Below the pieces are notes generated by a model, which saw only the letters and a program-made list of their open reading frames with translations, searched no databases and was not told where the DNA came from. This document shows, piece after piece, positions 1 through 64,000 of a DNA stretch of 64,000 nt; within the stretch, counting starts at the first letter, position 1, and each line of letters begins with the position of its first letter. Source of the DNA: Micromonospora sp. CCTCC AA 2012012 (lineage in GTDB: Bacteria > Actinomycetota > Actinomycetes > Mycobacteriales > Micromonosporaceae); assembly GCF_040499845.1 (NCBI RefSeq), contig NZ_CP159342.1:4650001-4714000 (forward strand), in the 5' to 3' direction. Position numbers and translations under genes: made by a program.

Positions 1-308
1 TCATCACCCAGGACGTCGCCGACGTGCTCGGCACCGACCTCGGCCACGCCGTCGTGTCGAACGCGGCCACGCAGGTGCTGCTCAAGCAGGCCCCGCAGGC
101 CATCGACCAGGTCGCCGACGCGTTCGGCCTGACCGGCGGGGAGCGGCGGATGCTGCTGTCGGCCCGGGTCGGGCACGGCCTGCTGATCTCCGGTACGAAC
201 CGGACCGCGTTCGAGTCGATCTCGTCGCAGGCCGAACATCTTCTCGCGACCACGAAGCCGTCCGACTTGGCCGACCTCGACTCCGACGACGGGGAGGAGG
301 ACCTGTGA
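1..308 (+). CDS. VirB4-like conjugation ATPase, C-terminal end (partial)
   Basis: Only the last 101 or so residues are inside the window; the gene runs in from the left edge in frame 3 and ends at the TGA at 306-308. The visible part begins ITQDVADVL and continues with a stretch of the form NAATQVLLKQAP, then LTGGERRMLLSA and GHGLLISG. This matches the C-terminal end of VirB4/TraC-type ATPases, which energise assembly of the type IV secretion channel at the inner face of the membrane. The stop codon overlaps the GTG start of the coupling-protein gene by 4 bp, so the two are translationally coupled. The Walker motifs lie outside the window, so the family call rests on the tail alone. Confidence 0.7.
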   Translation, partial: ITQDVADVLGTDLGHAVVSNAATQVLLKQAPQAIDQVADAFGLTGGERRMLLSARVGHGLLISGTNRTAFESISSQAEHLLATTKPSDLADLDSDDGEEDL

Positions 309-2818
309 CACCCCTGCGTGCCCTATCGCCGATGCCTGCGCCTAGCCCGTCCGGGCCGGGCGCCGGTCTGATCTCTCCGCCGGGCGCGCCCACGCGGTGG
401 GTTCTGCACGCCGCGCAGTGGGCGGTAGACCGGCCGTGGCTGCTCGGCGTCGCCGCCGCCCTGCTCGTCGTCTACGTCGCCGGGCGCAACCTGCTCGACG
501 GGTGGCGGCACCGCCGCCACGCCGACGGCGCCCGCCTCGTTACGGTCGCCCCGCCGCCGGAGGTCGACCCGCACAGCGCCGCAGCGCTGTGGGCGAACCT
601 GCACGGCACGCTCACCCCGTCCCGCCGACGCCGGCTGCTGTACGGCAGCCCGCACGTGGTGTGGCAGTACACCTGGACCGGCCGGCAACTCCTCATTTCG
701 ATCTGGGTGCCCGGCAGCGTGCCGGCCGGGGCGGTCGAGGCCACCGTGCGGGCCGCGTGGCCAGGCGCCGCCTGCACCACCGACGGCCAGGCGCCACCGC
801 CGATCCCGCTCGACGTGCCGGCCGCCGTCGGCGGGCACCTGCTGCCGACGGCCGCCGAGTGGCTGCCGTTCGAAACCGACCACGACAACGACCCGCTCCG
901 AGCACTCATGTCGGCCGGGTCGCAGCTCAAGCCGGACGAGTACGCGTGCGTGCAGGTCCTCGCCCGCCCCGCCACCCCCCGCCGCGCCGCACGAGCCCGC
1001 CGCGCCGCCGGCCGGCTCCGAGACGGCAAGACCGCCGTACCGGCCATCAATCCCGCCGCCCCACTCCTGTGGCTCATCGAGGCGTTCCTACCTGGCCGCA
1101 CCGCCACCACCCGCGGCGGCGGCCAGCCGGCCGGCCGCCGGGACCCCGGTGTGGAGCGCGACGTGCGGGCGATCCTCGACAAGACCACCCACCCGCTGTG
1201 GACGATCGGCATCCGCTACGCCATCGCGAAGAACAACCACCGCGGCGGCTCCCGGCCGGAGGCCAGGCTGCGCGGTGTCTCGGACGCGGTCGCCTCGTCG
1301 TTCGCCGTGTACGCCGGCCGCAACCGGCTCGCCCACCGGGCGCGGATGGCGCAACCGGTGGCCGTGCTGGCCACACGGCGGCTCGGAGCGGGGTTCCTGG
1401 CCTCCACGCCCGAGCTGGCCGTCCTCGCGGCGCTGCCCCGGGATCTGGCCGTACCGGGGCTGGACCGGGCGCGGGCGAAGTCCATGCCCGCCCCGGTGGC
1501 GGTGCCGACCGGCGGCCGCGGAATGAAGGTCCTCGGTGACGCCGAAGTCGGTGGGCACGCGGTGGCCCTGTCCGTCGCCGATGCGAGGTATCACATGCAT
1601 GTGGTCGGATCGACGGGCTCCGGGAAGACGACCCTGCTGGTCAACATGGCCGTCGAGGACATCAAAGCCGGCCGGGGCACCGTGGTCATCGACCCGCACG
1701 GCGACATGGTCCTGGACATCCTCGACCGGCTCCCCGCCAGTGTCGCGGGTCGGGTGGTGCTGTTCGACCCCGACCAGCTCAACCCGCCCACCCTCAACCC
1801 GCTGTCCGGCAGCGACCCGGACCTGGTCGTGGACAACCTCGTGTCGATCTTCGGGAACATCTTCGCGAAGGCGTGGGGGCCGCGGATGGACGACGTCATG
1901 CGGGTGGCCTGCCTGACCCTGCTGCGGCACGCCAACGTCACCCTCCAGCACATCCCGCCCCTGCTCAACTCAGCGCAGTTCAGAAGCGCAATGACCGTCG
2001 GCCTGGACGACCCGGCCGGCCTGTCCGGGTTCTGGCAGTGGTACGACGACCTCAACCCGGCCCTGCGCTCCCAGGTCATCGGCCCGGTCCTGGCCCGCCT
2101 GCGGGCGTTCCTGCTGCGGGACTTCGTCAAGCGCACCATGCGCTACCCCCGGTCCAGCTTCGACATGGGCAAGGTCCTCGACGGCGGCGCGCTCCTCGTC
2201 AGAATTCCGAAAGGCCAGCTGGGTGAGGACACCAGCAAGCTGCTCGGCTCCCTCGTGCTGGCGCAGGTGTGGCAGGCCGCGACCGCCCGCGCGGCCGTGC
2301 CGGCGGACAGACGCCGCGACGCCACGTTGATCATCGACGAGTGCCAGAACTTCCTGACCCTCGCCAACAGCCTGGACTCGATGTTGGCGGAGGCGCGGAA
2401 GTACCGGCTGTCGATGGTCCTCGCCCACCAGGACCTCGCCCAGTTCCCGAAGGACCTCCTGGCAGCGGCGTCGGCGAACGCCCGCAACAAGCTGTACTTT
2501 TCCGTCGCCCCGGAGGACGCCCGCGTGCTGGCCCGGCACACCCTGCCCGAGCTCGATGAGCACGACCTGACGCACCTGGACGCCTACACCGCTGTCGGGC
2601 GGCTCGTCGTCGGTGGGCGGCAGACGCCGGCGTTCACCCTCAAGACCCGGCCGCCGAAGCCGGTCGTGGGCGAGGCGACGGCGATCCGTCAGGCCGCGGC
2701 GCAGGCGGTTCCGGCCCAGGACACCAGCGCGATCGACGACCTCGTCGACCGGTTCTCGGCCCGACCCGACGACAACCGCCGGTCCCGAGGCAAGAGCGCT
2801 CCGAAGGCGAACACCTGA
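305..2818 (+). CDS. TraD/VirD4-like type IV coupling ATPase
   Basis: The protein has 837 residues, a proline-rich N-terminus and one likely membrane helix at about residues 44-62 (PWLLGVAAALLVVYVAG). A long soluble region follows, then an ATPase domain. Walker A is VVGSTGSGKTTLL near residues 431-443, followed by VVIDPHGDMVLD; Walker B is TLIIDECQNFLTL near residue 675. VirD4/TraD coupling proteins are hexameric pumps that link the relaxase-DNA complex to the secretion channel. Start GTG overlaps the upstream stop (GTGA). Repeat-rich DNA and the replication-relaxation gene follow, which fits a conjugation module. The call as a DNA-translocating T4SS ATPase is firm; the exact subfamily is not. 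Confidence 0.85.
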   Translation: MTPLRALSPMPAPSPSGPGAGLISPPGAPTRWVLHAAQWAVDRPWLLGVAAALLVVYVAGRNLLDGWRHRRHADGARLVTVAPPPEVDPHSAAALWANLHGTLTPSRRRRLLYGSPHVVWQYTWTGRQLLISIWVPGSVPAGAVEATVRAAWPGAACTTDGQAPPPIPLDVPAAVGGHLLPTAAEWLPFETDHDNDPLRALMSAGSQLKPDEYACVQVLARPATPRRAARARRAAGRLRDGKTAVPAINPAAPLLWLIEAFLPGRTATTRGGGQPAGRRDPGVERDVRAILDKTTHPLWTIGIRYAIAKNNHRGGSRPEARLRGVSDAVASSFAVYAGRNRLAHRARMAQPVAVLATRRLGAGFLASTPELAVLAALPRDLAVPGLDRARAKSMPAPVAVPTGGRGMKVLGDAEVGGHAVALSVADARYHMHVVGSTGSGKTTLLVNMAVEDIKAGRGTVVIDPHGDMVLDILDRLPASVAGRVVLFDPDQLNPPTLNPLSGSDPDLVVDNLVSIFGNIFAKAWGPRMDDVMRVACLTLLRHANVTLQHIPPLLNSAQFRSAMTVGLDDPAGLSGFWQWYDDLNPALRSQVIGPVLARLRAFLLRDFVKRTMRYPRSSFDMGKVLDGGALLVRIPKGQLGEDTSKLLGSLVLAQVWQAATARAAVPADRRRDATLIIDECQNFLTLANSLDSMLAEARKYRLSMVLAHQDLAQFPKDLLAAASANARNKLYFSVAPEDARVLARHTLPELDEHDLTHLDAYTAVGRLVVGGRQTPAFTLKTRPPKPVVGEATAIRQAAAQAVPAQDTSAIDDLVDRFSARPDDNRRSRGKSAPKANT

Positions 2819-2853
2819 ACGCCGCAGGACGGTTGAAGCAAGATCGACAGATC

Positions 2854-2873
2854 GGTCGACCGAGGTCGACCGA
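2854..2873 (+). repeat. Tandem 10-bp palindromic repeat
   Basis: GGTCGACCGA occurs twice back to back (2854-2863 and 2864-2873), each containing the 8-bp palindrome GGTCGACC. It lies between the coupling-protein gene and the replication-relaxation gene, 60 bp upstream of the inverted repeat at 2933. It could be an iteron or operator; function is inferred from position only. Confidence 0.5.
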
Positions 2874-2932
2874 GTCCCGGTCGCCCCTTCCGTGCGGGGT
2901 TCACCAGCCCTTCACCACCGATCACCACACCG

Positions 2933-2966
2933 CACTGACAGATCCGGCCGTCCGGGTCTGTCAGTG
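2933..2966 (+). repeat. 15-bp inverted repeat with 4-nt loop (oriT, operator or terminator candidate)
   Basis: Arms CACTGACAGATCCGG (2933-2947) and CCGGGTCTGTCAGTG (2952-2966) pair along 15 positions with one T-G wobble, separated by CCGT. It sits 115 bp after the coupling-protein stop and 95 bp before the replication-relaxation start. Sixteen bases of it (2935-2950) recur exactly at 4188-4203 on the other side of that gene. No T-tract follows, so it need not be a terminator. Confidence 0.6.
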
Positions 2967-3061
2967 CCGCTCACCGGCCGTGTCCGGCCTCCGGTGACCA
3001 CCTCACCGAACTCAGACACCCTCCCTCGGAGGGAACTCCTCTTCCGCTTGGAGCATCCACC

Positions 3062-4027
3062 GTGTCCACCAACAACTCCGTTTCCCGCTCGGCTTCTGCC
3101 TCTTCCTCCGGCTCTTCGCCTGGTTCCCGTTCGTCGTCTCGTCTTGCTCGTCTTGACCGGCTTCGTCGGTTGACCGCCCGTGATCATCAGCTGTTGCGGT
3201 GGCTCGCCGAGCACTACGTGCTGTCCACCGACCAGATCACCACGGCGCTGTTCCCATCGCGTCGCTCGGCCCGGCTCCGACTCGCCCAGTTGCACCAGAT
3301 GGAGGCGGTCAGCCGGTTCGTCGACGTCACCACCGGCAGCGGCCAGTACCTCTACACTCTCGGACCGCTCGGCGCCGTGGTCCACCCCACCCAGTTCAAC
3401 GACCCGAACCAGGCCGGCGCCCGCGCCCCGCGGACCAGCATCGACCGCACCGAACGCATCATCGGCAGCCGCCGCCTGGCCCACCTGCTCGGCACCAACC
3501 AGCTGTTCGTCGACCTGATCGGCTACGCCCGCGCCGACGAGCACGCTCGTCTGGCGCGGTGGTGGTCCGAACAGCACACCACCGCCGCCTTCGCCGCCGC
3601 CTCCTACGCCGCCGGCAGCGGCACCGGTGTCCAGCCCGACGGACACGGCATCTGGCACGCCGGTGGGCGCACCGTCGGGTTCTTCCTCGAACACGACAAC
3701 GGCACCGAACCCCTCGGCACCGTGCTGCGCAAGCTGCGCGGCTACGAGCAGCTCGCCCGCTACGGGCCGCGGTACCCGGTGCTGCTGCGCGTCCCCGGCC
3801 GCCGCCGCGAACAGCACCTCCTCGACGCCCTCGCCGGAGTGCCCACCGCCATGCCCGTCGCCACCGGCCTGCACGGCGAGCACCCCGCCGGGCCCGCCTG
3901 GACCCTCACCACCGATCCGGGCCTGCGCCGCTGGCTGCATGAACTGCCCTCAGATCACGGCCCGGACAACCCGGCCACCAACCCGCACCGCTTCACCGAC
4001 ACCGACCCCACCGACCCGGAGCCCTGA
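3062..4027 (+). CDS. Replication-relaxation family protein
   Basis: This 321-residue protein has a Ser-rich first 45 residues, then LTARDHQLLRWLAEH, a winged-helix-like region with LSTDQITTALFPS, and the later segments RRLAHLLGTNQLFVDL and LEHDNGTEPLGTVLRKLRGY. These are hallmarks of the Replic_Relax family, plasmid proteins implicated in replication and DNA relaxation in Gram-positive mobile elements. The GTG start is preceded by TTGGAG about 8 bases away. It follows the T4SS ATPases and lies between two copies of a 16-bp repeat, so it may act on neighbouring DNA. No relaxase tyrosine or histidine triad could be assigned by eye, so enzymatic activity is not claimed. Confidence 0.8.
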   Translation: MSTNNSVSRSASASSSGSSPGSRSSSRLARLDRLRRLTARDHQLLRWLAEHYVLSTDQITTALFPSRRSARLRLAQLHQMEAVSRFVDVTTGSGQYLYTLGPLGAVVHPTQFNDPNQAGARAPRTSIDRTERIIGSRRLAHLLGTNQLFVDLIGYARADEHARLARWWSEQHTTAAFAAASYAAGSGTGVQPDGHGIWHAGGRTVGFFLEHDNGTEPLGTVLRKLRGYEQLARYGPRYPVLLRVPGRRREQHLLDALAGVPTAMPVATGLHGEHPAGPAWTLTTDPGLRRWLHELPSDHGPDNPATNPHRFTDTDPTDPEP

Positions 4028-4074
4028 CGCCCACCTTCACCGCACGCGGAGGCGGGTCGACCACCGTCGTGGGC

Positions 4075-4103
4075 GGCTGTGAGGCCGACCGGATCTCACA
4101 GCC
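4075..4103 (+). terminator. Stem-loop after the replication-relaxation gene
   Basis: Perfect 9-bp arms GGCTGTGAG (4075-4083) and CTCACAGCC (4095-4103) flank an 11-nt loop, 48 bp after the upstream stop codon. No U-tract follows, as is common for actinobacterial terminators. It could also be an operator. Confidence 0.5.
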
Positions 4104-4187
4104 TCACCGGGCCTCACCCAATTAATCGAGCGGTCGTCTGACAGTGCAGGTCAACCGCACTTCTGACGATCGTGACGGCGGCCGGCG

Positions 4188-4203
4188 CTGACAGATCCGG
4201 CCG
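4188..4203 (+). repeat. Second copy of a 16-bp repeat flanking the replication-relaxation gene
   Basis: CTGACAGATCCGGCCG here is identical to 2935-2950, where it forms the left arm of the large inverted repeat. The two copies bracket the replication-relaxation gene at a distance of 1253 bp. Confidence 0.55.
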
Positions 4204-4513
4204 CTACCTTCATCGGCACCACCTTCACCCATATATCGCTCCACCCGGTCCGGTCCCACCTCGGGAACCACCGCCGCACCTCACGGTGCGCTCCGCCCAC
4301 CCGCCTTCTCGGCCGGTCGGCGCCCGCGCCGCGCGGCGACCCCAGGTCGCACCGCACCACCCGCACCAACCCGCACCACCAGCACCAACCCGCTTCACCA
4401 GCAGCCCTCTGCTGCGCCCATCCGCTGTTCGTTCCGTGAGTCGACCCATGTACCCGGTGGGCCGGCCGCTTCCGCGCGCCCGACAACGCGCCCTACCGAA
4501 GGAGGAACCCCAG

Positions 4514-5326
4514 ATGACCGCAACCAACGGTGCCGCGACCCCGCTGAGCCGCTACGGCACCCGCGTGCCGACGGTGACGCCCCGCCCGGGCCGCAAGCCC
4601 GCCCCCGCGGCCACCACCGTCGCCACCACGGCGTCCACCAGCCCGGTGGTCACGCCGACCGCGACGATCAACACCATGATCGTCTGCCTGCCCGACGGCC
4701 TGCCGTCGCAGGCACTGACCGCCACCCAGCTCGACCGGCACTTCGGCGTATCCGGCACTCTGCAACCGCGTTTCTGGGCGACCCCGGACATGTGGCTGTG
4801 GCAGCGGCGCGACCTGATCGCACCGCGGAAGGGACGTCCGGTGTACTGCGCCGGCGGACCGGTCAAGCTGCTCGACTTCGCCGCCATGCGTCACGCCGCC
4901 GGCGTCGGCGCCGGCATCCGCCACGAGGTGTGGCAGCGGGTCGTGCACGGCACCCGGCCGGCCACCCCGTGGCCGACCCTGCTGGCCCGCCACCTGGCGG
5001 ACCCCGCCCGCTACCCGCGCGAGCGGGCCGAGGCGGACTTCCACAACCAGGCCCGCGTCAACGCGATGCGGATGCACAACGCGGCCAGCTACGGCGCCGC
5101 CCACCTCGCCGTGGGGGAGCTGGAGATGTTCCAGGCAGGCCCGATGGCCTACCAGCACTACAGCGCCACCACCGCCGTGTGCGGCGACGCCCTGCTCACG
5201 CCGGACGGGCACAAGCTCGCACCCGCGAGCGACGCCCTCACCCACCGGGTGACCTACCTCGAGCAGGCGACACGGTACCTCGACACCATCGAGGCCGACC
5301 AGCGGCTGCTCGCCGTCGCCCTGTAG
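4514..5326 (+). CDS. Conserved hypothetical protein
   Basis: I do not recognise this 270-residue protein. The first 55 residues are Thr/Ala/Pro-rich and likely disordered. A folded part follows, with a possible DNA-binding segment (TATQLDRHFGVSGTLQPRFW) and then DMWLWQRRDLIAPRKGRP, which resembles a small winged-helix or excisionase-like unit. The C-terminal part is rich in His and Ala and has no clear motif. ATG 4514 was chosen because GAAGGAGGAAC stands 6-8 bases before it; the upstream in-frame region is low-complexity. It is a single gene bounded by long gaps on both sides. Confidence 0.75.
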   Translation: MTATNGAATPLSRYGTRVPTVTPRPGRKPAPAATTVATTASTSPVVTPTATINTMIVCLPDGLPSQALTATQLDRHFGVSGTLQPRFWATPDMWLWQRRDLIAPRKGRPVYCAGGPVKLLDFAAMRHAAGVGAGIRHEVWQRVVHGTRPATPWPTLLARHLADPARYPRERAEADFHNQARVNAMRMHNAASYGAAHLAVGELEMFQAGPMAYQHYSATTAVCGDALLTPDGHKLAPASDALTHRVTYLEQATRYLDTIEADQRLLAVAL

Positions 5327-5741
5327 CACCACCGGATCTGGAACCGGTCGGGCACTGCCACCCATCCCTCTTCCCTGGAATCGGCGGCGGCCCGACCGGC
5401 TCCACCCCATTGCACCCGCGCCGCGCTGCGCACCAGCAGCAGACGCGAGTTCTGCAGCCGCGTCCCTGAGCGTCCCGGCCCTGCGACGCACACCCTCCGC
5501 GACGAGTGCGGCCACACCCCCACACGACATTGACCACAACCTGAACCACGCCCGCCTGCACTACATCCGACCCGCTCCTGCGGGCCATCCGCCGTACCCA
5601 CGGGGGGCCAAAGCGGCGTGGCGTGGACCCACTGCCGGCCCCGTATGGCACCCGCCCGGCGCCCCGGGCTGGGGCTCCCTGCAAGCCCGGCCGGCGAACG
5701 GCCGACCTTTCCCTCTTCCCCTATCAGGAGGTTCCTTCGCC
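5327..5741 (+). other. 415-bp gap with a large stem-loop
   Basis: No gene is supported. Near the left end are perfect 10-bp inverted arms CCGGTCGGGC (5344-5353) and GCCCGACCGG (5390-5399). TTGACC at about 5530 could be a -35 box but has no convincing -10 partner. The gap ends with the ribosome site AGGAGG at 5726-5731. Confidence 0.4.
5344..5399 (+). terminator. Stem-loop after the 4514 gene
   Basis: Perfect 10-bp arms with a 36-nt loop begin 18 bp after the stop codon at 5326. Position suggests a transcription terminator or mRNA 3' stabiliser; there is no U-tract. Confidence 0.4.
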
Positions 5742-6581
5742 ATGTCCAACCGACTGTGGTTCCGCGTCGACGACGTCCTGCCCCTCGCCGAACACGCCGC
5801 CGCCACCCACGCCCACCTGAAGACCTGGCAGCAGTACCGGGCCGGTGTCCCGGACCAGGCCGCGCTCATCTGGTCCCACGACACCGACGGTGACTGGCTG
5901 TCCTCCAACGGGATCCCCCGCTGGTACGACGCCGACGGCGCCGACCACCGGGCCCTCGCCGAAACCTGGACCCACACTGCCACCGGCGCCACCGGCAACC
6001 CGGTCCCCGCCGACGACGGGCACGGATTCCTACCCCTGCACGCCAACCACGTCGACGGGCGGCGGAACCTGCTCGACCTGCTCCGCTTCGCTCGCCGCCA
6101 CGGGGTGCACTGGTTCGGGCTGCACCCCGACCCGGCGAGCGAGGCCACCGGCGACCGCTACCGCATTTCCCGCCACCGCGGCGACATCACCCCGCCGCTG
6201 TCCACCTGGACCCCGGCGGCTGTCACCTGCGACGTGGTCGGCGGCGGCGCCTACCGCGCCATGGTCGCCACCGGCTACACCACCCTCACCCGCACCGGAC
6301 TGCTGTGCCGCTTCCCCCGGTTCGCGGTGCAGCGCATGGCCGCCCACCTCGACGGCCTCTACCCCGGCGACATGCCGGGCGAGCACCCCCGGCTGCGGTT
6401 CGACGGCGACGAGGTCGCCGTCGAGTGGGAGCACGACGACGGCCTGGACGGCCGCTGGATCGAGGACGACCGAGTCGCCCCGGACGCCAACCGCTGCTAC
6501 GCCATCGGCGCCTACCAGTGGCCCTGGACCCTCGTCGCGGCGACCGCCCCCACCACCAGCACTGAGGACGGTTCGCGGTGA
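5742..6581 (+). CDS. Conserved hypothetical protein
   Basis: This 279-residue protein is not recognised. It is Trp- and His-rich (LWFRVDDVLPLAEH, WSHDTDGDWLSSNGIPRWYD, GVHWFGLHPD) with no membrane segment or signal peptide, and looks like a soluble globular protein. ATG 5742 follows AGGAGG by 10 bases. Its stop overlaps the GTG of the next small gene (GTGA at 6578-6581), so the two are co-translated. Nothing in the sequence indicates an enzyme class. Confidence 0.75.
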   Translation: MSNRLWFRVDDVLPLAEHAAATHAHLKTWQQYRAGVPDQAALIWSHDTDGDWLSSNGIPRWYDADGADHRALAETWTHTATGATGNPVPADDGHGFLPLHANHVDGRRNLLDLLRFARRHGVHWFGLHPDPASEATGDRYRISRHRGDITPPLSTWTPAAVTCDVVGGGAYRAMVATGYTTLTRTGLLCRFPRFAVQRMAAHLDGLYPGDMPGEHPRLRFDGDEVAVEWEHDDGLDGRWIEDDRVAPDANRCYAIGAYQWPWTLVAATAPTTSTEDGSR

Positions 6582-6895
6582 CCGTCGACGAGGTGTTCCA
6601 CCAGGGCGGTCCTGGCTGCTACGAGCTGACCCGGGTGCACCACACCGACGGGTACGTCCTGCGGGTACGGGTCTACCGGGACAGCTACGCCAAGCAGAGC
6701 AGCGCGGTCGCCGAGGTCCTTACCCCACTGTTCACCTGGACCATCATCGCCAGCAGCCCCGGTCACAGCTGGCACCGCACCACCCCGACCACCGCGCCGA
6801 ACGCAGGGACGCTGATCCCGGTCGCCGACGAGGTGCTGCAGCGGGCGCGGCGGATCCTTCCCGTGTCGCCGCCGTTCACCACGCCCGGCCGGTAA
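6578..6895 (+). CDS. Small conserved hypothetical protein
   Basis: A 105-residue protein, not recognised. It reads as an alternating beta-strand protein (YVLRVRVYRD, FTWTIIASSPGHSWH). It starts at GTG 6578, overlapping the stop of the 5742 gene by 4 bp, so it is probably the second gene of a two-gene unit. No Cys or metal motif is visible. Confidence 0.7.
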   Translation: MTVDEVFHQGGPGCYELTRVHHTDGYVLRVRVYRDSYAKQSSAVAEVLTPLFTWTIIASSPGHSWHRTTPTTAPNAGTLIPVADEVLQRARRILPVSPPFTTPGR

Positions 6896-7102
6896 CCCCA
6901 CCAAGGCCGCACCCTGCCGCGCTGCCCGCCGCTCGGTCGCACCTCGCGCACCAGCCGGCGCAGCCCGGCCCCGCTCCTCGCAAATGTCCATCCACCCGCC
7001 GCACCACGGCGGCTGACCCGCGCGTCCACGGCCTACCGCCGTTGACCCGCTTTCTCACTGGCACGACCTGGCCGATGCCCGGCCACCCGCGCACTCGCGC
7101 AG

Positions 7103-7126
7103 ACCCGGGCACGGCCGTGCCCGGGT
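7103..7126 (+). promoter_or_regulatory. Perfect 24-bp palindrome before the FAD monooxygenase gene
   Basis: ACCCGGGCACGG joins directly to its reverse complement CCGTGCCCGGGT with no spacer. It ends 26 bp before the ATG at 7153. A palindrome with no loop suits a dimeric repressor site better than a hairpin, although a hairpin with a short loop could also form in RNA. Confidence 0.5.
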
Positions 7127-7152
7127 TCCCACCCCTGCCGAAGGGAACCCTC

Positions 7153-8286
7153 ATGACATCCACCAGCAGGCCCCGTATCGCGGTCGTCGGCGGCAGCGTC
7201 ACCGGCCCCGTCACCGCGCTGCTGTTGCTGCACGCCGGATTCGACGACGTCACCGTCTACGAGGCGGCGCCGGCGTCCGCGCCCCTGGGCGGCGGCCTCA
7301 TCGGCCTGGAACACCCCGCCCTCGACGTGCTCGACCGCCTCGACATCCCGCAACACGAGTTCGTCGCCCACGACTCCGAGGCCATCGTCCAGATGACCAT
7401 CCGCGACCGCCACCCCGCCGAGACCATCCGACGCACCTACCCGGGCCGCAACACCACCTGGACGCTGCTGCACCAGGCGCTGACTTGCCGCCTCCCCGCC
7501 GGGGTCCTGCACACCGGAATGAAGGTCACCGCCCTGGCCGAACACGCCGGCCGGCCCGAGCTGTGGTTCCGCGACGGCCACACCGAGGCCGCCGACCTGG
7601 TCGTGTTCGCCGACGGCCGGTCCTCCACCGGCCGCCGGCTGCTCGATCCCGACCGGAACTTGCGGTACGCCGGCTACGTCGCCCACCGCGGCATCGCCAA
7701 CATCACCCCCGAACCCGGGCTGCGGGACTTCCTGCGGCTGCAGCCCTGCCCCGGCGTGCAGTTCAACCTCGCCCCGGTACCCGGCGGCTGCGACTGGACC
7801 TTCTACCTCAACTGCACCAGCACCGAATACACGCAGCGGTTCGGCGCCGACCCCACCCGCCGGGTCTTCGCCCTACCCCGACACGTCAGCCCCGCCGCCC
7901 GCACCCACGTCGACACCCACGCCGACCTGCTGCTGCCGGCCGACCACGCCGCCGTCGTCCACGCCACCACCACCCGGATGGCGGTACCGGTCCTCGACAT
8001 CACCCCACCGCAGCGCATGGTCTGGCCCGTCGGCGCAGGCCACGCCGTGCTGCTCGGCGACGCCCTCGCCCCCGTCCGCCCGCACACCGCCCGCGGCGCC
8101 AACAACGGCATCGAACAGGCCGCCGGCCTCGTCGCCGCCCTCACCCAGCACCGCAAGTACGCCGCCGACATCACCGCCGCCCTGCACGGCTGGCAACGCC
8201 GACACCTGCCCGCCGCCGTCGCCGCCGTGCACCGCGGGCCCGCCATCGGCCACCAGCTCGGCCTCGGCACCCAGACCGCCCAGTAA
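7153..8286 (+). CDS. FAD-dependent monooxygenase (PHBH/phenol hydroxylase type)
   Basis: The 377-residue protein starts with an FAD-binding Rossmann motif (VVGGSVTGPVTALLL, residues 11-25), has a middle DG motif (VVFADGRSSTGR, near residue 153) and a GD motif (LLGDALAPVRPHTARGANN, near residue 300). This set is typical of group A flavin monooxygenases, which use NAD(P)H and oxygen to hydroxylate aromatic or other substrates. The substrate cannot be read from sequence. ATG 7153 is preceded by GAAGGGAAC. It stands alone among mobile-element genes with no partner reductase or transporter, so it may be cargo or may modify a small molecule. Family call is strong. Confidence 0.85.
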   Translation: MTSTSRPRIAVVGGSVTGPVTALLLLHAGFDDVTVYEAAPASAPLGGGLIGLEHPALDVLDRLDIPQHEFVAHDSEAIVQMTIRDRHPAETIRRTYPGRNTTWTLLHQALTCRLPAGVLHTGMKVTALAEHAGRPELWFRDGHTEAADLVVFADGRSSTGRRLLDPDRNLRYAGYVAHRGIANITPEPGLRDFLRLQPCPGVQFNLAPVPGGCDWTFYLNCTSTEYTQRFGADPTRRVFALPRHVSPAARTHVDTHADLLLPADHAAVVHATTTRMAVPVLDITPPQRMVWPVGAGHAVLLGDALAPVRPHTARGANNGIEQAAGLVAALTQHRKYAADITAALHGWQRRHLPAAVAAVHRGPAIGHQLGLGTQTAQ

Positions 8287-8316
8287 CCCGCCCCTCGAAG
8301 GAAGGAGGTGGCCCTC

Positions 8317-8661
8317 GTGGCCACCCACACCACCGCGATCGTCGTCGACGACCTCGACGGCACCACCGACGACGTCGGCACCTACCAGTTCACCTTCAAC
8401 GGCGTCACCTACGAGATCGACCTGTCCGCCAGCAACTTCGACCGTATGGCCGCCGCCTTCGCCCCCTTCATCACCGCCGGACGCCGCCTGCCGAAACAGG
8501 CCAAGGCGCCACGGCGGCAGCGCGGCACCACCACCAGCCGCACCCAGGAGATCCGCACCTGGTGGTGGACCACGAACTGGCGGGAGCTGAACCTGCCCCG
8601 ACCACGAACCGGCGGCGTCATCCCCGCCGCGGTGCGCGACGCCTACCACGCCGCGCACTGA
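8317..8661 (+). CDS. lsr2: Lsr2-family nucleoid-associated protein
   Basis: At 114 residues this is close to the usual Lsr2 length of about 112. It has the N-terminal dimerisation domain (IVVDDLDGT, FTFNGVTYEIDLSASN, FITAGRRLP) and the C-terminal AT-hook-like DNA-binding domain ending GGVIPAAVRDAYHAAH. Lsr2 binds and bridges AT-rich DNA and silences horizontally acquired genes, the actinobacterial counterpart of H-NS. The DNA-binding loop usually reads RGR; here RPRTGG occupies that place, so affinity may differ. GTG 8317 was chosen over the in-frame GTG at 8308 because GGAAGGAGG (8300-8308) is then at proper distance. As an element-borne copy it may lower the cost of the element or silence rivals (inference). 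Confidence 0.9.
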   Translation: MATHTTAIVVDDLDGTTDDVGTYQFTFNGVTYEIDLSASNFDRMAAAFAPFITAGRRLPKQAKAPRRQRGTTTSRTQEIRTWWWTTNWRELNLPRPRTGGVIPAAVRDAYHAAH

Positions 8662-8675
8662 CCCCCGGTCCCAAC

Positions 8676-8707
8676 GTGCCGCCCGGCGTGAGAACGCCGG
8701 GCGGCAC
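8676..8707 (+). terminator. Stem-loop after the Lsr2 gene
   Basis: Perfect 14-bp arms GTGCCGCCCGGCGT (8676-8689) and ACGCCGGGCGGCAC (8694-8707) with a GAGA loop, beginning 14 bp after the stop. The GNRA-type tetraloop makes a very stable hairpin. A promoter-like element starts 33 bp later, which fits a terminator. Confidence 0.7.
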
Positions 8708-8739
8708 ACGTCGCCGAAGTCCCGCAGTGCGGGCAGACG

Positions 8740-8770
8740 ACTTGATCAATGCCCGATTCGAAGCGTGGAT
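8740..8770 (+). promoter_or_regulatory. Shared promoter-like element, copy 1
   Basis: ACTTGATC (8740-8747), 15 bp, GCGTGGAT (8763-8770). The TTGATC part resembles a -35 box and GTGGAT, 17 bp after it, a -10 box. The -35 part also contains the palindrome TTGATCAA. Three other gaps carry the same arrangement. The next gene starts at 8832. Confidence 0.55.
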
Positions 8771-8831
8771 CAGTGCACGCACCTCACTTACCAACGCCTG
8801 CCCACGGCAGGAGAAAGGGGGCCACGCGCCC

Positions 8832-9818
8832 ATGACCAGCACACCGACCGACACGACCACCGGTACGGCCGTCACACCACCGCCAGCGCCCAGCGTGGCG
8901 AAGGTTCTCACCGCGCTGCACCGGCTCGGTGAGGCCACCGCCGCCGCCATCGCCACCGAAGCCGGCCTCGGCTACTCGACCACCACCCCGAAACTGCGCA
9001 CCCTGGAAACGGCCGGACTGGCCGAACCCACCCGCGACGAGCGCGGACGCAGCCTGTGGCGGCTGACCGACACCGGCCGCGCCCACGCCGAACAGGGCGA
9101 CGAGCACGGCCAGCCCGAGCCGGAGCCCGCCCTCCGCGACGCCGCCGCAGAACCCGGGCCGCGCGGCGACGACCCGCAGGAAACCGGAGAGGCTACCGGG
9201 CAGGACCACGACCAGCAACCAGCAACCGAGGCCCTCGCCGACGAGCAGCCCGATGCCGCCCAGGCGCCGACATCGCCCGCTGCGAACGACGTCGAGGTGG
9301 CAGTCGACGAAGCCACCGAAACCGACGACGACGAGACCGGCGACGGCGGAGACAGCGACCGCTCCACCGCCGAACCCGAGGTGCCGGTCACGACCGACGA
9401 CACCGACCCGGCCATCGGGACACCTCCGGCGAACGAGGCGGACCCCGGACAGGCCACACCCGCCTTGCCTCCCGCCAGCACGGCCGCCGACAGCACCACG
9501 GGCGACGCCGCCACGGAAGGATCACCCGCCGTGCCCTCGGGCACGGAGGCGGCGGGCGAGGCGGCGCAGGCCCCTACCCGGCGGGCGTCGGGCACGCTGC
9601 GCGGCGCGATCCTCGACATCCTCGAGGCCAACCCCGACCAGCAGTACAAGGTCAGCGAGCTGTGCAAGCTGGTCGACCGGGCCAACGAGGGAACAGGCGC
9701 GAAGAAGGCCAGCGCCGGCGCGGTCCACAACGCCGCCGTGAAACTCGTCGAGGCCGGGCGGGTGGTCCTGGCCGCCGAGAAACCCGTCACGTTCGCCCTC
9801 ACCGACCCCGCCGCCTGA
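8832..9818 (+). CDS. Winged-helix protein with acidic linker and second C-terminal winged helix
   Basis: The 328-residue protein has two end domains joined by a long Glu/Asp/Thr/Pro-rich linker (about residues 90-245). The N-terminal domain (residues 21-80: KVLTALHRLGEATAAAIATE, then LGYSTTTPKLRTLETAGL) is a MarR/IclR-like winged helix. The C-terminal domain (LRGAILDILEANPDQQYKVS, then GAVHNAAVKLVEAGRVVL) is a second winged helix. Two DNA-binding ends on a flexible acidic tether suggest bridging or architectural DNA binding rather than a simple repressor (inference). ATG 8832 is preceded by GGAGAAAGGGG. A shared promoter-like element lies 62 bp upstream. Confidence 0.75.
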   Translation: MTSTPTDTTTGTAVTPPPAPSVAKVLTALHRLGEATAAAIATEAGLGYSTTTPKLRTLETAGLAEPTRDERGRSLWRLTDTGRAHAEQGDEHGQPEPEPALRDAAAEPGPRGDDPQETGEATGQDHDQQPATEALADEQPDAAQAPTSPAANDVEVAVDEATETDDDETGDGGDSDRSTAEPEVPVTTDDTDPAIGTPPANEADPGQATPALPPASTAADSTTGDAATEGSPAVPSGTEAAGEAAQAPTRRASGTLRGAILDILEANPDQQYKVSELCKLVDRANEGTGAKKASAGAVHNAAVKLVEAGRVVLAAEKPVTFALTDPAA

Positions 9819-9845
9819 ACGACCCCGCCCTGCCGGTAGCCCGGA

Positions 9846-9879
9846 GGCGGGCGTCGAACTTCCCGGAACCACGCCCGCC
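9846..9879 (+). terminator. Stem-loop between the winged-helix and GGDEF genes
   Basis: Perfect 9-bp arms GGCGGGCGT (9846-9854) and ACGCCCGCC (9871-9879) with a 16-nt loop, 27 bp after the upstream stop and 34 bp before the next start. Confidence 0.5.
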
Positions 9880-9913
9880 CCCGGTGCTCCTTCACAGACA
9901 AGGAGCTCCCGAA

Positions 9914-10561
9914 GTGTCTCCCATCCTGACCTCGATCGTCACCGCAGCCGGTGGAATCCTCGCCGGTCTCGCCCTCGCCGCAGCGCTGCTGTGGCGCCAG
10001 CAGCAGGCGCTAACCCGCGCCCGCTACGCCGCCGACCACGACGACACCACCGGCCTGCCCAACCGGCGGGCCCTGCTCGCCGCCCTCACCCGCGCCACCC
10101 GCACCGATGGCCCGTTCGGGCTCGTCCTCCTCGACCTCGACCATTTCAAGGCCATCAACGACACCTTCGGCCACGAGGCCGGCAACGACGTCCTCACCGA
10201 GGTCGGCCGACGGCTGGCCGCCCTGCGAGGGCCGGTGCGGCTCGCCGCGCGCCTGTCCGGCGACGAGTACGCCCTGCTGATCGACGGCGGCGCCGACGAC
10301 GTCGCCGCAGCAGCCCGCGCCGCTTGGCGGACGGTCGGCCGTCACCCCGTCGACCTCGGCGCACACATCGTGGCCGTACGCGCCAGCGTCGGGCACACCA
10401 CCGCCGCCCTCGGCGTCGACCCCCGCACCCTGCTGCGTCAGGCCGACATCGCCATGTACCAGGCCAAGGAGACCGGATCCGGGGTTCACGGCGCGAGCGC
10501 CACCACCGGTCATACCGGTCTGCCACCGGGCACCCGCCTGCGGGACCTGCGGCGCCGCTGA
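9914..10561 (+). CDS. Membrane-anchored GGDEF-domain protein (diguanylate cyclase)
   Basis: The 215-residue protein has one N-terminal membrane helix (about residues 5-24) and a single GGDEF domain (about 45-195). Visible motifs are DDTTGLPNRRALL, LLDLDHFKAINDTFGHEAGND and the active-site loop RLSGDEYALLI (SGDEY in place of GGDEF), then ADIAMYQAKETG. Diguanylate cyclases make cyclic di-GMP from two GTP. The metal-binding Asp (LDLDHFK) and the DE of the loop are present, so activity is plausible. The RxxD inhibitory site expected before the loop is absent (GPVR). GTG 9914 has AAGGAG 8 bases upstream. No sensory domain is fused, so regulation is probably by expression. Confidence 0.88.
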   Translation: MSPILTSIVTAAGGILAGLALAAALLWRQQQALTRARYAADHDDTTGLPNRRALLAALTRATRTDGPFGLVLLDLDHFKAINDTFGHEAGNDVLTEVGRRLAALRGPVRLAARLSGDEYALLIDGGADDVAAAARAAWRTVGRHPVDLGAHIVAVRASVGHTTAALGVDPRTLLRQADIAMYQAKETGSGVHGASATTGHTGLPPGTRLRDLRRR

Positions 10562-10583
10562 CCGCTCACGGTCGCACCAGGAA

Positions 10584-10613
10584 GACCTCGCGCCCGTCGA
10601 CGGGCGCGAGGTC
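10584..10613 (+). terminator. Stem-loop after the GGDEF gene
   Basis: Perfect 13-bp arms GACCTCGCGCCCG (10584-10596) and CGGGCGCGAGGTC (10601-10613) with a TCGA loop, 22 bp after the stop codon. Very stable; no U-tract. Confidence 0.65.
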
Positions 10614-10703
10614 CTCACCGTGCCCCATCTCCACCCCGCCCCCGACTGCTGTCCCCGTCCTCGGCGACGGTCGCCGAGAACCCGTATAAGGAGCGCACCC
10701 ACC

Positions 10704-11177
10704 ATGAGCAGCCCCCACACCTACACCGTCGGCGACCGGGTGATCATCGACCCGGCGGTGGCCCGCGCCAGCACCCGGGGCGTCACCTACCGCGTCACCC
10801 GGCTCCTGCCGGTCAACGTCGTCGTCGAACCCGTCGACGGCGGCCGACCCGTGAAGGTCAACCCCACCTACCTGCGGCCCGCCCCCGCAGCGGACATCAC
10901 CACCAGCGGTAGCACCACCAGCGCTAGTACCGGCGGCGAGTGGACCATGATCCACGAGGCGCCGCTGCATCCGGGCACCCTCGTCACCGTCGCCGGAGCG
11001 GGCTGGAAGCAGCCTCCCGGCGAGCTGTACGTGGTGCTGCGCGATACCGGGACCGGCCGCGTTTCCCTCGTCCCGCTCGGCGGTAACAACGGCCGCTACT
11101 GGCGCGGCGTCTCCCGCCATCTGCTCACCACCATCGACGCCACCCGCGTGCGCCTCGACCCCGAGCAGACCACCTGA
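10704..11177 (+). CDS. Conserved hypothetical protein
   Basis: A 157-residue protein in two halves joined by a Thr/Ser-rich linker (about residues 63-77). The first half (YTVGDRVIIDP, VTYRVTRLLPVNVVVEPVDGG) and the second half (HPGTLVTVAGAGW, ELYVVLRDTGTGRVSLVPLGG) both look like small beta-barrels of SH3/KOW type, possibly a duplication. No catalytic motif is seen. ATG 10704 follows AAGGAG (10689-10694). I do not recognise the family. Confidence 0.7.
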   Translation: MSSPHTYTVGDRVIIDPAVARASTRGVTYRVTRLLPVNVVVEPVDGGRPVKVNPTYLRPAPAADITTSGSTTSASTGGEWTMIHEAPLHPGTLVTVAGAGWKQPPGELYVVLRDTGTGRVSLVPLGGNNGRYWRGVSRHLLTTIDATRVRLDPEQTT

Positions 11178-11184
11178 ACCACGA

Positions 11185-11202
11185 CTGCACGCCGCCGTGC
11201 AG
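11185..11202 (+). terminator. Short stem-loop after the 10704 gene
   Basis: Perfect 7-bp arms CTGCACG (11185-11191) and CGTGCAG (11196-11202) with a CCGC loop, starting 8 bp after the stop. A promoter-like element follows at 11233. Confidence 0.5.
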
Positions 11203-11232
11203 GGCGAGCAAGGTCCCCGCCCGCCCGGCACG

Positions 11233-11263
11233 ACTTGACCTTCGTCAAGAGATGAGCGTCGAT
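11233..11263 (+). promoter_or_regulatory. Shared promoter-like element, copy 2
   Basis: ACTTGACC (11233-11240), 15 bp, GCGTCGAT (11256-11263). CTTGAC-CTTC-GTCAAG (11234-11249) is a perfect 6-bp inverted repeat over the -35 part, possibly an operator. The next start codon is 111 bp downstream, at 11375. Confidence 0.55.
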
Positions 11264-11374
11264 CAGCGCTGGTCGTCGTCCGCCGTCCGGACATCAGCAT
11301 CCCCAAAGGCCCCGACACGAGTCGGGCGGCGACCGCGCACACCACGCGATCCGCCGACCGAAGGGCCACCCGCC

Positions 11375-11821
11375 ATGGCACACCCCGCACATCCCAAGGG
11401 CCGCAGCCGGCGCCCCAGCGAGCGCATCGCCGTCCCGGACGACGTCACCGACCGGCTCCTGTGGGCCCTCGCGGTCGACGTCGCCGCCGCCCACCAACCC
11501 GGACCCGACGGCGCCTGCACGAACCTGCAGTGCCGAGGGCAGGACGGCCCCTGCTGGGCGCTGCGCACCGCCCGCCGCGCCGAACAACAGGCCCGGCGCG
11601 CACCCACCACCCTCGCCCCGGCACCCCCGCCGCCGTCGCCGCGCCCGGCCGGGGTCGCACGGGGACGCGCCGCCGTGCCCGCCCCGCCGCGTCGCTTCCC
11701 CGGCTGGTTCACCCCCGCTCGCCCGCCGGCACCCCTGGTGCAGCCCGCGCCCGTGCCGGACACGGTGCCGCCGGAATCCCGCGTCTACCGACGTCCACCC
11801 GTGGCGGCCTTGGCCGCCTGA
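11375..11821 (+). CDS. Small Pro-rich hypothetical protein
   Basis: A 148-residue protein. The first 30 residues are basic; residues 30-75 (DRLLWALAVDVAAAHQPG, then CTNLQCRGQDGPC) hold three Cys in a compact pattern that could bind zinc or form a disulfide. The rest is Pro/Arg/Ala-rich and probably disordered. It is followed 21 bp later by the 11843 gene, whose ribosome site lies in the gap, so the two probably share a transcript. Not recognised. Confidence 0.6.
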   Translation: MAHPAHPKGRSRRPSERIAVPDDVTDRLLWALAVDVAAAHQPGPDGACTNLQCRGQDGPCWALRTARRAEQQARRAPTTLAPAPPPPSPRPAGVARGRAAVPAPPRRFPGWFTPARPPAPLVQPAPVPDTVPPESRVYRRPPVAALAA

Positions 11822-11842
11822 ACACGCACTTGGAGGCAACTA

Positions 11843-12880
11843 GTGAATTTCCTACCGAACGACACCCTCGCCGGCTACGCCCGCACCGCCGTCGACCTGC
11901 GTGCCCGCATGGTCGACTACCACCGCAGCCCGCTCGCGGCGAAGTACCTGCAGGCGTTCTTCGGCAGCCGCCTGGCCAACCACCCCAGCCCCAGCCCAGC
12001 GGGCATGGCGAAGGTCCTCACCGCGGTGCGCGCCATCACCGGCAACCCGTGGCGATTCGGCGAGCCGTACGTCATCGCCCCGGCGATGACCGCGATCATC
12101 GCCGCCGCCGCGGCGGCCCTCGACCTGACCGGCGAGGTGCTCCCGGCCGACGTCGCCCCTGACGACGGCGGGGTGCTGTTCCTTCCCGAACCGATCTACC
12201 ACCGCAGCCTCAGCGGCGAGGTGTCCTCGATCGGTGCGATCACCTGGGCCCGCACCACCAACACCGGAAGCGGCCGGTCGTTCTGGGCCATCGCTGGCTG
12301 GGCCGACCACCGCGACCCGCACGACCCGGCGGCCGTGCGCCGCCGGCAGCAGCTCACCGAGCGGCCCGATCTCGCCCGCCAGTTCGGCCCCTACGTGCTG
12401 ACCGACTTCACCGAGATTCCCATCGGCCAACCCGTCGACCCCCGCCCCGACCTGCCCGTCCTCGACGCAGAAGACCGCGACTGGGAACCGGCACCCGACG
12501 GCCGGTTCTGCATCGACGAGACCACCACCCCGATGCGCGCCTGCGCCGCCGTCGCCTACGCCTTCTGGCGCATCCAGGCCCAACCCCTCGCCACCGTCGC
12601 CGCCGCCCCCCTGGACCGCGCCGCCCGCCGCCGCGCCGTACGCGCCAGCATCCGCCACGACACCCGCGTGGTCATGCTGCGCCGCACCCACCCCCTCGCC
12701 GAACCCACCGACGGCGAGCCCAAGTGGCACTACCGGGTGCGGTTCGTCGTGCGCGGCCACTGGCGACGCCTGATCGACCGCGACGGCCACCCGTACCGGA
12801 TCTGGATCAACGCCCACGTCAAAGGCCCCGACGGGGCGCCCCTGCTGCACGGCGAAAAGGTGGCCGTCCTCGCCCGCTGA
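11843..12880 (+). CDS. Conserved hypothetical protein of actinobacterial mobile elements
   Basis: A 345-residue protein, start GTG 11843 with GGAGG seven bases upstream. The middle is enzyme-like but without a motif I can name. The C-terminus (FVVRGHWRRLIDRDGHPYRI, then WINAHVKGPDGAPL) carries a pattern I have seen in many hypothetical proteins of actinobacterial phages and plasmids, where a basic HWRR segment is followed by WI and a GP-GAPL tail. No membrane segment. Function unknown; the tail may bind nucleic acid. Confidence 0.7.
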   Translation: MNFLPNDTLAGYARTAVDLRARMVDYHRSPLAAKYLQAFFGSRLANHPSPSPAGMAKVLTAVRAITGNPWRFGEPYVIAPAMTAIIAAAAAALDLTGEVLPADVAPDDGGVLFLPEPIYHRSLSGEVSSIGAITWARTTNTGSGRSFWAIAGWADHRDPHDPAAVRRRQQLTERPDLARQFGPYVLTDFTEIPIGQPVDPRPDLPVLDAEDRDWEPAPDGRFCIDETTTPMRACAAVAYAFWRIQAQPLATVAAAPLDRAARRRAVRASIRHDTRVVMLRRTHPLAEPTDGEPKWHYRVRFVVRGHWRRLIDRDGHPYRIWINAHVKGPDGAPLLHGEKVAVLAR

Positions 12881-12894
12881 TTCCCGCACCCGGC

Positions 12895-12937
12895 CGAAGG
12901 CCGCGCAACGCCCCTCCACCGGCTCGCGCGGCCTTCG
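12895..12937 (+). terminator. Stem-loop before the wall-hydrolase gene
   Basis: Perfect 12-bp arms CGAAGGCCGCGC (12895-12906) and GCGCGGCCTTCG (12926-12937) with a 19-nt loop, 14 bp after the upstream stop and 48 bp before the next start. Confidence 0.6.
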
Positions 12938-12985
12938 CCGTCCCCGCGCCCCGCCGGCCCGTCCCGTCCTTGAAGGAGTCCAGTC

Positions 12986-14056
12986 ATGACCACCCGCGTG
13001 CTGTCCGGGATCGCCATCGCGGTCGTCGGTGTCCTGCTGCTGTGCTCCGGACTGGCCACCACCCTGATCTTCGGCGGCGGCGCCAGCGCGTGCGGGCCGA
13101 CCACCAGCGTCACGCCCACCGCCTCAGCGGCTTCGCCCACCCCCACCCCGGGCGGGATCGGCCCGATCGGTGACTGGAACACCGAGCAGGTCGGCAACGC
13201 CGCCACCATCACCGCCGTCGGCATGCGCCTCGGCGTCCCGCCCCGCGGCTGGGTCATCGCCGTGGCCACCGCGATGCAGGAATCCTCCCTGATCAACACC
13301 CCGGGCGGGGACCGCGACTCGGTCGGCCTGTTCCAACAGCGCCCCTCCCAGGGCTGGGGCACCCCCGAGCAGCTGCACGACCCGCAGTACGCGGCGACGA
13401 AGTTCTACCAGAAGTTGCAGGCCGTCGACGGCTGGCAGGCGATGGCGCTGACCGAGGCCGCCCAGGCGGTGCAGCGGTCGGCCTACCCGGACGCCTACGC
13501 GAGGTGGGAACCCGACGCTACCCGCATCGTCACCGCCCTCACCGGGGTCACCGCCGGCTTGGCCGCCTGCGGCGTGAGCGTCAGCGCGCAGGGCTGGACC
13601 CAACCGGTGCACGCAGACGTCGGCTCCGGTTTCCGCACCGAGGGCCGACCCGGGCACGACGGCGTCGACCTGATCGTGGGCAAGGGCACCCCGATCCACG
13701 CCGCGTCCGCCGGCACCGTCACCGTCGTGCGCTGCAACGCCGTCGACGTGCGAACCGGCCGGGACTGGGGCTGCGACCGCGACGGCGACCCCGCACTCAC
13801 CCGCGGCTGCGGCTGGTACGTCGACATCACCCACACCGGTGGGGTGATCACCCGCTACTGCCACATGCTCACCCACCCCTCCGTCGCCGAGGGCCAACAG
13901 GTCGCGGCCGGTGACGTCATCGGCGTCTCCGGCAGCTCCGGCCACTCGTCCGGACCGCACCTGCACTTCGAGGTGCACCTCGGTGACCACACCTCCGGCA
14001 CGGCCGTCGACCCGGTCGCCTTCATGGCCTCCGTCGGCGCGCCCCTCAACCAGTGA
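12986..14056 (+). CDS. Secreted/membrane-anchored peptidoglycan hydrolase (lysozyme-like plus M23 peptidase)
   Basis: The 356-residue protein has an N-terminal membrane or signal segment (about residues 6-32), a Ser/Thr/Pro linker, a lysozyme/transglycosylase-like domain (about 65-185; AVATAMQESSL with a candidate catalytic Glu, and SVGLFQQRPSQGWGT), and a C-terminal M23/LytM metallopeptidase domain (about 205-345). The M23 zinc ligands are visible as GHDGVDL and GPHLHFEVH. Such two-domain enzymes open the cell wall locally for assembly of a conjugation channel in Gram-positive bacteria, and the T4SS ATPases at the left end support that role. ATG 12986 is preceded by TTGAAGGAG. Confidence 0.9.
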   Translation: MTTRVLSGIAIAVVGVLLLCSGLATTLIFGGGASACGPTTSVTPTASAASPTPTPGGIGPIGDWNTEQVGNAATITAVGMRLGVPPRGWVIAVATAMQESSLINTPGGDRDSVGLFQQRPSQGWGTPEQLHDPQYAATKFYQKLQAVDGWQAMALTEAAQAVQRSAYPDAYARWEPDATRIVTALTGVTAGLAACGVSVSAQGWTQPVHADVGSGFRTEGRPGHDGVDLIVGKGTPIHAASAGTVTVVRCNAVDVRTGRDWGCDRDGDPALTRGCGWYVDITHTGGVITRYCHMLTHPSVAEGQQVAAGDVIGVSGSSGHSSGPHLHFEVHLGDHTSGTAVDPVAFMASVGAPLNQ

Positions 14057-14171
14057 TCGCCATCGCGAACGCCGGCGGCGGCTGCGTGATCCACCCCCAG
14101 CTCGGCGGTCGTCCCGCCCCGGGGACGAGCGCCGCAACCCCCATCCACACAACCCTGAGGAGGAAAAGCCC

Positions 14172-14840
14172 GTGAGCACACCCACGCTCATCGGTATCGC
14201 CGCGCTCCGCGGCAGGTACACCGCCCGCTTGATCCAGTTCGGCGAGGACCCGCAGGTTCTGGTGCCGCTGCTGCGCCGGATCTGGACCGACACGTTCGGC
14301 CGTGACACCGGCGCCATGGCTGCCGCGCTGCTGGCCCACGACTGGTGGTCCCTCGCCGTCAACCCCAAGCCCCGCCGCTGGGACCAGCAGCCGCCCGTAC
14401 CGGGCCTGGGCCACCCCGCCGACAACGACACCATCCGGCGCGGCGCGCTGCGCGAGGACGTCGGCGGGGCCCTCGAGTGGCTGTACCTGCTGCACCTCGA
14501 TCAGCGGCGGCTGGTGGTGTACGAGGCGACGGTCCACGGCCGCTGGCTGCGGCACAGCGCCCACCACCTCGACCCCGCCGACGAACTGTTCATCACCGAA
14601 CCCGCCGACGACGACGGCGGCGGCCCGGAGATGACGGTGTGCACCGTCTGCGGCGCGGTCGACGAGATCGACCACGTCGAGGTGCCGTCCATGGCCGGCT
14701 ACGGCTACGACACCGCCACCAGCTGCACCCGCTGCGGCTCCTCGGTCGCCACCGACCCGATGTTCGGCGACCACGTCACCCGCAAGCCCTGGCCGCCGCA
14801 CAACCCCACGACGGGTGACGCGACGGGCAGCGCCCGATGA
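14172..14840 (+). CDS. Conserved hypothetical protein with zinc-ribbon-like C-terminus
   Basis: A 222-residue protein. The N-terminal 140 residues are helical and Trp-rich (LLRRIWTDTFGRD, LLAHDWWSLAVNPKPRRW). The C-terminus has two CxxC pairs (VCTVCGAV and SCTRCGSS, about 30 residues apart), a pattern that binds zinc. GTG 14172 follows GAGGAGGAAAAG. The stop lies at 14838-14840, close to or overlapping the next gene. Function unknown. Confidence 0.72.
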   Translation: MSTPTLIGIAALRGRYTARLIQFGEDPQVLVPLLRRIWTDTFGRDTGAMAAALLAHDWWSLAVNPKPRRWDQQPPVPGLGHPADNDTIRRGALREDVGGALEWLYLLHLDQRRLVVYEATVHGRWLRHSAHHLDPADELFITEPADDDGGGPEMTVCTVCGAVDEIDHVEVPSMAGYGYDTATSCTRCGSSVATDPMFGDHVTRKPWPPHNPTTGDATGSAR

Positions 14841-14914
14841 ACACACCCGACCCCACGCCGTCGCCGCCCACCAGCGGCAGCGATGGCCCGTCCACTCGCC
14901 GATCGGAGACCACC

Positions 14915-16006
14915 ATGAGCTACCAGCCTGGCCAGCGCGTCGCGCTGGTCCACACCAGCGACCCACATACCCGGCTGCGTGCCGGCGACACCGGCACCGT
15001 CCGCCGCCACGACCAGCGGCAGAACATCGTCGAGGTCGCCTGGGACAGCGGCTCGACGCTGTCGATGTGCCTCGACGACGGCGACCGCATCGCACCAGCC
15101 ACCACCTCGCCGCCCCTCGGCGATCCGGTCGCCGAGGCCACCGAATGGGCCGCCGCGCTGCGGCGCATGCGGGCCGCCGGCACCGAGGCCGGCCAAACCG
15201 CCGCCGAGTGGTGGGCGCAGGACACCATCGGCGCCCGAGCCAGCGGCGACACCCGCCTGACCGCCCGCCGGATCCTGGCCGGCATCCACGACGGCGATCC
15301 CGCCGTCCTCGACACGTTGCCCCACTTCTCCTCGGCTGGAGACTCGGTCGATGCCGCCGGGTGGGAACTGTTCGCCGACGCCACCGGCGATGTCTCCGGC
15401 TGGTTCGGGCTGCGCATCCAGCAGCGCGACGAGGCGACGACCGTCTACCGCGACGCCTTCGCCACCGCCGCCGAAGAGCGTGTCGCCGACCTGTGTCACC
15501 TCGCGGCCAGCCCCACCGGCCGCGACGTGTCCCACCTGCACCCCGACCGGGTGCACCTCGGCGACGTCGGCGTGTTCTCGGGCGAGTGGGCAATGACCGC
15601 CGGCCCGGACGGCGATGACCGCTTCGAGATCGGGTTCGTCGGCACTCTGATCGACCACTGGAACGGGTGGGCGGTGTTCTCCTGCACTCGCCCGGTGGCG
15701 GAGGCGATCGTCGCCGACCAGTACCGGCTCCGCGACCAGCACCGCCGCAGCCTGCGCGAGCAGGGCGTACCGGAGGACGACCTGGATCGCCGGGTCGACG
15801 CGGATCTGGCCGACCTGTCCTTCGACGGAGACGTCCTCGTCGCCGACCAGCGCGCACTGTCCGATGATCCGGAAGCCATCGAACGCGTCGCCCCGGACGG
15901 TGACGGCCGGTACGTGGTGATGGGCCGTAGCTGGTGCTGGGAGGCCGTCGACCCGTACGCCTGCGACCGGATCGTCGGCGACCTGCCCGACCCGAACCAG
16001 GCATAG
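14915..16006 (+). CDS. DUF4314-domain protein
   Basis: With the start at ATG 14915 (GGAG eight bases before) the protein has 363 residues. The first 65 match DUF4314, a small beta-barrel: GQRVALVHTSDPHTRLRAGD, TGTVRR, VEVAWDSGSTLSM, DDGDRIA. The rest, about 300 residues, is unknown (DVGVFSGEWAMT, GFVGTLIDHWNGWAVFSCTR). An in-frame ATG at 14837 overlaps the stop of the previous gene (ATGA) and would add 26 Pro/Ser-rich residues; I prefer 14915 because of its ribosome site, but coupling through 14837 is possible. DUF4314 proteins recur on actinobacterial plasmids; their role is unknown. Confidence 0.75.
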   Translation: MSYQPGQRVALVHTSDPHTRLRAGDTGTVRRHDQRQNIVEVAWDSGSTLSMCLDDGDRIAPATTSPPLGDPVAEATEWAAALRRMRAAGTEAGQTAAEWWAQDTIGARASGDTRLTARRILAGIHDGDPAVLDTLPHFSSAGDSVDAAGWELFADATGDVSGWFGLRIQQRDEATTVYRDAFATAAEERVADLCHLAASPTGRDVSHLHPDRVHLGDVGVFSGEWAMTAGPDGDDRFEIGFVGTLIDHWNGWAVFSCTRPVAEAIVADQYRLRDQHRRSLREQGVPEDDLDRRVDADLADLSFDGDVLVADQRALSDDPEAIERVAPDGDGRYVVMGRSWCWEAVDPYACDRIVGDLPDPNQA

Positions 16007-16109
16007 GCCGGGGCCCCCGACCAAGGTCGCGCCACGTCACCCGAAGCCGAGCCGTCTCCGGCAGCGGCACACCACCACGACAGGTAGGACCAACAGGAAG
16101 GAAGACCAC

Positions 16110-16583
16110 GTGACCATCCGTACTCAAGAGGAGATCGTCACCCGGGTCTGGGCTCTGCGGGCCAACCGCGGGGACGTCTTCGGCTTCCGGGAGGAGGTGC
16201 TCGTGGAGGCACTCGACCTCGACCACGCCCGCCAGGTCATCACCCCCCGCCACCCGGTTGAGTGGGCCCAGCGGGTCGACCACGAGACCTACGCCCGGGG
16301 CTACCTCGATTTCGCCGTCGGGAAGATCCTCGACCACCGGGGCAACTCGGCGAGCCGGTCGGTGGACAAGCTCAGCGAACTCGCCTGGCTCCTTGGCCGC
16401 GACGACATTGTGGCGGCGATGGACCACGCCGGCTACCCGATGTACGGGGCGCCCAAGGTTCGGGCGTTCGCCGACGGGTTCGGCTGGCCGTTCCTCGACG
16501 GCGACGACGGGCTGGCCCTGGCCCGGATGGCCGACGGTCAGCAGTGCGACCCGCAGGGCTGTGAACGGGGCTGCGCCGACTGA
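16110..16583 (+). CDS. Conserved hypothetical protein
   Basis: A 157-residue soluble, mostly helical protein (TQEEIVTRVWALRANRGDVF, FREEVLVEALDL). The C-terminus ends with three Cys (QQCDPQGCERGCAD), possibly metal-binding. GTG 16110 has GGAAGGAAG about ten bases upstream. Not recognised; no enzyme motif. Confidence 0.7.
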   Translation: MTIRTQEEIVTRVWALRANRGDVFGFREEVLVEALDLDHARQVITPRHPVEWAQRVDHETYARGYLDFAVGKILDHRGNSASRSVDKLSELAWLLGRDDIVAAMDHAGYPMYGAPKVRAFADGFGWPFLDGDDGLALARMADGQQCDPQGCERGCAD

Positions 16584-16673
16584 CCACGACCTGGCCACCG
16601 GCCCAGCTCCCGACCTTCGACGTGCCCGCGTAGACAGCCGGCACGTCAGCATCCCGCGCCCCGCACCAATTCG

Positions 16674-16705
16674 ACTTGATCGATTGGGCGGGTGGGGCGT
16701 TCCAT
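16674..16705 (+). promoter_or_regulatory. Shared promoter-like element, copy 3
   Basis: ACTTGATC (16674-16681), 15 bp, GCGTTCCAT (16697-16705; one extra base before the final AT). It drives toward the MoxR-VWA pair. CAAT and ATTG arms (around 16667-16687) bracket the -35 part. Confidence 0.5.
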
Positions 16706-16876
16706 CGTCGGCGCAGACACCGCCCGCGCGGCGTCGACACCGACCAGCACGCACCGGCGGCGACCCACGTGTCGCCGTAACCCTTCAGCGCCACCGGGGT
16801 GTGGTCGCCCACCCGCCCGGCCCGACCAGGCCGGCACGGGGTTGGCCCCACCCGTCTCCGCTGTGCGGTACCCACC

Positions 16877-16906
16877 GCCCGCGCACCCGGAGACGGGTGC
16901 GCGGGC
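16877..16906 (+). promoter_or_regulatory. Leader stem-loop before the MoxR gene
   Basis: Perfect 12-bp arms GCCCGCGCACCC (16877-16888) and GGGTGCGCGGGC (16895-16906) with a GGAGAC loop, ending 25 bp before the ATG at 16932. The loop holds GGAG, and no other strong ribosome site precedes the ATG, so the hairpin could control translation. Confidence 0.45.
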
Positions 16907-16931
16907 CCGACCCTGGAATCGAGGCATCACC

Positions 16932-18110
16932 ATGACCACACCAACCCCACCGGCCCCCCAGGCCGGCGCGCCGCAGAACAACCCGACCTCGGACGGCACG
17001 CCCACCGCTGAGGCCGCCTCTGGCCGGTCCGGCTACCTGTACCGGAAGGTGGCCCTGCACCTGGCCGACCACCCCGACCAGATTCTCAAGGTCGGCGAGA
17101 TCACCCGGGCGATCGGCGCCCCGTCGTCCGGGGCGGTGTTCGAGGCGTTGAAGAAGATGACCACCGCCGGACACGCCACCCACCACCGCGACCCGCACCA
17201 CCGCTTCCAGATCACCCAGGCCGGCATCGACGCCGCCGGCACCCTCCCACCCGCCGCGCCCCGCACCCGCTCCATCAGCAGCGGTGGTGGTGGTGGTGGT
17301 GGTGGCCGGCAGGGACGGCCCGCGCCGGTACCGCGCCCGAACGGCACGCTGTACCACCCGCGTCGGCTCGGGAGGGGCTGGGACGTCGAGGAACTACAGC
17401 GACTGCGCGCCCAGCAGGTGCCCGTGCTGCTGTACGGGCCGCCCGGCACCGGCAAGACCGCCATGGTCGAGGCCGCGTTCCCCGACCTGCTCACCGTCGC
17501 CGGCACCGGCGACACCGTCGTCGACGACTTCCTCGGCTCGTACAACCCGATCCCCGGCGGCGGCTACGAGTTCGTCCACGGACCGCTGGTCACCGCGATG
17601 CGGGAGGGGCGGGTGCTGCTGGTCGACGACGCCACCCTCATCCCGCCCCGCGTCCTGGCCGTGCTGTATCCGGCCATGGACGGCCGCGGGGTGATCACCA
17701 TCCCGGCCAACGGCAACGAGACCGTGGAAGCCGTTGACGGGTTCTACATCGTCGCCGGCCACAACCCGGGCGTGCACGGCGCGGTGCTCACCGAGGCCCT
17801 GGCCTCCCGGTTCACCGTCCACCTGCACGTCACCACCGACTGGGACCTCGCCCGCCAACTCGGCGTCCCCAAGCAGGTCGTGGCCGCGGCGATCGACCTC
17901 AACGCCGACCTCGCCGCCGGCAAGACCGTGTGGGCGCCGCAGCTGCGCGAACTGCTCGGCTTCGTGAAGGTCCGCGACCACCTGGGCATGCCCGCCGCCC
18001 TGGCCAACCTGGCCGGCATCGCCCCAGAGGACGCCCGCGACGACGTCACCGCCGCCCTGTCCCGACACACCGGCACGCCCATCACCGCGCTCGCACTCGG
18101 CAAGCGCTAA
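16932..18110 (+). CDS. MoxR/CbbQ-type AAA+ ATPase with N-terminal winged helix
   Basis: A 392-residue protein. Residues 35-95 form a winged-helix-like unit (YRKVALHLADHPDQILKVGE, then EALKKMTTAGH). A run of eight Gly encoded by seven GGT and one GGC (17283-17306) forms a hinge. The AAA+ domain follows, with Walker A LLYGPPGTGKTAMV (about 166-179), Walker B GRVLLVDDATLIPP (about 224-237; second acidic residue Asp instead of Glu) and FYIVAGHNPG. MoxR/CbbQ ATPases remodel or activate partners together with VWA proteins, and one is encoded next, 33 bp downstream. Targets here are unknown. Confidence 0.85.
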   Translation: MTTPTPPAPQAGAPQNNPTSDGTPTAEAASGRSGYLYRKVALHLADHPDQILKVGEITRAIGAPSSGAVFEALKKMTTAGHATHHRDPHHRFQITQAGIDAAGTLPPAAPRTRSISSGGGGGGGGRQGRPAPVPRPNGTLYHPRRLGRGWDVEELQRLRAQQVPVLLYGPPGTGKTAMVEAAFPDLLTVAGTGDTVVDDFLGSYNPIPGGGYEFVHGPLVTAMREGRVLLVDDATLIPPRVLAVLYPAMDGRGVITIPANGNETVEAVDGFYIVAGHNPGVHGAVLTEALASRFTVHLHVTTDWDLARQLGVPKQVVAAAIDLNADLAAGKTVWAPQLRELLGFVKVRDHLGMPAALANLAGIAPEDARDDVTAALSRHTGTPITALALGKR

Positions 18111-18143
18111 CCGCCGCCCACCCCTTCTGGAAGGAGCCCATCC

Positions 18144-19781
18144 GTGTCACACCCCAGCACCCACCTACAGCAAGGCGCACCGCCGACGCCGGCCGGCGCC
18201 AGCGACTGGCATGACTGGTCCGCGGCGTGGACCCAGCACGTCCCGCTGCTGACCGGCCTTACCGACCTCACCGTCCTCGTCGCCCCCGGCGCCGCCGGGG
18301 ACGCACCCGAGTGCTTCTACCCGGCCCTGAACCGGATCGAGGTCGACGCCACCTACATCGCCGACAGCCCCGACGTCACCGACCCGGCCAAGCCACGGCA
18401 CAAGCGGATCGTGCCCACCGGCTACGGGCTACTCGTGCACGGCGCCGCGCACGCCGCGCACAGCCGCTGGACCACCCCGCCCGGCACCCCGCCGATCCTC
18501 GCCGCCGTCGCCGACATGCTGGAGGAATCCCGGGCCGAAGGACGCCAACGCGCCCGCCGCCGCGGCGACCGCCGGTGGCTGCGCCACGTCGTGACCACCC
18601 TCCTCGACCCCGACCAGGCGGCCGTTGACGACCCGTGGCACGCCGGGCAACTTGCCGCCCTGCTCCTGGCCCGCGTCGACGCCCGCATCGTCACCAGCAA
18701 AGACGTCCGCCCGGTCCGGGCCGCCGTCACCGGCGTCCTCGGACGCAAACGCCTGCGGCAACTGCGGGACATCTGGCGCGAGGCCCACACCTGCGACGAC
18801 ACCGACGCCGACACCATGATCTGCCTGGCCCGCCGGTGGTGTCAGGTCCTCGGCATCGACCCCGACCAGCAGTACGACACCCCCGTACCGGACGCCGGGC
18901 AGTTCGCCGGCCGCCTCGCTGCGGCCCTCGTCGACTACCTCGCCGTCGCCGTCGGCTTCACCCCGGCCGAGTACGCCGCGGCGCTGCTGGCCCACCGGCA
19001 CAGCCCACCGTCGGAGTGGGACCGCCGGGACCCGACCGAGCAGGAACACCACGCGGCCCGCGACCTCGCCAACCGGCTGCGGCAGGCCCGCACCCAACAC
19101 CCCGAACCCGGCCGGCGGCCCTCCGCGATCCCACCCGGCCGGCTGCGAACCCGGCAGGCCATCACCGCCGAAGCACAAATCGCCGCCGGGCAACTCCCGA
19201 CCGCCGCTCCATGGCAGCAACGCGCCCAGCTGCCACCGGAGAAACCCCGTTTGCACCTGGCCGTCCTGGTCGACCTGTCCGGCTCGATGGACCGCTACAC
19301 CGACGCGATGTCGTCGGCCGCGTGGATCTTCGCCAACGCGGCCCGCCGCGCCGACGCGACGACCACCACCATCGGTTTCGGGGACCGCACCACCGTCCTG
19401 GTACCCCCACGCACCCGCCCCACGCAGGTGCTGACCATGCGCACCGGCCTCGCCACCGCCACCTTCCCGGAAGCGGTCAAGGTCGCCGACCAACTCCTCG
19501 ACCTACGCCACGGCCGCACCCTGCGGATGCTCGCCGTCGTCTCCGACGGCTACCTCGACGACATCCCCGCCGGGCAACAACTCGTCACCACCCTGCACCA
19601 GGCCGGCTGTGCCGTGCTGTGGCTGCACCCCGCCGACCCGCTCGCCGACAGCGAACTGACCGGCCCCGACCAGATGTGGAGGCACACCTTCACGCACACC
19701 ACCACCCTCACTGTCGCCGATCCCGTCGAGGCCGTCGCGGCGATCGCCGACGCCGCCGTCGCCGCGCTCACCCAGGCCTAG
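18144..19781 (+). CDS. VWA-domain protein, partner of the MoxR ATPase
   Basis: A 545-residue protein, GTG 18144 with AAGGAG seven bases upstream. The N-terminal two thirds is helical, with a putative metallopeptidase-like patch early on (YGLLVHGAAHAAHSRW, no HExxH). The C-terminal VWA domain (about residues 368-545) has the metal-ion-dependent adhesion site DLSGSMD near residue 376, the Thr-bearing RTGLATATFP and SDGYLDD. This layout matches CbbO/CoxE-type proteins that work with MoxR/CbbQ ATPases as remodelling machines. Paired genes of this type are widespread; presence inside a mobile element is less usual. The substrate is unknown. Confidence 0.82.
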   Translation: MSHPSTHLQQGAPPTPAGASDWHDWSAAWTQHVPLLTGLTDLTVLVAPGAAGDAPECFYPALNRIEVDATYIADSPDVTDPAKPRHKRIVPTGYGLLVHGAAHAAHSRWTTPPGTPPILAAVADMLEESRAEGRQRARRRGDRRWLRHVVTTLLDPDQAAVDDPWHAGQLAALLLARVDARIVTSKDVRPVRAAVTGVLGRKRLRQLRDIWREAHTCDDTDADTMICLARRWCQVLGIDPDQQYDTPVPDAGQFAGRLAAALVDYLAVAVGFTPAEYAAALLAHRHSPPSEWDRRDPTEQEHHAARDLANRLRQARTQHPEPGRRPSAIPPGRLRTRQAITAEAQIAAGQLPTAAPWQQRAQLPPEKPRLHLAVLVDLSGSMDRYTDAMSSAAWIFANAARRADATTTTIGFGDRTTVLVPPRTRPTQVLTMRTGLATATFPEAVKVADQLLDLRHGRTLRMLAVVSDGYLDDIPAGQQLVTTLHQAGCAVLWLHPADPLADSELTGPDQMWRHTFTHTTTLTVADPVEAVAAIADAAVAALTQA

Positions 19782-19897
19782 CCCAGCCGCGCCGTTCGGC
19801 GACCGACCAGCTCACCCCCGCGCCGCGGCGCTGCAACGGCCGTGGCCGGGCAGCGCCGCGCGCGGCCACCTTCAACGACGTACCCAAGCCCCGCAGA

Positions 19898-19922
19898 GGC
19901 GGGCTGCCGCCGGCAACCCGCC
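19898..19922 (+). terminator. Stem-loop after the VWA gene
   Basis: GGCGGG-C-TGCC (19898-19908) pairs with GGCA-A-CCCGCC (19912-19922) around a 3-nt loop, with one mismatch. It precedes promoter-like copy 4 by 47 bp, in the same hairpin-then-promoter order seen after the Lsr2 gene. Confidence 0.5.
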
Positions 19923-19968
19923 ACGTCTCGCGGGGCCGGCAGCGGACGGCCCTCGCCGCCGGTCGGCG

Positions 19969-20000
19969 ACTTGACCATCCCGCGCCATCGAAGCGTCCAT
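19969..20000 (+). promoter_or_regulatory. Shared promoter-like element, copy 4
   Basis: ACTTGACC (19969-19976), 16 bp, GCGTCCAT (19993-20000), followed 76 bp later by the ATG at 20076. Confidence 0.55.
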
Positions 20001-20075
20001 GCATCGCGTCCCCAATGACCCGGTGGGCCAGGTCCGGACGCGATACGACGCCGCCCATCACAAGGAGCTCATCTC

Positions 20076-20687
20076 ATGCGTTTCGGCACCGACAACGACC
20101 ACCCCTTCGACACCGACAACCGCGCCTGGCGACGTCTCGCCGACGTCACCAGCGAACACTTCGACGTGATCACCTGGACCCGCGACCCGGACGGACGGCC
20201 GGTCCTGCTCACCCTGGGCGACCTGCGAACCGGGGACATGATCACCCTCGCCGTCCTGGACTCCCTGGAGATCCGCGACCCGTATGCGCTGCTCGCCGTT
20301 CACACCGGCGGCGAACTCGCCGCCCACGGCCCCACCAGCGGCGCCGAAACAGCCCACTCCCTCGCCCCCATGCTCGCCCTCGACAGCACCACACTCGCCG
20401 TGACCAAACCCGTGCCGCTGCACGACCCCGCCACCACAGCCCTACCCGCCACCTGCTGGGTCGACCTGCCCACCACCTTCGCCGCGGCCCTACGGCCCGC
20501 CCTCGACGACGCCCGCACCGCCGTCCTCGTGCTGCTCGACCGCACCCAAGGCTGGCTCGCCGCCGTCGGCCCGTTCCCCACCCACGCCGCCGCCGACACG
20601 TGGCAACCCGACGACGGACCCGGCCGCGCAGCCGACCGGCTCATCGTGCCGCTGCACCCGGTCACCCTCCAGGAGGCCCAGCCGTGA
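20076..20687 (+). CDS. Conserved hypothetical protein
   Basis: A 203-residue soluble protein, ATG 20076 with AAGGAG ten bases upstream. Segments such as FDVITWTRDPDGRPVLLTLG and AVLVLLDRTQGWLAAVGPFP suggest alternating strands and helices, but no motif is identifiable. Its stop overlaps the GTG of the HAD-fold gene (GTGA, 20684-20687), so the two proteins are probably made together. Confidence 0.7.
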   Translation: MRFGTDNDHPFDTDNRAWRRLADVTSEHFDVITWTRDPDGRPVLLTLGDLRTGDMITLAVLDSLEIRDPYALLAVHTGGELAAHGPTSGAETAHSLAPMLALDSTTLAVTKPVPLHDPATTALPATCWVDLPTTFAAALRPALDDARTAVLVLLDRTQGWLAAVGPFPTHAAADTWQPDDGPGRAADRLIVPLHPVTLQEAQP

Positions 20688-21226
20688 CCAGCACCCGACC
20701 CCTGGCACACCCAGAGCTTCCGCCGATCGTGGCCCTCGACGTCGACGGCGTCCTCAACCCCGCCAACCCGGCCCACGCCGCAGCGCTCGGCTACCAGCCG
20801 CACCGCTACGACGGGCCCGGACCCGACGGGCAGCACGCGGTCGGCACCGTCTGGCTCCACCCCGACCACGGGCCATGGCTGCGGGAACTGGCCGACCACG
20901 CCCAACCGGTGTGGTGCACCAGCTGGAACCACCTCGCCGCCCAATGGATCGCCCCACGACTCGACCTGCCGACCACCTGGCCGCACGTCCCCGTCCACGC
21001 GGGCGGTGTCCGCTTCGGCCACCAGAGCAAACTCTCCGCCCTCTACCCCTGGGCCACGCGGCGGGCACTCGCCGTCCTCGACGACGAGTTCGGCGGCAAG
21101 GACCCCACCACCGTCGACCAGCGCACCCGCGACGGCGCACCCACCCTGCTCCACCCCGTCGACCCGTCTCACGGGCTGCGCCGTGCCGACATCGACACGG
21201 TGCTGACCTGGCTGCGCCGGCTCTGA
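20684..21226 (+). CDS. HAD-fold phosphatase-like protein (nucleic-acid-repair-associated HAD type)
   Basis: A 180-residue protein with the HAD motif I signature VALDVDGVLNP (residues 16-26), PVWCTSWNHLA (motif II region) and the acidic LAVLDDEFGG (motif IV). The pattern DVDGVLNP with WCTSW is typical of the small HAD group first described fused to RNA-repair proteins. Members are predicted to remove phosphate from nucleic-acid ends, though this was not shown for this protein. It is translationally coupled to the 20076 protein. Confidence 0.75.
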   Translation: MTSTRPLAHPELPPIVALDVDGVLNPANPAHAAALGYQPHRYDGPGPDGQHAVGTVWLHPDHGPWLRELADHAQPVWCTSWNHLAAQWIAPRLDLPTTWPHVPVHAGGVRFGHQSKLSALYPWATRRALAVLDDEFGGKDPTTVDQRTRDGAPTLLHPVDPSHGLRRADIDTVLTWLRRL

Positions 21227-21280
21227 CCAGGCCACACCGGCGCCGCCCGGGCGCCGGAGGCCTTCCGCTCACTCGGATTC

Positions 21281-21312
21281 GTGGGGCCCGCATCGACGGA
21301 TGCGGGCCCCAC
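21281..21312 (+). terminator. Stem-loop after the HAD gene
   Basis: Perfect 14-bp arms GTGGGGCCCGCATC (21281-21294) and GATGCGGGCCCCAC (21299-21312) with a GACG loop. It ends just before the ribosome site AAGGAG (21324-21329) of the next gene, so it could also affect that gene's translation. Confidence 0.6.
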
Positions 21313-21332
21313 GCCGTTACGCCAAGGAGTTG

Positions 21333-21704
21333 ATGATGGACAGCATGTTCGACCCCGCCGACGAACCGGGTACCGACCGGTCACCCCGGCTCAGCGTCGG
21401 CGACCCGGAACTGCGCAAGACCCGCCTGCTCGCCCGCGAGTGCTCCACCTGCATCTTCAAGCCCGGCAACCCGATGCACCTCGACCCCGGCCGACTCAGG
21501 CAGATGGTCGCCGAGGCACGGGGTGCGGCGGGATACATCATCTGCCACTCCACACTGCCCTACGCCGATAGTCCGGTCCCGCCCGCTGTCTGCCGTGGCT
21601 TCGCCGACCGCTACCGCACCTGGCAACTCCAGGTCATGGAACGACTCTGGGGCTTCGTCGACGTCGAGCCACCCGACCAGGACTCCACCCGTACGCCCGA
21701 ATGA
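21333..21704 (+). CDS. Cys-rich conserved hypothetical protein
   Basis: About 123 residues. Four Cys in the arrangement ECSTCIFKPGN, IICHSTLP and VCRGFAD look like a zinc or iron-sulfur site. I have seen this CxxCIFRPGN...CH...CRG pattern in uncharacterised actinobacterial and phage proteins. Either ATG 21333 or 21336 could be the start; AAGGAG (21324-21329) fits 21336 slightly better. The stop overlaps an ATG of the next gene (ATGA at 21701). Confidence 0.72.
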   Translation: MMDSMFDPADEPGTDRSPRLSVGDPELRKTRLLARECSTCIFKPGNPMHLDPGRLRQMVAEARGAAGYIICHSTLPYADSPVPPAVCRGFADRYRTWQLQVMERLWGFVDVEPPDQDSTRTPE

Positions 21705-21718
21705 CCAGGAGACAGCAC

Positions 21719-22180
21719 GTGCCAAGCACCGACGACTTCCTCCAACGCCAAGAACGGATCATCGACACCACCGGCTGGGCCGTCACCCACGTCCTGCCCA
21801 CCGACGACGACCCCGACACCACCGCTCCGTTCGCCTACACCGTCGGGCTCACCGCCCACGACTACCCCGAACTGATCACCGCCGGACTGCCACCCGAGGT
21901 CGCCCACAGCCTGCTCAACGACCTTGCCCGCCGGGTCTACGACAAGGCCGAACGGTTCACCCACGGCCAGCGCATCAGCGACCTCATCGCCGGCTACGAC
22001 GCGATCATCATCGACGGACCACCCACCGACGAGCTGCTGCCCGCGATGGCGATCAACCGCTACGGCCGAGAGAAAACCCGCCTCCAGCAGCTCGTGTGGC
22101 CCGACCGAGAGGGCCGATTCCCCTGGGACAGCGGGTACGACTTCGAACCGCAGGCACAGCCGCTCATCGCCCAGCTGTAA
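21719..22180 (+). CDS. DUF4262-family protein
   Basis: With start GTG 21719 (AGGAGA six bases before) the protein has 153 residues. It carries the DUF4262 pattern: FAYTVGLTAHDYPELITAGL, GQRISDLIAGYDAIIIDG and LQQLVWPDREGRFPWD. An ATG at 21701 overlapping the previous stop would add six residues. The family is common in actinobacteria and on mobile elements; its biochemical role is unknown. Confidence 0.8.
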   Translation: MPSTDDFLQRQERIIDTTGWAVTHVLPTDDDPDTTAPFAYTVGLTAHDYPELITAGLPPEVAHSLLNDLARRVYDKAERFTHGQRISDLIAGYDAIIIDGPPTDELLPAMAINRYGREKTRLQQLVWPDREGRFPWDSGYDFEPQAQPLIAQL

Positions 22181-22659
22181 CAGAGCACGCCAGCTGCCGC
22201 CGGGATCCGGGCGCCCCCTATCGGCGCTCGGATTCCGGCCACGACCGGATGCGCTCGCCTATGTCGGCTCGGGCTGTGTCGCCATCGACGTCAACGCCGT
22301 CACTGGGGTCAACACCGGTAGTCAGTTACTGAGCATTAGCGAGTGCCCGGCCCCTCCCGGTGGTTGGGCAGGCATGGAGTGAAAAGGCGGGGTCTTTCGT
22401 CGTCCGCCGTGCCGTGCGTTCGGATAGTCCGCGTGGTCTCGGCCAGCTCGCTGCCGTCGTCACCCCACAGCCGCCCGGATCCTCGCCGACGCGGCAAGGA
22501 CCAGCTACCCATAGCAATGGGGCACTGAACATCCGCACGCTCGAGCGTCCGCAAGTCTGTTCGTCGCTGCTTGGCGCCTCTTGCTCTATTCTCCGTTCAC
22601 AGCGATACTGCGGTTCGACCGCAGCGCGCGGCGAGACCTGGCATCTGCGGAGGCCTATC
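22181..22659 (+). other. 479-bp gap of lower GC content
   Basis: No gene is supported. Codon pattern and GC content drop compared with the left side, marking a boundary between the compact element genes and an island of different origin. A perfect 7-bp stem-loop CTGCGGT-TCG-ACCGCAG (22608-22624) lies 35 bp before the next start and may be an operator or leader hairpin. Confidence 0.4.
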
Positions 22660-23007
22660 GTGCCTAATCACCACGACGATCTTCAGGCGTTTGCGACTCT
22701 TGAGTCCGAATTTCGGGCGGTATGTGAGATCGCGATCGAGACATGCCTCCGCCTCTCTCCGCCCTACCGGCCAACGGCATGGAAAGGGATGATTTCCACC
22801 CTGGGTGCAGCGGAGGCTGCGCGACGCTTGGTCGTTAGCGGGGACATCCAGACAGGCTTCGGTCGGCTTGTCCAAGCTGGTCGCCCCGAGCTAACTATCG
22901 AATGGGAGATCCTTAACCCAAGGTGGGATCCGTTATTCAGCGAGCAGCACCGAGCAGCCGCACGCTGGCGGCTTCAGCGAGCGGGCATCGAGCCACCGAA
23001 CCGCTAA
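22660..23007 (+). CDS. Small conserved hypothetical protein
   Basis: A 115-residue protein, GTG 22660 with CGGAGG six bases before. Helical throughout; segments such as GAAEAARRLVVSGDIQTGFG, LTIEWEILNPRWDPLFSEQH and AAARWRLQRAG look like a conserved fold. I recognise the general pattern as a recurring actinobacterial hypothetical family but know no function. Lower GC than its neighbours. It precedes the membrane-hairpin protein at 23096 by 88 bp on the same strand. Confidence 0.65.
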   Translation: MPNHHDDLQAFATLESEFRAVCEIAIETCLRLSPPYRPTAWKGMISTLGAAEAARRLVVSGDIQTGFGRLVQAGRPELTIEWEILNPRWDPLFSEQHRAAARWRLQRAGIEPPNR

Positions 23008-23095
23008 TCGCCGCCAGCACAGTTCGGCGAGTGGCTGCGGGGGGTCGCCGAGCTGAAAGACCAAATCGCAACAGCTCCGTAAGCGAATGTGAGAG

Positions 23096-23833
23096 ATGTC
23101 CGACTACTACAAAGCCATCGTCGATGCCGGTCACGAACTTGCAGCGTCAACCAGGAACCTCGGCGCTTTAAGCTCGAATACTTTCAATGCTGCTCGCAGC
23201 CTCGGCCGCGTCGACTTGCTATCGGCGGATGCCGAAATAGCGAAGCTGCTTGCACAAAGCAAGCTGAAGGGCGTAATCATTGGGGCTGTCGCCACTGGCG
23301 GGATCATCGCAGTCGCCACCGGCGGGATTATCGCAGCAGTCAAGTCGGCGCCATACGTCAAGGACTGGTTCAACGATCTGAAGTCGAAGTCGAGTGGGAA
23401 CTCCGAGATGAGCGAGGGCGAGAGTCAACCCGCCCTGGACGGCGCCGCCGCGAAGAACTTCTCGCAACAGGTAGAGGCCTCGCTGGACGACCTCCGGACC
23501 GATATGAGCAGCGAGGAAGCCCAACGGCGACTCGCGATGATCATGATCGCCGCGGCGTTCATCGCCGATCAGATGCGGACCCTATCCCGTGCTCGCGTCG
23601 AAGACGCCGACGCTGCGCCGGAACTGAAGAGCGCGCTGGAGAGACTCTCCGCCCTAGACCTCACGGACACCCTCAACCGGATGCTGGAGGCGAACTCCTC
23701 CCTGCTCAGCGACGAGACCACGGCCGCGCTCATGAAGATCTTCGAAGGCGGCCGTTTCATCGAGGGCGAATACCTGCCCCTGCGCAACGACAAGATCAAG
23801 GACGCGCTTCGCCTGACCGACGGCGAGGAGTGA
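23096..23833 (+). CDS. Hypothetical protein with a Gly-rich membrane hairpin
   Basis: A 245-residue protein, ATG 23096. The N-terminus is amphipathic helical. Residues 58-85 form one or two membrane-spanning stretches built from a duplicated unit VATGGIIA. The second half is a soluble helical domain (KNFSQQVEASLDDLRTDMS, MIMIAAAFIADQMR). The shape (helical region, hydrophobic hairpin, helical region) resembles small membrane-acting effectors, but I cannot name a family. Base composition is lower in GC than neighbouring genes, suggesting separate transfer. Confidence 0.65.
   Translation: MSDYYKAIVDAGHELAASTRNLGALSSNTFNAARSLGRVDLLSADAEIAKLLAQSKLKGVIIGAVATGGIIAVATGGIIAAVKSAPYVKDWFNDLKSKSSGNSEMSEGESQPALDGAAAKNFSQQVEASLDDLRTDMSSEEAQRRLAMIMIAAAFIADQMRTLSRARVEDADAAPELKSALERLSALDLTDTLNRMLEANSSLLSDETTAALMKIFEGGRFIEGEYLPLRNDKIKDALRLTDGEE
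23288..23335 (+). repeat. 24-bp tandem duplication inside the membrane-hairpin gene
   Basis: Two 24-bp units (23288-23311, 23312-23335) differ at two third-codon positions and each encode VATGGIIA. Both differences are silent, so the duplicated peptide is kept exactly, which implies selection for hairpin length. Confidence 0.7.
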
Positions 23834-23882
23834 ACCGGAAAGACTCCTAAGGATCTGGCAGCACCGCCCCGCACTTTGAGCC

Positions 23883-23898
23883 GCACCCTGCCGGGTGC
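23883..23898 (+). terminator. Stem-loop between convergent genes
   Basis: GCACCC-TGCC-GGGTGC, followed by TT. It lies between the end of the 23096 gene and the end of the minus-strand DUF2637 gene and could serve either. Confidence 0.45.
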
Positions 23899-23952
23899 TT
23901 GCGCCAGCGGGCCCACAGGTTGCCGTGGCGCCGCCCCAAGGCACGAGGGTGG

Positions 23953-25146
23953 TCACGAGGCGCCAATTTGCTCGGCGACACGACTTGTGTCGTGCCCGTT
24001 CGCGGTTCGCGGCACGGGTGGCCAGTACCGGCGGACGGTGCGCTCGGACCGGCCGATTCTGGTGGCGATCTCGGCTGAGTGCAGGGACGGGTCCTGGCGA
24101 TGCCAGTAGGCCACGGCCCCGGCGGTGTCGGGCGGCACCTTTGCGCTGCTTGTGCCATCGTCCCGGTCGGAATTTCGACCCTGGCCTTCGACAGAGTCCA
24201 ACTCAATCTCTTGGGCAGCGCCCGGAGGGTTGGCCGTGTCCTGCTCGTCGGGATTCTCGACCGGCGTGCCTGGAGAGCCGGTGGTGCCGGACCTGCTGAT
24301 TCCAGACCGGTCCGTGGCGTGGTGTGAGGGGTCCGCACCCCGCAACGGCGGCGTGTGCGGGGACGGTATGGCGTCCTTACCGGTCTGGACGAGGTGAGCG
24401 TCCTCGTGGTCGCGTGTATCGTCCTGCGGCAGCTCAGGTGCAACTTCCTCGGTGTCGCGCGCATCGGTCGGCGCGTGCACGGTGGCGTCCGCATTCGAAT
24501 GCTCGCCCTCGTCGCCGCGGATCGCAGCCTCCGGCCATTCCGGCGGCGATACGTCGAAGCCTCGTAACGTCTGCGCTGCACGGGGCGGCCCTGATACGAG
24601 GGCCGGTGCCCTCAGGCTCGGCGATTCGGCCGTCGGGGACGGCGTCTCCGTTGGCGTGGTGGCGGACTGCAGGCGGCCAACCTGACTGACGGAGGGGGTG
24701 CGGATCCGTCCAGCGATCTCGACCAGGCTGATGCTGGCTACGACGACGAGCCCGTCAACGGAGATGGGCAGCAGGTAGGAGGCGGCGGCGCCAGTTTCGC
24801 CGTATCGGGCGGCGACGCCGACCATGTGCCAGTAACTCACCCAGGCGGCGATGCCGGCGATGACGGCGGCGGCGATCAGCCGGGCGGCGGCCAGGCCGCG
24901 GCGGTCCGCGGGTACGCGGGAGATGAGTTCGACGGTCAGCAGCAGTGCCAGCGGCGGCCACGCGGCGATGACCTGGCTGATGAGGTTCGGCCGGGCGTGT
25001 AGGACGTTCGCCGCGATCGACGCGGCGACGCCGAGGGCGAGCACGGCCCGCACGGCCCACCGCAGCCGGATCAGGTGCCGCGTGTCGACCTCCGCTACCT
25101 CCGGGGTACGGGCGGAGGTGTGCCGGGGTAGCGGTGTGGCGGTCAT
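23953..25146 (-). CDS. DUF2637/SpdB-like membrane protein with C-terminal HTH
   Basis: A 397-residue protein with four predicted membrane helices in residues 28-160 (AVRAVLALGVAASIAANVL, AAWPPLALLLTVELISRVP, RLIAAAVIAGIAAWVSYW, LLPISVDGLVVVASISLVEI). This is the DUF2637 pattern found in Streptomyces spread proteins (SpdB), which help plasmids move along mycelium. A long acidic, Pro/Ser-rich linker follows, then a C-terminal helix-turn-helix (SLHSAEIATRIGRSERTVRR). The start overlaps the stop of the LysM-BTAD gene by 4 bp, making it the last gene of the pilus operon. Confidence 0.82.
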   Translation of the reverse strand: MTATPLPRHTSARTPEVAEVDTRHLIRLRWAVRAVLALGVAASIAANVLHARPNLISQVIAAWPPLALLLTVELISRVPADRRGLAAARLIAAAVIAGIAAWVSYWHMVGVAARYGETGAAASYLLPISVDGLVVVASISLVEIAGRIRTPSVSQVGRLQSATTPTETPSPTAESPSLRAPALVSGPPRAAQTLRGFDVSPPEWPEAAIRGDEGEHSNADATVHAPTDARDTEEVAPELPQDDTRDHEDAHLVQTGKDAIPSPHTPPLRGADPSHHATDRSGISRSGTTGSPGTPVENPDEQDTANPPGAAQEIELDSVEGQGRNSDRDDGTSSAKVPPDTAGAVAYWHRQDPSLHSAEIATRIGRSERTVRRYWPPVPRTANGHDTSRVAEQIGAS

Positions 25147-28100
25147 GCGGCAGCTCCGTCACCGGGCCGGGGCGCCGGCCGCAGGTCTGGTCGGCGGGCG
25201 GGACGCTGGACCTGGGCGACCAACTCGTCGGCCAAGGCGATGGTGTCGTCGCTGGGTTCGGCGTCGATCTCGCCGAGGGCGCGGGTCAGGGCGCGGCGCA
25301 GGCTGCGGATGGCGTCGAGGTGCCCGAGCGCGGCGCGGGCCCGCATCGCCTGCTGGTACAGCTCTTCCGCGTACGGGTTGTGGCCGATCGCGGCGTCCAG
25401 GACGGTGAGCTGCTCGGCGGGGTTGCCGGTGAGGGCATCAACCAGGGCGAGGTAGGCGTCAAGTGCCTGCTGCCGGACGGCTTCGCGGTAGGGCTCGATC
25501 CATTCGTAGTCGGCGCCGTCGGCCAGGTGTCCGCGGTAGGTGTCGACCGCGCGGCGTAGCGCGGCGAGGCGCTCGGTTGGGTCGGTGGCCTGGTTGGCGT
25601 CGCGGATCGTGGCGCGCATGCGCCACAGGTCCACGTCGACGGCGTCGCGGTTGAGGACGTACCGCTGGTGGGGGTGGGTGAGATAGGTGCCGCGTCCTGC
25701 GGTGCGGCGCATGATGGTGCGCAGGTCGGACACGTAGGTGTAGAGCCGGCCGGGTGCTTTGTTGGCGGGAGCGTCGGGGAGCAGGTCGTCGAGGATCGCC
25801 TCGGCGGAGGCGTCGCCGTCGTGCACGGCCAGGTAGACGAGCACTTCGAGGGATTTCTTGCGCAGTGTCGGCCCTGGCGGCACGTCGACGATCGCGGCGG
25901 TGCCCAGTACGGTGACCTGAACCCTCCCGTGGCTGGTCTCCTGGCTTTCCTCGGCCGCGCCGTCGGTGTCCGGTTCTTCCACGGCGGGCGGGGGCGCACC
26001 GTCGCGGGCAGTGTCCGCGCCGCCGGCATGGGCGTCGGTGGGCGGAGCTGTCTGGGTGGCTGGGGTGGTCTCGCTGCTGGCGCTGCTTGCTGTTGCTGTC
26101 GGGGCGGCGGACACGGGCTCGGCGCCGGTTGCCGGCAGGTGGTCACCCTCGCGGACGGGGACGTCGGGTGGCGCCGGCTCGGTGTCGGGAGGAGGTTGCT
26201 CATCGGGTGCGGCGTTCGTGGCCTGGGCGGTGGTGACGGGTTCGATCGGGGCGGGAGCCTGCGGCTGGCCGGTGTGGGATTCGGCGAGGGTGACGAGCAG
26301 GTCGCTGGTCTCGGACGGGGTGAGGACGGCCAGTCGGCCGATGTCGGCCGGGTGGCCACCGTGGCGGGAGCCTTCCCCCTGGGCGCGGCTCGTGGTGCCG
26401 TCTTCGGCGACGACGACGGTGTCGCCGTCGGGCCATGCGCCCAGCAGCACGCCGTGGATGTCAAGGCGCTGGCCCTGGGCGAGGAGCGCGGCGATACGGG
26501 TGCGCTGGTGGCGGGTGTCGGCGTCGGCCAGCAGCAGGACTGGCGGCATCGGCTCCCCGGTCGGGTCCGCCGCGCGTGCCTCGGCGGCGGTGTCGACCTC
26601 GTGGGCGTAGGCGATGCGGCTGCGGTGCAGGGTCTGCGCCTCGAGCAGGTCGAGTGCCTCGTCCAGGCCACCGGTGACGGTCAGCCGCGGGGTGCGGGGC
26701 AGCGCGACGGCACCGGCGCCGAGCAGCGTCGCCGCGGTCGCTGATGGCATGACCAGCCAGGTGCGGTCTTCCGGTGCATCGAGGCCCCCGGCGGCCAGGG
26801 CGGCGGCCATGAACCCGCGGGCGGCGGCCTCCGCGCCGGGACCGGTGAGCCCCAGGCCGGCGGGCGGCCAGACCGCGGCGAGCGGGTGCGCCAGCGACGG
26901 CACCACCGGGCGCAGCGCAGTGTCGTCTCCTGCGCTCAGGTTCGCGACAGGCGCCGACTTCTCGTCGTCGTCCTCATCGTCGAGACCGGCGTCGTCGAGG
27001 GCGCCGGTCTTGTCGTGCCGCCCGGCGATCTCCAGACGGTCGTCGTCGAGAAGGCCGGCGTCCTGATCGGAGGTGTCAGGGCCGTCCGGTACGGAGGTGT
27101 TGTCGTGTGCTTCGGTGCCGTCGGGGTCGGTGAACAGCCCGAGGTCGCCGTCCGGACCTTCGTAGCCGGCCGGGTCGGTGGGGGTCGTGGTGGCGTGGCG
27201 CAGGCGGCGGCGGATCTGGTTCACCACGGGCGGCATGGGCGCCACGTCGGGGTCGTCCAGGCGCAGGTCGGCCGACACGGGCCGGCGGGTGTAGCGGCGG
27301 CGGCGGTGGGCCCAGACGAGGGCGACGGCCGCGAGGATCGCGGCAACGAGCCCGGCGTCGAGCCAGCTGCCGGTGCCGAGTGAGACACCGGGTGACGCCT
27401 CCGTTTGCGGCCCGGGTGTCTGCTGCCCGTCGACCGAGGGACGGGGCGTCGTCGAGCCTCCGGAGGCCGACGGCTGCTCAGCGGGCGCGGTGGAGACCGG
27501 CGGCGAGGGGACGTGGACTATGCCGTCATCACCGTCGTGCGGCGCCGGGGTGGTGGAGCCTGTCGACGGTCTCGCGGACGGCGCGTCGGGTGGCGGCTGG
27601 GTGGGTTGGCGCGGTGGTGTCGGCGGGGGCGCGGCGGTGCCGGGTGTCGGCTGCTCGGGGCCTGCCGCCGGGGGGTCGGCGGGTGGCGGGGTCCGGGGTG
27701 TGCCGGCGGATGGTGTGGCGTCGTCGGGCAGTTCGAGGGTCCAGCCGGGGTAGATCAGGTTCGGGTTGGTGAGGGTGCCGCCGACGTCGCGGAAGTGGGT
27801 GCCCCGGTTGAGGGCGAAGATCTCCGGCCACCGGTTGGCGTCGCCGAGCCACTGCTGGGCGATCTTCGACAGGGTGTCCCCGCGCCGCACCTCGCAGGTG
27901 TAGGTCTGCCCGGACGACACAAGCGTTACGTGGCCCGCTACCAGCCGGGCCGGCACCGGATCCCTCATGTCCGGCAGGGCGGACGTCGACACGGCTGCCT
28001 GCCAGGCCTGCGTGTGGTGCCCGTCCGTGGTCACCAGCCGCATGGTGCTGCTGGGCACGGCGGTCGCCGTAGCCGTAGCCGGAGCGGTGGCGTTGGTGTG

Positions 28101-28508
28101 GGTGGTTGTCGCCTGCGCTGGCTGGGTGAGGGTCGGTGCGGCCTGGGCGGCGGTGGCGAGGACGCCGCCGCTGATGGCGGCCACCAGGATTGCGGCGAGC
28201 CCGCGGGCCGGCGCGATGGCTCGGGGTTGCGGCAGGCGGATGCCCGTAACGGTTTCGGCGACCTCGGCGATCAGCGACCAGATGAACGCTGCCCACACCG
28301 CCCAGAGCAGGCAGACGAGGGCGTTGCCGAGCATGGCGTCGGTCAGCGGTGAGGTGAGGGCGGTGCCGACGTCCTGCCAGGTGGGGACCTCGCGGGGTAG
28401 CGGCCAGCCGACGTATCGGATGAGCGCGTACGGCACGCCGGCGGTGAGCAGCACCAGGGTCCCGAGTCCGGCCAGCCGGCGGGCGGTGGCGGCGAGGAAT
28501 GCGAACAC
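25143..28508 (-). CDS. Membrane LysM protein fused to a SARP-like BTAD regulator domain
   Basis: This 1121-residue protein combines parts rarely seen together. The N-terminal 125 residues hold three membrane helices. A LysM domain (about 200-255; VRRGDTLSKIAQQWLG, NPNLIYPGWTLELP) follows, then a Pro/Thr-rich wall-spanning-type linker, another membrane helix near 385-405 with basic RRRRYTRR after it, and a long acidic region. The C-terminus (about 860-1110) has an OmpR/SARP-type winged helix (VTVLGTAAIVDVPPGPTLRK, KSLEVLVYLAVHDG) and a bacterial transcriptional activator domain (DVDLWRMRATIRDAN, NPYAEELYQQAMRAR). By topology LysM would lie outside and BTAD inside. Such a protein could sense the wall or pilus and report to transcription or assembly. 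It closes the pilus cluster with the DUF2637 gene. Confidence 0.82.
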   Translation of the reverse strand: MFAFLAATARRLAGLGTLVLLTAGVPYALIRYVGWPLPREVPTWQDVGTALTSPLTDAMLGNALVCLLWAVWAAFIWSLIAEVAETVTGIRLPQPRAIAPARGLAAILVAAISGGVLATAAQAAPTLTQPAQATTTHTNATAPATATATAVPSSTMRLVTTDGHHTQAWQAAVSTSALPDMRDPVPARLVAGHVTLVSSGQTYTCEVRRGDTLSKIAQQWLGDANRWPEIFALNRGTHFRDVGGTLTNPNLIYPGWTLELPDDATPSAGTPRTPPPADPPAAGPEQPTPGTAAPPPTPPRQPTQPPPDAPSARPSTGSTTPAPHDGDDGIVHVPSPPVSTAPAEQPSASGGSTTPRPSVDGQQTPGPQTEASPGVSLGTGSWLDAGLVAAILAAVALVWAHRRRRYTRRPVSADLRLDDPDVAPMPPVVNQIRRRLRHATTTPTDPAGYEGPDGDLGLFTDPDGTEAHDNTSVPDGPDTSDQDAGLLDDDRLEIAGRHDKTGALDDAGLDDEDDDEKSAPVANLSAGDDTALRPVVPSLAHPLAAVWPPAGLGLTGPGAEAAARGFMAAALAAGGLDAPEDRTWLVMPSATAATLLGAGAVALPRTPRLTVTGGLDEALDLLEAQTLHRSRIAYAHEVDTAAEARAADPTGEPMPPVLLLADADTRHQRTRIAALLAQGQRLDIHGVLLGAWPDGDTVVVAEDGTTSRAQGEGSRHGGHPADIGRLAVLTPSETSDLLVTLAESHTGQPQAPAPIEPVTTAQATNAAPDEQPPPDTEPAPPDVPVREGDHLPATGAEPVSAAPTATASSASSETTPATQTAPPTDAHAGGADTARDGAPPPAVEEPDTDGAAEESQETSHGRVQVTVLGTAAIVDVPPGPTLRKKSLEVLVYLAVHDGDASAEAILDDLLPDAPANKAPGRLYTYVSDLRTIMRRTAGRGTYLTHPHQRYVLNRDAVDVDLWRMRATIRDANQATDPTERLAALRRAVDTYRGHLADGADYEWIEPYREAVRQQALDAYLALVDALTGNPAEQLTVLDAAIGHNPYAEELYQQAMRARAALGHLDAIRSLRRALTRALGEIDAEPSDDTIALADELVAQVQRPARRPDLRPAPRPGDGAAA

Positions 28509-28537
28509 TGGGGCTCCCGGTGGGGTGGCGGTCCTGG

Positions 28538-28984
28538 TCAGTTCGGTGCGGTGACGCCGGTCAGAGGGCTGGCGGTCGCGGTCGCGGACACCGGCAGGGC
28601 GCTGATCCCGACGAGGTGCAGCAGCTGCGTGGGCCGGGTGCCGCTGATGGTGACGGTGACGGCGGTGGGGGTGGCGGACGCGGTCACCTGCCCGTCGACG
28701 CCGGCCTGTTGGGCGAAGCTCCGCGCGGCTGCGGCGGCCTGGGCGGGCTGGAGCTGGACAGTGCCGGTGGCCCGGTAGGTGGCAAGGTCAATCTCGCGGG
28801 CGCCTGCCCGGGCGGCGCCCTGTGCGACGTCGAGGAGCCGCACCTTGTCCGACATGCCCAGGCCCAGGTCGAGCACCAGGCCAGCGAGGATGAGGACGAG
28901 AACGACGCCGAAGATCGTCCACGGGGTGATCTGGCCGCGGTCGTCGTGGCGGGCCTGCCGCAGGCGGGTACTCAGCCGGTTCAT
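28538..28984 (-). CDS. TadG-like pilus assembly protein
   Basis: A 148-residue protein. The N-terminus DDRGQITPWTIFGVVLVLIL has the short basic leader, Gly and hydrophobic helix typical of Tad/TadG pseudopilins, followed by KVRLLDVAQGAARAGAREID and a beta-rich domain. Start ATG 28984 overlaps the previous stop (ATGA). It ends 29 bp before the LysM-BTAD start. It probably sits in the membrane as part of the pilus base. Confidence 0.75.
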   Translation of the reverse strand: MNRLSTRLRQARHDDRGQITPWTIFGVVLVLILAGLVLDLGLGMSDKVRLLDVAQGAARAGAREIDLATYRATGTVQLQPAQAAAAARSFAQQAGVDGQVTASATPTAVTVTISGTRPTQLLHLVGISALPVSATATASPLTGVTAPN

Positions 28985-29448
28985 GGCGCCGTTGTCCCGC
29001 GGTAGGTGTCGAGGGGCTGGTGGGAGGTGCCGCGGATGGTGATGGTGCCGGGCAGGCCGAGGCCGTAGAGGTCTTCGAGGCGGACGGTGCACGCCACGGT
29101 GGCGCTGACCTGCCCGCCGGGGACGAACGCGCCGGCGTCGACGGTGACGTTGGACGGCTGGCAGGTGAAGGCCCGCCCAGCCAGGGTCGCGGAGGCGCCG
29201 TCGGCACCTGCTGCGCGGGCCTCGCCGGGGGTGTGGGCGAGGGACGCCTGGCGGGCCGCGGCGGCGGCGGCGGAGTTGACGTCGATGGCGGCCGAGGCCA
29301 GGCGCAGGCACGCCACCACCGCGAGGGCGGCCAGGACCATCAGCGGTACGTAGCTCAGCGCCATCTCGACGCTGACCGAACCGCGGTCTCCCCGCAGCCG
29401 AGGCACCCGGCGGCGTGGGTGTCGGCTGCGGCGCTGCTCGCGGGTCAC
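28981..29448 (-). CDS. TadE-like pseudopilin
   Basis: 155 residues starting at GTG 29448. The sequence RGDRGSVSVEMALSYVPLMV is the TadE signature: a basic leader, Gly-Ser cleavage context, Glu at position 5 of the mature helix, then a hydrophobic stretch. Two Cys in the C-terminal half (TCQPSN, VACTVR) may form a disulfide. Overlaps both neighbours by 4 bp. Confidence 0.8.
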   Translation of the reverse strand: MTREQRRSRHPRRRVPRLRGDRGSVSVEMALSYVPLMVLAALAVVACLRLASAAIDVNSAAAAAARQASLAHTPGEARAAGADGASATLAGRAFTCQPSNVTVDAGAFVPGGQVSATVACTVRLEDLYGLGLPGTITIRGTSHQPLDTYRGTTAP

Positions 29449-29897
29449 GTCGAGTCTCCTTCCACTCCAGGCGGCGAGGGGGCCAGCGACAGGGTCGAGG
29501 GGCGGAAACGCTCGACCGGGGCGCTGGCCTGGGTGCTGACCTGCAGGCGCAGGAACGGCACGACGGCGGGCACCCGGCCGGCCACGGCCACCGTGGCGGT
29601 GTCGGCGGTGCGGGTGACCGACACCCGCGGGTCGACGACGACCTGCCCCGCGACCTGGTCGAGGACGGTGGCGGCGTCGGCACGGCCGGCGGCGGCGGTG
29701 CCGCCGGACACCCTGGTGGTCTGCAGGGCGTGGTTCGCGGCGTGTTGGACGCCGAGTTGGGCCAGGGCCCACAGGGCGAACTGCACGCCGACGAGGACAA
29801 GCAGGAACAGCAGGGGCGCGTAGATGACCACCTCGGTGGTGACCGACCCGCGGTCACCACCGAGCCGGCGTCGCCTGCCTCGTCGCGTGCGGTGCAT
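29445..29897 (-). CDS. TadE-like pseudopilin
   Basis: 150 residues from ATG 29897; in-frame upstream codons exist but would overlap the pilin-like gene. GGDRGSVTTEVVIYAPLLFL is a clear prepilin-type signal with Glu at position 5. The remaining domain is beta-rich (VSVTRTADTATVAVAGRVPA). Paralogous to the next gene (28981-29448), indicating a heteromeric minor-pilin set. Confidence 0.8.
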   Translation of the reverse strand: MHRTRRGRRRRLGGDRGSVTTEVVIYAPLLFLLVLVGVQFALWALAQLGVQHAANHALQTTRVSGGTAAAGRADAATVLDQVAGQVVVDPRVSVTRTADTATVAVAGRVPAVVPFLRLQVSTQASAPVERFRPSTLSLAPSPPGVEGDST

Positions 29898-29899
29898 GG

Positions 29900-30106
29900 C
29901 TAGAGGTTGATTCCGGTGATCTTGGTGATGATCTTGCCCTGGAAGATGGCGTAGACGGCCAGGACGAGGGTGACGAGCAGGGCGATCCACATGACCTTCT
30001 CGGTGGTCTCGCTGCCCCGGTCGCCGGAGTCACGCAGCCGGCGAGCCCGGTCGACGAGGGTGAGGTGTGCCAGGGTCAGCAGGGCCATCAGCTTGCTGGG
30101 GTGCAC
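29900..30106 (-). CDS. Small Flp-pilin-like protein
   Basis: 68 residues from GTG 30106 with GAAGGAG upstream. After a basic 25-residue leader comes RGSETTEKVMWIALLVTLVL and a short tail. Small size, a Gly-Ser site and Glu at position 3-6 of the helix fit a Flp-type major pilin. It lies just before the two TadE-like genes and after TadC, the usual place for a pilin. Confidence 0.7.
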   Translation of the reverse strand: MHPSKLMALLTLAHLTLVDRARRLRDSGDRGSETTEKVMWIALLVTLVLAVYAIFQGKIITKITGINL

Positions 30107-30133
30107 GGCGTTTCTCCTTCTGGTGTGTCGGGG

Positions 30134-31006
30134 TCAGAAGCTGTCCACGGCGGTGACAGCCGGGTAGAGGAGGAACAGCATGTAGGCGGCGGCCAGGAGC
30201 ATGACCGGCATAGACATGCGTTCGGTGGCGGAGTTGGCCCGGGCCTCCAGGGCGGCGGCCTGGTGGGCGCGCAGGGTGGCGGCGCGGATGGTGAGGGAGT
30301 CGCGGATACGGGCGCCTTCGGTGCCGGCGAGACTCATCGTCGCGGCGAGTTCCTGCAGTTCGACGACGCCGGTGTCCTCGCCGAGCTGGCCGAGGGCCTG
30401 CCAGGGCGGGATGCGCAACAGCCGGGCGGTGGCCACGGCACGGTTCAGGCGTCCGGCGGCCCAGCCGTGGGTGTCGGCGCAGGCGTCGTCGAGGGCTTGT
30501 TCGAGACCGGCGCCGCCGGCGAGGGAGATGACGACGAGATCGAGCACGGCGGACAGGGCGTAGCGCAGCTCGTCGCGGCGCCGCTGCGCCTCGGCGTGCA
30601 CGGTGGTCTCGGCCAGCCACCAGCCGCCGGCCGCGCCAGCCAGCGACGCCCACAGCGGCATGCCGGCGGCGAAGCTGACCCCGCCGGAGGCGAGGACGGC
30701 CATCGCGACCGGGGGCAGCAGCAGGCCGGCGAGGACCGCGAGGGCCTGGTCGGCCAGGTGGGTGGCGGTCGGCCGTCCGAGTACGGCGAGGTCGGCGCGC
30801 ATCCGCTGCCGGGGCAGGCCGAGGGCACGCAGGGGCGCGGCGAGCAGCCGGGTCCTGGCCCCCACCGGTTCTTCCGAGGCAGCCGGGGTGCGGCGCAGAG
30901 CGTCGAGGGCCTGAGCGAGGCTGGGGCGGGCGGGATGCAGGCCGGTGCCGGCCAGGACCAGTCCGAGCCCGGCGACGACGCCGCACGCCACCACGAAAGC
31001 GGCCAT
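30134..31006 (-). CDS. tadC: TadC-like type II secretion F-domain protein
   Basis: 290 residues with membrane helices near the N-terminus, at about 90-135 and at the C-terminus (MPVMLLAAAYMLFLLYPAVT). The cytoplasmic domain (YALSAVLDLVVISLAGGAGL, ELQELAATMSLAGTEGARIR) matches the T2SS F/TadC family, platform proteins that couple the ATPase to pilin insertion. The ATG overlaps the upstream stop by one base (TGATG). Confidence 0.82.
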   Translation of the reverse strand: MAAFVVACGVVAGLGLVLAGTGLHPARPSLAQALDALRRTPAASEEPVGARTRLLAAPLRALGLPRQRMRADLAVLGRPTATHLADQALAVLAGLLLPPVAMAVLASGGVSFAAGMPLWASLAGAAGGWWLAETTVHAEAQRRRDELRYALSAVLDLVVISLAGGAGLEQALDDACADTHGWAAGRLNRAVATARLLRIPPWQALGQLGEDTGVVELQELAATMSLAGTEGARIRDSLTIRAATLRAHQAAALEARANSATERMSMPVMLLAAAYMLFLLYPAVTAVDSF

Positions 31007-31854
31007 CACGCCACCTGCCCGAGCTGGTCGGCCGAGAGCACCCGTGGCGGTTGCGGCACGCGGGAGGCGCGGGCCAGCCACCAGAACCCGCCGGCGAACA
31101 CCGCCCCGACGACAAGGAGCACGAGCTGCCCGGTGACGCTGCGGTACGGGGCGAGGAACCCGCGGTTGAGCAGGATCAGCCCGGCGACCATCGCCACCGA
31201 CGTGCCGGTGATCACCCGGGCGGCCGTGCGGGTCGCGGCCCGTTTGGTGGCCACCCGCATCCGGATGCCGGCGAGCTCGCGGGCGGTGGCGGCGAGGCTG
31301 GTCAGGCACTGGGACAGTTGCCCGCCGTGGTAGCCGGCGGCCTGCGTGAGAGCGCGCACGACGAGGTCGGCGGTGGGGTCGGCGAGGTCGGCGGCGAACG
31401 CGCGCAGCGCGTCGGGCAGCCGCACACCGCCGCGCACCGCCCCCGCGAGGGCCTGCACCTGGGGGCGGATGGGCTGGGGGGTAACAGGGGCGGTGGCGGT
31501 GATGGCCTGCTCCAGGCCGGCGGCCGACGACAGGGTGTCGCGCAGCAGCTCAGCCCAGGTGGCGATCGCCTCGATCCGGGCGATCGCGCGGGTGTGCTCC
31601 CGGTCGGGGCCCAGGACGCGGGGCAGCGCCCACACCGCGGCGGCGGTCAGCAGCGCCGCGACCGGCCAACGGGTCGCCGCCGCGGCGGCGAATCCAGCGA
31701 CGATGGCCGCGAGGAGCCGGGTCCGGTCGGCCGACGTCCACCGTGTCCGGGTGCTCGGGATGCCGGGTGGGCGGCGGCGCAGCCCGTCGGCGACGAGGAT
31801 CAGGCCGGCCGCGCAGCCCAAGCCGAGCAGGATCGGCAGCAGGTCCATGCTCAC
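31006..31854 (-). CDS. tadB: TadB-like type II secretion F-domain protein
   Basis: About 282 residues. N-terminal helix, two further helices near 45-80, the F domain (WAELLRDTLSSAAGLEQAIT, QAAGYHGGQLSQCLTSLAAT) and two C-terminal helices. Together with TadC it forms the inner-membrane platform. GTG 31854 overlaps the TadA stop (GTGA); an ATG at 31848 is also possible. Confidence 0.82.
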   Translation of the reverse strand: MSMDLLPILLGLGCAAGLILVADGLRRRPPGIPSTRTRWTSADRTRLLAAIVAGFAAAAATRWPVAALLTAAAVWALPRVLGPDREHTRAIARIEAIATWAELLRDTLSSAAGLEQAITATAPVTPQPIRPQVQALAGAVRGGVRLPDALRAFAADLADPTADLVVRALTQAAGYHGGQLSQCLTSLAATARELAGIRMRVATKRAATRTAARVITGTSVAMVAGLILLNRGFLAPYRSVTGQLVLLVVGAVFAGGFWWLARASRVPQPPRVLSADQLGQVA

Positions 31855-33161
31855 CACCGGTCCCGGACGAGGATGTCGGGGTTGAGGCCGGCGGCCGTGA
31901 GCTCATCGAGGGTGTCGGCGCGGATCGGCGCGGCGGGGACGGCGCGCCGGTCCGGGCCAGGGCGGTAGATCTCGTTGGAGGGAATCTGGGTGCCGTCGGT
32001 CTCCAGGACCTGGCGGATGGACGACACCACCCGGGTGCCGTCGGTGGCAACATCCAGGTGGACGACGAAGTCGACGGCCTGGCCGATGAGCACGTTCGCC
32101 GCGTCGAAGGTCAGCTTCTCCGGCGCCTGCATGACGTACATGGCCAGCCGGGTCAGCGCCTGCTTACTGGAGGAGGCATGCAGGGTGCACATGCTGCCGT
32201 CGTTGCCCTGCGACATAGCCAGGAGCATCGGTACGGCCTCGGCGCCGCGGGTCTCACCGACGATGACCCGGTCCGGGCGCATCCGCAGGCCCCAACGCAC
32301 CATCGTGGACATGTCGATGCCACCGACGCCTTCCAGGTTCGGTTCCCGCTGCTGCAGGGCAGTGGTGTTCGGGTGCGCGTCGCTGTCCTCGTCAAGACCG
32401 AGTTCGTAGGCGTCCTCGACGGTGACGATCCGCTCGTGCGGGCTAATCGCGCCGGCGGCGGCGCGCAGCATGGTGGTCTTGCCGACGCCGACACCTCCGC
32501 AGATCACGATGTTCTTGCGCGCCCGCACCAGCGCCCGGATGAGCTCCCGCAACCCCACCGTGATCTCCCCGCGATGCAGCAGGTCCTCCAGGGTCACCCG
32601 GTGCAGGGTGTTGCGGCGGATCGACAGCGAGGGCCGTTTCGCCACCGCCATCACGGCGAACAGGCGTTGCCCGCCGGGCAGCCGCAGCGACAGGCCCGGC
32701 GAACCGCGGTCGAATCGGCGCTCCTCCTGCCCGCTGCGCGCCGCCGCAACCCGCACCAGGTCGACCAGGTCGTCGTCGGAGGCGGCCACCGGCGGCACTC
32801 GCTGCACCCGCCCGTCAGTGGTGCGGATCCACACGTTGTCGCAGCCGTTGGCGAAGATGTCCTCCACCCGCGGGTCGTCGATCAACCTCTGCAAGCCGCC
32901 CAGCCCGGTGAAGGTGTCCCGCAACGCCCGCGCCAAGGCCGCCTCGGCCTGCGGAGTGAGCGGGACACGGCCAGCGGAGATGTCCTCGCGGGCGTGGACG
33001 ACGAGTTCCTCCGCGATGTATCCCGCGATCACCGCGTGCCGCTCGCCGTCGGGAAGTTGCGCGCCGTGCGCGGCAAGGCGGTCACTGACCCGGGCCCGCA
33101 GCCGCGCCACCACCTCCGGCGGCGCCGCCGTCGTGCCGCCGTTCAGGGTCGGGGCAGTCAC
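31851..33161 (-). CDS. tadA: TadA/CpaF-type pilus assembly ATPase
   Basis: 436 residues from GTG 33161. Motifs of the GspE/TadA superfamily are complete: Walker A VICGGVGVGKTTMLRA, Asp box IVTVEDAYELGL, Walker B MRPDRVIVGETRGAEAV and the His box CTLHASSSKQAL. The N-terminal domain with GLGGLQRLIDDPRVEDIFAN is typical of CpaF. It powers pilus extension, and perhaps retraction, at the cytoplasmic face. It overlaps the genes on both sides by 4 bp. Confidence 0.93.
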   Translation of the reverse strand: MTAPTLNGGTTAAPPEVVARLRARVSDRLAAHGAQLPDGERHAVIAGYIAEELVVHAREDISAGRVPLTPQAEAALARALRDTFTGLGGLQRLIDDPRVEDIFANGCDNVWIRTTDGRVQRVPPVAASDDDLVDLVRVAAARSGQEERRFDRGSPGLSLRLPGGQRLFAVMAVAKRPSLSIRRNTLHRVTLEDLLHRGEITVGLRELIRALVRARKNIVICGGVGVGKTTMLRAAAGAISPHERIVTVEDAYELGLDEDSDAHPNTTALQQREPNLEGVGGIDMSTMVRWGLRMRPDRVIVGETRGAEAVPMLLAMSQGNDGSMCTLHASSSKQALTRLAMYVMQAPEKLTFDAANVLIGQAVDFVVHLDVATDGTRVVSSIRQVLETDGTQIPSNEIYRPGPDRRAVPAAPIRADTLDELTAAGLNPDILVRDRW

Positions 33162-33892
33162 CGCACGACCTCCAACGCCGCACCGGCGGGCCGCCCGCCG
33201 GCCGCGAGAGACGCGGCGAGGGCGCGCAAAGCTTGGGCGAGGCGGGTACGTGTCCACGCCCGCCCCGTCATCCGCCCGGCGAGGACGCCCGCACCCCACC
33301 GGTCGGTGGGCAGCTGCGCCCACACCGGGACACCGAGGCGCCCGCTGATCTCCGCCGGGGTGTAGGCGGACCGGCCGCAGACCGCCAGCCCGACACCACC
33401 CGACCTTGCCGCGGCGCGCAGCGCCGGCAGGCGGGTGTCCAGATGGTCCAGGTACTCCGTCGACCCTGAGGTGACCAGCACGACCGCGTCGGCGGAGCGC
33501 AGCAGGCCCCACGCGGGGCTGTTGGCGTAGAGGCGGCCCACATCGGCGACCACCGCTGGCGCCAGCCCCGCGACCGCGTCGGCCTGGCCGGCGAGGACCG
33601 ACACCGCCCCCGCGGCGGTCTCGGCCGCACCCGGCCCGACGAGGACGTGCAAGCCCAACGGCACCTGCTGCACGTACGGCACCGCCCCACCGGCGTGCCC
33701 ACCGTGCCGGGCCGCCGCCGCCAGGGACGCCAGGCCCGGCTCCTGCGCCAGCCCAAACCTCGCCGCGACCACCCCACCACCGGGATCGGCCTCCACCAGC
33801 AACGCCGGGCGCTCCGGCCACAACGCCGCCATCCCCAACGCGGCCGTCGACGCACCCGGCGCGCCGGACACCGACGCCACCACCACCAACAT
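33158..33892 (-). CDS. TadZ/CpaE-like MinD-family protein with degenerate P-loop
   Basis: 244 residues, ATG 33892 with GAGGAGG upstream. The opening VVVASVSGAPGASTAALGMA is where the deviant Walker A of ParA/MinD proteins should be, but both Lys positions are replaced (SGAPGAST). The later PALLVEADPGGGVVAARFG and VVADVGRLYANSPAWGLLRS preserve the ParA/MinD fold. TadZ/CpaE proteins place the pilus at the pole. Without the Lys, ATP hydrolysis is doubtful, so it may act as a fixed localiser. Confidence 0.78.
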   Translation of the reverse strand: MLVVVASVSGAPGASTAALGMAALWPERPALLVEADPGGGVVAARFGLAQEPGLASLAAAARHGGHAGGAVPYVQQVPLGLHVLVGPGAAETAAGAVSVLAGQADAVAGLAPAVVADVGRLYANSPAWGLLRSADAVVLVTSGSTEYLDHLDTRLPALRAAARSGGVGLAVCGRSAYTPAEISGRLGVPVWAQLPTDRWGAGVLAGRMTGRAWTRTRLAQALRALAASLAAGGRPAGAALEVVR

Positions 33893-33912
33893 CTCCCGCA
33901 CCTCCTCACGTC

Positions 33913-34593
33913 TCACTGGGACGAGCCGAGCTGCACCAGCGACACGTCCCCCGGAGCCGCCGCGACCGCTTCCGCCGCATCCGCGGCGAGCAGCACCGTC
34001 ACCAACTGCGTGCCCACCTGGTCCGCGCCCGCCGCCACGGACACGACCGTGGCCACCGCCCGACGCACACCGCTGTTCTGCTGCGGCGCCTGCTGCCCAC
34101 CCCCCGCAGGCGGGGCGACCAGCACCACCACCCGCGACCCGGCGGTCAGGCTCGTCGGGGCCCGGCCCGGCTTGACCGGCACCGCGATCACCGCCTGCCC
34201 CGCCGCAGGCCACGCCGCCGGCCCGACCTGCCCCGACACCAGCAGGCTCCCTGCCGCCAGCGGCACCGCCGCCGAACGGCCAACGATCCCGCCGCGCCGC
34301 TCGGCCGGGACCAGGTCCAGGCCGGACGGGTTCGCCACCCGCACCACCCGCACATCCGCGTCGGCGATGACCTGACCCGCCGCCACGTTCCGCGCGACGG
34401 CGAGGAACTGCTCATCGGCGTGCCGGCGCAGGTCCACCTGCCAAAACGTCACCACCGTCGCCAAGACCAGCACCATGCCGGCGACCACACGCCGGCCGCT
34501 GCGCCGCCCCACCCGCCGCATACCGGTGGACACCGGCGGCAGATCTGCAGCGGCGATGCTCCCCGGCCGGGGACGGTCCGTCGTGACGCTCAC
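33913..34593 (-). CDS. SAF-domain protein (CpaB/RcpC-like)
   Basis: 226 residues. One membrane helix at about 36-54, then an SAF domain (FLAVARNVAAGQVIADADVR, VGRSAAVPLAAGSLLVSGQV) and a second beta domain (AVIAVPVKPGRAPTSLTAGS). This is the actinobacterial form of CpaB/RcpC, thought to contact the wall or the pilus outside the membrane. The GTG start overlaps the previous stop. Confidence 0.8.
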   Translation of the reverse strand: MSVTTDRPRPGSIAAADLPPVSTGMRRVGRRSGRRVVAGMVLVLATVVTFWQVDLRRHADEQFLAVARNVAAGQVIADADVRVVRVANPSGLDLVPAERRGGIVGRSAAVPLAAGSLLVSGQVGPAAWPAAGQAVIAVPVKPGRAPTSLTAGSRVVVLVAPPAGGGQQAPQQNSGVRRAVATVVSVAAGADQVGTQLVTVLLAADAAEAVAAAPGDVSLVQLGSSQ

Positions 34594-35453
34594 CGGACAC
34601 CTCCGACGATCGCCTGGGACTCCGCCACCCGCACAGACACCGTCGAGGTCGTCGTGAGCGGAGCGAGAGTGCCCCCACTACCGGCACCAGACCAGGTGAC
34701 CGACCACGTCACCGTCGCCCGCAGCCGGAACGCCGCCCCCACTGCGACAGCGGACGAGGAGGTGTAGGTATGCCCGCACGGCGACGACGCCCGCGGGTCC
34801 GTGCCCGGCTTCCACGGCTTGCCCGGACCAGTGCACGTCAGGTCGTCGCTGCCGTCGCCGAAGGACCACACCACCTGCGTCGGCGTCGCGGTCGCGGTCA
34901 CCGACACCCCAGGCACCGACGCGGTCGCCGACCGAGCCCCCCACGTCACCGGGTCCACCCACAGCCACACCGGCACCTGCACCAGCACGAACGGCGCGGT
35001 GGTGGGATTCGTGTGAATCTGCGGCGAGGGCAGGCGCAGCCGAGACCGCGCCGTCTGCGCCAACGCCGTCAGATTCACCGTCGGCGCCTGGTCCAGCCAC
35101 ACCGGCACCTCCTGCGACCCGAGCCCGTTGGCTACGCAAGTCCGCGAATACCAACCGCCCTCTGGGCCCTTGCCCGGCGGAGGCGGGAGACCCACGTCGA
35201 CCGGCGCCCAGTAGCAGCCGTCGCCACCGCCGCCGCCCGAGCCGTCGTCACCGGACCCGCCGCCTTGGTTGCCGCCGGTGGAGCCGCCAGACCCGCCGGG
35301 GGTGCCGGCGCTGATCTCGCATTCGGGAGCTGACGGGTTCTGGGTGCAGCTGACCCCGCCGATGCCACCGTCAGCACGTGCTTCCAGGCTTCCAGTCATC
35401 AGTACGATCGCTGCCGCGCCCGCGGCGATCAGGCATCGAGCGGTGCGACGCAT
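34590..35453 (-). CDS. Secreted protein with Gly-rich linker and PKD-like segment
   Basis: 287 residues with a signal peptide (residues 1-28, LIAAGAAAIVLMTGSLEARA), a Gly/Ser-rich linker, and a C-terminal beta domain that includes VVWSFGDGSD, the hallmark of PKD-type folds. Several Cys pairs fit an extracellular protein. It lies between the lipoprotein and the SAF gene, so it is probably an exported pilus accessory or tip component. The exact family is not known to me. Confidence 0.72.
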   Translation of the reverse strand: MRRTARCLIAAGAAAIVLMTGSLEARADGGIGGVSCTQNPSAPECEISAGTPGGSGGSTGGNQGGGSGDDGSGGGGGDGCYWAPVDVGLPPPPGKGPEGGWYSRTCVANGLGSQEVPVWLDQAPTVNLTALAQTARSRLRLPSPQIHTNPTTAPFVLVQVPVWLWVDPVTWGARSATASVPGVSVTATATPTQVVWSFGDGSDDLTCTGPGKPWKPGTDPRASSPCGHTYTSSSAVAVGAAFRLRATVTWSVTWSGAGSGGTLAPLTTTSTVSVRVAESQAIVGGVR

Positions 35454-36049
35454 CAGCACGACCCCACGTCCTGGACGCCGAAGCTGGTGACCTTCCAGCC
35501 GCCGGCCTCGAGGTCCGTGACCGTTGCCCGCGCGCTCCGCCGGCCCCCGGGCACGTCGTTGATCGGCTTGCCCGCCAGGTTGTAGACCAGGAAGGCGCTG
35601 TCGTCGATGCAGTCGGTGACGGTCACCGTCGCAGGTGAGGCGTTGAGCGCGACGTCGGTGGCCTGAGGGTCTAGGACGTACTTGCCCTTGAGTACCTGCT
35701 TTTTGCTCCGGTAGGTGGCCAGCCCGTTTCGCAACGTCTTCAGCGCGCCGTCGCTGGCGAACCTGCTGAGGTCGGGCTCGTCGGGGTTGGCGGTAAGACC
35801 GGCCTTCGCGTACGCGGCCCACATACCGCGGTACGCATCCATCGCTGCGCCTTCGGCGGCGCCGCGCGGATCCTGGCTGGGCGCGGGAACAGTGACGGAG
35901 GTGGTGGGAGAAGTTTCTTGCCCGGTGTTCCCGGCGTCGCACGCTCCGGTGCCGACCACCAGGCACAGGCCGATCGCCGAGCCCGCCACGCGAGAGCGGC
36001 GGCCTCGCGATCGAACGGTGGAAGTTCGCTGTCTGTTACGGCTCGTCAT
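35453..36049 (-). CDS. Probable lipoprotein with NTF2-like domain
   Basis: 198 residues from ATG 36049, with AGGAGG about 13 bases upstream. The N-terminus has basic residues, a hydrophobic run and a Cys (AIGLCLVVGTGACDAG), a plausible though not ideal lipobox. The mature part (MDAYRGMWAAYAKAG to WKVTSFGVQD) reads as a small alpha-beta NTF2-like domain. It is the first gene of the pilus operon. Confidence 0.72.
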   Translation of the reverse strand: MTSRNRQRTSTVRSRGRRSRVAGSAIGLCLVVGTGACDAGNTGQETSPTTSVTVPAPSQDPRGAAEGAAMDAYRGMWAAYAKAGLTANPDEPDLSRFASDGALKTLRNGLATYRSKKQVLKGKYVLDPQATDVALNASPATVTVTDCIDDSAFLVYNLAGKPINDVPGGRRSARATVTDLEAGGWKVTSFGVQDVGSC

Positions 36050-36156
36050 CTGCCGGCCTGCCTCCTGACGGTTCCTGGCCACAGCGACGCGGGGCCGTCC
36101 CGCTGTCGTGGAAGTTGCACGCACGGATGCCTGAACTCACCTCTACACCCGGCCCC

Positions 36157-36225
36157 CACGGTTACCGCAACGTGCTTACCTTCCGGTGATTACCGTCAGG
36201 TGCTCACCTCGAGGCCACCGATAAT
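36157..36225 (+). promoter_or_regulatory. Four 14-bp-spaced repeats plus a -10 box in the divergent promoter region
   Basis: CACGGTTACC (36157), CGTGCTTACC (36171), GGTGATTACC (36185) and GGTGCTCACC (36199) begin exactly 14 bp apart and share a final TTACC/TCACC. GATAAT (36220-36225) is a good -10 box facing right, and the last repeat covers its -35 position, as in activator-dependent promoters. The region separates the minus-strand pilus operon from the plus-strand winged-helix/peptidase genes. Confidence 0.65.
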
Positions 36226-36334
36226 GCGAGTCTTTCGACGCAATCCGACCAGCCGGTGTCGGATTCGCGACACTATGCCCGCAGGGATTGAAGGCCCTAG
36301 AATCCTCGGAAAATGTCAAGGGAGAGCGCCCACC

Positions 36335-36694
36335 ATGAGCCGCATCGCCGAGGGCCCTCAGCCCGCCGACCTCGCCGAGGAGCTCGCCCGCCGATCCACC
36401 GCCATCGCAACTCTGGTGACTATGCGTGATCGCGCGGCTGTCACGATCGGGGATCTCGGTGGCGTGGACGAGGCGTCCCGCGAGGCGCTGCGGGCCGACC
36501 TGTGCTGGCTCGCGGCGACTGGACTCCTGCGGCGGGAACCGCACGGCAGTTGGGACGTGATCGCCGCCACAGGTGCCTACCGCTTGTCCAACATGGGGCG
36601 CGCGCTGGCCGATGCCCTGAATGCGCTGGCCGAGGGCTGCCGCCACCGGACCAGCGCGCCAGCTATCCAACGACGTGACTCGATACCGCGATGA
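36335..36694 (+). CDS. Small winged-helix protein
   Basis: 119 residues, ATG 36335 with AAGGGAGAG upstream. Residues 30-75 (AAVTIGDLGGVDEASREALR, LCWLAATGLLRREPHGSWDV) form a winged helix, with a C-terminal dimerisation helix. Its position next to the repeat array makes it a candidate regulator of the pilus genes. Family assignment is uncertain. Confidence 0.65.
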   Translation: MSRIAEGPQPADLAEELARRSTAIATLVTMRDRAAVTIGDLGGVDEASREALRADLCWLAATGLLRREPHGSWDVIAATGAYRLSNMGRALADALNALAEGCRHRTSAPAIQRRDSIPR

Positions 36695-36788
36695 TCTCCG
36701 CTTGACTCAACGTGAATTCTTTGTTCACGTAGAGCAGTCGATCACCTAGACTCGTCCTCTGGCCGACCTTGACGGGGAGGGGAGGCGG

Positions 36789-37139
36789 ATGGACGACGAC
36801 CTTCACGCCGTGCACGACGCGATCAAACTGTGCGCCCAGCGGTGGACCCTGGAGATCCTCACGGCACTCGGCCAACGGCCGATGCGATTCTCAGAGCTGC
36901 TGCGCGAGATCCACCCGGCGCCGAGTTCGAAATCGCTCAACGACGCCCTGCGCCGCCTGCGCGACAGTGGCTTGGTGCACCACACCGACGACGTGGGCGC
37001 CGGTACCTACACCCTGACCGCCGCCGGCACCCACCTGCTGCCGCTGCTCTCATCGTTCATGCGCGAGATGCGGCGCTGGTCAGACACCTATCGCGACGGC
37101 TACGCGCAGCCGACCGGCGCGGACGCCGGGCCGGCGTAG
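36789..37139 (+). CDS. HxlR-family winged-helix regulator
   Basis: 116 residues with the HxlR pattern: KLCAQRWTLEILTALGQRPM, FSELLREIHPAPSSKSLNDA, LRRLRDSGLVHH and YTLTAAGTHLLPLL. These are small dimeric repressors or activators, often redox- or ligand-responsive. The conserved N-terminal Cys is present (KLCAQ). It has a purine-rich GGGGAGGGGAGGCGG ribosome site and sits between the 36335 gene and the prepilin peptidase. Confidence 0.82.
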   Translation: MDDDLHAVHDAIKLCAQRWTLEILTALGQRPMRFSELLREIHPAPSSKSLNDALRRLRDSGLVHHTDDVGAGTYTLTAAGTHLLPLLSSFMREMRRWSDTYRDGYAQPTGADAGPA

Positions 37140-37169
37140 GCCCGTCGCGCACCACGACGACGGCAGCTG

Positions 37170-37886
37170 ATGAACCCCTCGGCGCTGGGGCTGGCGCTCT
37201 GCTGCGGCGCCCTTGCCGGCTTGGCGTTGCCACACGCCTACACCCGGCTGGTGGCCAACCCCCCAGCGAGCGCGGGGACGCCACCGTCCCGTGCGGTCGG
37301 AGACGGCACCGCGGCACCCCGCGGTGTCTCGGTCAGAGGTTCCCTGATGCTGGTGGCCGCCTCGGAGCTGTGTGGCATCGGGCTGGCTGTCGCCTCCGCG
37401 GGCCTAGCCTGGCTGCTGCGCGACGCCTCCGGCGGCCTGCCGCTACTGGCGGTCTGGCTCGTGGTGATGCACACCGGCGTGCTGCTCGCCGCCGTCGACG
37501 TCGCGGTCCGCAGGCTGCCCACGCCCGCGATCGGTGCCGCCGCCCTGGCCGTCGGCGTCGTGCTGGCCGGCCGAGCGGCGGCCACGGGCCAGGCCCGAAC
37601 GCTGGCCGCCGCGGCGCTCGCCGCGGCGGCGCTCGGCAGTCTGTACCTGGCCTTGGTCCTCGTCGCGGGAAGCGGAATGGGGATGGGTGACGTGCGGCTG
37701 GCCGCGCTGCTCGGCGCGGCGCTGGGCGCCACCGGCTGGCCCACGGTGTTGCTCGGCGGCCTGCTGCCCTTCGTGCTCGCCGTTCCCGAAGCGCTGGCGC
37801 ACCTAGCGCTGCGCCGCGCGCCCAGCCTCGCCTTCGGCCCGTATCTGGTCACCGGGGCGCTCGTGGCGGCCGTAGCCGGCAGCTGA
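37170..37886 (+). CDS. Prepilin peptidase (A24 family, TadV/CpaA-like)
   Basis: 238 residues with about seven membrane helices. The two catalytic Asp motifs of aspartic prepilin peptidases are visible: AAVDVAVRRLPTP (about 110-122) and GSGMGMGDVRLAALLG (about 167-182). No N-terminal methylase Cys domain is present, as usual for Tad systems. It should process the pilin-like and TadE-like proteins of the divergent operon. Encoded on the opposite strand from the rest of the pilus genes. Confidence 0.85.
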   Translation: MNPSALGLALCCGALAGLALPHAYTRLVANPPASAGTPPSRAVGDGTAAPRGVSVRGSLMLVAASELCGIGLAVASAGLAWLLRDASGGLPLLAVWLVVMHTGVLLAAVDVAVRRLPTPAIGAAALAVGVVLAGRAAATGQARTLAAAALAAAALGSLYLALVLVAGSGMGMGDVRLAALLGAALGATGWPTVLLGGLLPFVLAVPEALAHLALRRAPSLAFGPYLVTGALVAAVAGS

Positions 37887-38045
37887 TCACTTGCCGAGAA
37901 CGGCGTGTGTTGCGCGTGCCCCACGGCTACGTCCTGTCCAGATTTTCGGGGCGCAACCAGCGCGGGGAGCGGAACTCGGGACGTCAGGTACGGGGACCAT
38001 CAACCACTCGCCCGTCGGCGCACTTAGCTGCGCGGCTTCTCCAGG

Positions 38046-39209
38046 TCAGTCGCCGGCCGTGGCCAGCGGACCGTCGATAGGGATGATCGCGGCGCGAGCC
38101 GCGCCGGTGTGTAACGCACTCAAGAGCCATACCCGATCCGAGTTGCTCTGGGGCCTAGTGAAGTACACCAGTGTGGCGTCGTGCAGTAGCGACTCATCAG
38201 CGTCCAGGCCGTTGCGGGTGGCGACGATGACGGAAGGTGGGCGGTCGCCACCCGCGACCGCCTTACCTTTCCGTGGCTCGTGCAACGTCAACTGCTCGGT
38301 GCGGACGCCGTGGGCGGCGAGGTGGTCCCGTACGTACTCGACCTCGGCGCGTAAGGGTCCGGTTACCACTATGACCGGGCCGGACCGGTGCCTTTGCAGG
38401 ACCGTTTCTGTCATTGCCTCCAGCCGGGGGTCTGGGCCGAGGGCTTCGAGGGAGTCCACGAGGTTCCACGCCATATCGATGTCGTTCATGTCGCCGTGGC
38501 TCGTCCCATGTGTACTGATGAGTCGCATTAGTGCTGAGTGCACAGCGGGGCGACTGCGGGTGCTGTTGCGCTTGTCCAGCAGCCTCGCTGCCTGTTCGAA
38601 GAGCGAGCGCTCGGCGGGGCTGAGCGACACCGGGTACGTCTCGGGATCGGGGTGCCGGTCACCGCTCATGGTGATGGCCTCGTCCAAGGTGAGCTCAACT
38701 AGCGTGGGGTGGTGGAGCCATGTGGGCAGACCCTGGCCCGGTTCTTGGTCAACCACGATGGTCTGGCGAGCCTGCTCGACGATGTCGAGAACGGCGGGCG
38801 TGGTTGAACTGTCCGGTCGAGGACCAGCGTCGAGAACAGCCAGGGCCAGGGGTAGCGATTTCAACGCGATCCGCACGGGACCGCGGCGGATGTCTAGCAC
38901 GGTGGTGAGGAAGATGCCCCGATGAGGCTCTGCCGGCAGTCGGTTAGCGAGTTCCAGGGCGAGGTCAGGCTTCAGGAGGCGTACCGGCGCGGCATTGCGA
39001 CTCTCGAGAACAAAGGCCCACTGCTCGAGCAGCGCACGACGCGACGACACGACCACGACGAAACCGGAAGCTGCGCTGCGCGCGGCGAATTCCGCCACTG
39101 TCGTCGTGATACCGGAGCCGACAGGGGCACGCAGCACGATGTGTCGCGCATCGCGGACACGGTCCAACCGCTCCGCAAGTAGGGCTTGGGCTGAAGCGCG
39201 AGCAGTCAT
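38046..39209 (-). CDS. Helicase-like protein with degenerate motifs
   Basis: 387 residues from ATG 39209, overlapping the CBS-HEPN stop (ATGA). The N-terminal half follows the SF2 helicase layout: HIVLRAPVGSGITTTVAEFA takes the place of motif I but the Lys of GKT is Ile; VVVVSSRRALLEQWAF resembles motif Ia; LALAVLDAGPRP is where DExH should be and has only the first Asp. The C-terminal half (GPVIVVTGPLRAEVEYVRDH, LLHDATLVYFTRPQSNSDRV) looks like a RecA2 domain without the arginine finger motif. It is therefore probably a non-hydrolysing nucleic-acid sensor or scaffold. The tight overlap implies a stoichiometric partner of the CBS-HEPN protein. Confidence 0.7.
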   Translation of the reverse strand: MTARASAQALLAERLDRVRDARHIVLRAPVGSGITTTVAEFAARSAASGFVVVVSSRRALLEQWAFVLESRNAAPVRLLKPDLALELANRLPAEPHRGIFLTTVLDIRRGPVRIALKSLPLALAVLDAGPRPDSSTTPAVLDIVEQARQTIVVDQEPGQGLPTWLHHPTLVELTLDEAITMSGDRHPDPETYPVSLSPAERSLFEQAARLLDKRNSTRSRPAVHSALMRLISTHGTSHGDMNDIDMAWNLVDSLEALGPDPRLEAMTETVLQRHRSGPVIVVTGPLRAEVEYVRDHLAAHGVRTEQLTLHEPRKGKAVAGGDRPPSVIVATRNGLDADESLLHDATLVYFTRPQSNSDRVWLLSALHTGAARAAIIPIDGPLATAGD

Positions 39210-39979
39210 TGCAACATCCTGACCCTGCGCTGCAGCCACACGCGGGCATTCATGACCAGGTCAACCTCGTCGGGTGTCACTGCATCGCGAAAATGGAAGA
39301 CCTTGTTGCGGACGTCGCGCACGGGTTCAAGCATGGAAAAGACCAGCTCGCGGCTGCTACCGAATGTTCGGCTAAAGACCCTGCCGAAACGCTCCGGGCC
39401 ATTGATCACCGAAATCAACTCGCCGAAGGTCAGGTCCTCCAGCCGTTCGGCCGGGGTGCCCTCCACGCCTGCCGGTCGGGCCGCAGCGACGAGTGCACTG
39501 AGCTCGTCCTCGGTGGCGCATGCTCGTCGGGCCAGGTAGCGCGTCGCCAGCTCGACGTCACGAACGATCATGAACTGCCTTGTCGCTGTCCACAGGTAGC
39601 TGCTGATGTCAGCGGTAGTGACAACGGCGAGCAGCCGCTCCTCATCACCCACCAACACCGCCCCCTTGTGGTGGATCGCCTCCAACGCGTCCTCGACCTC
39701 CGAGCCGGACCTGACGAACGTCAGGTCCTCAAGGAAATCGCCGACCGGATACGACAGGGGGTCGTCCTGGCGGCGCACGATCCCAAGATTCAGCGCGAGC
39801 GATCGGTAGCTGAACACACCCACCACCACATCGTTAGATGTCACCGGCAGCTGATCGAATCCGCAACGAGCCATCAGTGCGAGCGCCTTTGAGACCAGTG
39901 TAGTGACCTCAACAGTGGCAACCTCTTGGTCAGTCGGCACCACCTGGCCTACACGCAGGAAGTGATGCTGCGGCGTCAT
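39206..39979 (-). CDS. CBS-pair protein with C-terminal HEPN-like domain
   Basis: 257 residues. The first 135 form two CBS motifs (VSKALALMARCGFDQLPVTS, VVGVFSYRSLAL, then VEDALEAIHHKGAVLVGDEE, RLLAVVTTADISSYL), which bind adenosine nucleotides. The C-terminal half is helical and contains RNKVFH (Arg224, His229), the RX4H signature of HEPN ribonucleases, within VRDVRNKVFHFRDAV. HEPN proteins with RX4-6H cut RNA in toxin-antitoxin, CRISPR and abortive-infection systems. A nucleotide-sensing CBS pair fused to an RNase domain suggests activation by a nucleotide signal or energy state (inference). Confidence 0.75.
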   Translation of the reverse strand: MTPQHHFLRVGQVVPTDQEVATVEVTTLVSKALALMARCGFDQLPVTSNDVVVGVFSYRSLALNLGIVRRQDDPLSYPVGDFLEDLTFVRSGSEVEDALEAIHHKGAVLVGDEERLLAVVTTADISSYLWTATRQFMIVRDVELATRYLARRACATEDELSALVAAARPAGVEGTPAERLEDLTFGELISVINGPERFGRVFSRTFGSSRELVFSMLEPVRDVRNKVFHFRDAVTPDEVDLVMNARVWLQRRVRMLQ

Positions 39980-40035
39980 GCGGCTCAGCCGTGCCCCTCC
40001 CCTGATCTTCGCCTGCGCGTCGGAACCCGACGAGG

Positions 40036-41151
40036 CTATCGGCCGGCTACGTCCCTCAGCCAGCCGTCTAGGCCGACGAGACGTCCAGACTCGATGTGTC
40101 CCAGCGCCCGCCTGATGCCCTTACCGCGGGCAGGAACGGGTGCTCGATAGGCAGCATGGGGTCCAGCCGGGTTGACGTGGACGACGGCGGAGAACAACGG
40201 GCTGTTCTGGCGGCGAACTTCGCAAGCCGCAGCAAGCCTGGCAGGGTCGAACTCGTTGGTGATGAGCACATAGTCGAAGTCCTCACCAGCCTCCTCAAGC
40301 TCGGCATAGTCCCGGAAATCGCTGACGAACTGCTCTTCCCGGTCGCTTCTTACACTCCACTTGCAGGAAACGAGCGTCCGCCTCCCGGTGGCCCCCTGAA
40401 CTAGCGCGAGATCCACCTGCCGCGGCTTGCTGTTGGCCCTTGGCCTGCGGAACCCCGGCACCTGGTGCAACAGCGGGCGGACATGAATGGTGTGGGTGCG
40501 GGCGATGGCCGGGATGCGGCTCAGGAGGGCACTCACAGTGTCCTCGAAACCTTCGCCGACCAGGTTCTTCCGCTTGTTCTCCAGGCCGACGTGGGCGTAG
40601 ATCCTCTCCGCCAGTTCCCTGAGGGCGGCGGGTGACGGCCGCTGCGCGAGGAACGGGTCAAGCACCTCGGCGATGATCGACTCCAGCTCAGGGTCCTCAC
40701 CCGGTTCGGGCAGCCCCATCCCTTCGTACGGCCGGCGCTGGCCAGAGACGGTATCCAGCAAGCGCGCACGATTCCGGGCGGCGACATGCGCCAGATCAGC
40801 GGTGGCGTGCCGAAAGAGGTAGTCGATGTGCTTGTCCAGCTCGCCCGGCGCGACCCCCAGGGCCTCCGCAGACCAGACATGGAAAGCAAGGCTGCGCGCG
40901 TACCAGGGGCGACCGGGCTGGCACTTGTCGCTCTCGTAGCAGTGGGCTAGGCCTGTGGTCCGGTCGATCCAGAGCAGCAGGCGGTAGACGTGTCGCCAGG
41001 CGTTCTCCGGGTTCACCGCCTCGGCGCTCGAGAAGTATCGTTTCAGGAGCCGGGCGCGGTTCTCCTCACCGAAGGCGCGGGCACTAGCTTCGCTCGTCGA
41101 GCCCCCGGGGGCACTACCCAGTCCCGGTATGGCCACCTGGTCTCCAACCAC
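40036..41151 (-). CDS. Restriction-endonuclease-like protein (PD-(D/E)xK)
   Basis: 371 residues. The N-terminal two thirds is helical; the nuclease core follows: an Asp in KPRQVDLALVQGATG (near residue 245) and a Lys in TLVSCKWSVRSDREEQFVSD (near 263), a variant PD-(D/E)xK site with Ser-Cys-Lys at the DxK position. It lies in a cluster with a Vsr endonuclease and a C5-methyltransferase, so it is most likely the restriction partner. The recognition sequence cannot be deduced. The start is uncertain: GTG 41151 has no strong ribosome site, and a later GTG at 41136 is possible. Confidence 0.7.
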   Translation of the reverse strand: MVGDQVAIPGLGSAPGGSTSEASARAFGEENRARLLKRYFSSAEAVNPENAWRHVYRLLLWIDRTTGLAHCYESDKCQPGRPWYARSLAFHVWSAEALGVAPGELDKHIDYLFRHATADLAHVAARNRARLLDTVSGQRRPYEGMGLPEPGEDPELESIIAEVLDPFLAQRPSPAALRELAERIYAHVGLENKRKNLVGEGFEDTVSALLSRIPAIARTHTIHVRPLLHQVPGFRRPRANSKPRQVDLALVQGATGRRTLVSCKWSVRSDREEQFVSDFRDYAELEEAGEDFDYVLITNEFDPARLAAACEVRRQNSPLFSAVVHVNPAGPHAAYRAPVPARGKGIRRALGHIESGRLVGLDGWLRDVAGR

Positions 41152-41339
41152 TCGCCGAGAGTACTAGGCATGCCCATCCTTCGGTGTCCCGCACCGCAGG
41201 CCGAGCTGTCCATGCGCATGCCGTGGCAGGTGGCGCACGTTGTGCAATAGTTGCTCAGCAGCCAATCCGGGACCGAGGCGTCTCGTCGCCCGTTGCGATC
41301 GGGTTGGATTCAGGAGACCTGGACAGAGTGTACGGAGCT

Positions 41340-41771
41340 ATGCCAGACCACTTGTCGAAAGCGGGACGCTCACGTGTGATGGCCGCCATCCGTTCCAAGA
41401 ACACCAAGCCCGAGCTCATGCTCCGGCAGGCATTGAGAGCCTCGGGCGTGACAGGCTACCGCATTCACCTCGCGACTCTCCCCGGAAAGCCGGACATCGC
41501 CTTTACGCGCTGGCGCTTGGCTGTATTCGTGGACGGTGTTTTCTGGCACGGGCACCCGGACCATTTCAAGCCGCAGCTGGCCAGTCCCTACTGGAGGGAG
41601 AAGATCGCACGGAACCAGGAAAGGGACGTCAAAAACGACGCCGCGCTGGCGGCCATTGGCTGGACGGTCTTAAGGGTCTGGGACACGCACGTCAAGGAAG
41701 ACCTTGGTGATGTTACCCGGACGGTGACCGATGCACTTAGGGCGCTGGGTCGGCCTGACGTGCCGCGATGA
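41340..41771 (+). CDS. vsr: Very short patch repair endonuclease Vsr
   Basis: 143 residues with the Vsr pattern: RSRVMAAIRSKNTKPELMLR, LPGKPDIAFTRWRLAVFVDG, FWHGHPDHF (metal and catalytic His) and WTVLRVWDTHVKEDL. Vsr nicks next to T:G mismatches made by deamination of 5-methylcytosine and so protects cells that carry a C5-methyltransferase. Such an enzyme is encoded convergently, 3 bp away. ATG 41340 fits the family start; a GTG at 41328 is in frame and has AGGAGA upstream. Confidence 0.9.
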   Translation: MPDHLSKAGRSRVMAAIRSKNTKPELMLRQALRASGVTGYRIHLATLPGKPDIAFTRWRLAVFVDGVFWHGHPDHFKPQLASPYWREKIARNQERDVKNDAALAAIGWTVLRVWDTHVKEDLGDVTRTVTDALRALGRPDVPR

Positions 41772-41774
41772 TGG

Positions 41775-43205
41775 CTAGCCGCTGGCCTCAGCAAGACCGA
41801 CCAACGTCTCGATGGGCGGCGACTGCTGCGGCTGCCCGCCCTGCTCGCCCTGCTCGCGCCGAGCGATGATAAGGGTTCTCACCCGTTGTGCGATGGCCTC
41901 TGCCAGCAGCGGTGGCACGGCGTTGCCCACCTGCCGGTAACGAGAATGTGCCTGCCCTCCGTCGATGCGTCCAGGCAGGGCACCACGCCGCGGGTCGGTG
42001 CTGAAGACGAAGTGGTCAGGGAAAGACTGCAACCGCGCGAACTCCCTGACGCTGAGGGCGCGTGGCATCCGGTAGTGGTAAGCCGAGTCGGCCTTCGTGT
42101 TCAGCGTCCAGGCCCAGACTGCGGGGTGCAGGCGCCGATATGCATAGAAGTGGGCACGCCCGAGCTTGCCGCTGTCAGTACTAGGTCCCCACTTCTCGCC
42201 ACTGATGTAGCGAGCAGTCAGGGCCTCAGTAAGATCACGATGATTGCCGCCGGCTGGGATCCCCTTTAGTCGCGTGACGGTGTCTGAATTGATTCTAGGA
42301 ACGCTGACGTTCCATATCTTGCCCTCCAGCTGCTTCCGCATCAGGCGCTGGTATGCCGATTCAGCTTCCTTCATTTCGCCAATGGGCATCGCCTCCTCGC
42401 GTCGCCCCGCCTTGAGGTTCCGCAGGTCGGAAATCGCCTGGTCAGCCGAGACGACGGCGAGATTATCCGGGTCCTCCAGAGCCTTCAACAGTGCGGTTGC
42501 CCGCATTTCGTCTCGACGCGTCTCGAGAGCGTACTTGCCCTTCCCGTGGCGAACGAGGGCGAGATGGAGAGTCGCATGAGTACCCTCGAAAACCGGCGGC
42601 GTCTCACCAAGGTCGCTTCGTAAGCCTACGAATACCAGACGCTTGCGGGTCTGCGGAACGCCGAAGTCGGCGGCGTCGAGAAGGTTCGGCTGCACATTAT
42701 AGGCGCCGCCAAGCTCGAGGTCTTCTTTCACTTGCTCCAGGACGCCCATCTGGGCCATACCCGGTACGTTCTCCATGACAAATGCGAGCGGCCGGATCTG
42801 CCCGACTGTTTTCACGAATTCCCGGTACAGCGAATTACGCGGGTCGTCGATAATCCTTGAATGGTTGCGAACTTGCGAGAAGGCTTGGCACGGCGGCCCA
42901 CCCACAACCACGTTAACGCCCCGCCCCACCTCGATGATGCGTTCATGCACCTCAGGTAGCCGAATATCGCCACAAATGGCTTGGGCGTTCGGGAAGTTGA
43001 GGGCGAACGTGGCGCACGCGTCCGGGTCGATGTCGCTGGCACCCACGATTTCAAAGCCGGCCTGCTGGAACCCTTGGGACAGGCCGCCAGCCCCAGCGAA
43101 GAGGTCCAGCACGCGCGGCTGCTGCACGGACAGGAAGTCGACTTCAGCGCACGACGCCACGTCGGCTTCGAGTCCAGGCAATGGCAGTGCCAGTTGCGTG
43201 ACCAC
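41775..43205 (-). CDS. DNA (cytosine-5) methyltransferase
   Basis: 476 residues from GTG 43205 (AAGGGGG just upstream). Motif I VLDLFAGAGGLSQGF, motif IV GGPPCQAFSQ with the catalytic Cys, motif VI VMENV, motif VIII QTRKRLVFVG, motif IX/X region VREFARLQSFPDHFVF and RYRQVGNAVPPLL are all present. The long target-recognition region lies between VIII and IX. It transfers a methyl group from SAM to a cytosine and should protect the element or host from the neighbouring nuclease. Confidence 0.92.
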   Translation of the reverse strand: MVTQLALPLPGLEADVASCAEVDFLSVQQPRVLDLFAGAGGLSQGFQQAGFEIVGASDIDPDACATFALNFPNAQAICGDIRLPEVHERIIEVGRGVNVVVGGPPCQAFSQVRNHSRIIDDPRNSLYREFVKTVGQIRPLAFVMENVPGMAQMGVLEQVKEDLELGGAYNVQPNLLDAADFGVPQTRKRLVFVGLRSDLGETPPVFEGTHATLHLALVRHGKGKYALETRRDEMRATALLKALEDPDNLAVVSADQAISDLRNLKAGRREEAMPIGEMKEAESAYQRLMRKQLEGKIWNVSVPRINSDTVTRLKGIPAGGNHRDLTEALTARYISGEKWGPSTDSGKLGRAHFYAYRRLHPAVWAWTLNTKADSAYHYRMPRALSVREFARLQSFPDHFVFSTDPRRGALPGRIDGGQAHSRYRQVGNAVPPLLAEAIAQRVRTLIIARREQGEQGGQPQQSPPIETLVGLAEASG

Positions 43206-44099
43206 GCAGCCCCCTTCAACCCGCCCCGTCACGCCGCGTACGCGCGGTGTTACCGCAGGGCCAATTCTGGTCCCGACCGCACCTAAGTCACGGCCGCCGC
43301 GCCGGATGACGCGCCCGCCATATTTGATCCTCTCCTACACCCGTTCGACAAGTCATCGCCCGGCTCGCCCACCAGTCCGTGGGAGCGATCACCCTTATGG
43401 CCACCGGCGCGCGCCCCTAACTGGCTCGTCCGCGCCGCTCCGGGCTGGATAGAACGCGTTCCCCTGTCACCGCCGGCGCGAGGATCTCTGCCGCCGGCTG
43501 CCAGCACGCCGCCCTCGTTCATGGCTGACAGGGGGAGCATGCGACGTGGTGGCCGGCCATGCTCTCGACGACCATTGGGCCTGCGTCGGCCCCTCCTGGT
43601 GATCGCCGTCCCGCGGCCTAAAAGTCGCTGGCCTCTGGGGCTCGCCACCGGGTGGCGACCGCATGGGCTCAGTCCGCCGCACCTACCAGCGCGAACGGCA
43701 GCGATGTCCATCGGAAGGCTCTGATACGCGTTGATGAGGTCGACGATGATGCCTCTGTCCCACGGAATGCTACTCGGGGCAGGTTGGTGCGACAGAGTGG
43801 TTCGTCGACTGGACAGGGTGGCCACGGGGGGAGCCGCCCTGCCCAGCGATGTCATCACGGTAGAACCGGCCGTCGACGCAGGGCAACCCCCGAGGCGACG
43901 CAATGTAACGCTATCTGCACGGATTGTTCAACCCGAGCGTTCCCGGCCCTCGCCGTACGTGTCGCCGTGGCCATTCGGTCAACTCGTCATGATGTGGGGC
44001 CGAGGGAGGACTCAGCCTCAACCCCTGTCGGCGTGGAACCTGCCTCGACCAGTGTCGGGTTCCCTTTTAGGGACAGTGTTTGCTCGACGTCTGGGGTGT
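43206..44099 (+). other. 894-bp stretch with no confident gene
   Basis: Open frames occur on both strands (for example plus 43731-44636 and minus 43283-43903), but their translations are low-complexity Arg/Pro/Gly-rich and lack family features. GC content is lower and codon bias weak. Reads as decayed or intergenic DNA between the modification cluster and gene remnants. Confidence 0.4.
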
Positions 44100-44417
44100 T
44101 CACGCCTGTGGCAGGAGCTTCAGGTCAGCGCTCATGCGAGTTGCGACTTTTCTGTGGAGTGGCTGCCGACCGTGGGGGACGAAAGTCCAGCGGCCATCAC
44201 GGAGGTTGGCTATGGTCTGGTTCAGTGCGCGTCGTGCGTAGACGACGCTTTCGTCGCTCCAAAGCACGACAGCGCCCTGTGCTGTGGTGTGGCTGTTGCC
44301 CACGGCTTCGCCGAGCAGCGGCAGGCAGTCACTGGCGTCGTCGAGGACACCGACGGCCCCCCACTTGTCGCGGCGTCCTTCCGTAAGCCGCTCGTGGTTG
44401 AGGCTGACGCATCGCAC
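44100..44417 (-). CDS. Small hypothetical protein or gene remnant
   Basis: 105 residues from GTG 44417. The frame has roughly 75-80 percent G or C at third positions, which supports coding, and segments such as AVGVLDDASDCLPLLGEAVG and TIANLRDGRWTFVPHGRQPL look protein-like. No ribosome site is obvious, and a stop lies two codons upstream of the start. It may be the remains of a larger gene. Confidence 0.35.
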   Translation of the reverse strand: MRCVSLNHERLTEGRRDKWGAVGVLDDASDCLPLLGEAVGNSHTTAQGAVVLWSDESVVYARRALNQTIANLRDGRWTFVPHGRQPLHRKVATRMSADLKLLPQA

Positions 44418-44485
44418 CGCTTAGGCAAGGGACGCGATGAGCCGGCCGGCGCTCTCCAAGCTGACCACCGCAGGGGAAGCGGCAG

Positions 44486-44828
44486 CTACCTCGCGCTTCT
44501 GCGCGTCATCCGCCTGCTAGAAGTGGGCCACGAGGTCGGCCGGGTCGACGGCCGGAAGATGAGACCGCACGAACGTCTCTTTGCGAATCCGAGAACGGCG
44601 GCGCTGGTGGTGGCGAGGTCAGCGAGGGGGTCCTGAGCGGTGGCCACAGAGATGTCGAGACCATGACGGCGGCCTTCCTCGCGCTGCCGCTCGACCGTTT
44701 GCTGGAACCTCATCATCCGGCGCACGTATCCTCCGGCGGTGGCGGTCGATCCACACGATATCCGTGGTCGTGGCTTCTTCTGGCGAACCGGAAGGCTGGT
44801 ACACGGGGCAGCTCCCAGTTCGCCGCAA
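44486..44828 (-). pseudogene. Frameshifted remnant of an unknown gene
   Basis: Two overlapping minus frames read naturally only when joined: EEATTTDIVWIDRHRR from the first continues as GYVRRMMRFQQTVERQREEG and DISVATAQDPLADLATTSAA in the second. The switch lies near 44740. The second frame ends at 44486. I do not recognise the protein. The DNA is part of the decayed zone between the methyltransferase and the insertion element. Confidence 0.35.
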
Positions 44829-45093
44829 GGGCCGGCTCGCGGCGGCTAACCACCGGGCCCCCTGGAACGATGAGGAGCAGTCGTCAACCCGTCACTTTGG
44901 TGGCTCACCTTGCCTCGATGCAGGCGATGGGGCTGCAGAGGCGCTGTCGCAGCGGATCGGTGGGCATGTCGAGCCGCGTCAGCGGGCAGTGGCCGAGTCG
45001 CTCAGACCGTTTGGGGGGGTCACTGTGGGCCACCCAGTCGGGCTGGCCCGCACGGGAAACCGTTCGGTCGAGGCCCTTACAGATCTTGAATGG

Positions 45094-45690
45094 TCAGGTT
45101 GTGTCGGGTTCGAGGGTCAGGCCGGTGTGGGCGAGGAACCCGTCGAGCAGGTCGGGGCGGTACTGGATGCTCTTGAGCCGGTTGCGGATGATCGCGAGGA
45201 GGTGGTCGACGCCGGTGACGGCGAGGTCGCCGATGCTGCGTTTCAGGTGAGACCAGACGCCCTCGATCGGGTTCAGGTCGGGGGCGTAGGCGGGTAGCCG
45301 GATGACGTGAAGCCAGTCCCGGGCGTCGATCATCTGCCGCATAGCGGCGGAGACGTGGGTGTTCAGGTTGTCCCAGACGCACACGATCGGGCCGCCGAGT
45401 TGTTGGTGGGCGGCGTCGAGCAGGGCGATGTAGTCACGTTCGCTGAAGCTGCGTCGTTCGTTCTTGCGGCCGCGGTGCACGATCGTGCGGTAGATCAGCC
45501 GGGACCGCTCGCCGGGCCGGTAACAGGTCAACCCGGCGATCGAGACCCGACCGGACCCCTTGCCGGACACCGGGACGACCGAGGTGCGGCCACGTCGGCC
45601 CAGGTGCGGACCTTGGGTGGGCGCAGCGTCTGACCGGCCTCGTCCGCGAAGACCAGCCACGCCTGCCGCTGCGCCGCTACCGTTTTCCCG
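45094..45690 (-). pseudogene. IS630 transposase, DDE part with a second frameshift
   Basis: The first catalytic Asp (LVFADEAGQTLRPP) is in one frame, while RRGRTSVVPVSGKGSGRVS, VCVWDNLNTH (second Asp) and APDLNPIEGVWSHLK (Glu) are in another. The switch near 45605 fits loss of one G in the codons for RTWG. Even with a programmed slip at the first junction this second break would prevent a full-length enzyme, so the element is probably inactive. Confidence 0.65.
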
Positions 45691-46168
45691 CAGGCCACGT
45701 CTCCTTACGCCACGCGGCGATCGCGGCCTCGTCACGCTCGACCGCACGGTGTTTGGGCACCTGCACCGACCAGCCCAGCCGGTACATCACATTCGCGGTG
45801 CCGCGCAGCGTGTAGCGGACGCGGAACATCCGGGTGACCAGGTCTGACACCCGCGCCAGGGTCCACCGCTGATCGGCACCGAACCCGTGCGCCGCCGGGC
45901 CGTTTTCCAAGGCATCGGCCAGGCGCTGCAATCGGGCCTCATCAAGGCGACAGCGAGACCCGCCAGGCCCCTTCGAGGCCAGAGCGTCCTCACCACCGGC
46001 CCGCCACCGCTTACGCCAGCCATACACCGCGGTCTGCGACACCCGCAGCCTGCGCGCGACCTCCGGCACCGACACGCCCTCAGCGAACCAACCGGCCGCC
46101 CGCCGCCGTACCACCTCACGCTTCGCCCGCCCCCGCGAGGACAGCCCACCTCCGTCGGGATACGTCAT
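45677..46168 (-). CDS. IS630 transposase, N-terminal part
   Basis: 163 residues. HTH segments VPEVARRLRVSQTAVYGWRK and the second winged region with LADALENGPAAHGFGADQRW are typical of IS630 ORF A. The frame stops at TAG just after KETWPAGKR. The sequence GGAAAAC there would allow a -1 slip into the frame that reads KTVAAQRQAWLVFADEAGQT, which carries the first catalytic Asp. Such slips are used by some IS630 members. Confidence 0.75.
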   Translation of the reverse strand: MTYPDGGGLSSRGRAKREVVRRRAAGWFAEGVSVPEVARRLRVSQTAVYGWRKRWRAGGEDALASKGPGGSRCRLDEARLQRLADALENGPAAHGFGADQRWTLARVSDLVTRMFRVRYTLRGTANVMYRLGWSVQVPKHRAVERDEAAIAAWRKETWPAGKR

Positions 46169-46223
46169 TACCCCGGCCTACGTGGTCAATCCCCGAAGGT
46201 CATGCCGACACGCCGAGCCCCCG

Positions 46224-47183
46224 TCAGAACGATGAGGCTCCGGCTACGAGCGCCCGCGCTATATCCGTCCACCAGTAGAGGACTTCCCGGCCCGACCGGC
46301 GCTTCTGGAGCAGACCGGCCTCAGTCAGCACGCGCAGGTGACCACTGACCGTGCCGAGCGGCAGTCCGGTCGCGGCGACCACGGCCGTGGTGCTGACCGG
46401 CTCGGCCGCCTGCACCAGAACTATGCTCCTTGCGTTCCCGAGCAGGCGGCGCAGAGGATCCGGCGTGGTGAGAGCCGCCTCGGTGAAGATCCCCGTCACC
46501 GGATAGACGATCCCGAAGCGGTCGGGCAACCTCCAGGAGATCCAGCCTCCCCGGCAGTGAGCCGCGAAGAACGTCACCGTCCCGCCCCGCACGTCGCACG
46601 GTGGGTACGGTCGCTCCTCGACCTGCAGCCGGCCGTCGCCGAGCCAGCGCATGCCCGGCCGCATGTCGTTGATGACCCCGGACCATCCGTCCCTGCCCAG
46701 GCGGGAGATCCGGGACACCACATCGGCGCGTAGCACCGATTGCCTGCGCGGCCAGTCCGCCTCAATCGTGTGGTGCCAGACCCAGCGCAACAGAGCGGCC
46801 GTCCGGCTGGCCAACCCTGTACCGCGTAATTCCGGGGCCAGCGGGGAACGTACGCGGGCCAGATCCTCACGGATTCGGTCGTCCGGCAGCGACTCCAGCT
46901 CCACGAGCTCGTCGTCCAGCGTCATGTCCGGACGGGCGGGCGGCACCGTCAGGAAGTCAGCCATCCAGGAGGACGAGATCGCGTGCGCCAGAATGGCCGC
47001 GGTCATCGGGTCACTGTCGAGATAGCCATGGAAGGCATCGACATGCTGGTCCCGCCAGACCCGGTGCCACGGAAGCGGCTGACCCCGGCGCAGGATATTG
47101 AGCGCCCCCAACGTCTCGGTGAGCTGTGAACTGCCGAAACGCGCGCGCGCCATCACATCGCCGTCGACCAGGAACACTGCCAC
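46224..47183 (-). CDS. ArsR-like winged-helix regulator with large N-terminal domain
   Basis: 319 residues. The C-terminus is an ArsR-type winged helix (EPVSTTAVVAATGLPLGTVS, GHLRVLTEAGLLQKRRSGRE, VLYWWTD). The N-terminal 230 residues are a domain typical of actinobacterial ArsR-like regulators, of unknown ligand. It is transcribed divergently from an MFS exporter with 58 bp between them, the usual arrangement for a ligand-responsive repressor and its efflux pump. Confidence 0.82.
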   Translation of the reverse strand: MAVFLVDGDVMARARFGSSQLTETLGALNILRRGQPLPWHRVWRDQHVDAFHGYLDSDPMTAAILAHAISSSWMADFLTVPPARPDMTLDDELVELESLPDDRIREDLARVRSPLAPELRGTGLASRTAALLRWVWHHTIEADWPRRQSVLRADVVSRISRLGRDGWSGVINDMRPGMRWLGDGRLQVEERPYPPCDVRGGTVTFFAAHCRGGWISWRLPDRFGIVYPVTGIFTEAALTTPDPLRRLLGNARSIVLVQAAEPVSTTAVVAATGLPLGTVSGHLRVLTEAGLLQKRRSGREVLYWWTDIARALVAGASSF

Positions 47184-47241
47184 GTTTCGCCTCCAGTCGA
47201 AAAACTAGGGTGGCGGCGCGGGATACCGCAAGCTCCTGGCC

Positions 47242-48543
47242 ATGCAGAGCGACACCCAGCCAAGCGATCCGACGACCGTGAGCGCGCGGAACTTCAGGGC
47301 TCTGTGGGCCGGCGCCGCGGTCACCAACCTGGCCGACGGTGTCGTCAAGCTGGCCCTGCCTCTGGTGGCCGTCTCGATGACGGACTCCCCGGCCCTGGTC
47401 GCCGGAATCACCTTGGCTAACACTCTGCCCTGGCTGTTGTTCTCGCTGCTCGCCGGCGCGCTCGCCGACCGGGTCGACCGCCGGCGCCTGATCATGACAA
47501 TGGCCGCCGCGCGGGCCCTGGTCCTCGCCGTGCTCGTGGGTGCCATCCTCGCCGACATGCTGCCGCTGGCCGGCCTGTATGCGGGGGCGCTGCTCCTCGG
47601 CGCCGCCGAGGTGTTCGCCGACACAACCCGGATGTCGGTCGTGCCGATGGTCGTGCCCCGCAATCGCATGGAATCCGCGTTCGCGAAGTTGACCGCGACC
47701 GAGACCGCGGCCAACGAGTTCATCGGGCCGCCTCTGGGTGGCCTGCTGGCCGCCGCCGGACTGGCCGTCGCGCTCGGCGCCGGCGGCGTGGGCTATGCAG
47801 GCGCGCTGCTCGCCTTGGCAATCATGACCGGCCACTACCGCAGCAACGGTTACCCCAGACCGGCGACGAGCGCGTCCGGCCTCCGCGCCGACATCTGGGA
47901 GGGCATCCAATACGTGTGGCGGGAAAAAGTCCTGCGGACCCTGCTGCTGGTGGCCGGCGCGGCGAGCGGATGCTGGGCGGCCTGGATGGCGGTCATCGTC
48001 GTCTATGCGGTCGCACCCGGGCCGATGGGCCTGAGCCGCTCAGAATACGGACTGCTGATCGGCGCCCTGGGAGTGGGCGGCGTCGTGGGAGCCTCCGCCG
48101 CGCCCGCCCTGGTTCGCCGGCTGGGTCGGCAGGTCGTCCTCGCCACGTCGATGGCTAGCTTCGCCGTGCTGCTGGCAGCACCAGCGATCACCTCGTCCCC
48201 CCGGCTGATCGCCGTGACGACCGTCCTGGGCGGCGCCGGCTCCGGCGCATGGAACGTCACCTACAGCTCGCTGCGCGCACTCGTCGTGCCCGACGAGATG
48301 ATGGGCCGCTACAGCGGAGTCAGCCGCCTGACCAGCTGGGGATCAATGCCGCTCGGGGCTCTGGTCGCCGGCTTCACCGCGGAACTGATCAGCGTAAGAG
48401 CGGTCTTCTTGGGCGGAGCAGCACTCTGCGCCCTCGTGCTCGCAGCGACGTTACGAACGGTCACATCACCCGAATTCCGACGGGTAGAAGCCCGCGCGAC
48501 CGCCTCTCACCAACCTGCGCCGGCCCAGCCGCACCGATCCTGA
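47242..48543 (+). CDS. MFS exporter
   Basis: 433 residues with about 12 membrane helices. The loop 2-3 motif LAGALADRVDRRRLIM and the N-terminal NFRALWAGAAVTNLADGVVK place it in the MFS group of macrolide/enterobactin-type exporters (MFS_3). It probably expels a drug or natural product, under control of the divergent ArsR-like gene. The substrate is unknown. Confidence 0.87.
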   Translation: MQSDTQPSDPTTVSARNFRALWAGAAVTNLADGVVKLALPLVAVSMTDSPALVAGITLANTLPWLLFSLLAGALADRVDRRRLIMTMAAARALVLAVLVGAILADMLPLAGLYAGALLLGAAEVFADTTRMSVVPMVVPRNRMESAFAKLTATETAANEFIGPPLGGLLAAAGLAVALGAGGVGYAGALLALAIMTGHYRSNGYPRPATSASGLRADIWEGIQYVWREKVLRTLLLVAGAASGCWAAWMAVIVVYAVAPGPMGLSRSEYGLLIGALGVGGVVGASAAPALVRRLGRQVVLATSMASFAVLLAAPAITSSPRLIAVTTVLGGAGSGAWNVTYSSLRALVVPDEMMGRYSGVSRLTSWGSMPLGALVAGFTAELISVRAVFLGGAALCALVLAATLRTVTSPEFRRVEARATASHQPAPAQPHRS

Positions 48544-48627
48544 CTTCCCGGTCACCCCGGCGAGGTCGACTCTCACTCGGACCCACCGGTCTGACCCTCG
48601 ATCTCGAACCGCAGTAATCCTGACCTT

Positions 48628-49887
48628 TCAACCTCTGTAACTTCTGTCCGCATTGACTGCCTTCAAATGGCGAATGCGGTCGCTTATCGGAGGCATGTGC
48701 CCCGCCGTCTTGCCGCCGGCTATAAGGTTGAGTATTGGTCGGTCAGTGACAGTGCCAAGTAGCTGCCGGATCCGTTCAGGTGGCCAGTGTAGTTCCTGCG
48801 CCAGCGCGGTGATGGTCAGCCCGTGCTCGGAGGCCAGTTCGAAGGCCTTTCTTAGGATCGTCGGCTGTTCGCCGGGGAAGCCATCGATGGGTTCGAGGGC
48901 CGGCTTGGACTGATTGAGGCGTTGGTAAGCGCGAGTCGCAGTGGTGTCGGTGTAGAGACCTACTTCTCGGCAGCGGTAGATCAAACTCTGGATCGACGTT
49001 CCCCATGTCCGCTGCAGCTCAGCGAACGCCGCGAAGTTCACCCTTGCGGGCAGGAGTGGTGTGATGCTGTCGCGCGGAGTGAGGAATTCCGCGGCAAAGG
49101 CGTCTGCGTCCCGTTCATGCCTGGAGTCACCGGGAAGAGCGTCGGCGTGGAGTACGAGGTGGGCGAGTTCGTGCGCGGCGGTGAAGCGCTGCCGGTATAC
49201 ATCCTGGGATCGATCGCGACTGATAATAATGAACGGCCGCGGTAGCCGTGAGGTCGAGAAAGCATCCACGGTACGGAAGTCGCCATCGGCTGGCGCATGG
49301 ACGACGACGATGCCGTGGACCTCGAGAGTGCGCACGAGGTGCGGAATGGGCGCGGTGCCGAGATTCCAGTGCTGGCGAAGAGCTCGGGCGGCTTGGACTG
49401 GCTCGGTGGGAAGGCTTGCGCCGGGATGAATCTCGCCGCCGGCGAACCCAGGAAGGTCTACGTGGGGCAGGAAGACGCGCCGTTCGAGGGCGTAGATGAG
49501 TTCCCAGACCTGCTCGGTGAAGGAGACGGCCTTGGCGCGCTGGTATGAGCGTGTCTCACGGAGATGGCGGAAGTGCGCTGCAGAGGAGTCGAGGCGGGCA
49601 TAGGGACGCCCGACCTGGAAGAAGCCAACGGGGTAGCCGAGGTGTTCGGCGAGGGCGATCAAAATCTCGGGTCGTGGCCGGGCCCCTGATTCGTACTGGC
49701 CGATGGCCGCAGCGCTGACCCCGACTCGGTCGGAGAGTTCCTTCTTGGTTAGCCCGGCGAGCTGGCGAGCCTGTGTCAGGCGTGCCGAGTCGAACTGCCT
49801 GGCGACAGCACTGGCTGACCCTGAGGGCAACTCCACGGGGAGACCGCCGGCAGAGAACAGGTCATCGGGCTCGTCAGTTCTGGGCAT
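48628..49887 (-). CDS. XRE-HTH and ImmA/IrrE metallopeptidase fusion
   Basis: 419 residues. An XRE HTH occupies about 36-90 (LTQARQLAGLTKKELSDRVG, VSAAAIGQYESGARP). An ImmA/IrrE domain follows with zinc motif FTAAHELAHLVLHADAL (about 235-251) and a downstream Glu region (RHERDADAFAAEFLTPRD). ImmA proteases cleave repressors to trigger mobile-element genes, and IrrE-type proteins respond to DNA damage. The start overlaps the end of the upstream 262-residue gene by 14 bp. Located divergent from the pPIWI-RE operon, it is a good candidate for its regulator (inference). Confidence 0.87.
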   Translation of the reverse strand: MPRTDEPDDLFSAGGLPVELPSGSASAVARQFDSARLTQARQLAGLTKKELSDRVGVSAAAIGQYESGARPRPEILIALAEHLGYPVGFFQVGRPYARLDSSAAHFRHLRETRSYQRAKAVSFTEQVWELIYALERRVFLPHVDLPGFAGGEIHPGASLPTEPVQAARALRQHWNLGTAPIPHLVRTLEVHGIVVVHAPADGDFRTVDAFSTSRLPRPFIIISRDRSQDVYRQRFTAAHELAHLVLHADALPGDSRHERDADAFAAEFLTPRDSITPLLPARVNFAAFAELQRTWGTSIQSLIYRCREVGLYTDTTATRAYQRLNQSKPALEPIDGFPGEQPTILRKAFELASEHGLTITALAQELHWPPERIRQLLGTVTDRPILNLIAGGKTAGHMPPISDRIRHLKAVNADRSYRG

Positions 49888-50662
49888 CGCTTCGCTGTTG
49901 GTGGTCGCTATGTTCGGCTACGGGGCTGACGGTGGCCTGCTCAGTGGCGGTACGGGGGCGCAGCGTCGGGCTGGCCAGCTCCGCCTGGTCGAATCGCGGG
50001 GACGCGGTTGGGGCCGACGGCTGGGTTACCAGGCGAAGCCCAGGGATCGGGTCTGCGGACGGGACGAGGAGGGGTTGTGCGGATACCCAGCTCGCTGCGC
50101 CGGTCTGGCTCACGCTGATCTGGCCCCATCCGATGTTGAGCAGCCCGTGCCGCTCGTGCGCCGCGTAGTAGATGATCACGATACCGTCTGGTTCCAGCCC
50201 TCGCAGAACGTCGGTGGCATGGGCGTCCGACTCGTACTCCATCCCTTCGAAGGCCGGCTGCTCATGATCGGGTTTGGGGCCGAAGAGCCGCGCCAGCTCC
50301 AGCGTCGTCTTGTTGATCTTCTTCAGGGCGCGAGGGCTGTCGTAGGCGGTCGCGAGGTCCTTCGCGTACTCAACCGGCAGCACGGCGACGTTGTTGATGA
50401 CAACGATGCGATAGCTCTTGCCTAACGGGCGGACTGTCTGGGCGCCGGGGACCTCGCCGAGGTGGTTGACCAGTTCCTCGTACCGCGCGGGCCAGCCTCC
50501 GCCGAAGGCGTGGCGCGACGTCAGGCGGACCGCGTGGTGGCCGTCCATCTGCCGTCCGACGGCGGCCTGAATGGCCGCCGGAATGGCCTCCGTCAGCGTG
50601 GCTGCCACGTCGCGGCCGAACAGGGACGCTGCCCACGCTGCCGGCCGAATCTTCTTCGACAC
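49874..50662 (-). CDS. Hypothetical partner of the XRE-ImmA protein
   Basis: 262 residues from GTG 50662 with GGGGAG upstream. The first 170 residues form a globular domain (SKKIRPAAWAASLFGRDVAA, YRIVVINNVAVLPVEYAKDL, EPDGIVIIYYAAHERHGLLN) and the last 80 are Pro/Ala/Thr-rich. Not recognised. The 14-bp overlap with the XRE-ImmA gene implies coupled synthesis; it could be the substrate, toxin or cofactor of that protease. Confidence 0.72.
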   Translation of the reverse strand: MSKKIRPAAWAASLFGRDVAATLTEAIPAAIQAAVGRQMDGHHAVRLTSRHAFGGGWPARYEELVNHLGEVPGAQTVRPLGKSYRIVVINNVAVLPVEYAKDLATAYDSPRALKKINKTTLELARLFGPKPDHEQPAFEGMEYESDAHATDVLRGLEPDGIVIIYYAAHERHGLLNIGWGQISVSQTGAASWVSAQPLLVPSADPIPGLRLVTQPSAPTASPRFDQAELASPTLRPRTATEQATVSPVAEHSDHQQRSDAQN

Positions 50663-50697
50663 GGTTCTCCCCTCATGCTTTACCTGCGTGCAGAAGG

Positions 50698-50796
50698 CTA
50701 ACATCTGTGCTTTAGTTTTGAGCGCGATCACGCCACTTTGGTCGCGGTGAGCGTGTTCCCGCAGATCACGCCGCCTGCTGTGTGGCGTGATCTGCG
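50698..50796 (+). promoter_or_regulatory. Operator region between the XRE-ImmA and pPIWI-RE operons
   Basis: GATCACGCC occurs at 50726-50734 and 50764-50772 and inverted at 50784-50792. The last two form perfect 13-bp arms CGCAGATCACGCC (50760-50772) and GGCGTGATCTGCG (50784-50796). To the left CTAA (50698) and TTAG (50712-50715) form a separate short inverted repeat near the minus-strand start. This density of repeats between divergent operons suggests two regulator sites. Confidence 0.65.
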
Positions 50797-50896
50797 GTGC
50801 GCCGCGGTAGCGGCGGATGCCGAGCGGGCCGCACATGGTGTCCGGTTGCGGCGTTGCGGGTCGCGCACGATGAGCGGCCGGGGAGGAAGGGGACGC

Positions 50897-52072
50897 ATGA
50901 CGGCGGATCTGACCAGGTTCGGCCGGGACGCAGTCGTGACCACGGTGACGCAGGCCGCCAGTGTCTGGATGTCGCCGGGAACCCCCGGCGAGCGCTGGCG
51001 GCAGGTGGCTGAACTGCACGGACGGGTCGCACTGGCGTACCTGGCGCACGGTGAACCTCTGCTGCCCTTGGTGGCCTTCACCGACCTGTTGACCGGCCCG
51101 CTGTCCGGGCTTCTGCCGGACGCGCTGAGGGAAGCGTGCGACGAGGTCTTGTTGGTGGAGGACGGACAGCTGAGTGCTGCTGCCGTTGACCTGCTGATGG
51201 AGAACCTCGCGCCGTCGATGACGGCCTCCGATGTCGTCGGCTGGTCGGTGCCGCGTCTGAGCGCGGAGAAGGTGCAGGGCTGGCTCTACGGACAGATGCT
51301 GGCGACCGGTACGGAGGAGGGGTACCGGCGGGCGCGACGGACCGTCATCGAACACGCGGCGGGGGAGATGTCGGAGGTGATCGACGCGATCAAGGCCGCA
51401 GGACTGCCCCGCGAGGGCCTGGTCGAGGAGATCCCCGCGTGGGCGTGGGTGGCGCACGAGGGAGAGCACTACTGGTTCGGGTGCCCTGTGTGCCGGTACC
51501 CGATGCGGTACCAGCTCGGTCGGCTTGCCTGTGCCTACCCGCCGCACACGAAGGCTCTCGGCGGTTCGATCACCGTGAAGGCGGCGAAGGGCCGCCCACC
51601 GGTGGCCGGCGCGTGGAACGTCGAGCGTGCCGCGCAGTTGGGCGGACCACAGGTCACCACTGCGGTTCCGGTCAAGGGCCAGGTGTGCCTCGTCCGGCCG
51701 GCTTGGCGGTACTCGACCATCCCCGGTTGCGAGGAGGTCCGTCTGCACCGCGAGCTCGAGATGATGCCGGGCGTCACCGCGAGACTGTGGCCGCACGTCG
51801 ACCGGTACGACCTGGAGGTGAGGGCACCAGGACGACGGCGGCCCTGGCGGGTCGATGTCAAGGACTACACCGACCCCGCGCGGCTGGCCAACGAGCTGCT
51901 GCGTCGGGGCGGCATCGGCGAGTCTGACCTGTTGATCGTCGTCCCCGACTACCGGGCGGGCCATGTGGCGGTCCTCAACGAACGGCTGCGCTTTGCCACC
52001 GGATCACGGCGCCGGTTCGCCACGACGTCTCACCGATTCCTCACTGAGGTGAAGAGGGCCGCAGCCAGATGA
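50897..52072 (+). CDS. pPIWI-RE-associated REase with zinc-ribbon-like domain
   Basis: 391 residues from ATG 50897, with GGGGAGGAAGGGGA before it; an in-frame ATG at 50738 would include the operator repeats and is rejected. The middle has a Cys cluster (WFGCPVCRYPMRY, LACAYP). The C-terminal nuclease core shows DRYDLEVRAPG and WRVDVKDYTDP, a D...DxK arrangement of the PD-(D/E)xK fold, then SDLLIVVPDYRAGHVAVL. It matches the first gene of the three-gene pPIWI-RE island described by Burroughs, Aravind and colleagues (REase, helicase, Piwi). Overlaps the helicase start by 4 bp. Confidence 0.85.
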   Translation: MTADLTRFGRDAVVTTVTQAASVWMSPGTPGERWRQVAELHGRVALAYLAHGEPLLPLVAFTDLLTGPLSGLLPDALREACDEVLLVEDGQLSAAAVDLLMENLAPSMTASDVVGWSVPRLSAEKVQGWLYGQMLATGTEEGYRRARRTVIEHAAGEMSEVIDAIKAAGLPREGLVEEIPAWAWVAHEGEHYWFGCPVCRYPMRYQLGRLACAYPPHTKALGGSITVKAAKGRPPVAGAWNVERAAQLGGPQVTTAVPVKGQVCLVRPAWRYSTIPGCEEVRLHRELEMMPGVTARLWPHVDRYDLEVRAPGRRRPWRVDVKDYTDPARLANELLRRGGIGESDLLIVVPDYRAGHVAVLNERLRFATGSRRRFATTSHRFLTEVKRAAAR

Positions 52073-55000
52073 GCAACCGTTCGCGTTTCCACAGAACCGC
52101 CAACCGGTTCCTCGTCGGACCGTCGCTACGTCTGGCGCTCGGCCTGGCCGAACAGCTATTCCCCACCGAGACCTGGGAAGGCGCGCCCGCGGTGGACCCC
52201 CGCGACGCGCGGTTCCTCCTCTCCGGCCAGCTCGGGGTGTGGAGCCTCTGGCGCGACGGCCTCACCGCCACGCAACGACATGCGATCGACCGTCTCATCC
52301 ATCTGCGCCCTCGCCGTCTGGCCACAGAAGGTGGCCTGCGCGTCAGCCTCGACGAGCACCTGCGCAACAACCGATCGCCCCGCTACCTTGAGGCCGGAGA
52401 CTTCCTGCAGGTGATAGACGGTGTGCCGGTCGGTGATCTGATCACAGCTGCGCTGCAGGAGCTGGAGGATGCCTCATCCCCGCTGCGCGTCCCCCCAGAG
52501 GCGCTGGCCGACAGGCGCTACAGCTCGTCGGTCTTCCTCGCCGGCCCCAGCCGCGACGAGTTCCGGCGCAACACCTACCTCATCCCGCGGGCGCCGATGC
52601 CCTACCCGCCCGTCCCGGTTCTGGACGCCACCGCGCCAGCCGAGGTGGTGGCCGACCTCGCGGACATGCACGCCACCGCCGAACTGATCGACAAGAAGCG
52701 GGGTGACGATGCCTTCCGCCTGGCGGAGGTCCTGGACGGATTCTCGCGGAAGCTGCGGACGCCACTGGGCCAACCCGTCGAACGGCTGAAGCTCGCGGCA
52801 GGGCCCCTTCAGCTCATGATCGCTCCCACTGGTTCCGGCAAGAGCGTCTGGATGCGTGTCGCCGCCACCCACCTCGCCAGCTACCGAGGAGGCCGCCGCA
52901 CCGTTGTCCTGCTTACCCCTGATGTCGAGAGCACGCTGGATCTTGTTGCGGCCATCCGCAGTGACCTCGCGGCGCTGAACCTCGACATCCCCGTTGTCGC
53001 ACTCATGTCCCACCGACGGCTCATCGAGGTGGCCGTCCAGCGCACTAACGACGCACCGGAGGATCCGGCCGGTGCCAGGTGGACCTGGCAGGAGCTCGGC
53101 TACTCCTGCCTGCTGAGCGACGAAGAAGGCGCCGCATGGCAGCCCGGCCAGGAACCCTGCACGGATCTGCACGAGCCCGGCGTCGAAGGACGCCACCGAT
53201 GCCCTCTGATCGGAGCCTGCGAGAAGTGGGCGCCATGGCGGCAAGCCGCCGGCCCAGCCAAGATCATCGTCACCAACCACGCCTACTTCCAGCAGGGCTC
53301 GGTGCCGTTTCCCGTCATCACGAACGGCACACTCCACGGACGGATGAGCGCGCAGGAGCTGCTGCTGCGGCGCGCCGACATCGTCCTTGTCGACGAGGTC
53401 GACGCCTTTCAGGGACATGCGGTCGCTCAGTCCGGCCGCACCCTCGTCCTGGCCCGTCGTGACACGTCGAAGCTGCTCCTGGAGAAGCTCGACGACCAGC
53501 GCAAGGAACAGGTCGAATCCGACAACGTGCCGGGCGAACTCGAACTCGCCTTCCAGCGGGCCATCCACCGCGTCGAGTTCCTCTCCGAGCGCTACCTGGC
53601 CGCCGTCGTCAACGGGTTCATCGACCCGCAGGACCCGCTCGGCCCCAAACAGGCCAGGCTGCACCTGCCACGCCGATGGGACAACCTCCTCGCCTGCCGC
53701 CTCTTCGGCCTCAACGAACTCGAAGACCGCCCCAGCGACGACCAGCACGACAGGTTCAAATCCCTGTTCACCCAGAACGAACCCGACCCTGACGCGCTAC
53801 CCGCCGGCTGGGCGGACCTACGCAAGGAACTGCGCCTCGTCGTCGCCGACGAACCGGAATCCGACCTGATCCACAAAAGAAGCCAAGGCATCATCAGCGC
53901 GATCCAAACGATCACCGCGCCCACCACCGACGAGGGCGAACCGGACACCGACGTCGACCTGAACGAAACGGACGGCCCCTCTCAGGCAGGAAAGGACGAC
54001 GATCCAGCAGACCCCACCGTCTCGGCTTGGCAGCTCCAGACCGCCCACCTTCTCCTACGCAGGGCGTTCCTCGGCGAACTCCAGCAAGGGCTCGCCGAAC
54101 TGGAAGCCCTACTGCCGCTGATGCGCGACAGCGGCATGCGGCTCGCCGACGACGTCGAAGCCGCGCTGGACCGAGCCCCCTCCTGGCAGGCAACACCCGA
54201 AGGACCGATCGGCCGAACGGTCTTCGGATTCGCCGTCACCGGCGACCCGGAGAGCCGCTCCGACCGGCAGTTCACCGCAGAGATCCTCTCCGGCGACCCG
54301 CACGCCTACACCGCAGACCTCGGAATCACCACCGCTCCCGCGCTCACAGGCGCGCCCAGAATCATCGTCGGACTCTCCGCGACCGCCTACCTACCCGGTT
54401 CCCCCACCAACCACGTCCATGCCGACGTCGCCTGCTACTACCCCGACAACGCCGGCACTGGCACTGGCACTGGCACTGGCACTGGCACTGGCACTGGCAC
54501 TGGCACTGGCACTGGCAGACTGACCGTCAGCAACGCGTCCGTCAACGACCACACGACCAACCGCGGGATCGTCATCTCCGGAGCAGCCCGCAACCGTAAG
54601 GCCCAACTACTCGAAGGCATCGGATCCGGCCTCTGGGACCAGATCCTCGAACAGAGACTGCGGGACCTGCACGACCACCGGGACGCCGAACGCCGCGCCC
54701 GTGCCCGGGTCCTACTCGTCACGAACTCCTACAACCAAATGCTCGCCCTCTGCCGCGGCCTGATCGCCGGGGGCGCCCACCGCACCCGCATCGCCGTCGC
54801 CGTCCCCGCCGGTGACCGCCGCGGCCTGCAAATCCCCGACGACGTACTCGCCATCCCCGCCAGCCGGCTGCGGACCTTCCCGGGCACGGGCAGGGACGTG
54901 CTGATCTCACCTTTCGCACGGGTCGCCCGCGGGCTCAACATCGTCGTCGGCCACCGGTCCGCGCTCGACTCCATCTGGGTATGCGTCCGACCCATCAAGC

Positions 55001-55440
55001 TCATCGACGAACCGTCCGCACTGGTTGCCCACACCGGTGCCCACGCCCGCCGCAACCGGCACCCCAGCGAGGACCCGCGCAAGGAACTCGACGAACGCCA
55101 CCGCATCGCCGCCAAACATCTGGAGCTCATCAACAGGTCCAACCCCGCCTTCGGGCGCCTGCCCCCCGACGTGCGAACCGCGATCTTCGCCGACGTCCTG
55201 GCCGACCTGATCCAACTCGCCGGGCGCGCCCGCCGTGGTGGCACCAACACAACTCTTCACCTGGTCGACAACGCCTTTCACCGAGGAGGCGCCGCACCGG
55301 GCAGCGACTTCGCCTCCCTCATCCGCAACCTCCACCAGCGATGGCGCGACGACAACCAACTGGAGCAGGTCCGCTCCATCTACGGCACCACCATCGACGC
55401 GTTCTTCATGTTCGCCGGCATCAACGACAGGAACCCCTGA
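52069..55440 (+). CDS. pPIWI-RE-associated DinG-type helicase
   Basis: 1123 residues. N-terminal unique domain of about 230 residues, then motif I MIAPTGSGKSVWMRV (about 248-262), four Cys between motifs I and II (near 346, 364, 377 and 383; YSCLL, EPCTDL, HRCPLIGAC) as in the iron-sulfur domain of XPD/DinG, motif II DIVLVDEVDAF (about 438-448) and motif VI DLIQLAGRARRGG near 1046. It should unwind DNA or RNA-DNA hybrids for the Piwi nuclease. A (Gly-Thr)10 run near residue 796-815 comes from a hexanucleotide repeat. ATG overlaps the REase stop. Confidence 0.88.
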   Translation: MSNRSRFHRTANRFLVGPSLRLALGLAEQLFPTETWEGAPAVDPRDARFLLSGQLGVWSLWRDGLTATQRHAIDRLIHLRPRRLATEGGLRVSLDEHLRNNRSPRYLEAGDFLQVIDGVPVGDLITAALQELEDASSPLRVPPEALADRRYSSSVFLAGPSRDEFRRNTYLIPRAPMPYPPVPVLDATAPAEVVADLADMHATAELIDKKRGDDAFRLAEVLDGFSRKLRTPLGQPVERLKLAAGPLQLMIAPTGSGKSVWMRVAATHLASYRGGRRTVVLLTPDVESTLDLVAAIRSDLAALNLDIPVVALMSHRRLIEVAVQRTNDAPEDPAGARWTWQELGYSCLLSDEEGAAWQPGQEPCTDLHEPGVEGRHRCPLIGACEKWAPWRQAAGPAKIIVTNHAYFQQGSVPFPVITNGTLHGRMSAQELLLRRADIVLVDEVDAFQGHAVAQSGRTLVLARRDTSKLLLEKLDDQRKEQVESDNVPGELELAFQRAIHRVEFLSERYLAAVVNGFIDPQDPLGPKQARLHLPRRWDNLLACRLFGLNELEDRPSDDQHDRFKSLFTQNEPDPDALPAGWADLRKELRLVVADEPESDLIHKRSQGIISAIQTITAPTTDEGEPDTDVDLNETDGPSQAGKDDDPADPTVSAWQLQTAHLLLRRAFLGELQQGLAELEALLPLMRDSGMRLADDVEAALDRAPSWQATPEGPIGRTVFGFAVTGDPESRSDRQFTAEILSGDPHAYTADLGITTAPALTGAPRIIVGLSATAYLPGSPTNHVHADVACYYPDNAGTGTGTGTGTGTGTGTGTGTGRLTVSNASVNDHTTNRGIVISGAARNRKAQLLEGIGSGLWDQILEQRLRDLHDHRDAERRARARVLLVTNSYNQMLALCRGLIAGGAHRTRIAVAVPAGDRRGLQIPDDVLAIPASRLRTFPGTGRDVLISPFARVARGLNIVVGHRSALDSIWVCVRPIKLIDEPSALVAHTGAHARRNRHPSEDPRKELDERHRIAAKHLELINRSNPAFGRLPPDVRTAIFADVLADLIQLAGRARRGGTNTTLHLVDNAFHRGGAAPGSDFASLIRNLHQRWRDDNQLEQVRSIYGTTIDAFFMFAGINDRNP
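54454..54513 (+). repeat. Ten perfect GGCACT units inside the helicase gene
   Basis: Sixty bases made of ten identical 6-bp units, encoding ten Gly-Thr pairs. Flanking residues are AG before and GR after. Copy changes stay in frame, so the repeat would vary linker length rather than switch the gene off. Confidence 0.95.
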
Positions 55441-57848
55441 TGCGCACCCTGGCCTTTCCCTACACCGAAGCGATGGCGGAGAAGATCCACGGGTACACCC
55501 TCGGCAGCGAGGTCAACGACACCTGGCAGGACCTGAACCGCCGATACACCCGCCACCCGAAGAACCTGCCGTACAGGGACCTGAGCCTCGGCCTGCGCTA
55601 CGTGTCCAGCGACTACGCCACCATCTGCAAGGACCCCGACGGCCCCGGCACGCTGCTCCTGATGCGCAAGAAGATCGACACCGCCATCATCAGCCGGCTC
55701 TTCGCCGCCTTCGAACGAGACCTCGCGGCCCGCCACGGCGCACCATTCGAAGACCTCCTCGCCCCACTGCTACGCCGTACCAAGCCACGCACGATTCACA
55801 TCGCCAAGTACCTCCAGGCGGGCACGGCGACGCACGCCGACATCCCGAACTGGATCTTCGACGTCGCCACCTGGCGCACCATCGAACTCCTCCGAGGCAC
55901 GCTCAAGCTCCCCGAGGGTACGGACCTGCTTCTCCGTCCCGACACCGACGGCAACCTCGTCGCCTTCAACCGCCCGCTTCCCGAGACGCACCCCAGGGCC
56001 GAACAAGGCATCCACTACATCAGTCTCGAACCCATCACCGTCCCCGGCTACCCCGGCATCCTGCTCAACCTCGACGCCCACATCAGCGCCACCACCGGCT
56101 TCCCCGGCAACGCCAAGAGCCTCTGGATCGCCACCGACGACACCGGCATGCTGCTCACCGCCAAACACCGCTACGACCGCCCCACCAACCGAAACGTGAT
56201 CACCGGGCTCCTTCCCCAACTCGTCGACTCCTTCAGCATCCGCGGCGTGCCCGCCAGCTTCACCGCAGATGACCTCCTCGCGACCCACCCCCGCATCCGC
56301 GCCCGGCACGCCACCACCCCCGACAGGCACCCCATCGGCTCCGGACCGGGCCGCCGATTCCTCGACTGCGTGCTCGAGTACGCCACCGCCAGGCTCAACA
56401 CAGAGTCGCTCGTCCTGGAAACCACACCCATACGCAACATCGATGCCCCCGGCGACCCCGACCGGCACGCGAAACTCGCCTCGGCCGTCGACGCGGCAGC
56501 ACGGCCGATCCACATCAGCGTCGTCTACCAGGACGACCTGCAGCGCCACCGGTCCGCCCAGGCGCTCACCGAAGTACTCAACCTTCCCGAGAACAGCCTC
56601 ACAACCGCGGAGAGCACCTTCCTCGACGGCGCGCTCACCATCACCTTCGACAGCGCCAAGACCGACATGCTGGTCGCTCCCGGACCCACGCATCTCCGGA
56701 ACACCCTCGCCGAGCAGATCATCTCCACCAGGACCCCGGACGCCCTGCACCTCGTACTCGCCGAGAGCAACAAGGAACTCGCCGCAGCCAAGCCCGCCGA
56801 AGACCCCAAGCCACAGCTTCGCCGCGCCCTGGCCGCCCACGGCACCGTCAGCCAGTTCATCGATCCAGCGTCAACGCCCAAGCCCAACGCCGTCGACCAC
56901 CCCGCCAATGCCGCCGTACGAGACCTCCTCCGGGCAGCGGGACTCACCGCCACCACACCCACCCGGGTGTTCTCGCGCCCCCTGCAGCCGCAGCCATGCG
57001 TCATCGTCGGTCTCTACACCCGCGAACAGAACCAACCCGCCACCCGCATGATCAGCCTCTCCGCCCTCATCAGCGACGGAACCGACACCCCCTGGCACAT
57101 GCTCGGCTACCACCCCGACGCCCACGGCTGGAACGACCTCCCCACTGCCATCGCCGCACATCACGCCACCGACCTGAGCCAGTTCAACGACCCGAACCCT
57201 GCCACCCGCACAGCACTGGCGCGGGCCTACACAGAACGGGCCCTGCACCAGCTCCGCACCCGCTACGACGACATCCCGATGATCATCTACATCGACGGCT
57301 CTAACCGGTACCCACTGTGGTCCGGCACCACCAACAAGAACCTGGGTAACGGACAGCTCGACGCGCTGCCCCACCTCGGAATGATCAACCCAGCCGACAT
57401 CTCACTGGTCAGGGTCAACACGGCATCAGACGGCAAGCTGCCACAACCCGTCAGGGCAACCGGAAAGCGGGCGAACGCCGACGACGGTGCAGTCCCAGCC
57501 ACCGAACGGCTCCACCACCTTCCCGGCGCACACCAGGACACCTACTACTTGATCAACCGATCGCGCAGCGACAAGGCGTTCCAGTCCAGCGTCAGAGCCG
57601 GCCATCGTCAGACGCGATTCGACCTCGCGCAAGGAAAAGAGCTCCGGACACCCTGGCACGCGATGACCTGCACGGAGTTCCTTATCCTCAACCACGGCGC
57701 CTTCGAACGCCAACAGCTAGCGGCGCTCAGCGCACGGTTGTGTGGACACCCGCTGGCCTGGGACGGACGAACAGCCCGACCCGCGCCAGCGCACCTCGCC
57801 CGACAGATCATCGAGGACCACCCAGGGCGCAAGACGGCCGCACGCTGA
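55440..57848 (+). CDS. pPIWI-RE (prokaryotic Piwi of the RE family)
   Basis: 802 residues from ATG 55440, sharing one base with the helicase stop. Layout fits pPIWI-RE: an N-terminal X-type region, a MID-like middle, and a C-terminal RNase H/Piwi domain (from about 550). Visible strand-1 signature MIIYIDGSNRYPLW (Asp near 619), then DISLVRVNTASDGKLPQPVR, TYYLINRSRSDKAFQ with conserved basic residues and PWHAMTCTEFLILNHG with the Glu near 746 that gives the family part of its name. PIWI-RE proteins are predicted to use RNA-DNA hybrids such as R-loops of invaders, with the REase and helicase. Length and gene order match the known island. Confidence 0.87.
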   Translation: MRTLAFPYTEAMAEKIHGYTLGSEVNDTWQDLNRRYTRHPKNLPYRDLSLGLRYVSSDYATICKDPDGPGTLLLMRKKIDTAIISRLFAAFERDLAARHGAPFEDLLAPLLRRTKPRTIHIAKYLQAGTATHADIPNWIFDVATWRTIELLRGTLKLPEGTDLLLRPDTDGNLVAFNRPLPETHPRAEQGIHYISLEPITVPGYPGILLNLDAHISATTGFPGNAKSLWIATDDTGMLLTAKHRYDRPTNRNVITGLLPQLVDSFSIRGVPASFTADDLLATHPRIRARHATTPDRHPIGSGPGRRFLDCVLEYATARLNTESLVLETTPIRNIDAPGDPDRHAKLASAVDAAARPIHISVVYQDDLQRHRSAQALTEVLNLPENSLTTAESTFLDGALTITFDSAKTDMLVAPGPTHLRNTLAEQIISTRTPDALHLVLAESNKELAAAKPAEDPKPQLRRALAAHGTVSQFIDPASTPKPNAVDHPANAAVRDLLRAAGLTATTPTRVFSRPLQPQPCVIVGLYTREQNQPATRMISLSALISDGTDTPWHMLGYHPDAHGWNDLPTAIAAHHATDLSQFNDPNPATRTALARAYTERALHQLRTRYDDIPMIIYIDGSNRYPLWSGTTNKNLGNGQLDALPHLGMINPADISLVRVNTASDGKLPQPVRATGKRANADDGAVPATERLHHLPGAHQDTYYLINRSRSDKAFQSSVRAGHRQTRFDLAQGKELRTPWHAMTCTEFLILNHGAFERQQLAALSARLCGHPLAWDGRTARPAPAHLARQIIEDHPGRKTAAR

Positions 57849-57871
57849 GCGATGCGCGGCCAGACTCTCGG

Positions 57872-57900
57872 TTGACCCCGCGAATCTGCGACGCTCCCAT
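57872..57900 (+). promoter_or_regulatory. Candidate promoter of the Gabija operon
   Basis: TTGACC (57872-57877), 17 bp, TCCCAT (57895-57900), between the Piwi stop and the gajA start. The -35 match is good, the -10 only fair. It suggests that Gabija is transcribed separately from pPIWI-RE. Confidence 0.35.
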
Positions 57901-58050
57901 ACCGCGCCTCTGTCACCGCGGCTGCGCATTCCTCGTGCTCGTTAGCTGCGACAAAGCGTGGAACGCTCTACCAATATTCGTCTGAACAATCTTGCCAGCG
58001 CTCGGCGTGGACTGAGGTGCTCGGCCCTCCGGAGGGGAGTTCCCACCAGC

Positions 58051-59985
58051 ATGTCCACAGCACCGACCACGCTCAGCGCGCCGACCACGGGCAGCGGCAT
58101 GTATCTCGCCGGCCTGAGGCTCACGAACTTCCGCTCGTGTCGCGGCGTGGAGATCACGCTTCAGCCCGGCCTGACGCTGCTCGTCGGCGATAACAACTCC
58201 GGCAAGTCCAACTTCATCGACGCGATGCGGCTGCTGACCACGCCGCTGAGCGGGCGACGGGTCCGCTACCTGGAGATCGACGACGTCTCCACCGGCGCGG
58301 ATGGGCCGATCGAGATCGTGGGCGAGTTCGATGGTCTGACGCGGTTTCAGCAAGGCCAGTACATCGGCGCGCTCGATATCGCGACGAACAAGGCGTACTA
58401 CACGACCCGGTTCCGGCCGGACGTGGACGTACCCCGCCGGTCCAAGGTGGAAAATTTAGTCGGCCGGGCCGCCGGGCCCGACGCCGAACCTGAGAAGCGC
58501 GACCAGATCCGGCACGTCTACCTGGCGCCGCTGCGCGACGCCAAGCGTGAGCTGGACTCCGCCACCGGCAACCGCATGGCGCTCATCATCAAGTACCTGA
58601 CGAGCGAGGCCGACCGCACGGACTTTCTCGACCAGGCGATCGACGGGCTGCGCAAGCTCGAGGAGCACGATGTCATCACCGGCACCCAGAAGCGGCTGCA
58701 GGAGCACGTCAGCGACCTCACCGATCCGGTCCGTGGGCAGGTGATCGGTCTGAGCTTCCGCGACGTCCGGCTGCAGCGGCTCGCTCGCGGCCTGCGCCTA
58801 AAGATGGCCGAGCACGGCGTCGACCTCGCCGACATCGAGGACTCGGGCCTCGGCTACGCCAACCTGCTCTATATGGCGTCGGTCATCATCGAGTTGCGCA
58901 ATGCCCAGGACGCCGAGCTTACGCTCTTCCTCGTAGAGGAGCCGGAGGCCCACCTTCACCCGCAGCTGCAGGCCGTGCTGCTGGATTACCTCCAGGAGCA
59001 GGCCGTCAATTCGCTGCGCGACGACACGGACGGCCCGGCGGGTCGCATCCAGGTGGTCGCCACGACCCACTCGCCGAACCTGGCCAGCGCGGTGGGCATC
59101 CGCAGCATCGTGGTCCTGCGCACCCAGGAGACCCCGACACCGAAGATCACCGAGGATTCCTCGGCCACCGAGGTCAAGATGGCGCCGACGGGCATCCAAC
59201 GCGGCACCGCAGCGATCGCCCTGTGCGACATCGACCTGACCGATGAGGAACGCCGCAAAATCGACCAGTATCTCGACGTGAGTCGTGCCGAGCTGCTGTT
59301 CACCCGGCGTGCGGTCCTTGTGGAGGGTGTCTCCGAAGCCGTCATCCTGCCGCCGCTCGCACGCCACTGCGTCCTCGATAAGACGGCAGCCAACTACGGG
59401 GCGAAGTGCCGCGAATTCCGGGCCGTTTCGATCATTAGCATCGGCAGCGTCGACTTCGGCCCGTACCTCAAGCTCCTCCTGCAGCAGGTCAACGGCGTTC
59501 GGCTCGTCGACCGGCTGGTGGTCATCACCGACGGCGACCCCGACGTCGATGACGAGGTCGACCAGGACGACGACCTCAACGAGAAGCTGAAGGCCGGCGA
59601 GCCAGAGACGGAGGACGAGCCGGCCGCCACACTCAGCCGCAAGGACCGGCTGGAAGAGATCGCCACCCAGCTGGGCGCCGACTCGATACTCGCCGTGTTC
59701 GCCGCCGAGTTCACGCTCGAGGCCGACCTGATGAACCCGTTCACGGTCAACGGCCCGCTGCTGGAGACCGCGTTCAAACGCCAGAAGCCCAGGTCGGGTA
59801 AGTTCTGGAGCACGCTCACGACGAGCACGAACCCGGCGGAGGTCTTCTACCGCAAGCTGCGCACCACCAAGCGGTACATCGGCAAGGGCGAGTTCGCCCA
59901 CGACGTCGCCGAGCTGATCCAGAGCGGCGGCACGTTCGAGTGCCCCGCCTACCTCACACGGGCCATCCAGTCGGCGATGCGGTAA
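58051..59985 (+). CDS. gajA: Gabija protein GajA (OLD-family ATPase-TOPRIM endonuclease)
   Basis: 644 residues from ATG 58051, with GGAGGGGAG upstream. ABC-type ATPase: Walker A LLVGDNNSGKSNFIDAM (about 44-60), signature-like SGLGYANLLYM, Walker B LFLVEEPEAHLHPQLQ (about 291-306) and VVATTHSPNLAS. TOPRIM domain: VLVEGVSEAVILP (Glu, about 421-433) and VVITDGDPDVDDE (acidic pair, about 489-501). GajA is a site-specific nicking endonuclease, held in check by nucleotides and activated when phage replication depletes them. Follows the Piwi gene by 202 bp and precedes gajB by 6 bp. Confidence 0.9.
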   Translation: MSTAPTTLSAPTTGSGMYLAGLRLTNFRSCRGVEITLQPGLTLLVGDNNSGKSNFIDAMRLLTTPLSGRRVRYLEIDDVSTGADGPIEIVGEFDGLTRFQQGQYIGALDIATNKAYYTTRFRPDVDVPRRSKVENLVGRAAGPDAEPEKRDQIRHVYLAPLRDAKRELDSATGNRMALIIKYLTSEADRTDFLDQAIDGLRKLEEHDVITGTQKRLQEHVSDLTDPVRGQVIGLSFRDVRLQRLARGLRLKMAEHGVDLADIEDSGLGYANLLYMASVIIELRNAQDAELTLFLVEEPEAHLHPQLQAVLLDYLQEQAVNSLRDDTDGPAGRIQVVATTHSPNLASAVGIRSIVVLRTQETPTPKITEDSSATEVKMAPTGIQRGTAAIALCDIDLTDEERRKIDQYLDVSRAELLFTRRAVLVEGVSEAVILPPLARHCVLDKTAANYGAKCREFRAVSIISIGSVDFGPYLKLLLQQVNGVRLVDRLVVITDGDPDVDDEVDQDDDLNEKLKAGEPETEDEPAATLSRKDRLEEIATQLGADSILAVFAAEFTLEADLMNPFTVNGPLLETAFKRQKPRSGKFWSTLTTSTNPAEVFYRKLRTTKRYIGKGEFAHDVAELIQSGGTFECPAYLTRAIQSAMR

Positions 59986-59991
59986 GCGGGC

Positions 59992-61752
59992 ATGGACGAC
60001 ATCGACTTCTCGCCGGCTCAGCGTGCCCTCATCGACAAGCCGGGCAGCGTCTTTGTTCCAGCGTGCCCGGGCGCCGGGAAGACCCAGAGCATCGTCGAGC
60101 GCTTCACCCAACGCCCCGGCGTCCCCGCCCGGCAGGGCGTCGCCCTGTTGTCGTTCACCAACGCCGCGATCAACGAGGCGCGTCAGCGGTGCGCCCAACG
60201 GCCAGACCTCATCACCGCCCCGAACTACGTCGGCACCATCGACGGCTTCATCAACCGGTTCATCGTCACGCCCCTGTACAAGGCGCTGACGGGCACGGTC
60301 CCCACGTTCAAGGACTCGTGGCACACCGTCCAGGGCACCACGTTCGGGGTGGCGGGGGTGCCGCTGGAGTTCCAGCTCGGCTGGTTTGCCTTCGACCACG
60401 ACGGCGGCAACGCCCGGCTGGTCAACCACCAAGTCCCGTACGCCCAGCGAAGCACCGTAACCAACCTCCTGGACTGGCAGCGGAATAAGGCCAACACCAG
60501 TGCCTCGCGCCTGGCTCGCCGGTTCCTCGCGAATGGGGTGATGGACTGCGCGGCGACGCGGGTGCTGATGGAGCACTACCTCGCCAACCCGACCAACCGG
60601 GCCCGTCTGGGCCAGCTGATGAGCGCCCGGTTCGGGTCGGTCATCGTCGACGAGGTGCAGGACTGCGACAGCAGCGACATTCTCCTCATCAACTTCCTGC
60701 TCGACTGCGGCATCGAGACCGTCATGGTGGGCGACCTCGACCAGTCCATCTACGGCTTCCGCGGCTCCACCATCGAGGCGGTCAAGAACCTCGTCGGCCG
60801 GGTCCCCGAAGGAACCCGGTTCGACGGCAACTACCGAAGCTCCCCGGCGATCTGCGCCGCCGTTGACAGCTTGCGCGCCGACGCCGGCACCGACATTCCG
60901 CTCGGGAGATGGAAGGACGACCAGCACCCCGTCGTGGTCCTGCCCGTGAGCGGGTTCGGCCACGCTCGCTCAAAGATCATCGAGGTCGCCGGGTCGATGG
61001 GCTTCACCCACGAGGAAATCAAGGTGCTCGCCTACGCCGAGAAGGACGCCCGCGAGTGCGCCGGCGCTTCACCGCCGGGCGACAAGAGCGGGGGCAAACT
61101 CGTCCAGCTCGCCCAGGCCGCAGCAACCCTTCAAGATCTCCGCGCCAGCGCCCGGGCCCGTACCCAGGCCATGCAGACGATCGAAGGCATCCTCCGCGGG
61201 CTCGGCCAAGACGACGACCGTGTGCTCGCCGACGCCGAGTTTCTGGACTCCGTCGGGCTCACCCCCCGCACGTTCCGGGATGGATGCCTGCGGCTCGCCA
61301 GTAGGACCTCACCCTTCGACGGCCCACCCAGCGCCTTCCGCGCCGAGATGCGCAACGGTATCAAGGCGTTGGGGTGGGACGACTGGATCAACGCCGGCAG
61401 CCTCCGCTCTCCGAACGGCGACACCTGGCCGGTCCTCATGGTCGACGAACCCGATGCGCTCGACTGGTCGACGATCCACGGCTTCAAGGGCCTCCAGGCA
61501 ACGGTCACCGCGGTCGCGATCCCGCCGCTGCCGAAACGCGCCACCTCCATCGACGGGGTCGGGCTCTGGGGCCAGGGCAATCCCGGCGAAAGCCGGCGGG
61601 TGCTGTACGTCGGCGCATCCCGCGCCCAGCGCCTGCTCATCCTGGTAACCGCCGACACGCAGGTGCCCGCCGTGACGTCCTGCCTTCAACGGGATGCGGT
61701 GCCGTTCATGGTCGTCCACGACACTCGCGACACCGGGGGCACGAATGCCTGA
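59992..61752 (+). CDS. gajB: Gabija protein GajB (UvrD/PcrA-like helicase)
   Basis: 586 residues. SF1 motifs: FVPACPGAGKTQSIVERF (motif I, about 21-38), VALLSFTNAAINEARQR (Ia), SVIVDEVQDCDSSD (II, about 215-228), VMVGDLDQSIYGFRG (III), TRFDGNYRSSP (IV) and RRVLYVGASRAQRLLIL (VI, about 534-550). GajB works with GajA, sensing DNA ends and aiding cleavage. It is full length for the family and all core motifs are intact, so the system should be functional. Confidence 0.9.
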   Translation: MDDIDFSPAQRALIDKPGSVFVPACPGAGKTQSIVERFTQRPGVPARQGVALLSFTNAAINEARQRCAQRPDLITAPNYVGTIDGFINRFIVTPLYKALTGTVPTFKDSWHTVQGTTFGVAGVPLEFQLGWFAFDHDGGNARLVNHQVPYAQRSTVTNLLDWQRNKANTSASRLARRFLANGVMDCAATRVLMEHYLANPTNRARLGQLMSARFGSVIVDEVQDCDSSDILLINFLLDCGIETVMVGDLDQSIYGFRGSTIEAVKNLVGRVPEGTRFDGNYRSSPAICAAVDSLRADAGTDIPLGRWKDDQHPVVVLPVSGFGHARSKIIEVAGSMGFTHEEIKVLAYAEKDARECAGASPPGDKSGGKLVQLAQAAATLQDLRASARARTQAMQTIEGILRGLGQDDDRVLADAEFLDSVGLTPRTFRDGCLRLASRTSPFDGPPSAFRAEMRNGIKALGWDDWINAGSLRSPNGDTWPVLMVDEPDALDWSTIHGFKGLQATVTAVAIPPLPKRATSIDGVGLWGQGNPGESRRVLYVGASRAQRLLILVTADTQVPAVTSCLQRDAVPFMVVHDTRDTGGTNA

Positions 61753-61905
61753 CACCCCCGCCGCTTTAGCGCGGCAATCCATGGCCTGTTCATCGGTATC
61801 AACGCGTCTGCCGCGTTAGGCGAAAGCATAATCGACTTCAGTTTCGCCTGGTGTGGTCGGAGTGTCGAGACAACGGCTGATCTTGGTTGTTGAGGTAGTT
61901 CGCGG

Positions 61906-62300
61906 TTGGCTGGAGTGAGCCTGGATGATCTTGCGGCGATGGCGTCGGCCGACGAGAACCATCGCTACCGGCTCAGCCTTGAGGGATGTTGGCGGTCGCG
62001 CCGGCAGCGGATCCCGGTCACGCGCTGCTGGTGTCTCGGATCTTCGCCCGGCTCCTGTAACGGCTACAGCCCTGAGACAGTGGTCGTCGACTGGGGTATC
62101 GCAGTCGGCGGCGCGTGGGTGTCTGACTTGAGCGAGTCGGCTGTCGGCGAAGGGATCACCGCCGCGATCGAGCCGATCGAGCTACGCGGGCGGGTTAGAA
62201 CCGCTGCACTCTCAGTCCATTCGCGCCGCCGCCCGCCTGCCGCATGGCGTGCAGCCGGACCTGGGGTTAGGCTGGCGCGGTTGGTGAGTGTCGGCTGACC
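61906..62300 (+). pseudogene. Remnant of an Uma2-family (DUF820) nuclease gene
   Basis: The frame begins SLDDLAAMASADENHRYRLS, the usual Uma2 opening, then loses sense. A neighbouring frame continues MLAVAPAADPGHALLVSRIF (stop at about 62057), and the first frame resumes GYSPETVVVDWGIAVGGAWV. After about 62135 nothing matches. At least two frameshifts and a lost 3' half show that it is broken. Confidence 0.6.
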
Positions 62301-62313
62301 GCGGGCGGCCCGT

Positions 62314-63774
62314 CTATTCCTTCTTCGGGTGGAGCGGGCTCCATCCGTTCAGGTGTGGGCGTAGATCTTCCGGGCTCGGCTCGATGGTGAAGGCGACCGT
62401 TGTGAGCGTGGGTGTACCGACAGTAGGGTCGATCTCGTTGGGATGGGCGCGTGCCCAGGACAACCAGGCGGCGATTTCGCCATCTCCGGCCACCTGATCA
62501 GCTAAAGCTTGTTCCAGGGCGTCGCAGAACGCCCGCATGTTCGCGGCTTCTTCCCACTGTTCCATCGCGGTTTTGAATGTCGTCCTGCGGCGCTCCTCGA
62601 CGGCGAGTCCGCGAGCTTTCGTGATGGCGCGCTCCCACCTTGCTTTGCGTTCGATGTCGCGGCGGCGGCGTTCCTCTGTTGCCTGCTGTTCGGCGAGTCT
62701 CGCCGCGGCCTGCCGTTCCTTCTCACGCTGGTGGAAGGCGGCGGAGACTTGTTTCTGCTCTTCGATGGAGTTGATGATGTCGGCGACGATGCGACTGGCC
62801 TGTTGTTCCAGGCTCCTGGTCGGAGTGTCGCGCCAGGTGAGGCGCTGGTTGGACTGGAACTTGATGACTTCGAGCCGGAGGCGGCCGGTGGCAACGCTGT
62901 CGAACTCCGGAATGTGTGCCCAGGGGCGGAGTCGTTTCGTTCGGCGTTCGTCGGCGGTGAGCACGTGGGGTACCTGGTCGTACTCCTCGAAGAACTCTAG
63001 CGACCGCCGCGCGCTGCCGAACTTGACGTACGGTTTCGGGTTTTTCGTCGTGAGATTGATGCCGACGCGGCATTTTCGGTTCACCCCGGCGTCGTTGATC
63101 GCCCGGAGCAGAGCGAGCACGCGGGGGATCGATTCCGGTGCCACCCGCAGGGTGGTGGGGTCCTGTTCGAGGGCGTCGTAGTCGGCGGCCGCAGTGGCGC
63201 GAGTGTCGCTTTGGTCGAGGCGTAGCCGATTCCAGTCGGTGTCGTAGGGTTGCGCCGCCGAGTACAGACGAACGACGAGGTCACCGGTGTTGCGGCCGGT
63301 GTGCCGCAGGTCGTAGCCGTCGGGCACGAGTTTGTGCTGCTTGGCAGCGTGGATGGCGCGCCGATAGCTCGCGCGGGTGTCGGTGTCCGGATCCGACACG
63401 ACCACGGTGCCGCCGCTGGTCTGGAGCCGCTCAATCAGCACTGTCGCTTCCTGGATCACCGATGGTTGCGCCGTCGGCTGCCCGACCTTTCCGCCAGAGG
63501 TCGCCTGCGTGGGTGAACTCTCCAACAGGTCACTGGTCGCCGTGCTGGTCACCGCGGGGTACCGGCCGTTGTCGAGGTAGTAGCGGCCACGCTCGGTCAA
63601 GGTCGCGGACCACCGGCCGTCCCGACGTGACACCGTGACCAGGCGGCGGCCCTGCAACGCCCTCGCGGTGTGTTTCGCGCCATCGCCTGGCATACCCGGG
63701 TCGGGGCATCCAGCCTCTACCCAGCGCAGCACCTCGACTTGGTGCGGCTTCAGCGGCGCGGCGATGTCGACCAT
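62314..63774 (-). CDS. Hypothetical protein with N-terminal winged helix and coiled coil
   Basis: 486 residues from ATG 63774. Residues 1-75 (LKPHQVEVLRWVEAGCPDPG, ALQGRRLVTVSRRDGRWSAT, LTERGRYYLDNGRYP) form a winged helix seen at the start of many actinobacterial hypothetical proteins. The middle region is unknown; residues 330-420 are a charged coiled coil (EKERQAAARLAEQQATEERR). No enzyme motif. It stands alone after the Gabija genes. The 226 bases to the right of it show no gene. Confidence 0.72.
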   Translation of the reverse strand: MVDIAAPLKPHQVEVLRWVEAGCPDPGMPGDGAKHTARALQGRRLVTVSRRDGRWSATLTERGRYYLDNGRYPAVTSTATSDLLESSPTQATSGGKVGQPTAQPSVIQEATVLIERLQTSGGTVVVSDPDTDTRASYRRAIHAAKQHKLVPDGYDLRHTGRNTGDLVVRLYSAAQPYDTDWNRLRLDQSDTRATAAADYDALEQDPTTLRVAPESIPRVLALLRAINDAGVNRKCRVGINLTTKNPKPYVKFGSARRSLEFFEEYDQVPHVLTADERRTKRLRPWAHIPEFDSVATGRLRLEVIKFQSNQRLTWRDTPTRSLEQQASRIVADIINSIEEQKQVSAAFHQREKERQAAARLAEQQATEERRRRDIERKARWERAITKARGLAVEERRRTTFKTAMEQWEEAANMRAFCDALEQALADQVAGDGEIAAWLSWARAHPNEIDPTVGTPTLTTVAFTIEPSPEDLRPHLNGWSPLHPKKE

Positions 63775-64000
63775 CGGTCAGTTATACCGACCGGGTCCCT
63801 CCCGGGCATAGGCCCTCATCATCCCGGTAGGCGTTGGCCATCCGTCGATGTCAGAGTGGTTCTGCACACCCGGTCACACTGCCTTGTGGCAGGTCGGCAT
63901 CCGAGGGGCGGTTCAGGTGGCGTTCGATGTATCGCGGTACGTCGTTGGCGATGAATGGGCGTACCGGCTTCGAGACACGGCATCCTCGGAGCGCGTACGC

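Follow-up and report, generated by a model that had tools for sequence, protein, structure and literature searches.

The region analysed here, referred to as the window, is a 64,000-nucleotide stretch of the genome of Micromonospora sp. CCTCC AA 2012012 (contig NZ_CP159342.1; 6.73 Mb in one contig). On its minus strand two genes are joined by an ATGA overlap. The first codes for a protein with a CBS pair and a HEPN-like domain (CBS-HEPN), and the second for a helicase-like protein, termed the partner in the following. The features of the gene pair are, all on the minus strand:

39206-39979, minus: first gene, coding for the 257-aa CBS-pair/HEPN protein (open reading frame, Pfam, NCBIfam match, structure model)
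39578-39958, minus: CBS pair, residues about 8-134
39857-39859, minus: Phe41, aligned with Tyr157 of the anti-phage protein DS-11
39608-39619, minus: T121-x-x-D124 of CBS2
39209-39574, minus: HEPN-like helical domain, residues 136-257 (HEPN_Swt1 matches in pair members; helices in the model)
39293-39310, minus: R224-N-K-V-F-H229, predicted catalytic motif
39206-39209, minus: ATGA stop/start overlap
38046-39209, minus: degenerate superfamily-2 (SF2) helicase-like partner, 387 aa (motifs, alignment, fold comparison)
39105-39128, minus: partner motif I remnant APVGSGIT, Lys replaced by Ile34
39006-39059, minus: partner motif Ia region with the invariant Q63-W64-A65
38817-38840, minus: partner motif II remnant, Asp127 without Glu

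The original prediction, made from the sequence alone, had given the coordinates, lengths and residues of both genes correctly, including the position of the overlap and R224/H229. The ATG at 39209 yields a partner of 387 residues, and an in-frame upstream GTG would yield 397. A promoter scan returned none. The terminator scan, with 5 candidates against 1.7 expected, was set aside as evidence.

Assignment of the first protein is based on several lines of comparison. The CBS family PF00571 of Pfam is matched above its cut-off (E 1.2e-10). Residues were counted in 33 relatives chosen by score, and all of them keep the T-x-x-D of CBS2, which we take to be the usual ribose/phosphate-binding signature. 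The position aligned with Tyr157 is Y or F in 32 of the 33, being Phe41 in the window. RNxxxH is likewise present in 33/33, and R224-x4-H229 conforms to the R-x4-6-H motif of the HEPN superfamily. The family HEPN_Swt1 (PF18731) reaches 16.0 bits in the window protein, below the gathering cut-off of 27.5; at E<=0.1 it is matched by all 10 pair-type members (best 2.8e-5) and, when the HEPN region is scanned alone, by 10 of 24 relatives. In the structure model, the C-terminal part is predicted to be helical, with RNKVFH inside a long helix. Matches listed by the VIA-align fold comparison are CBS rows covering residues 4-134 only, so that the HEPN domain is not reached, and the lack of a HEPN chain among them is no evidence against a HEPN fold. 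A sequence-profile search of the PDB found no HEPN (3 chance rows), and no family of PADLOC-DB (2023) was matched by either protein of the pair at E<=1.

The closest characterized system is DS-11 (PMC13092281), an anti-phage system made of a single CBS-HEPN protein, which was tested in E. coli. According to that report, defence depends on Tyr157, for which an adenine contact is proposed, and on the HEPN catalytic residues, and the adenine derivative that switches on the RNase is left open there. The pair-type protein shares with DS-11 (NF053863, DefensePredictor) a HEPN domain with RNxxxH behind the CBS pair, the aromatic residue at the Tyr157 position and T-x-x-D in CBS2. Against model NF053863 the window protein scores 100 bits, under the 260-bit cut-off, and four other pair members score 98-119 bits, compared with 405 bits for the E. 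coli protein of locus L066. All five pair members tested match the model from the CBS pair (position 63-72) to near its end. They lack the N-terminal segment of DS-11 (model positions 1 to ~60). Gene number differs as well: DS-11 is a single gene, and the pair type has an overlapping second gene at every locus found (13/13). Comparison of the partner with the N-terminal segment of DS-11 revealed no relation (probability 0.3 percent). As judged from these matches, the CBS-HEPN effector is a divergent relative of the known DS-11 kind. CBS-HEPN fusions were moreover listed in the 2013 HEPN survey, which suggests a stress-type RNA role for them (PMC3710099). In this respect the original prediction of an undescribed system is not supported, its effector being related to a validated one. 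As a side observation, of 5426 complete E. coli genomes 127 carry the DS-11 gene of L066 with an identity of >=99 percent, and in 126 of them the match covers >=80 percent of its length.

Other relatives differ in what precedes the CBS pair. Matches starting at model position 1 were obtained for L066 and for L096, L004 and L005, the last three from the same genus as the window. In L004 and L009 (genomes G012 and G025, same genus) a RAMA domain, a reader of modified DNA, is fused in front of a CBS-HEPN part that shares RNxxxH with the pair type. In L005 (G022) the CBS-HEPN protein carries an N-terminal segment of ~190 aa that has no Pfam match. In contrast to the pair type, the RAMA-fused type is not accompanied by a helicase partner at its 20-kb loci (L063, L065). 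Solo CBS-HEPN proteins of ~255 aa are found at haloarchaeal plasmid loci, including L067 and L068; in both, a similar uncharacterised gene follows, split in two in L067. The haloarchaeal solos (L067, L068, L070, L071, L073) have no helicase-like partner in their 12-kb loci. The two tested against the model, L067 and L073, lack the DS-11 N-terminal segment as well, and together with the pair members start at model positions 63-83. With DS-11 types matching from position 1, RAMA fusions, and pair and haloarchaeal types that lack the segment, CBS-HEPN would seem to be a unit to which various front ends are joined.

Distribution of the pair was assessed in genome samples. An exact-word scan of the genome collection disclosed 8 loci with a relative, and a homologue of the partner lies directly downstream in 8/8, as it does in L003. 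When 160 genus genomes were scanned with the partner profile, 8 strong matches (243-543 bits) and 2 weak P-loop matches (31-32 bits) were obtained. The 8 genomes with a strong partner match are also those with a strong match to the CBS-HEPN profile (8 matches, 337-472 bits), and the two genes are adjacent in every one. Another 10 genomes of the genus have DS-11-type matches of 60-83 bits and no partner match at E<=1e-6. In larger samples, where 6 candidates per genome (order, class) or 4 (phylum) were scored and a copy may have been missed, the partner was found in 2/298 genomes of the order, with 4 weak matches besides, and in 1/396 of the phylum, the window itself. The window was also the only one of 394 class genomes with a pair-type CBS-HEPN, in addition to four DS-11-type matches. 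A tally of genomes matched by the DS-11 profile (255 of 296 in the phylum) was discarded because the hits are nearly all generic CBS proteins and 13 of 14 control genomes also give a signal; besides the window, only G494 and G012 reach 100 bits in it.

In total, 13 pair loci were collected (the window, G298, G1019, G032, G975 and L022-L029), of which L022 and L023 are nearly identical. Named hosts are Micromonospora (L022-L024), Georgenia, Rhodococcus, a Pseudonocardiaceae bacterium, Kutzneria and Nocardioides. The loci span five actinobacterial families, the fifth presumably being Nocardioidaceae, to which we assign the Nocardioides host. L022-L024 are the closest named relatives of the window, and G1013, G1011 and G973 of the same genus give copies with profile scores equal to theirs. 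A stop/start overlap exists in all 13 loci, as ATGA or GTGA, or as 11 bases in L025. The Nocardioides copy (L029, 10001-11922) has both genes broken. No match to partner profile A2 was obtained in 12 DS-11-type or haloarchaeal loci (L062-L073, 12-20 kb). Relatives were not found in phage records, none of 66 pattern stretches in viral contigs was confirmed, and the partner was not found in plasmids. That the two genes are conserved as a pair, as originally predicted, is borne out by the overlaps and by the same 8 of 160 genus genomes; homologues mostly unlinked to each other would have spoken against it, and they are always linked in everything searched.

A tree was built from 33 CBS-HEPN rows scoring >=45 bits and matching to the C-terminus, with identical rows removed. 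L029, with its broken frames, was excluded from alignments A1-A5, from the tree and from the distance comparison. The 12 pair rows lie on one side of a single branch with support 98/98, and the pair label needs one change on the tree, compared with 10.1 for shuffled labels. The nearest branch is that of the haloarchaeal solo proteins (midpoint root, long branches flagged). Pairwise distances of the two proteins correlate with r 0.97 over 11 rows (0/5000 permutations as high), partly owing to a two-group split; within the six distant rows r is 0.76. Four Micromonospora pairs (dS 0.34-1.08, moderately saturated) gave dN/dS values of 0.066-0.083 in CBS-HEPN, and those of the partner, at 0.24-0.37, are higher by a factor of three to five. 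Both genes are thus under purifying selection, and the partner, at these values, is a working gene. Together with the overlap in 13/13 loci, this makes the pair more than a chance association. Faster divergence of the partner fits either a sensor or an antitoxin.

The fold predicted for the partner comprises two RecA domains of superfamily 2, with similarity extending end to end. It has this architecture and motif Ia in common with SF2 helicases such as SWI2/SNF2, Hef, XPB and the RIG-I-like proteins, and motif Ia QWA is invariant in 10/10 rows of alignment A2. These features bear on the alternative that CBS-HEPN is a toxin and the partner only its antitoxin, with no nucleic-acid sensing, so that loss of the partner would free the toxin. 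HEPN toxins with a neutralising neighbour gene are well known, and the gene overlap, strict co-occurrence and fast partner divergence would all agree with such an arrangement. However, retention of the whole two-RecA core and of the invariant QWA exceeds what would be expected of a neutraliser, and the one-gene relatives manage without an antitoxin. On balance, we consider a mere toxin-antitoxin unit unlikely.

In contrast to SF2 helicases, most partners lack the motif I Lys, and the motif II Glu and motif VI are missing. The window partner has GSGIT at motif I and LDAG at motif II, and the arginine finger of motif VI is not visible, so of the hallmarks of an active SF2 helicase the two RecA domains are present and motif I GKT, motif II DExD/H and the motif VI arginine are not. 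The original prediction of a helicase-like protein without its ATPase residues is confirmed in these points. Because L022 and L023 carry the same partner, the 13 loci provide 12 distinct sequences. In 10 of these an Ile, Val or Leu stands in place of the Lys, and the motif II Glu is missing from all 12. Since a complete GSGKT is kept in the other two (L022 = L023, and L024; 3/13 loci), nucleotide binding is not lost everywhere. This, and the two outer glycines of the motif I loop kept in 12/12, would suit a partner that still binds ATP and acts as a nucleotide-dependent switch or weak motor. In view of the prevailing Lys replacement, the general absence of the motif II Glu and the lack of motif VI, we give this explanation little credence.

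A link between HEPN and an SF2 module is not without precedent, as the 2013 survey also lists HEPN fused to SF2 helicases in restriction-modification (R-M) systems (PMC3710099). The arrangement there is a fusion, whereas here the degenerate helicase is a separate protein accompanying CBS-HEPN. A literature search, with most subscription papers and supplements outside its range, disclosed no earlier description of a degenerate helicase accompanying CBS-HEPN; CoCoNuTs (PMC11090510) and a BREX survey (PMC12839542) are treated in other papers that it listed. The helicase partner is probably a new element, and the pair is probably unpublished as such.

The following neighbours were annotated in the window:

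40036-41151, minus: candidate endonuclease of an R-M set
41184-41771, plus: Vsr of the R-M set
41775-43232, minus: C5 methylase of the R-M set
45094-45747, minus: DDE transposase piece inside the island
48628-49887, minus: RmrA, RosmerTA antitoxin-like (E 1e-97)
52069-55440, plus: PprDinG-like protein (E 8e-93)
57958-61752, plus: Gabija GajA/GajB, complete-looking (PADLOC E 5e-216 for GajA, 2e-144 for GajB)

The protein coded at 40036-41151, 371 aa long and located between the methylase and the pair, has no Pfam, PADLOC or NCBIfam match; inspection by eye suggests a PD-(D/E)XK endonuclease candidate. RmrA is, we assume, a component of RosmerTA, and the long frame upstream of it (together 48628-51964, minus), also lacking a Pfam or PADLOC match, may hold the toxin. 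RmrA located next to the pair in L022 is 94 percent identical to that of the window, and the PprDinG-like protein of L022 is 96 percent identical.

Elsewhere, a scan of 10 hand-chosen proteins from 7 loci (L022, L025-L029 and L061) detected SspC/SspD in L022 and a SIR2 protein in L025. L028 gave a TPR match only and L061 a TnsB match only, and the scanned neighbours of L026, L027 and L029 (2, 1 and 1 proteins) gave no defence match. Defence neighbours are not universal among pair loci. The two pair genes are the only ones common to all 11 loci compared. The R-M set accompanies the pair in 3/13 loci within the DNA fetched (window, G298, G1019). Of the predicted defence island beside an R-M set, the island stands, with Gabija, RosmerTA and PprDinG, while the R-M set seems incidental.

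A non-defensive stress regulator, in which CBS senses adenine nucleotides and HEPN tunes RNA stability, would follow the role proposed for CBS-HEPN fusions in PMC3710099. Such a regulator is hard to reconcile with sporadic presence (8/160 genus genomes), with a G+C of 0.64 in the pair against 0.72 in the left 37.9 kb of the window, with neighbourhoods that are unrelated between loci and have defence genes nearby, and with the phage protection by DS-11 reported in PMC13092281; we regard it as quite improbable. The pair might also serve the adjacent R-M set as a back-up suicide component, since the window, G298 and G1019 have the pair, the candidate endonuclease, Vsr and the methylase in the same order. 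This explanation is very improbable, and membership of the pair in that set was rejected, as 10/13 pair loci are without the set within the DNA fetched.

We propose instead, at about even chances, a two-gene anti-phage module made of a DS-11-like, nucleotide-gated HEPN RNase and a catalytically lost SF2 helicase serving as ATP-independent sensor or regulator. The effector would be the CBS-HEPN protein, a putative endoRNase that is probably dimeric, its activity set by an adenine nucleotide or derivative bound in the CBS pair. The partner, an SF2 core without catalysis, would form a complex with the effector, sense by binding nucleic acid independently of ATP and regulate the RNase, and would take the place of the fused N-terminal segment of one-gene DS-11 relatives; we infer that it replaces that segment functionally. 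Binding of a phage nucleic-acid structure by the partner during infection would release or activate the RNase and stop growth, and the pair would in this way provide defence. As the one-gene relatives function without a partner, its role may instead be to inhibit the RNase and not to sense.

More tentatively, and with some doubt, CBS-HEPN RNases may be viewed as a nucleotide-gated effector platform with interchangeable sensors: a fused N-terminal segment, a fused RAMA domain, or a separate dead SF2 helicase that would read nucleic acid without ATP. Having the putative sensor as a separate, always-linked protein means that sensor and effector can be expressed, mutated and swapped individually, and the pair offers a test case for a catalytically dead helicase in bacterial immune sensing. 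If the platform interpretation is true, the bacterial partner would follow the same logic of sensing as RIG-I-like helicases.
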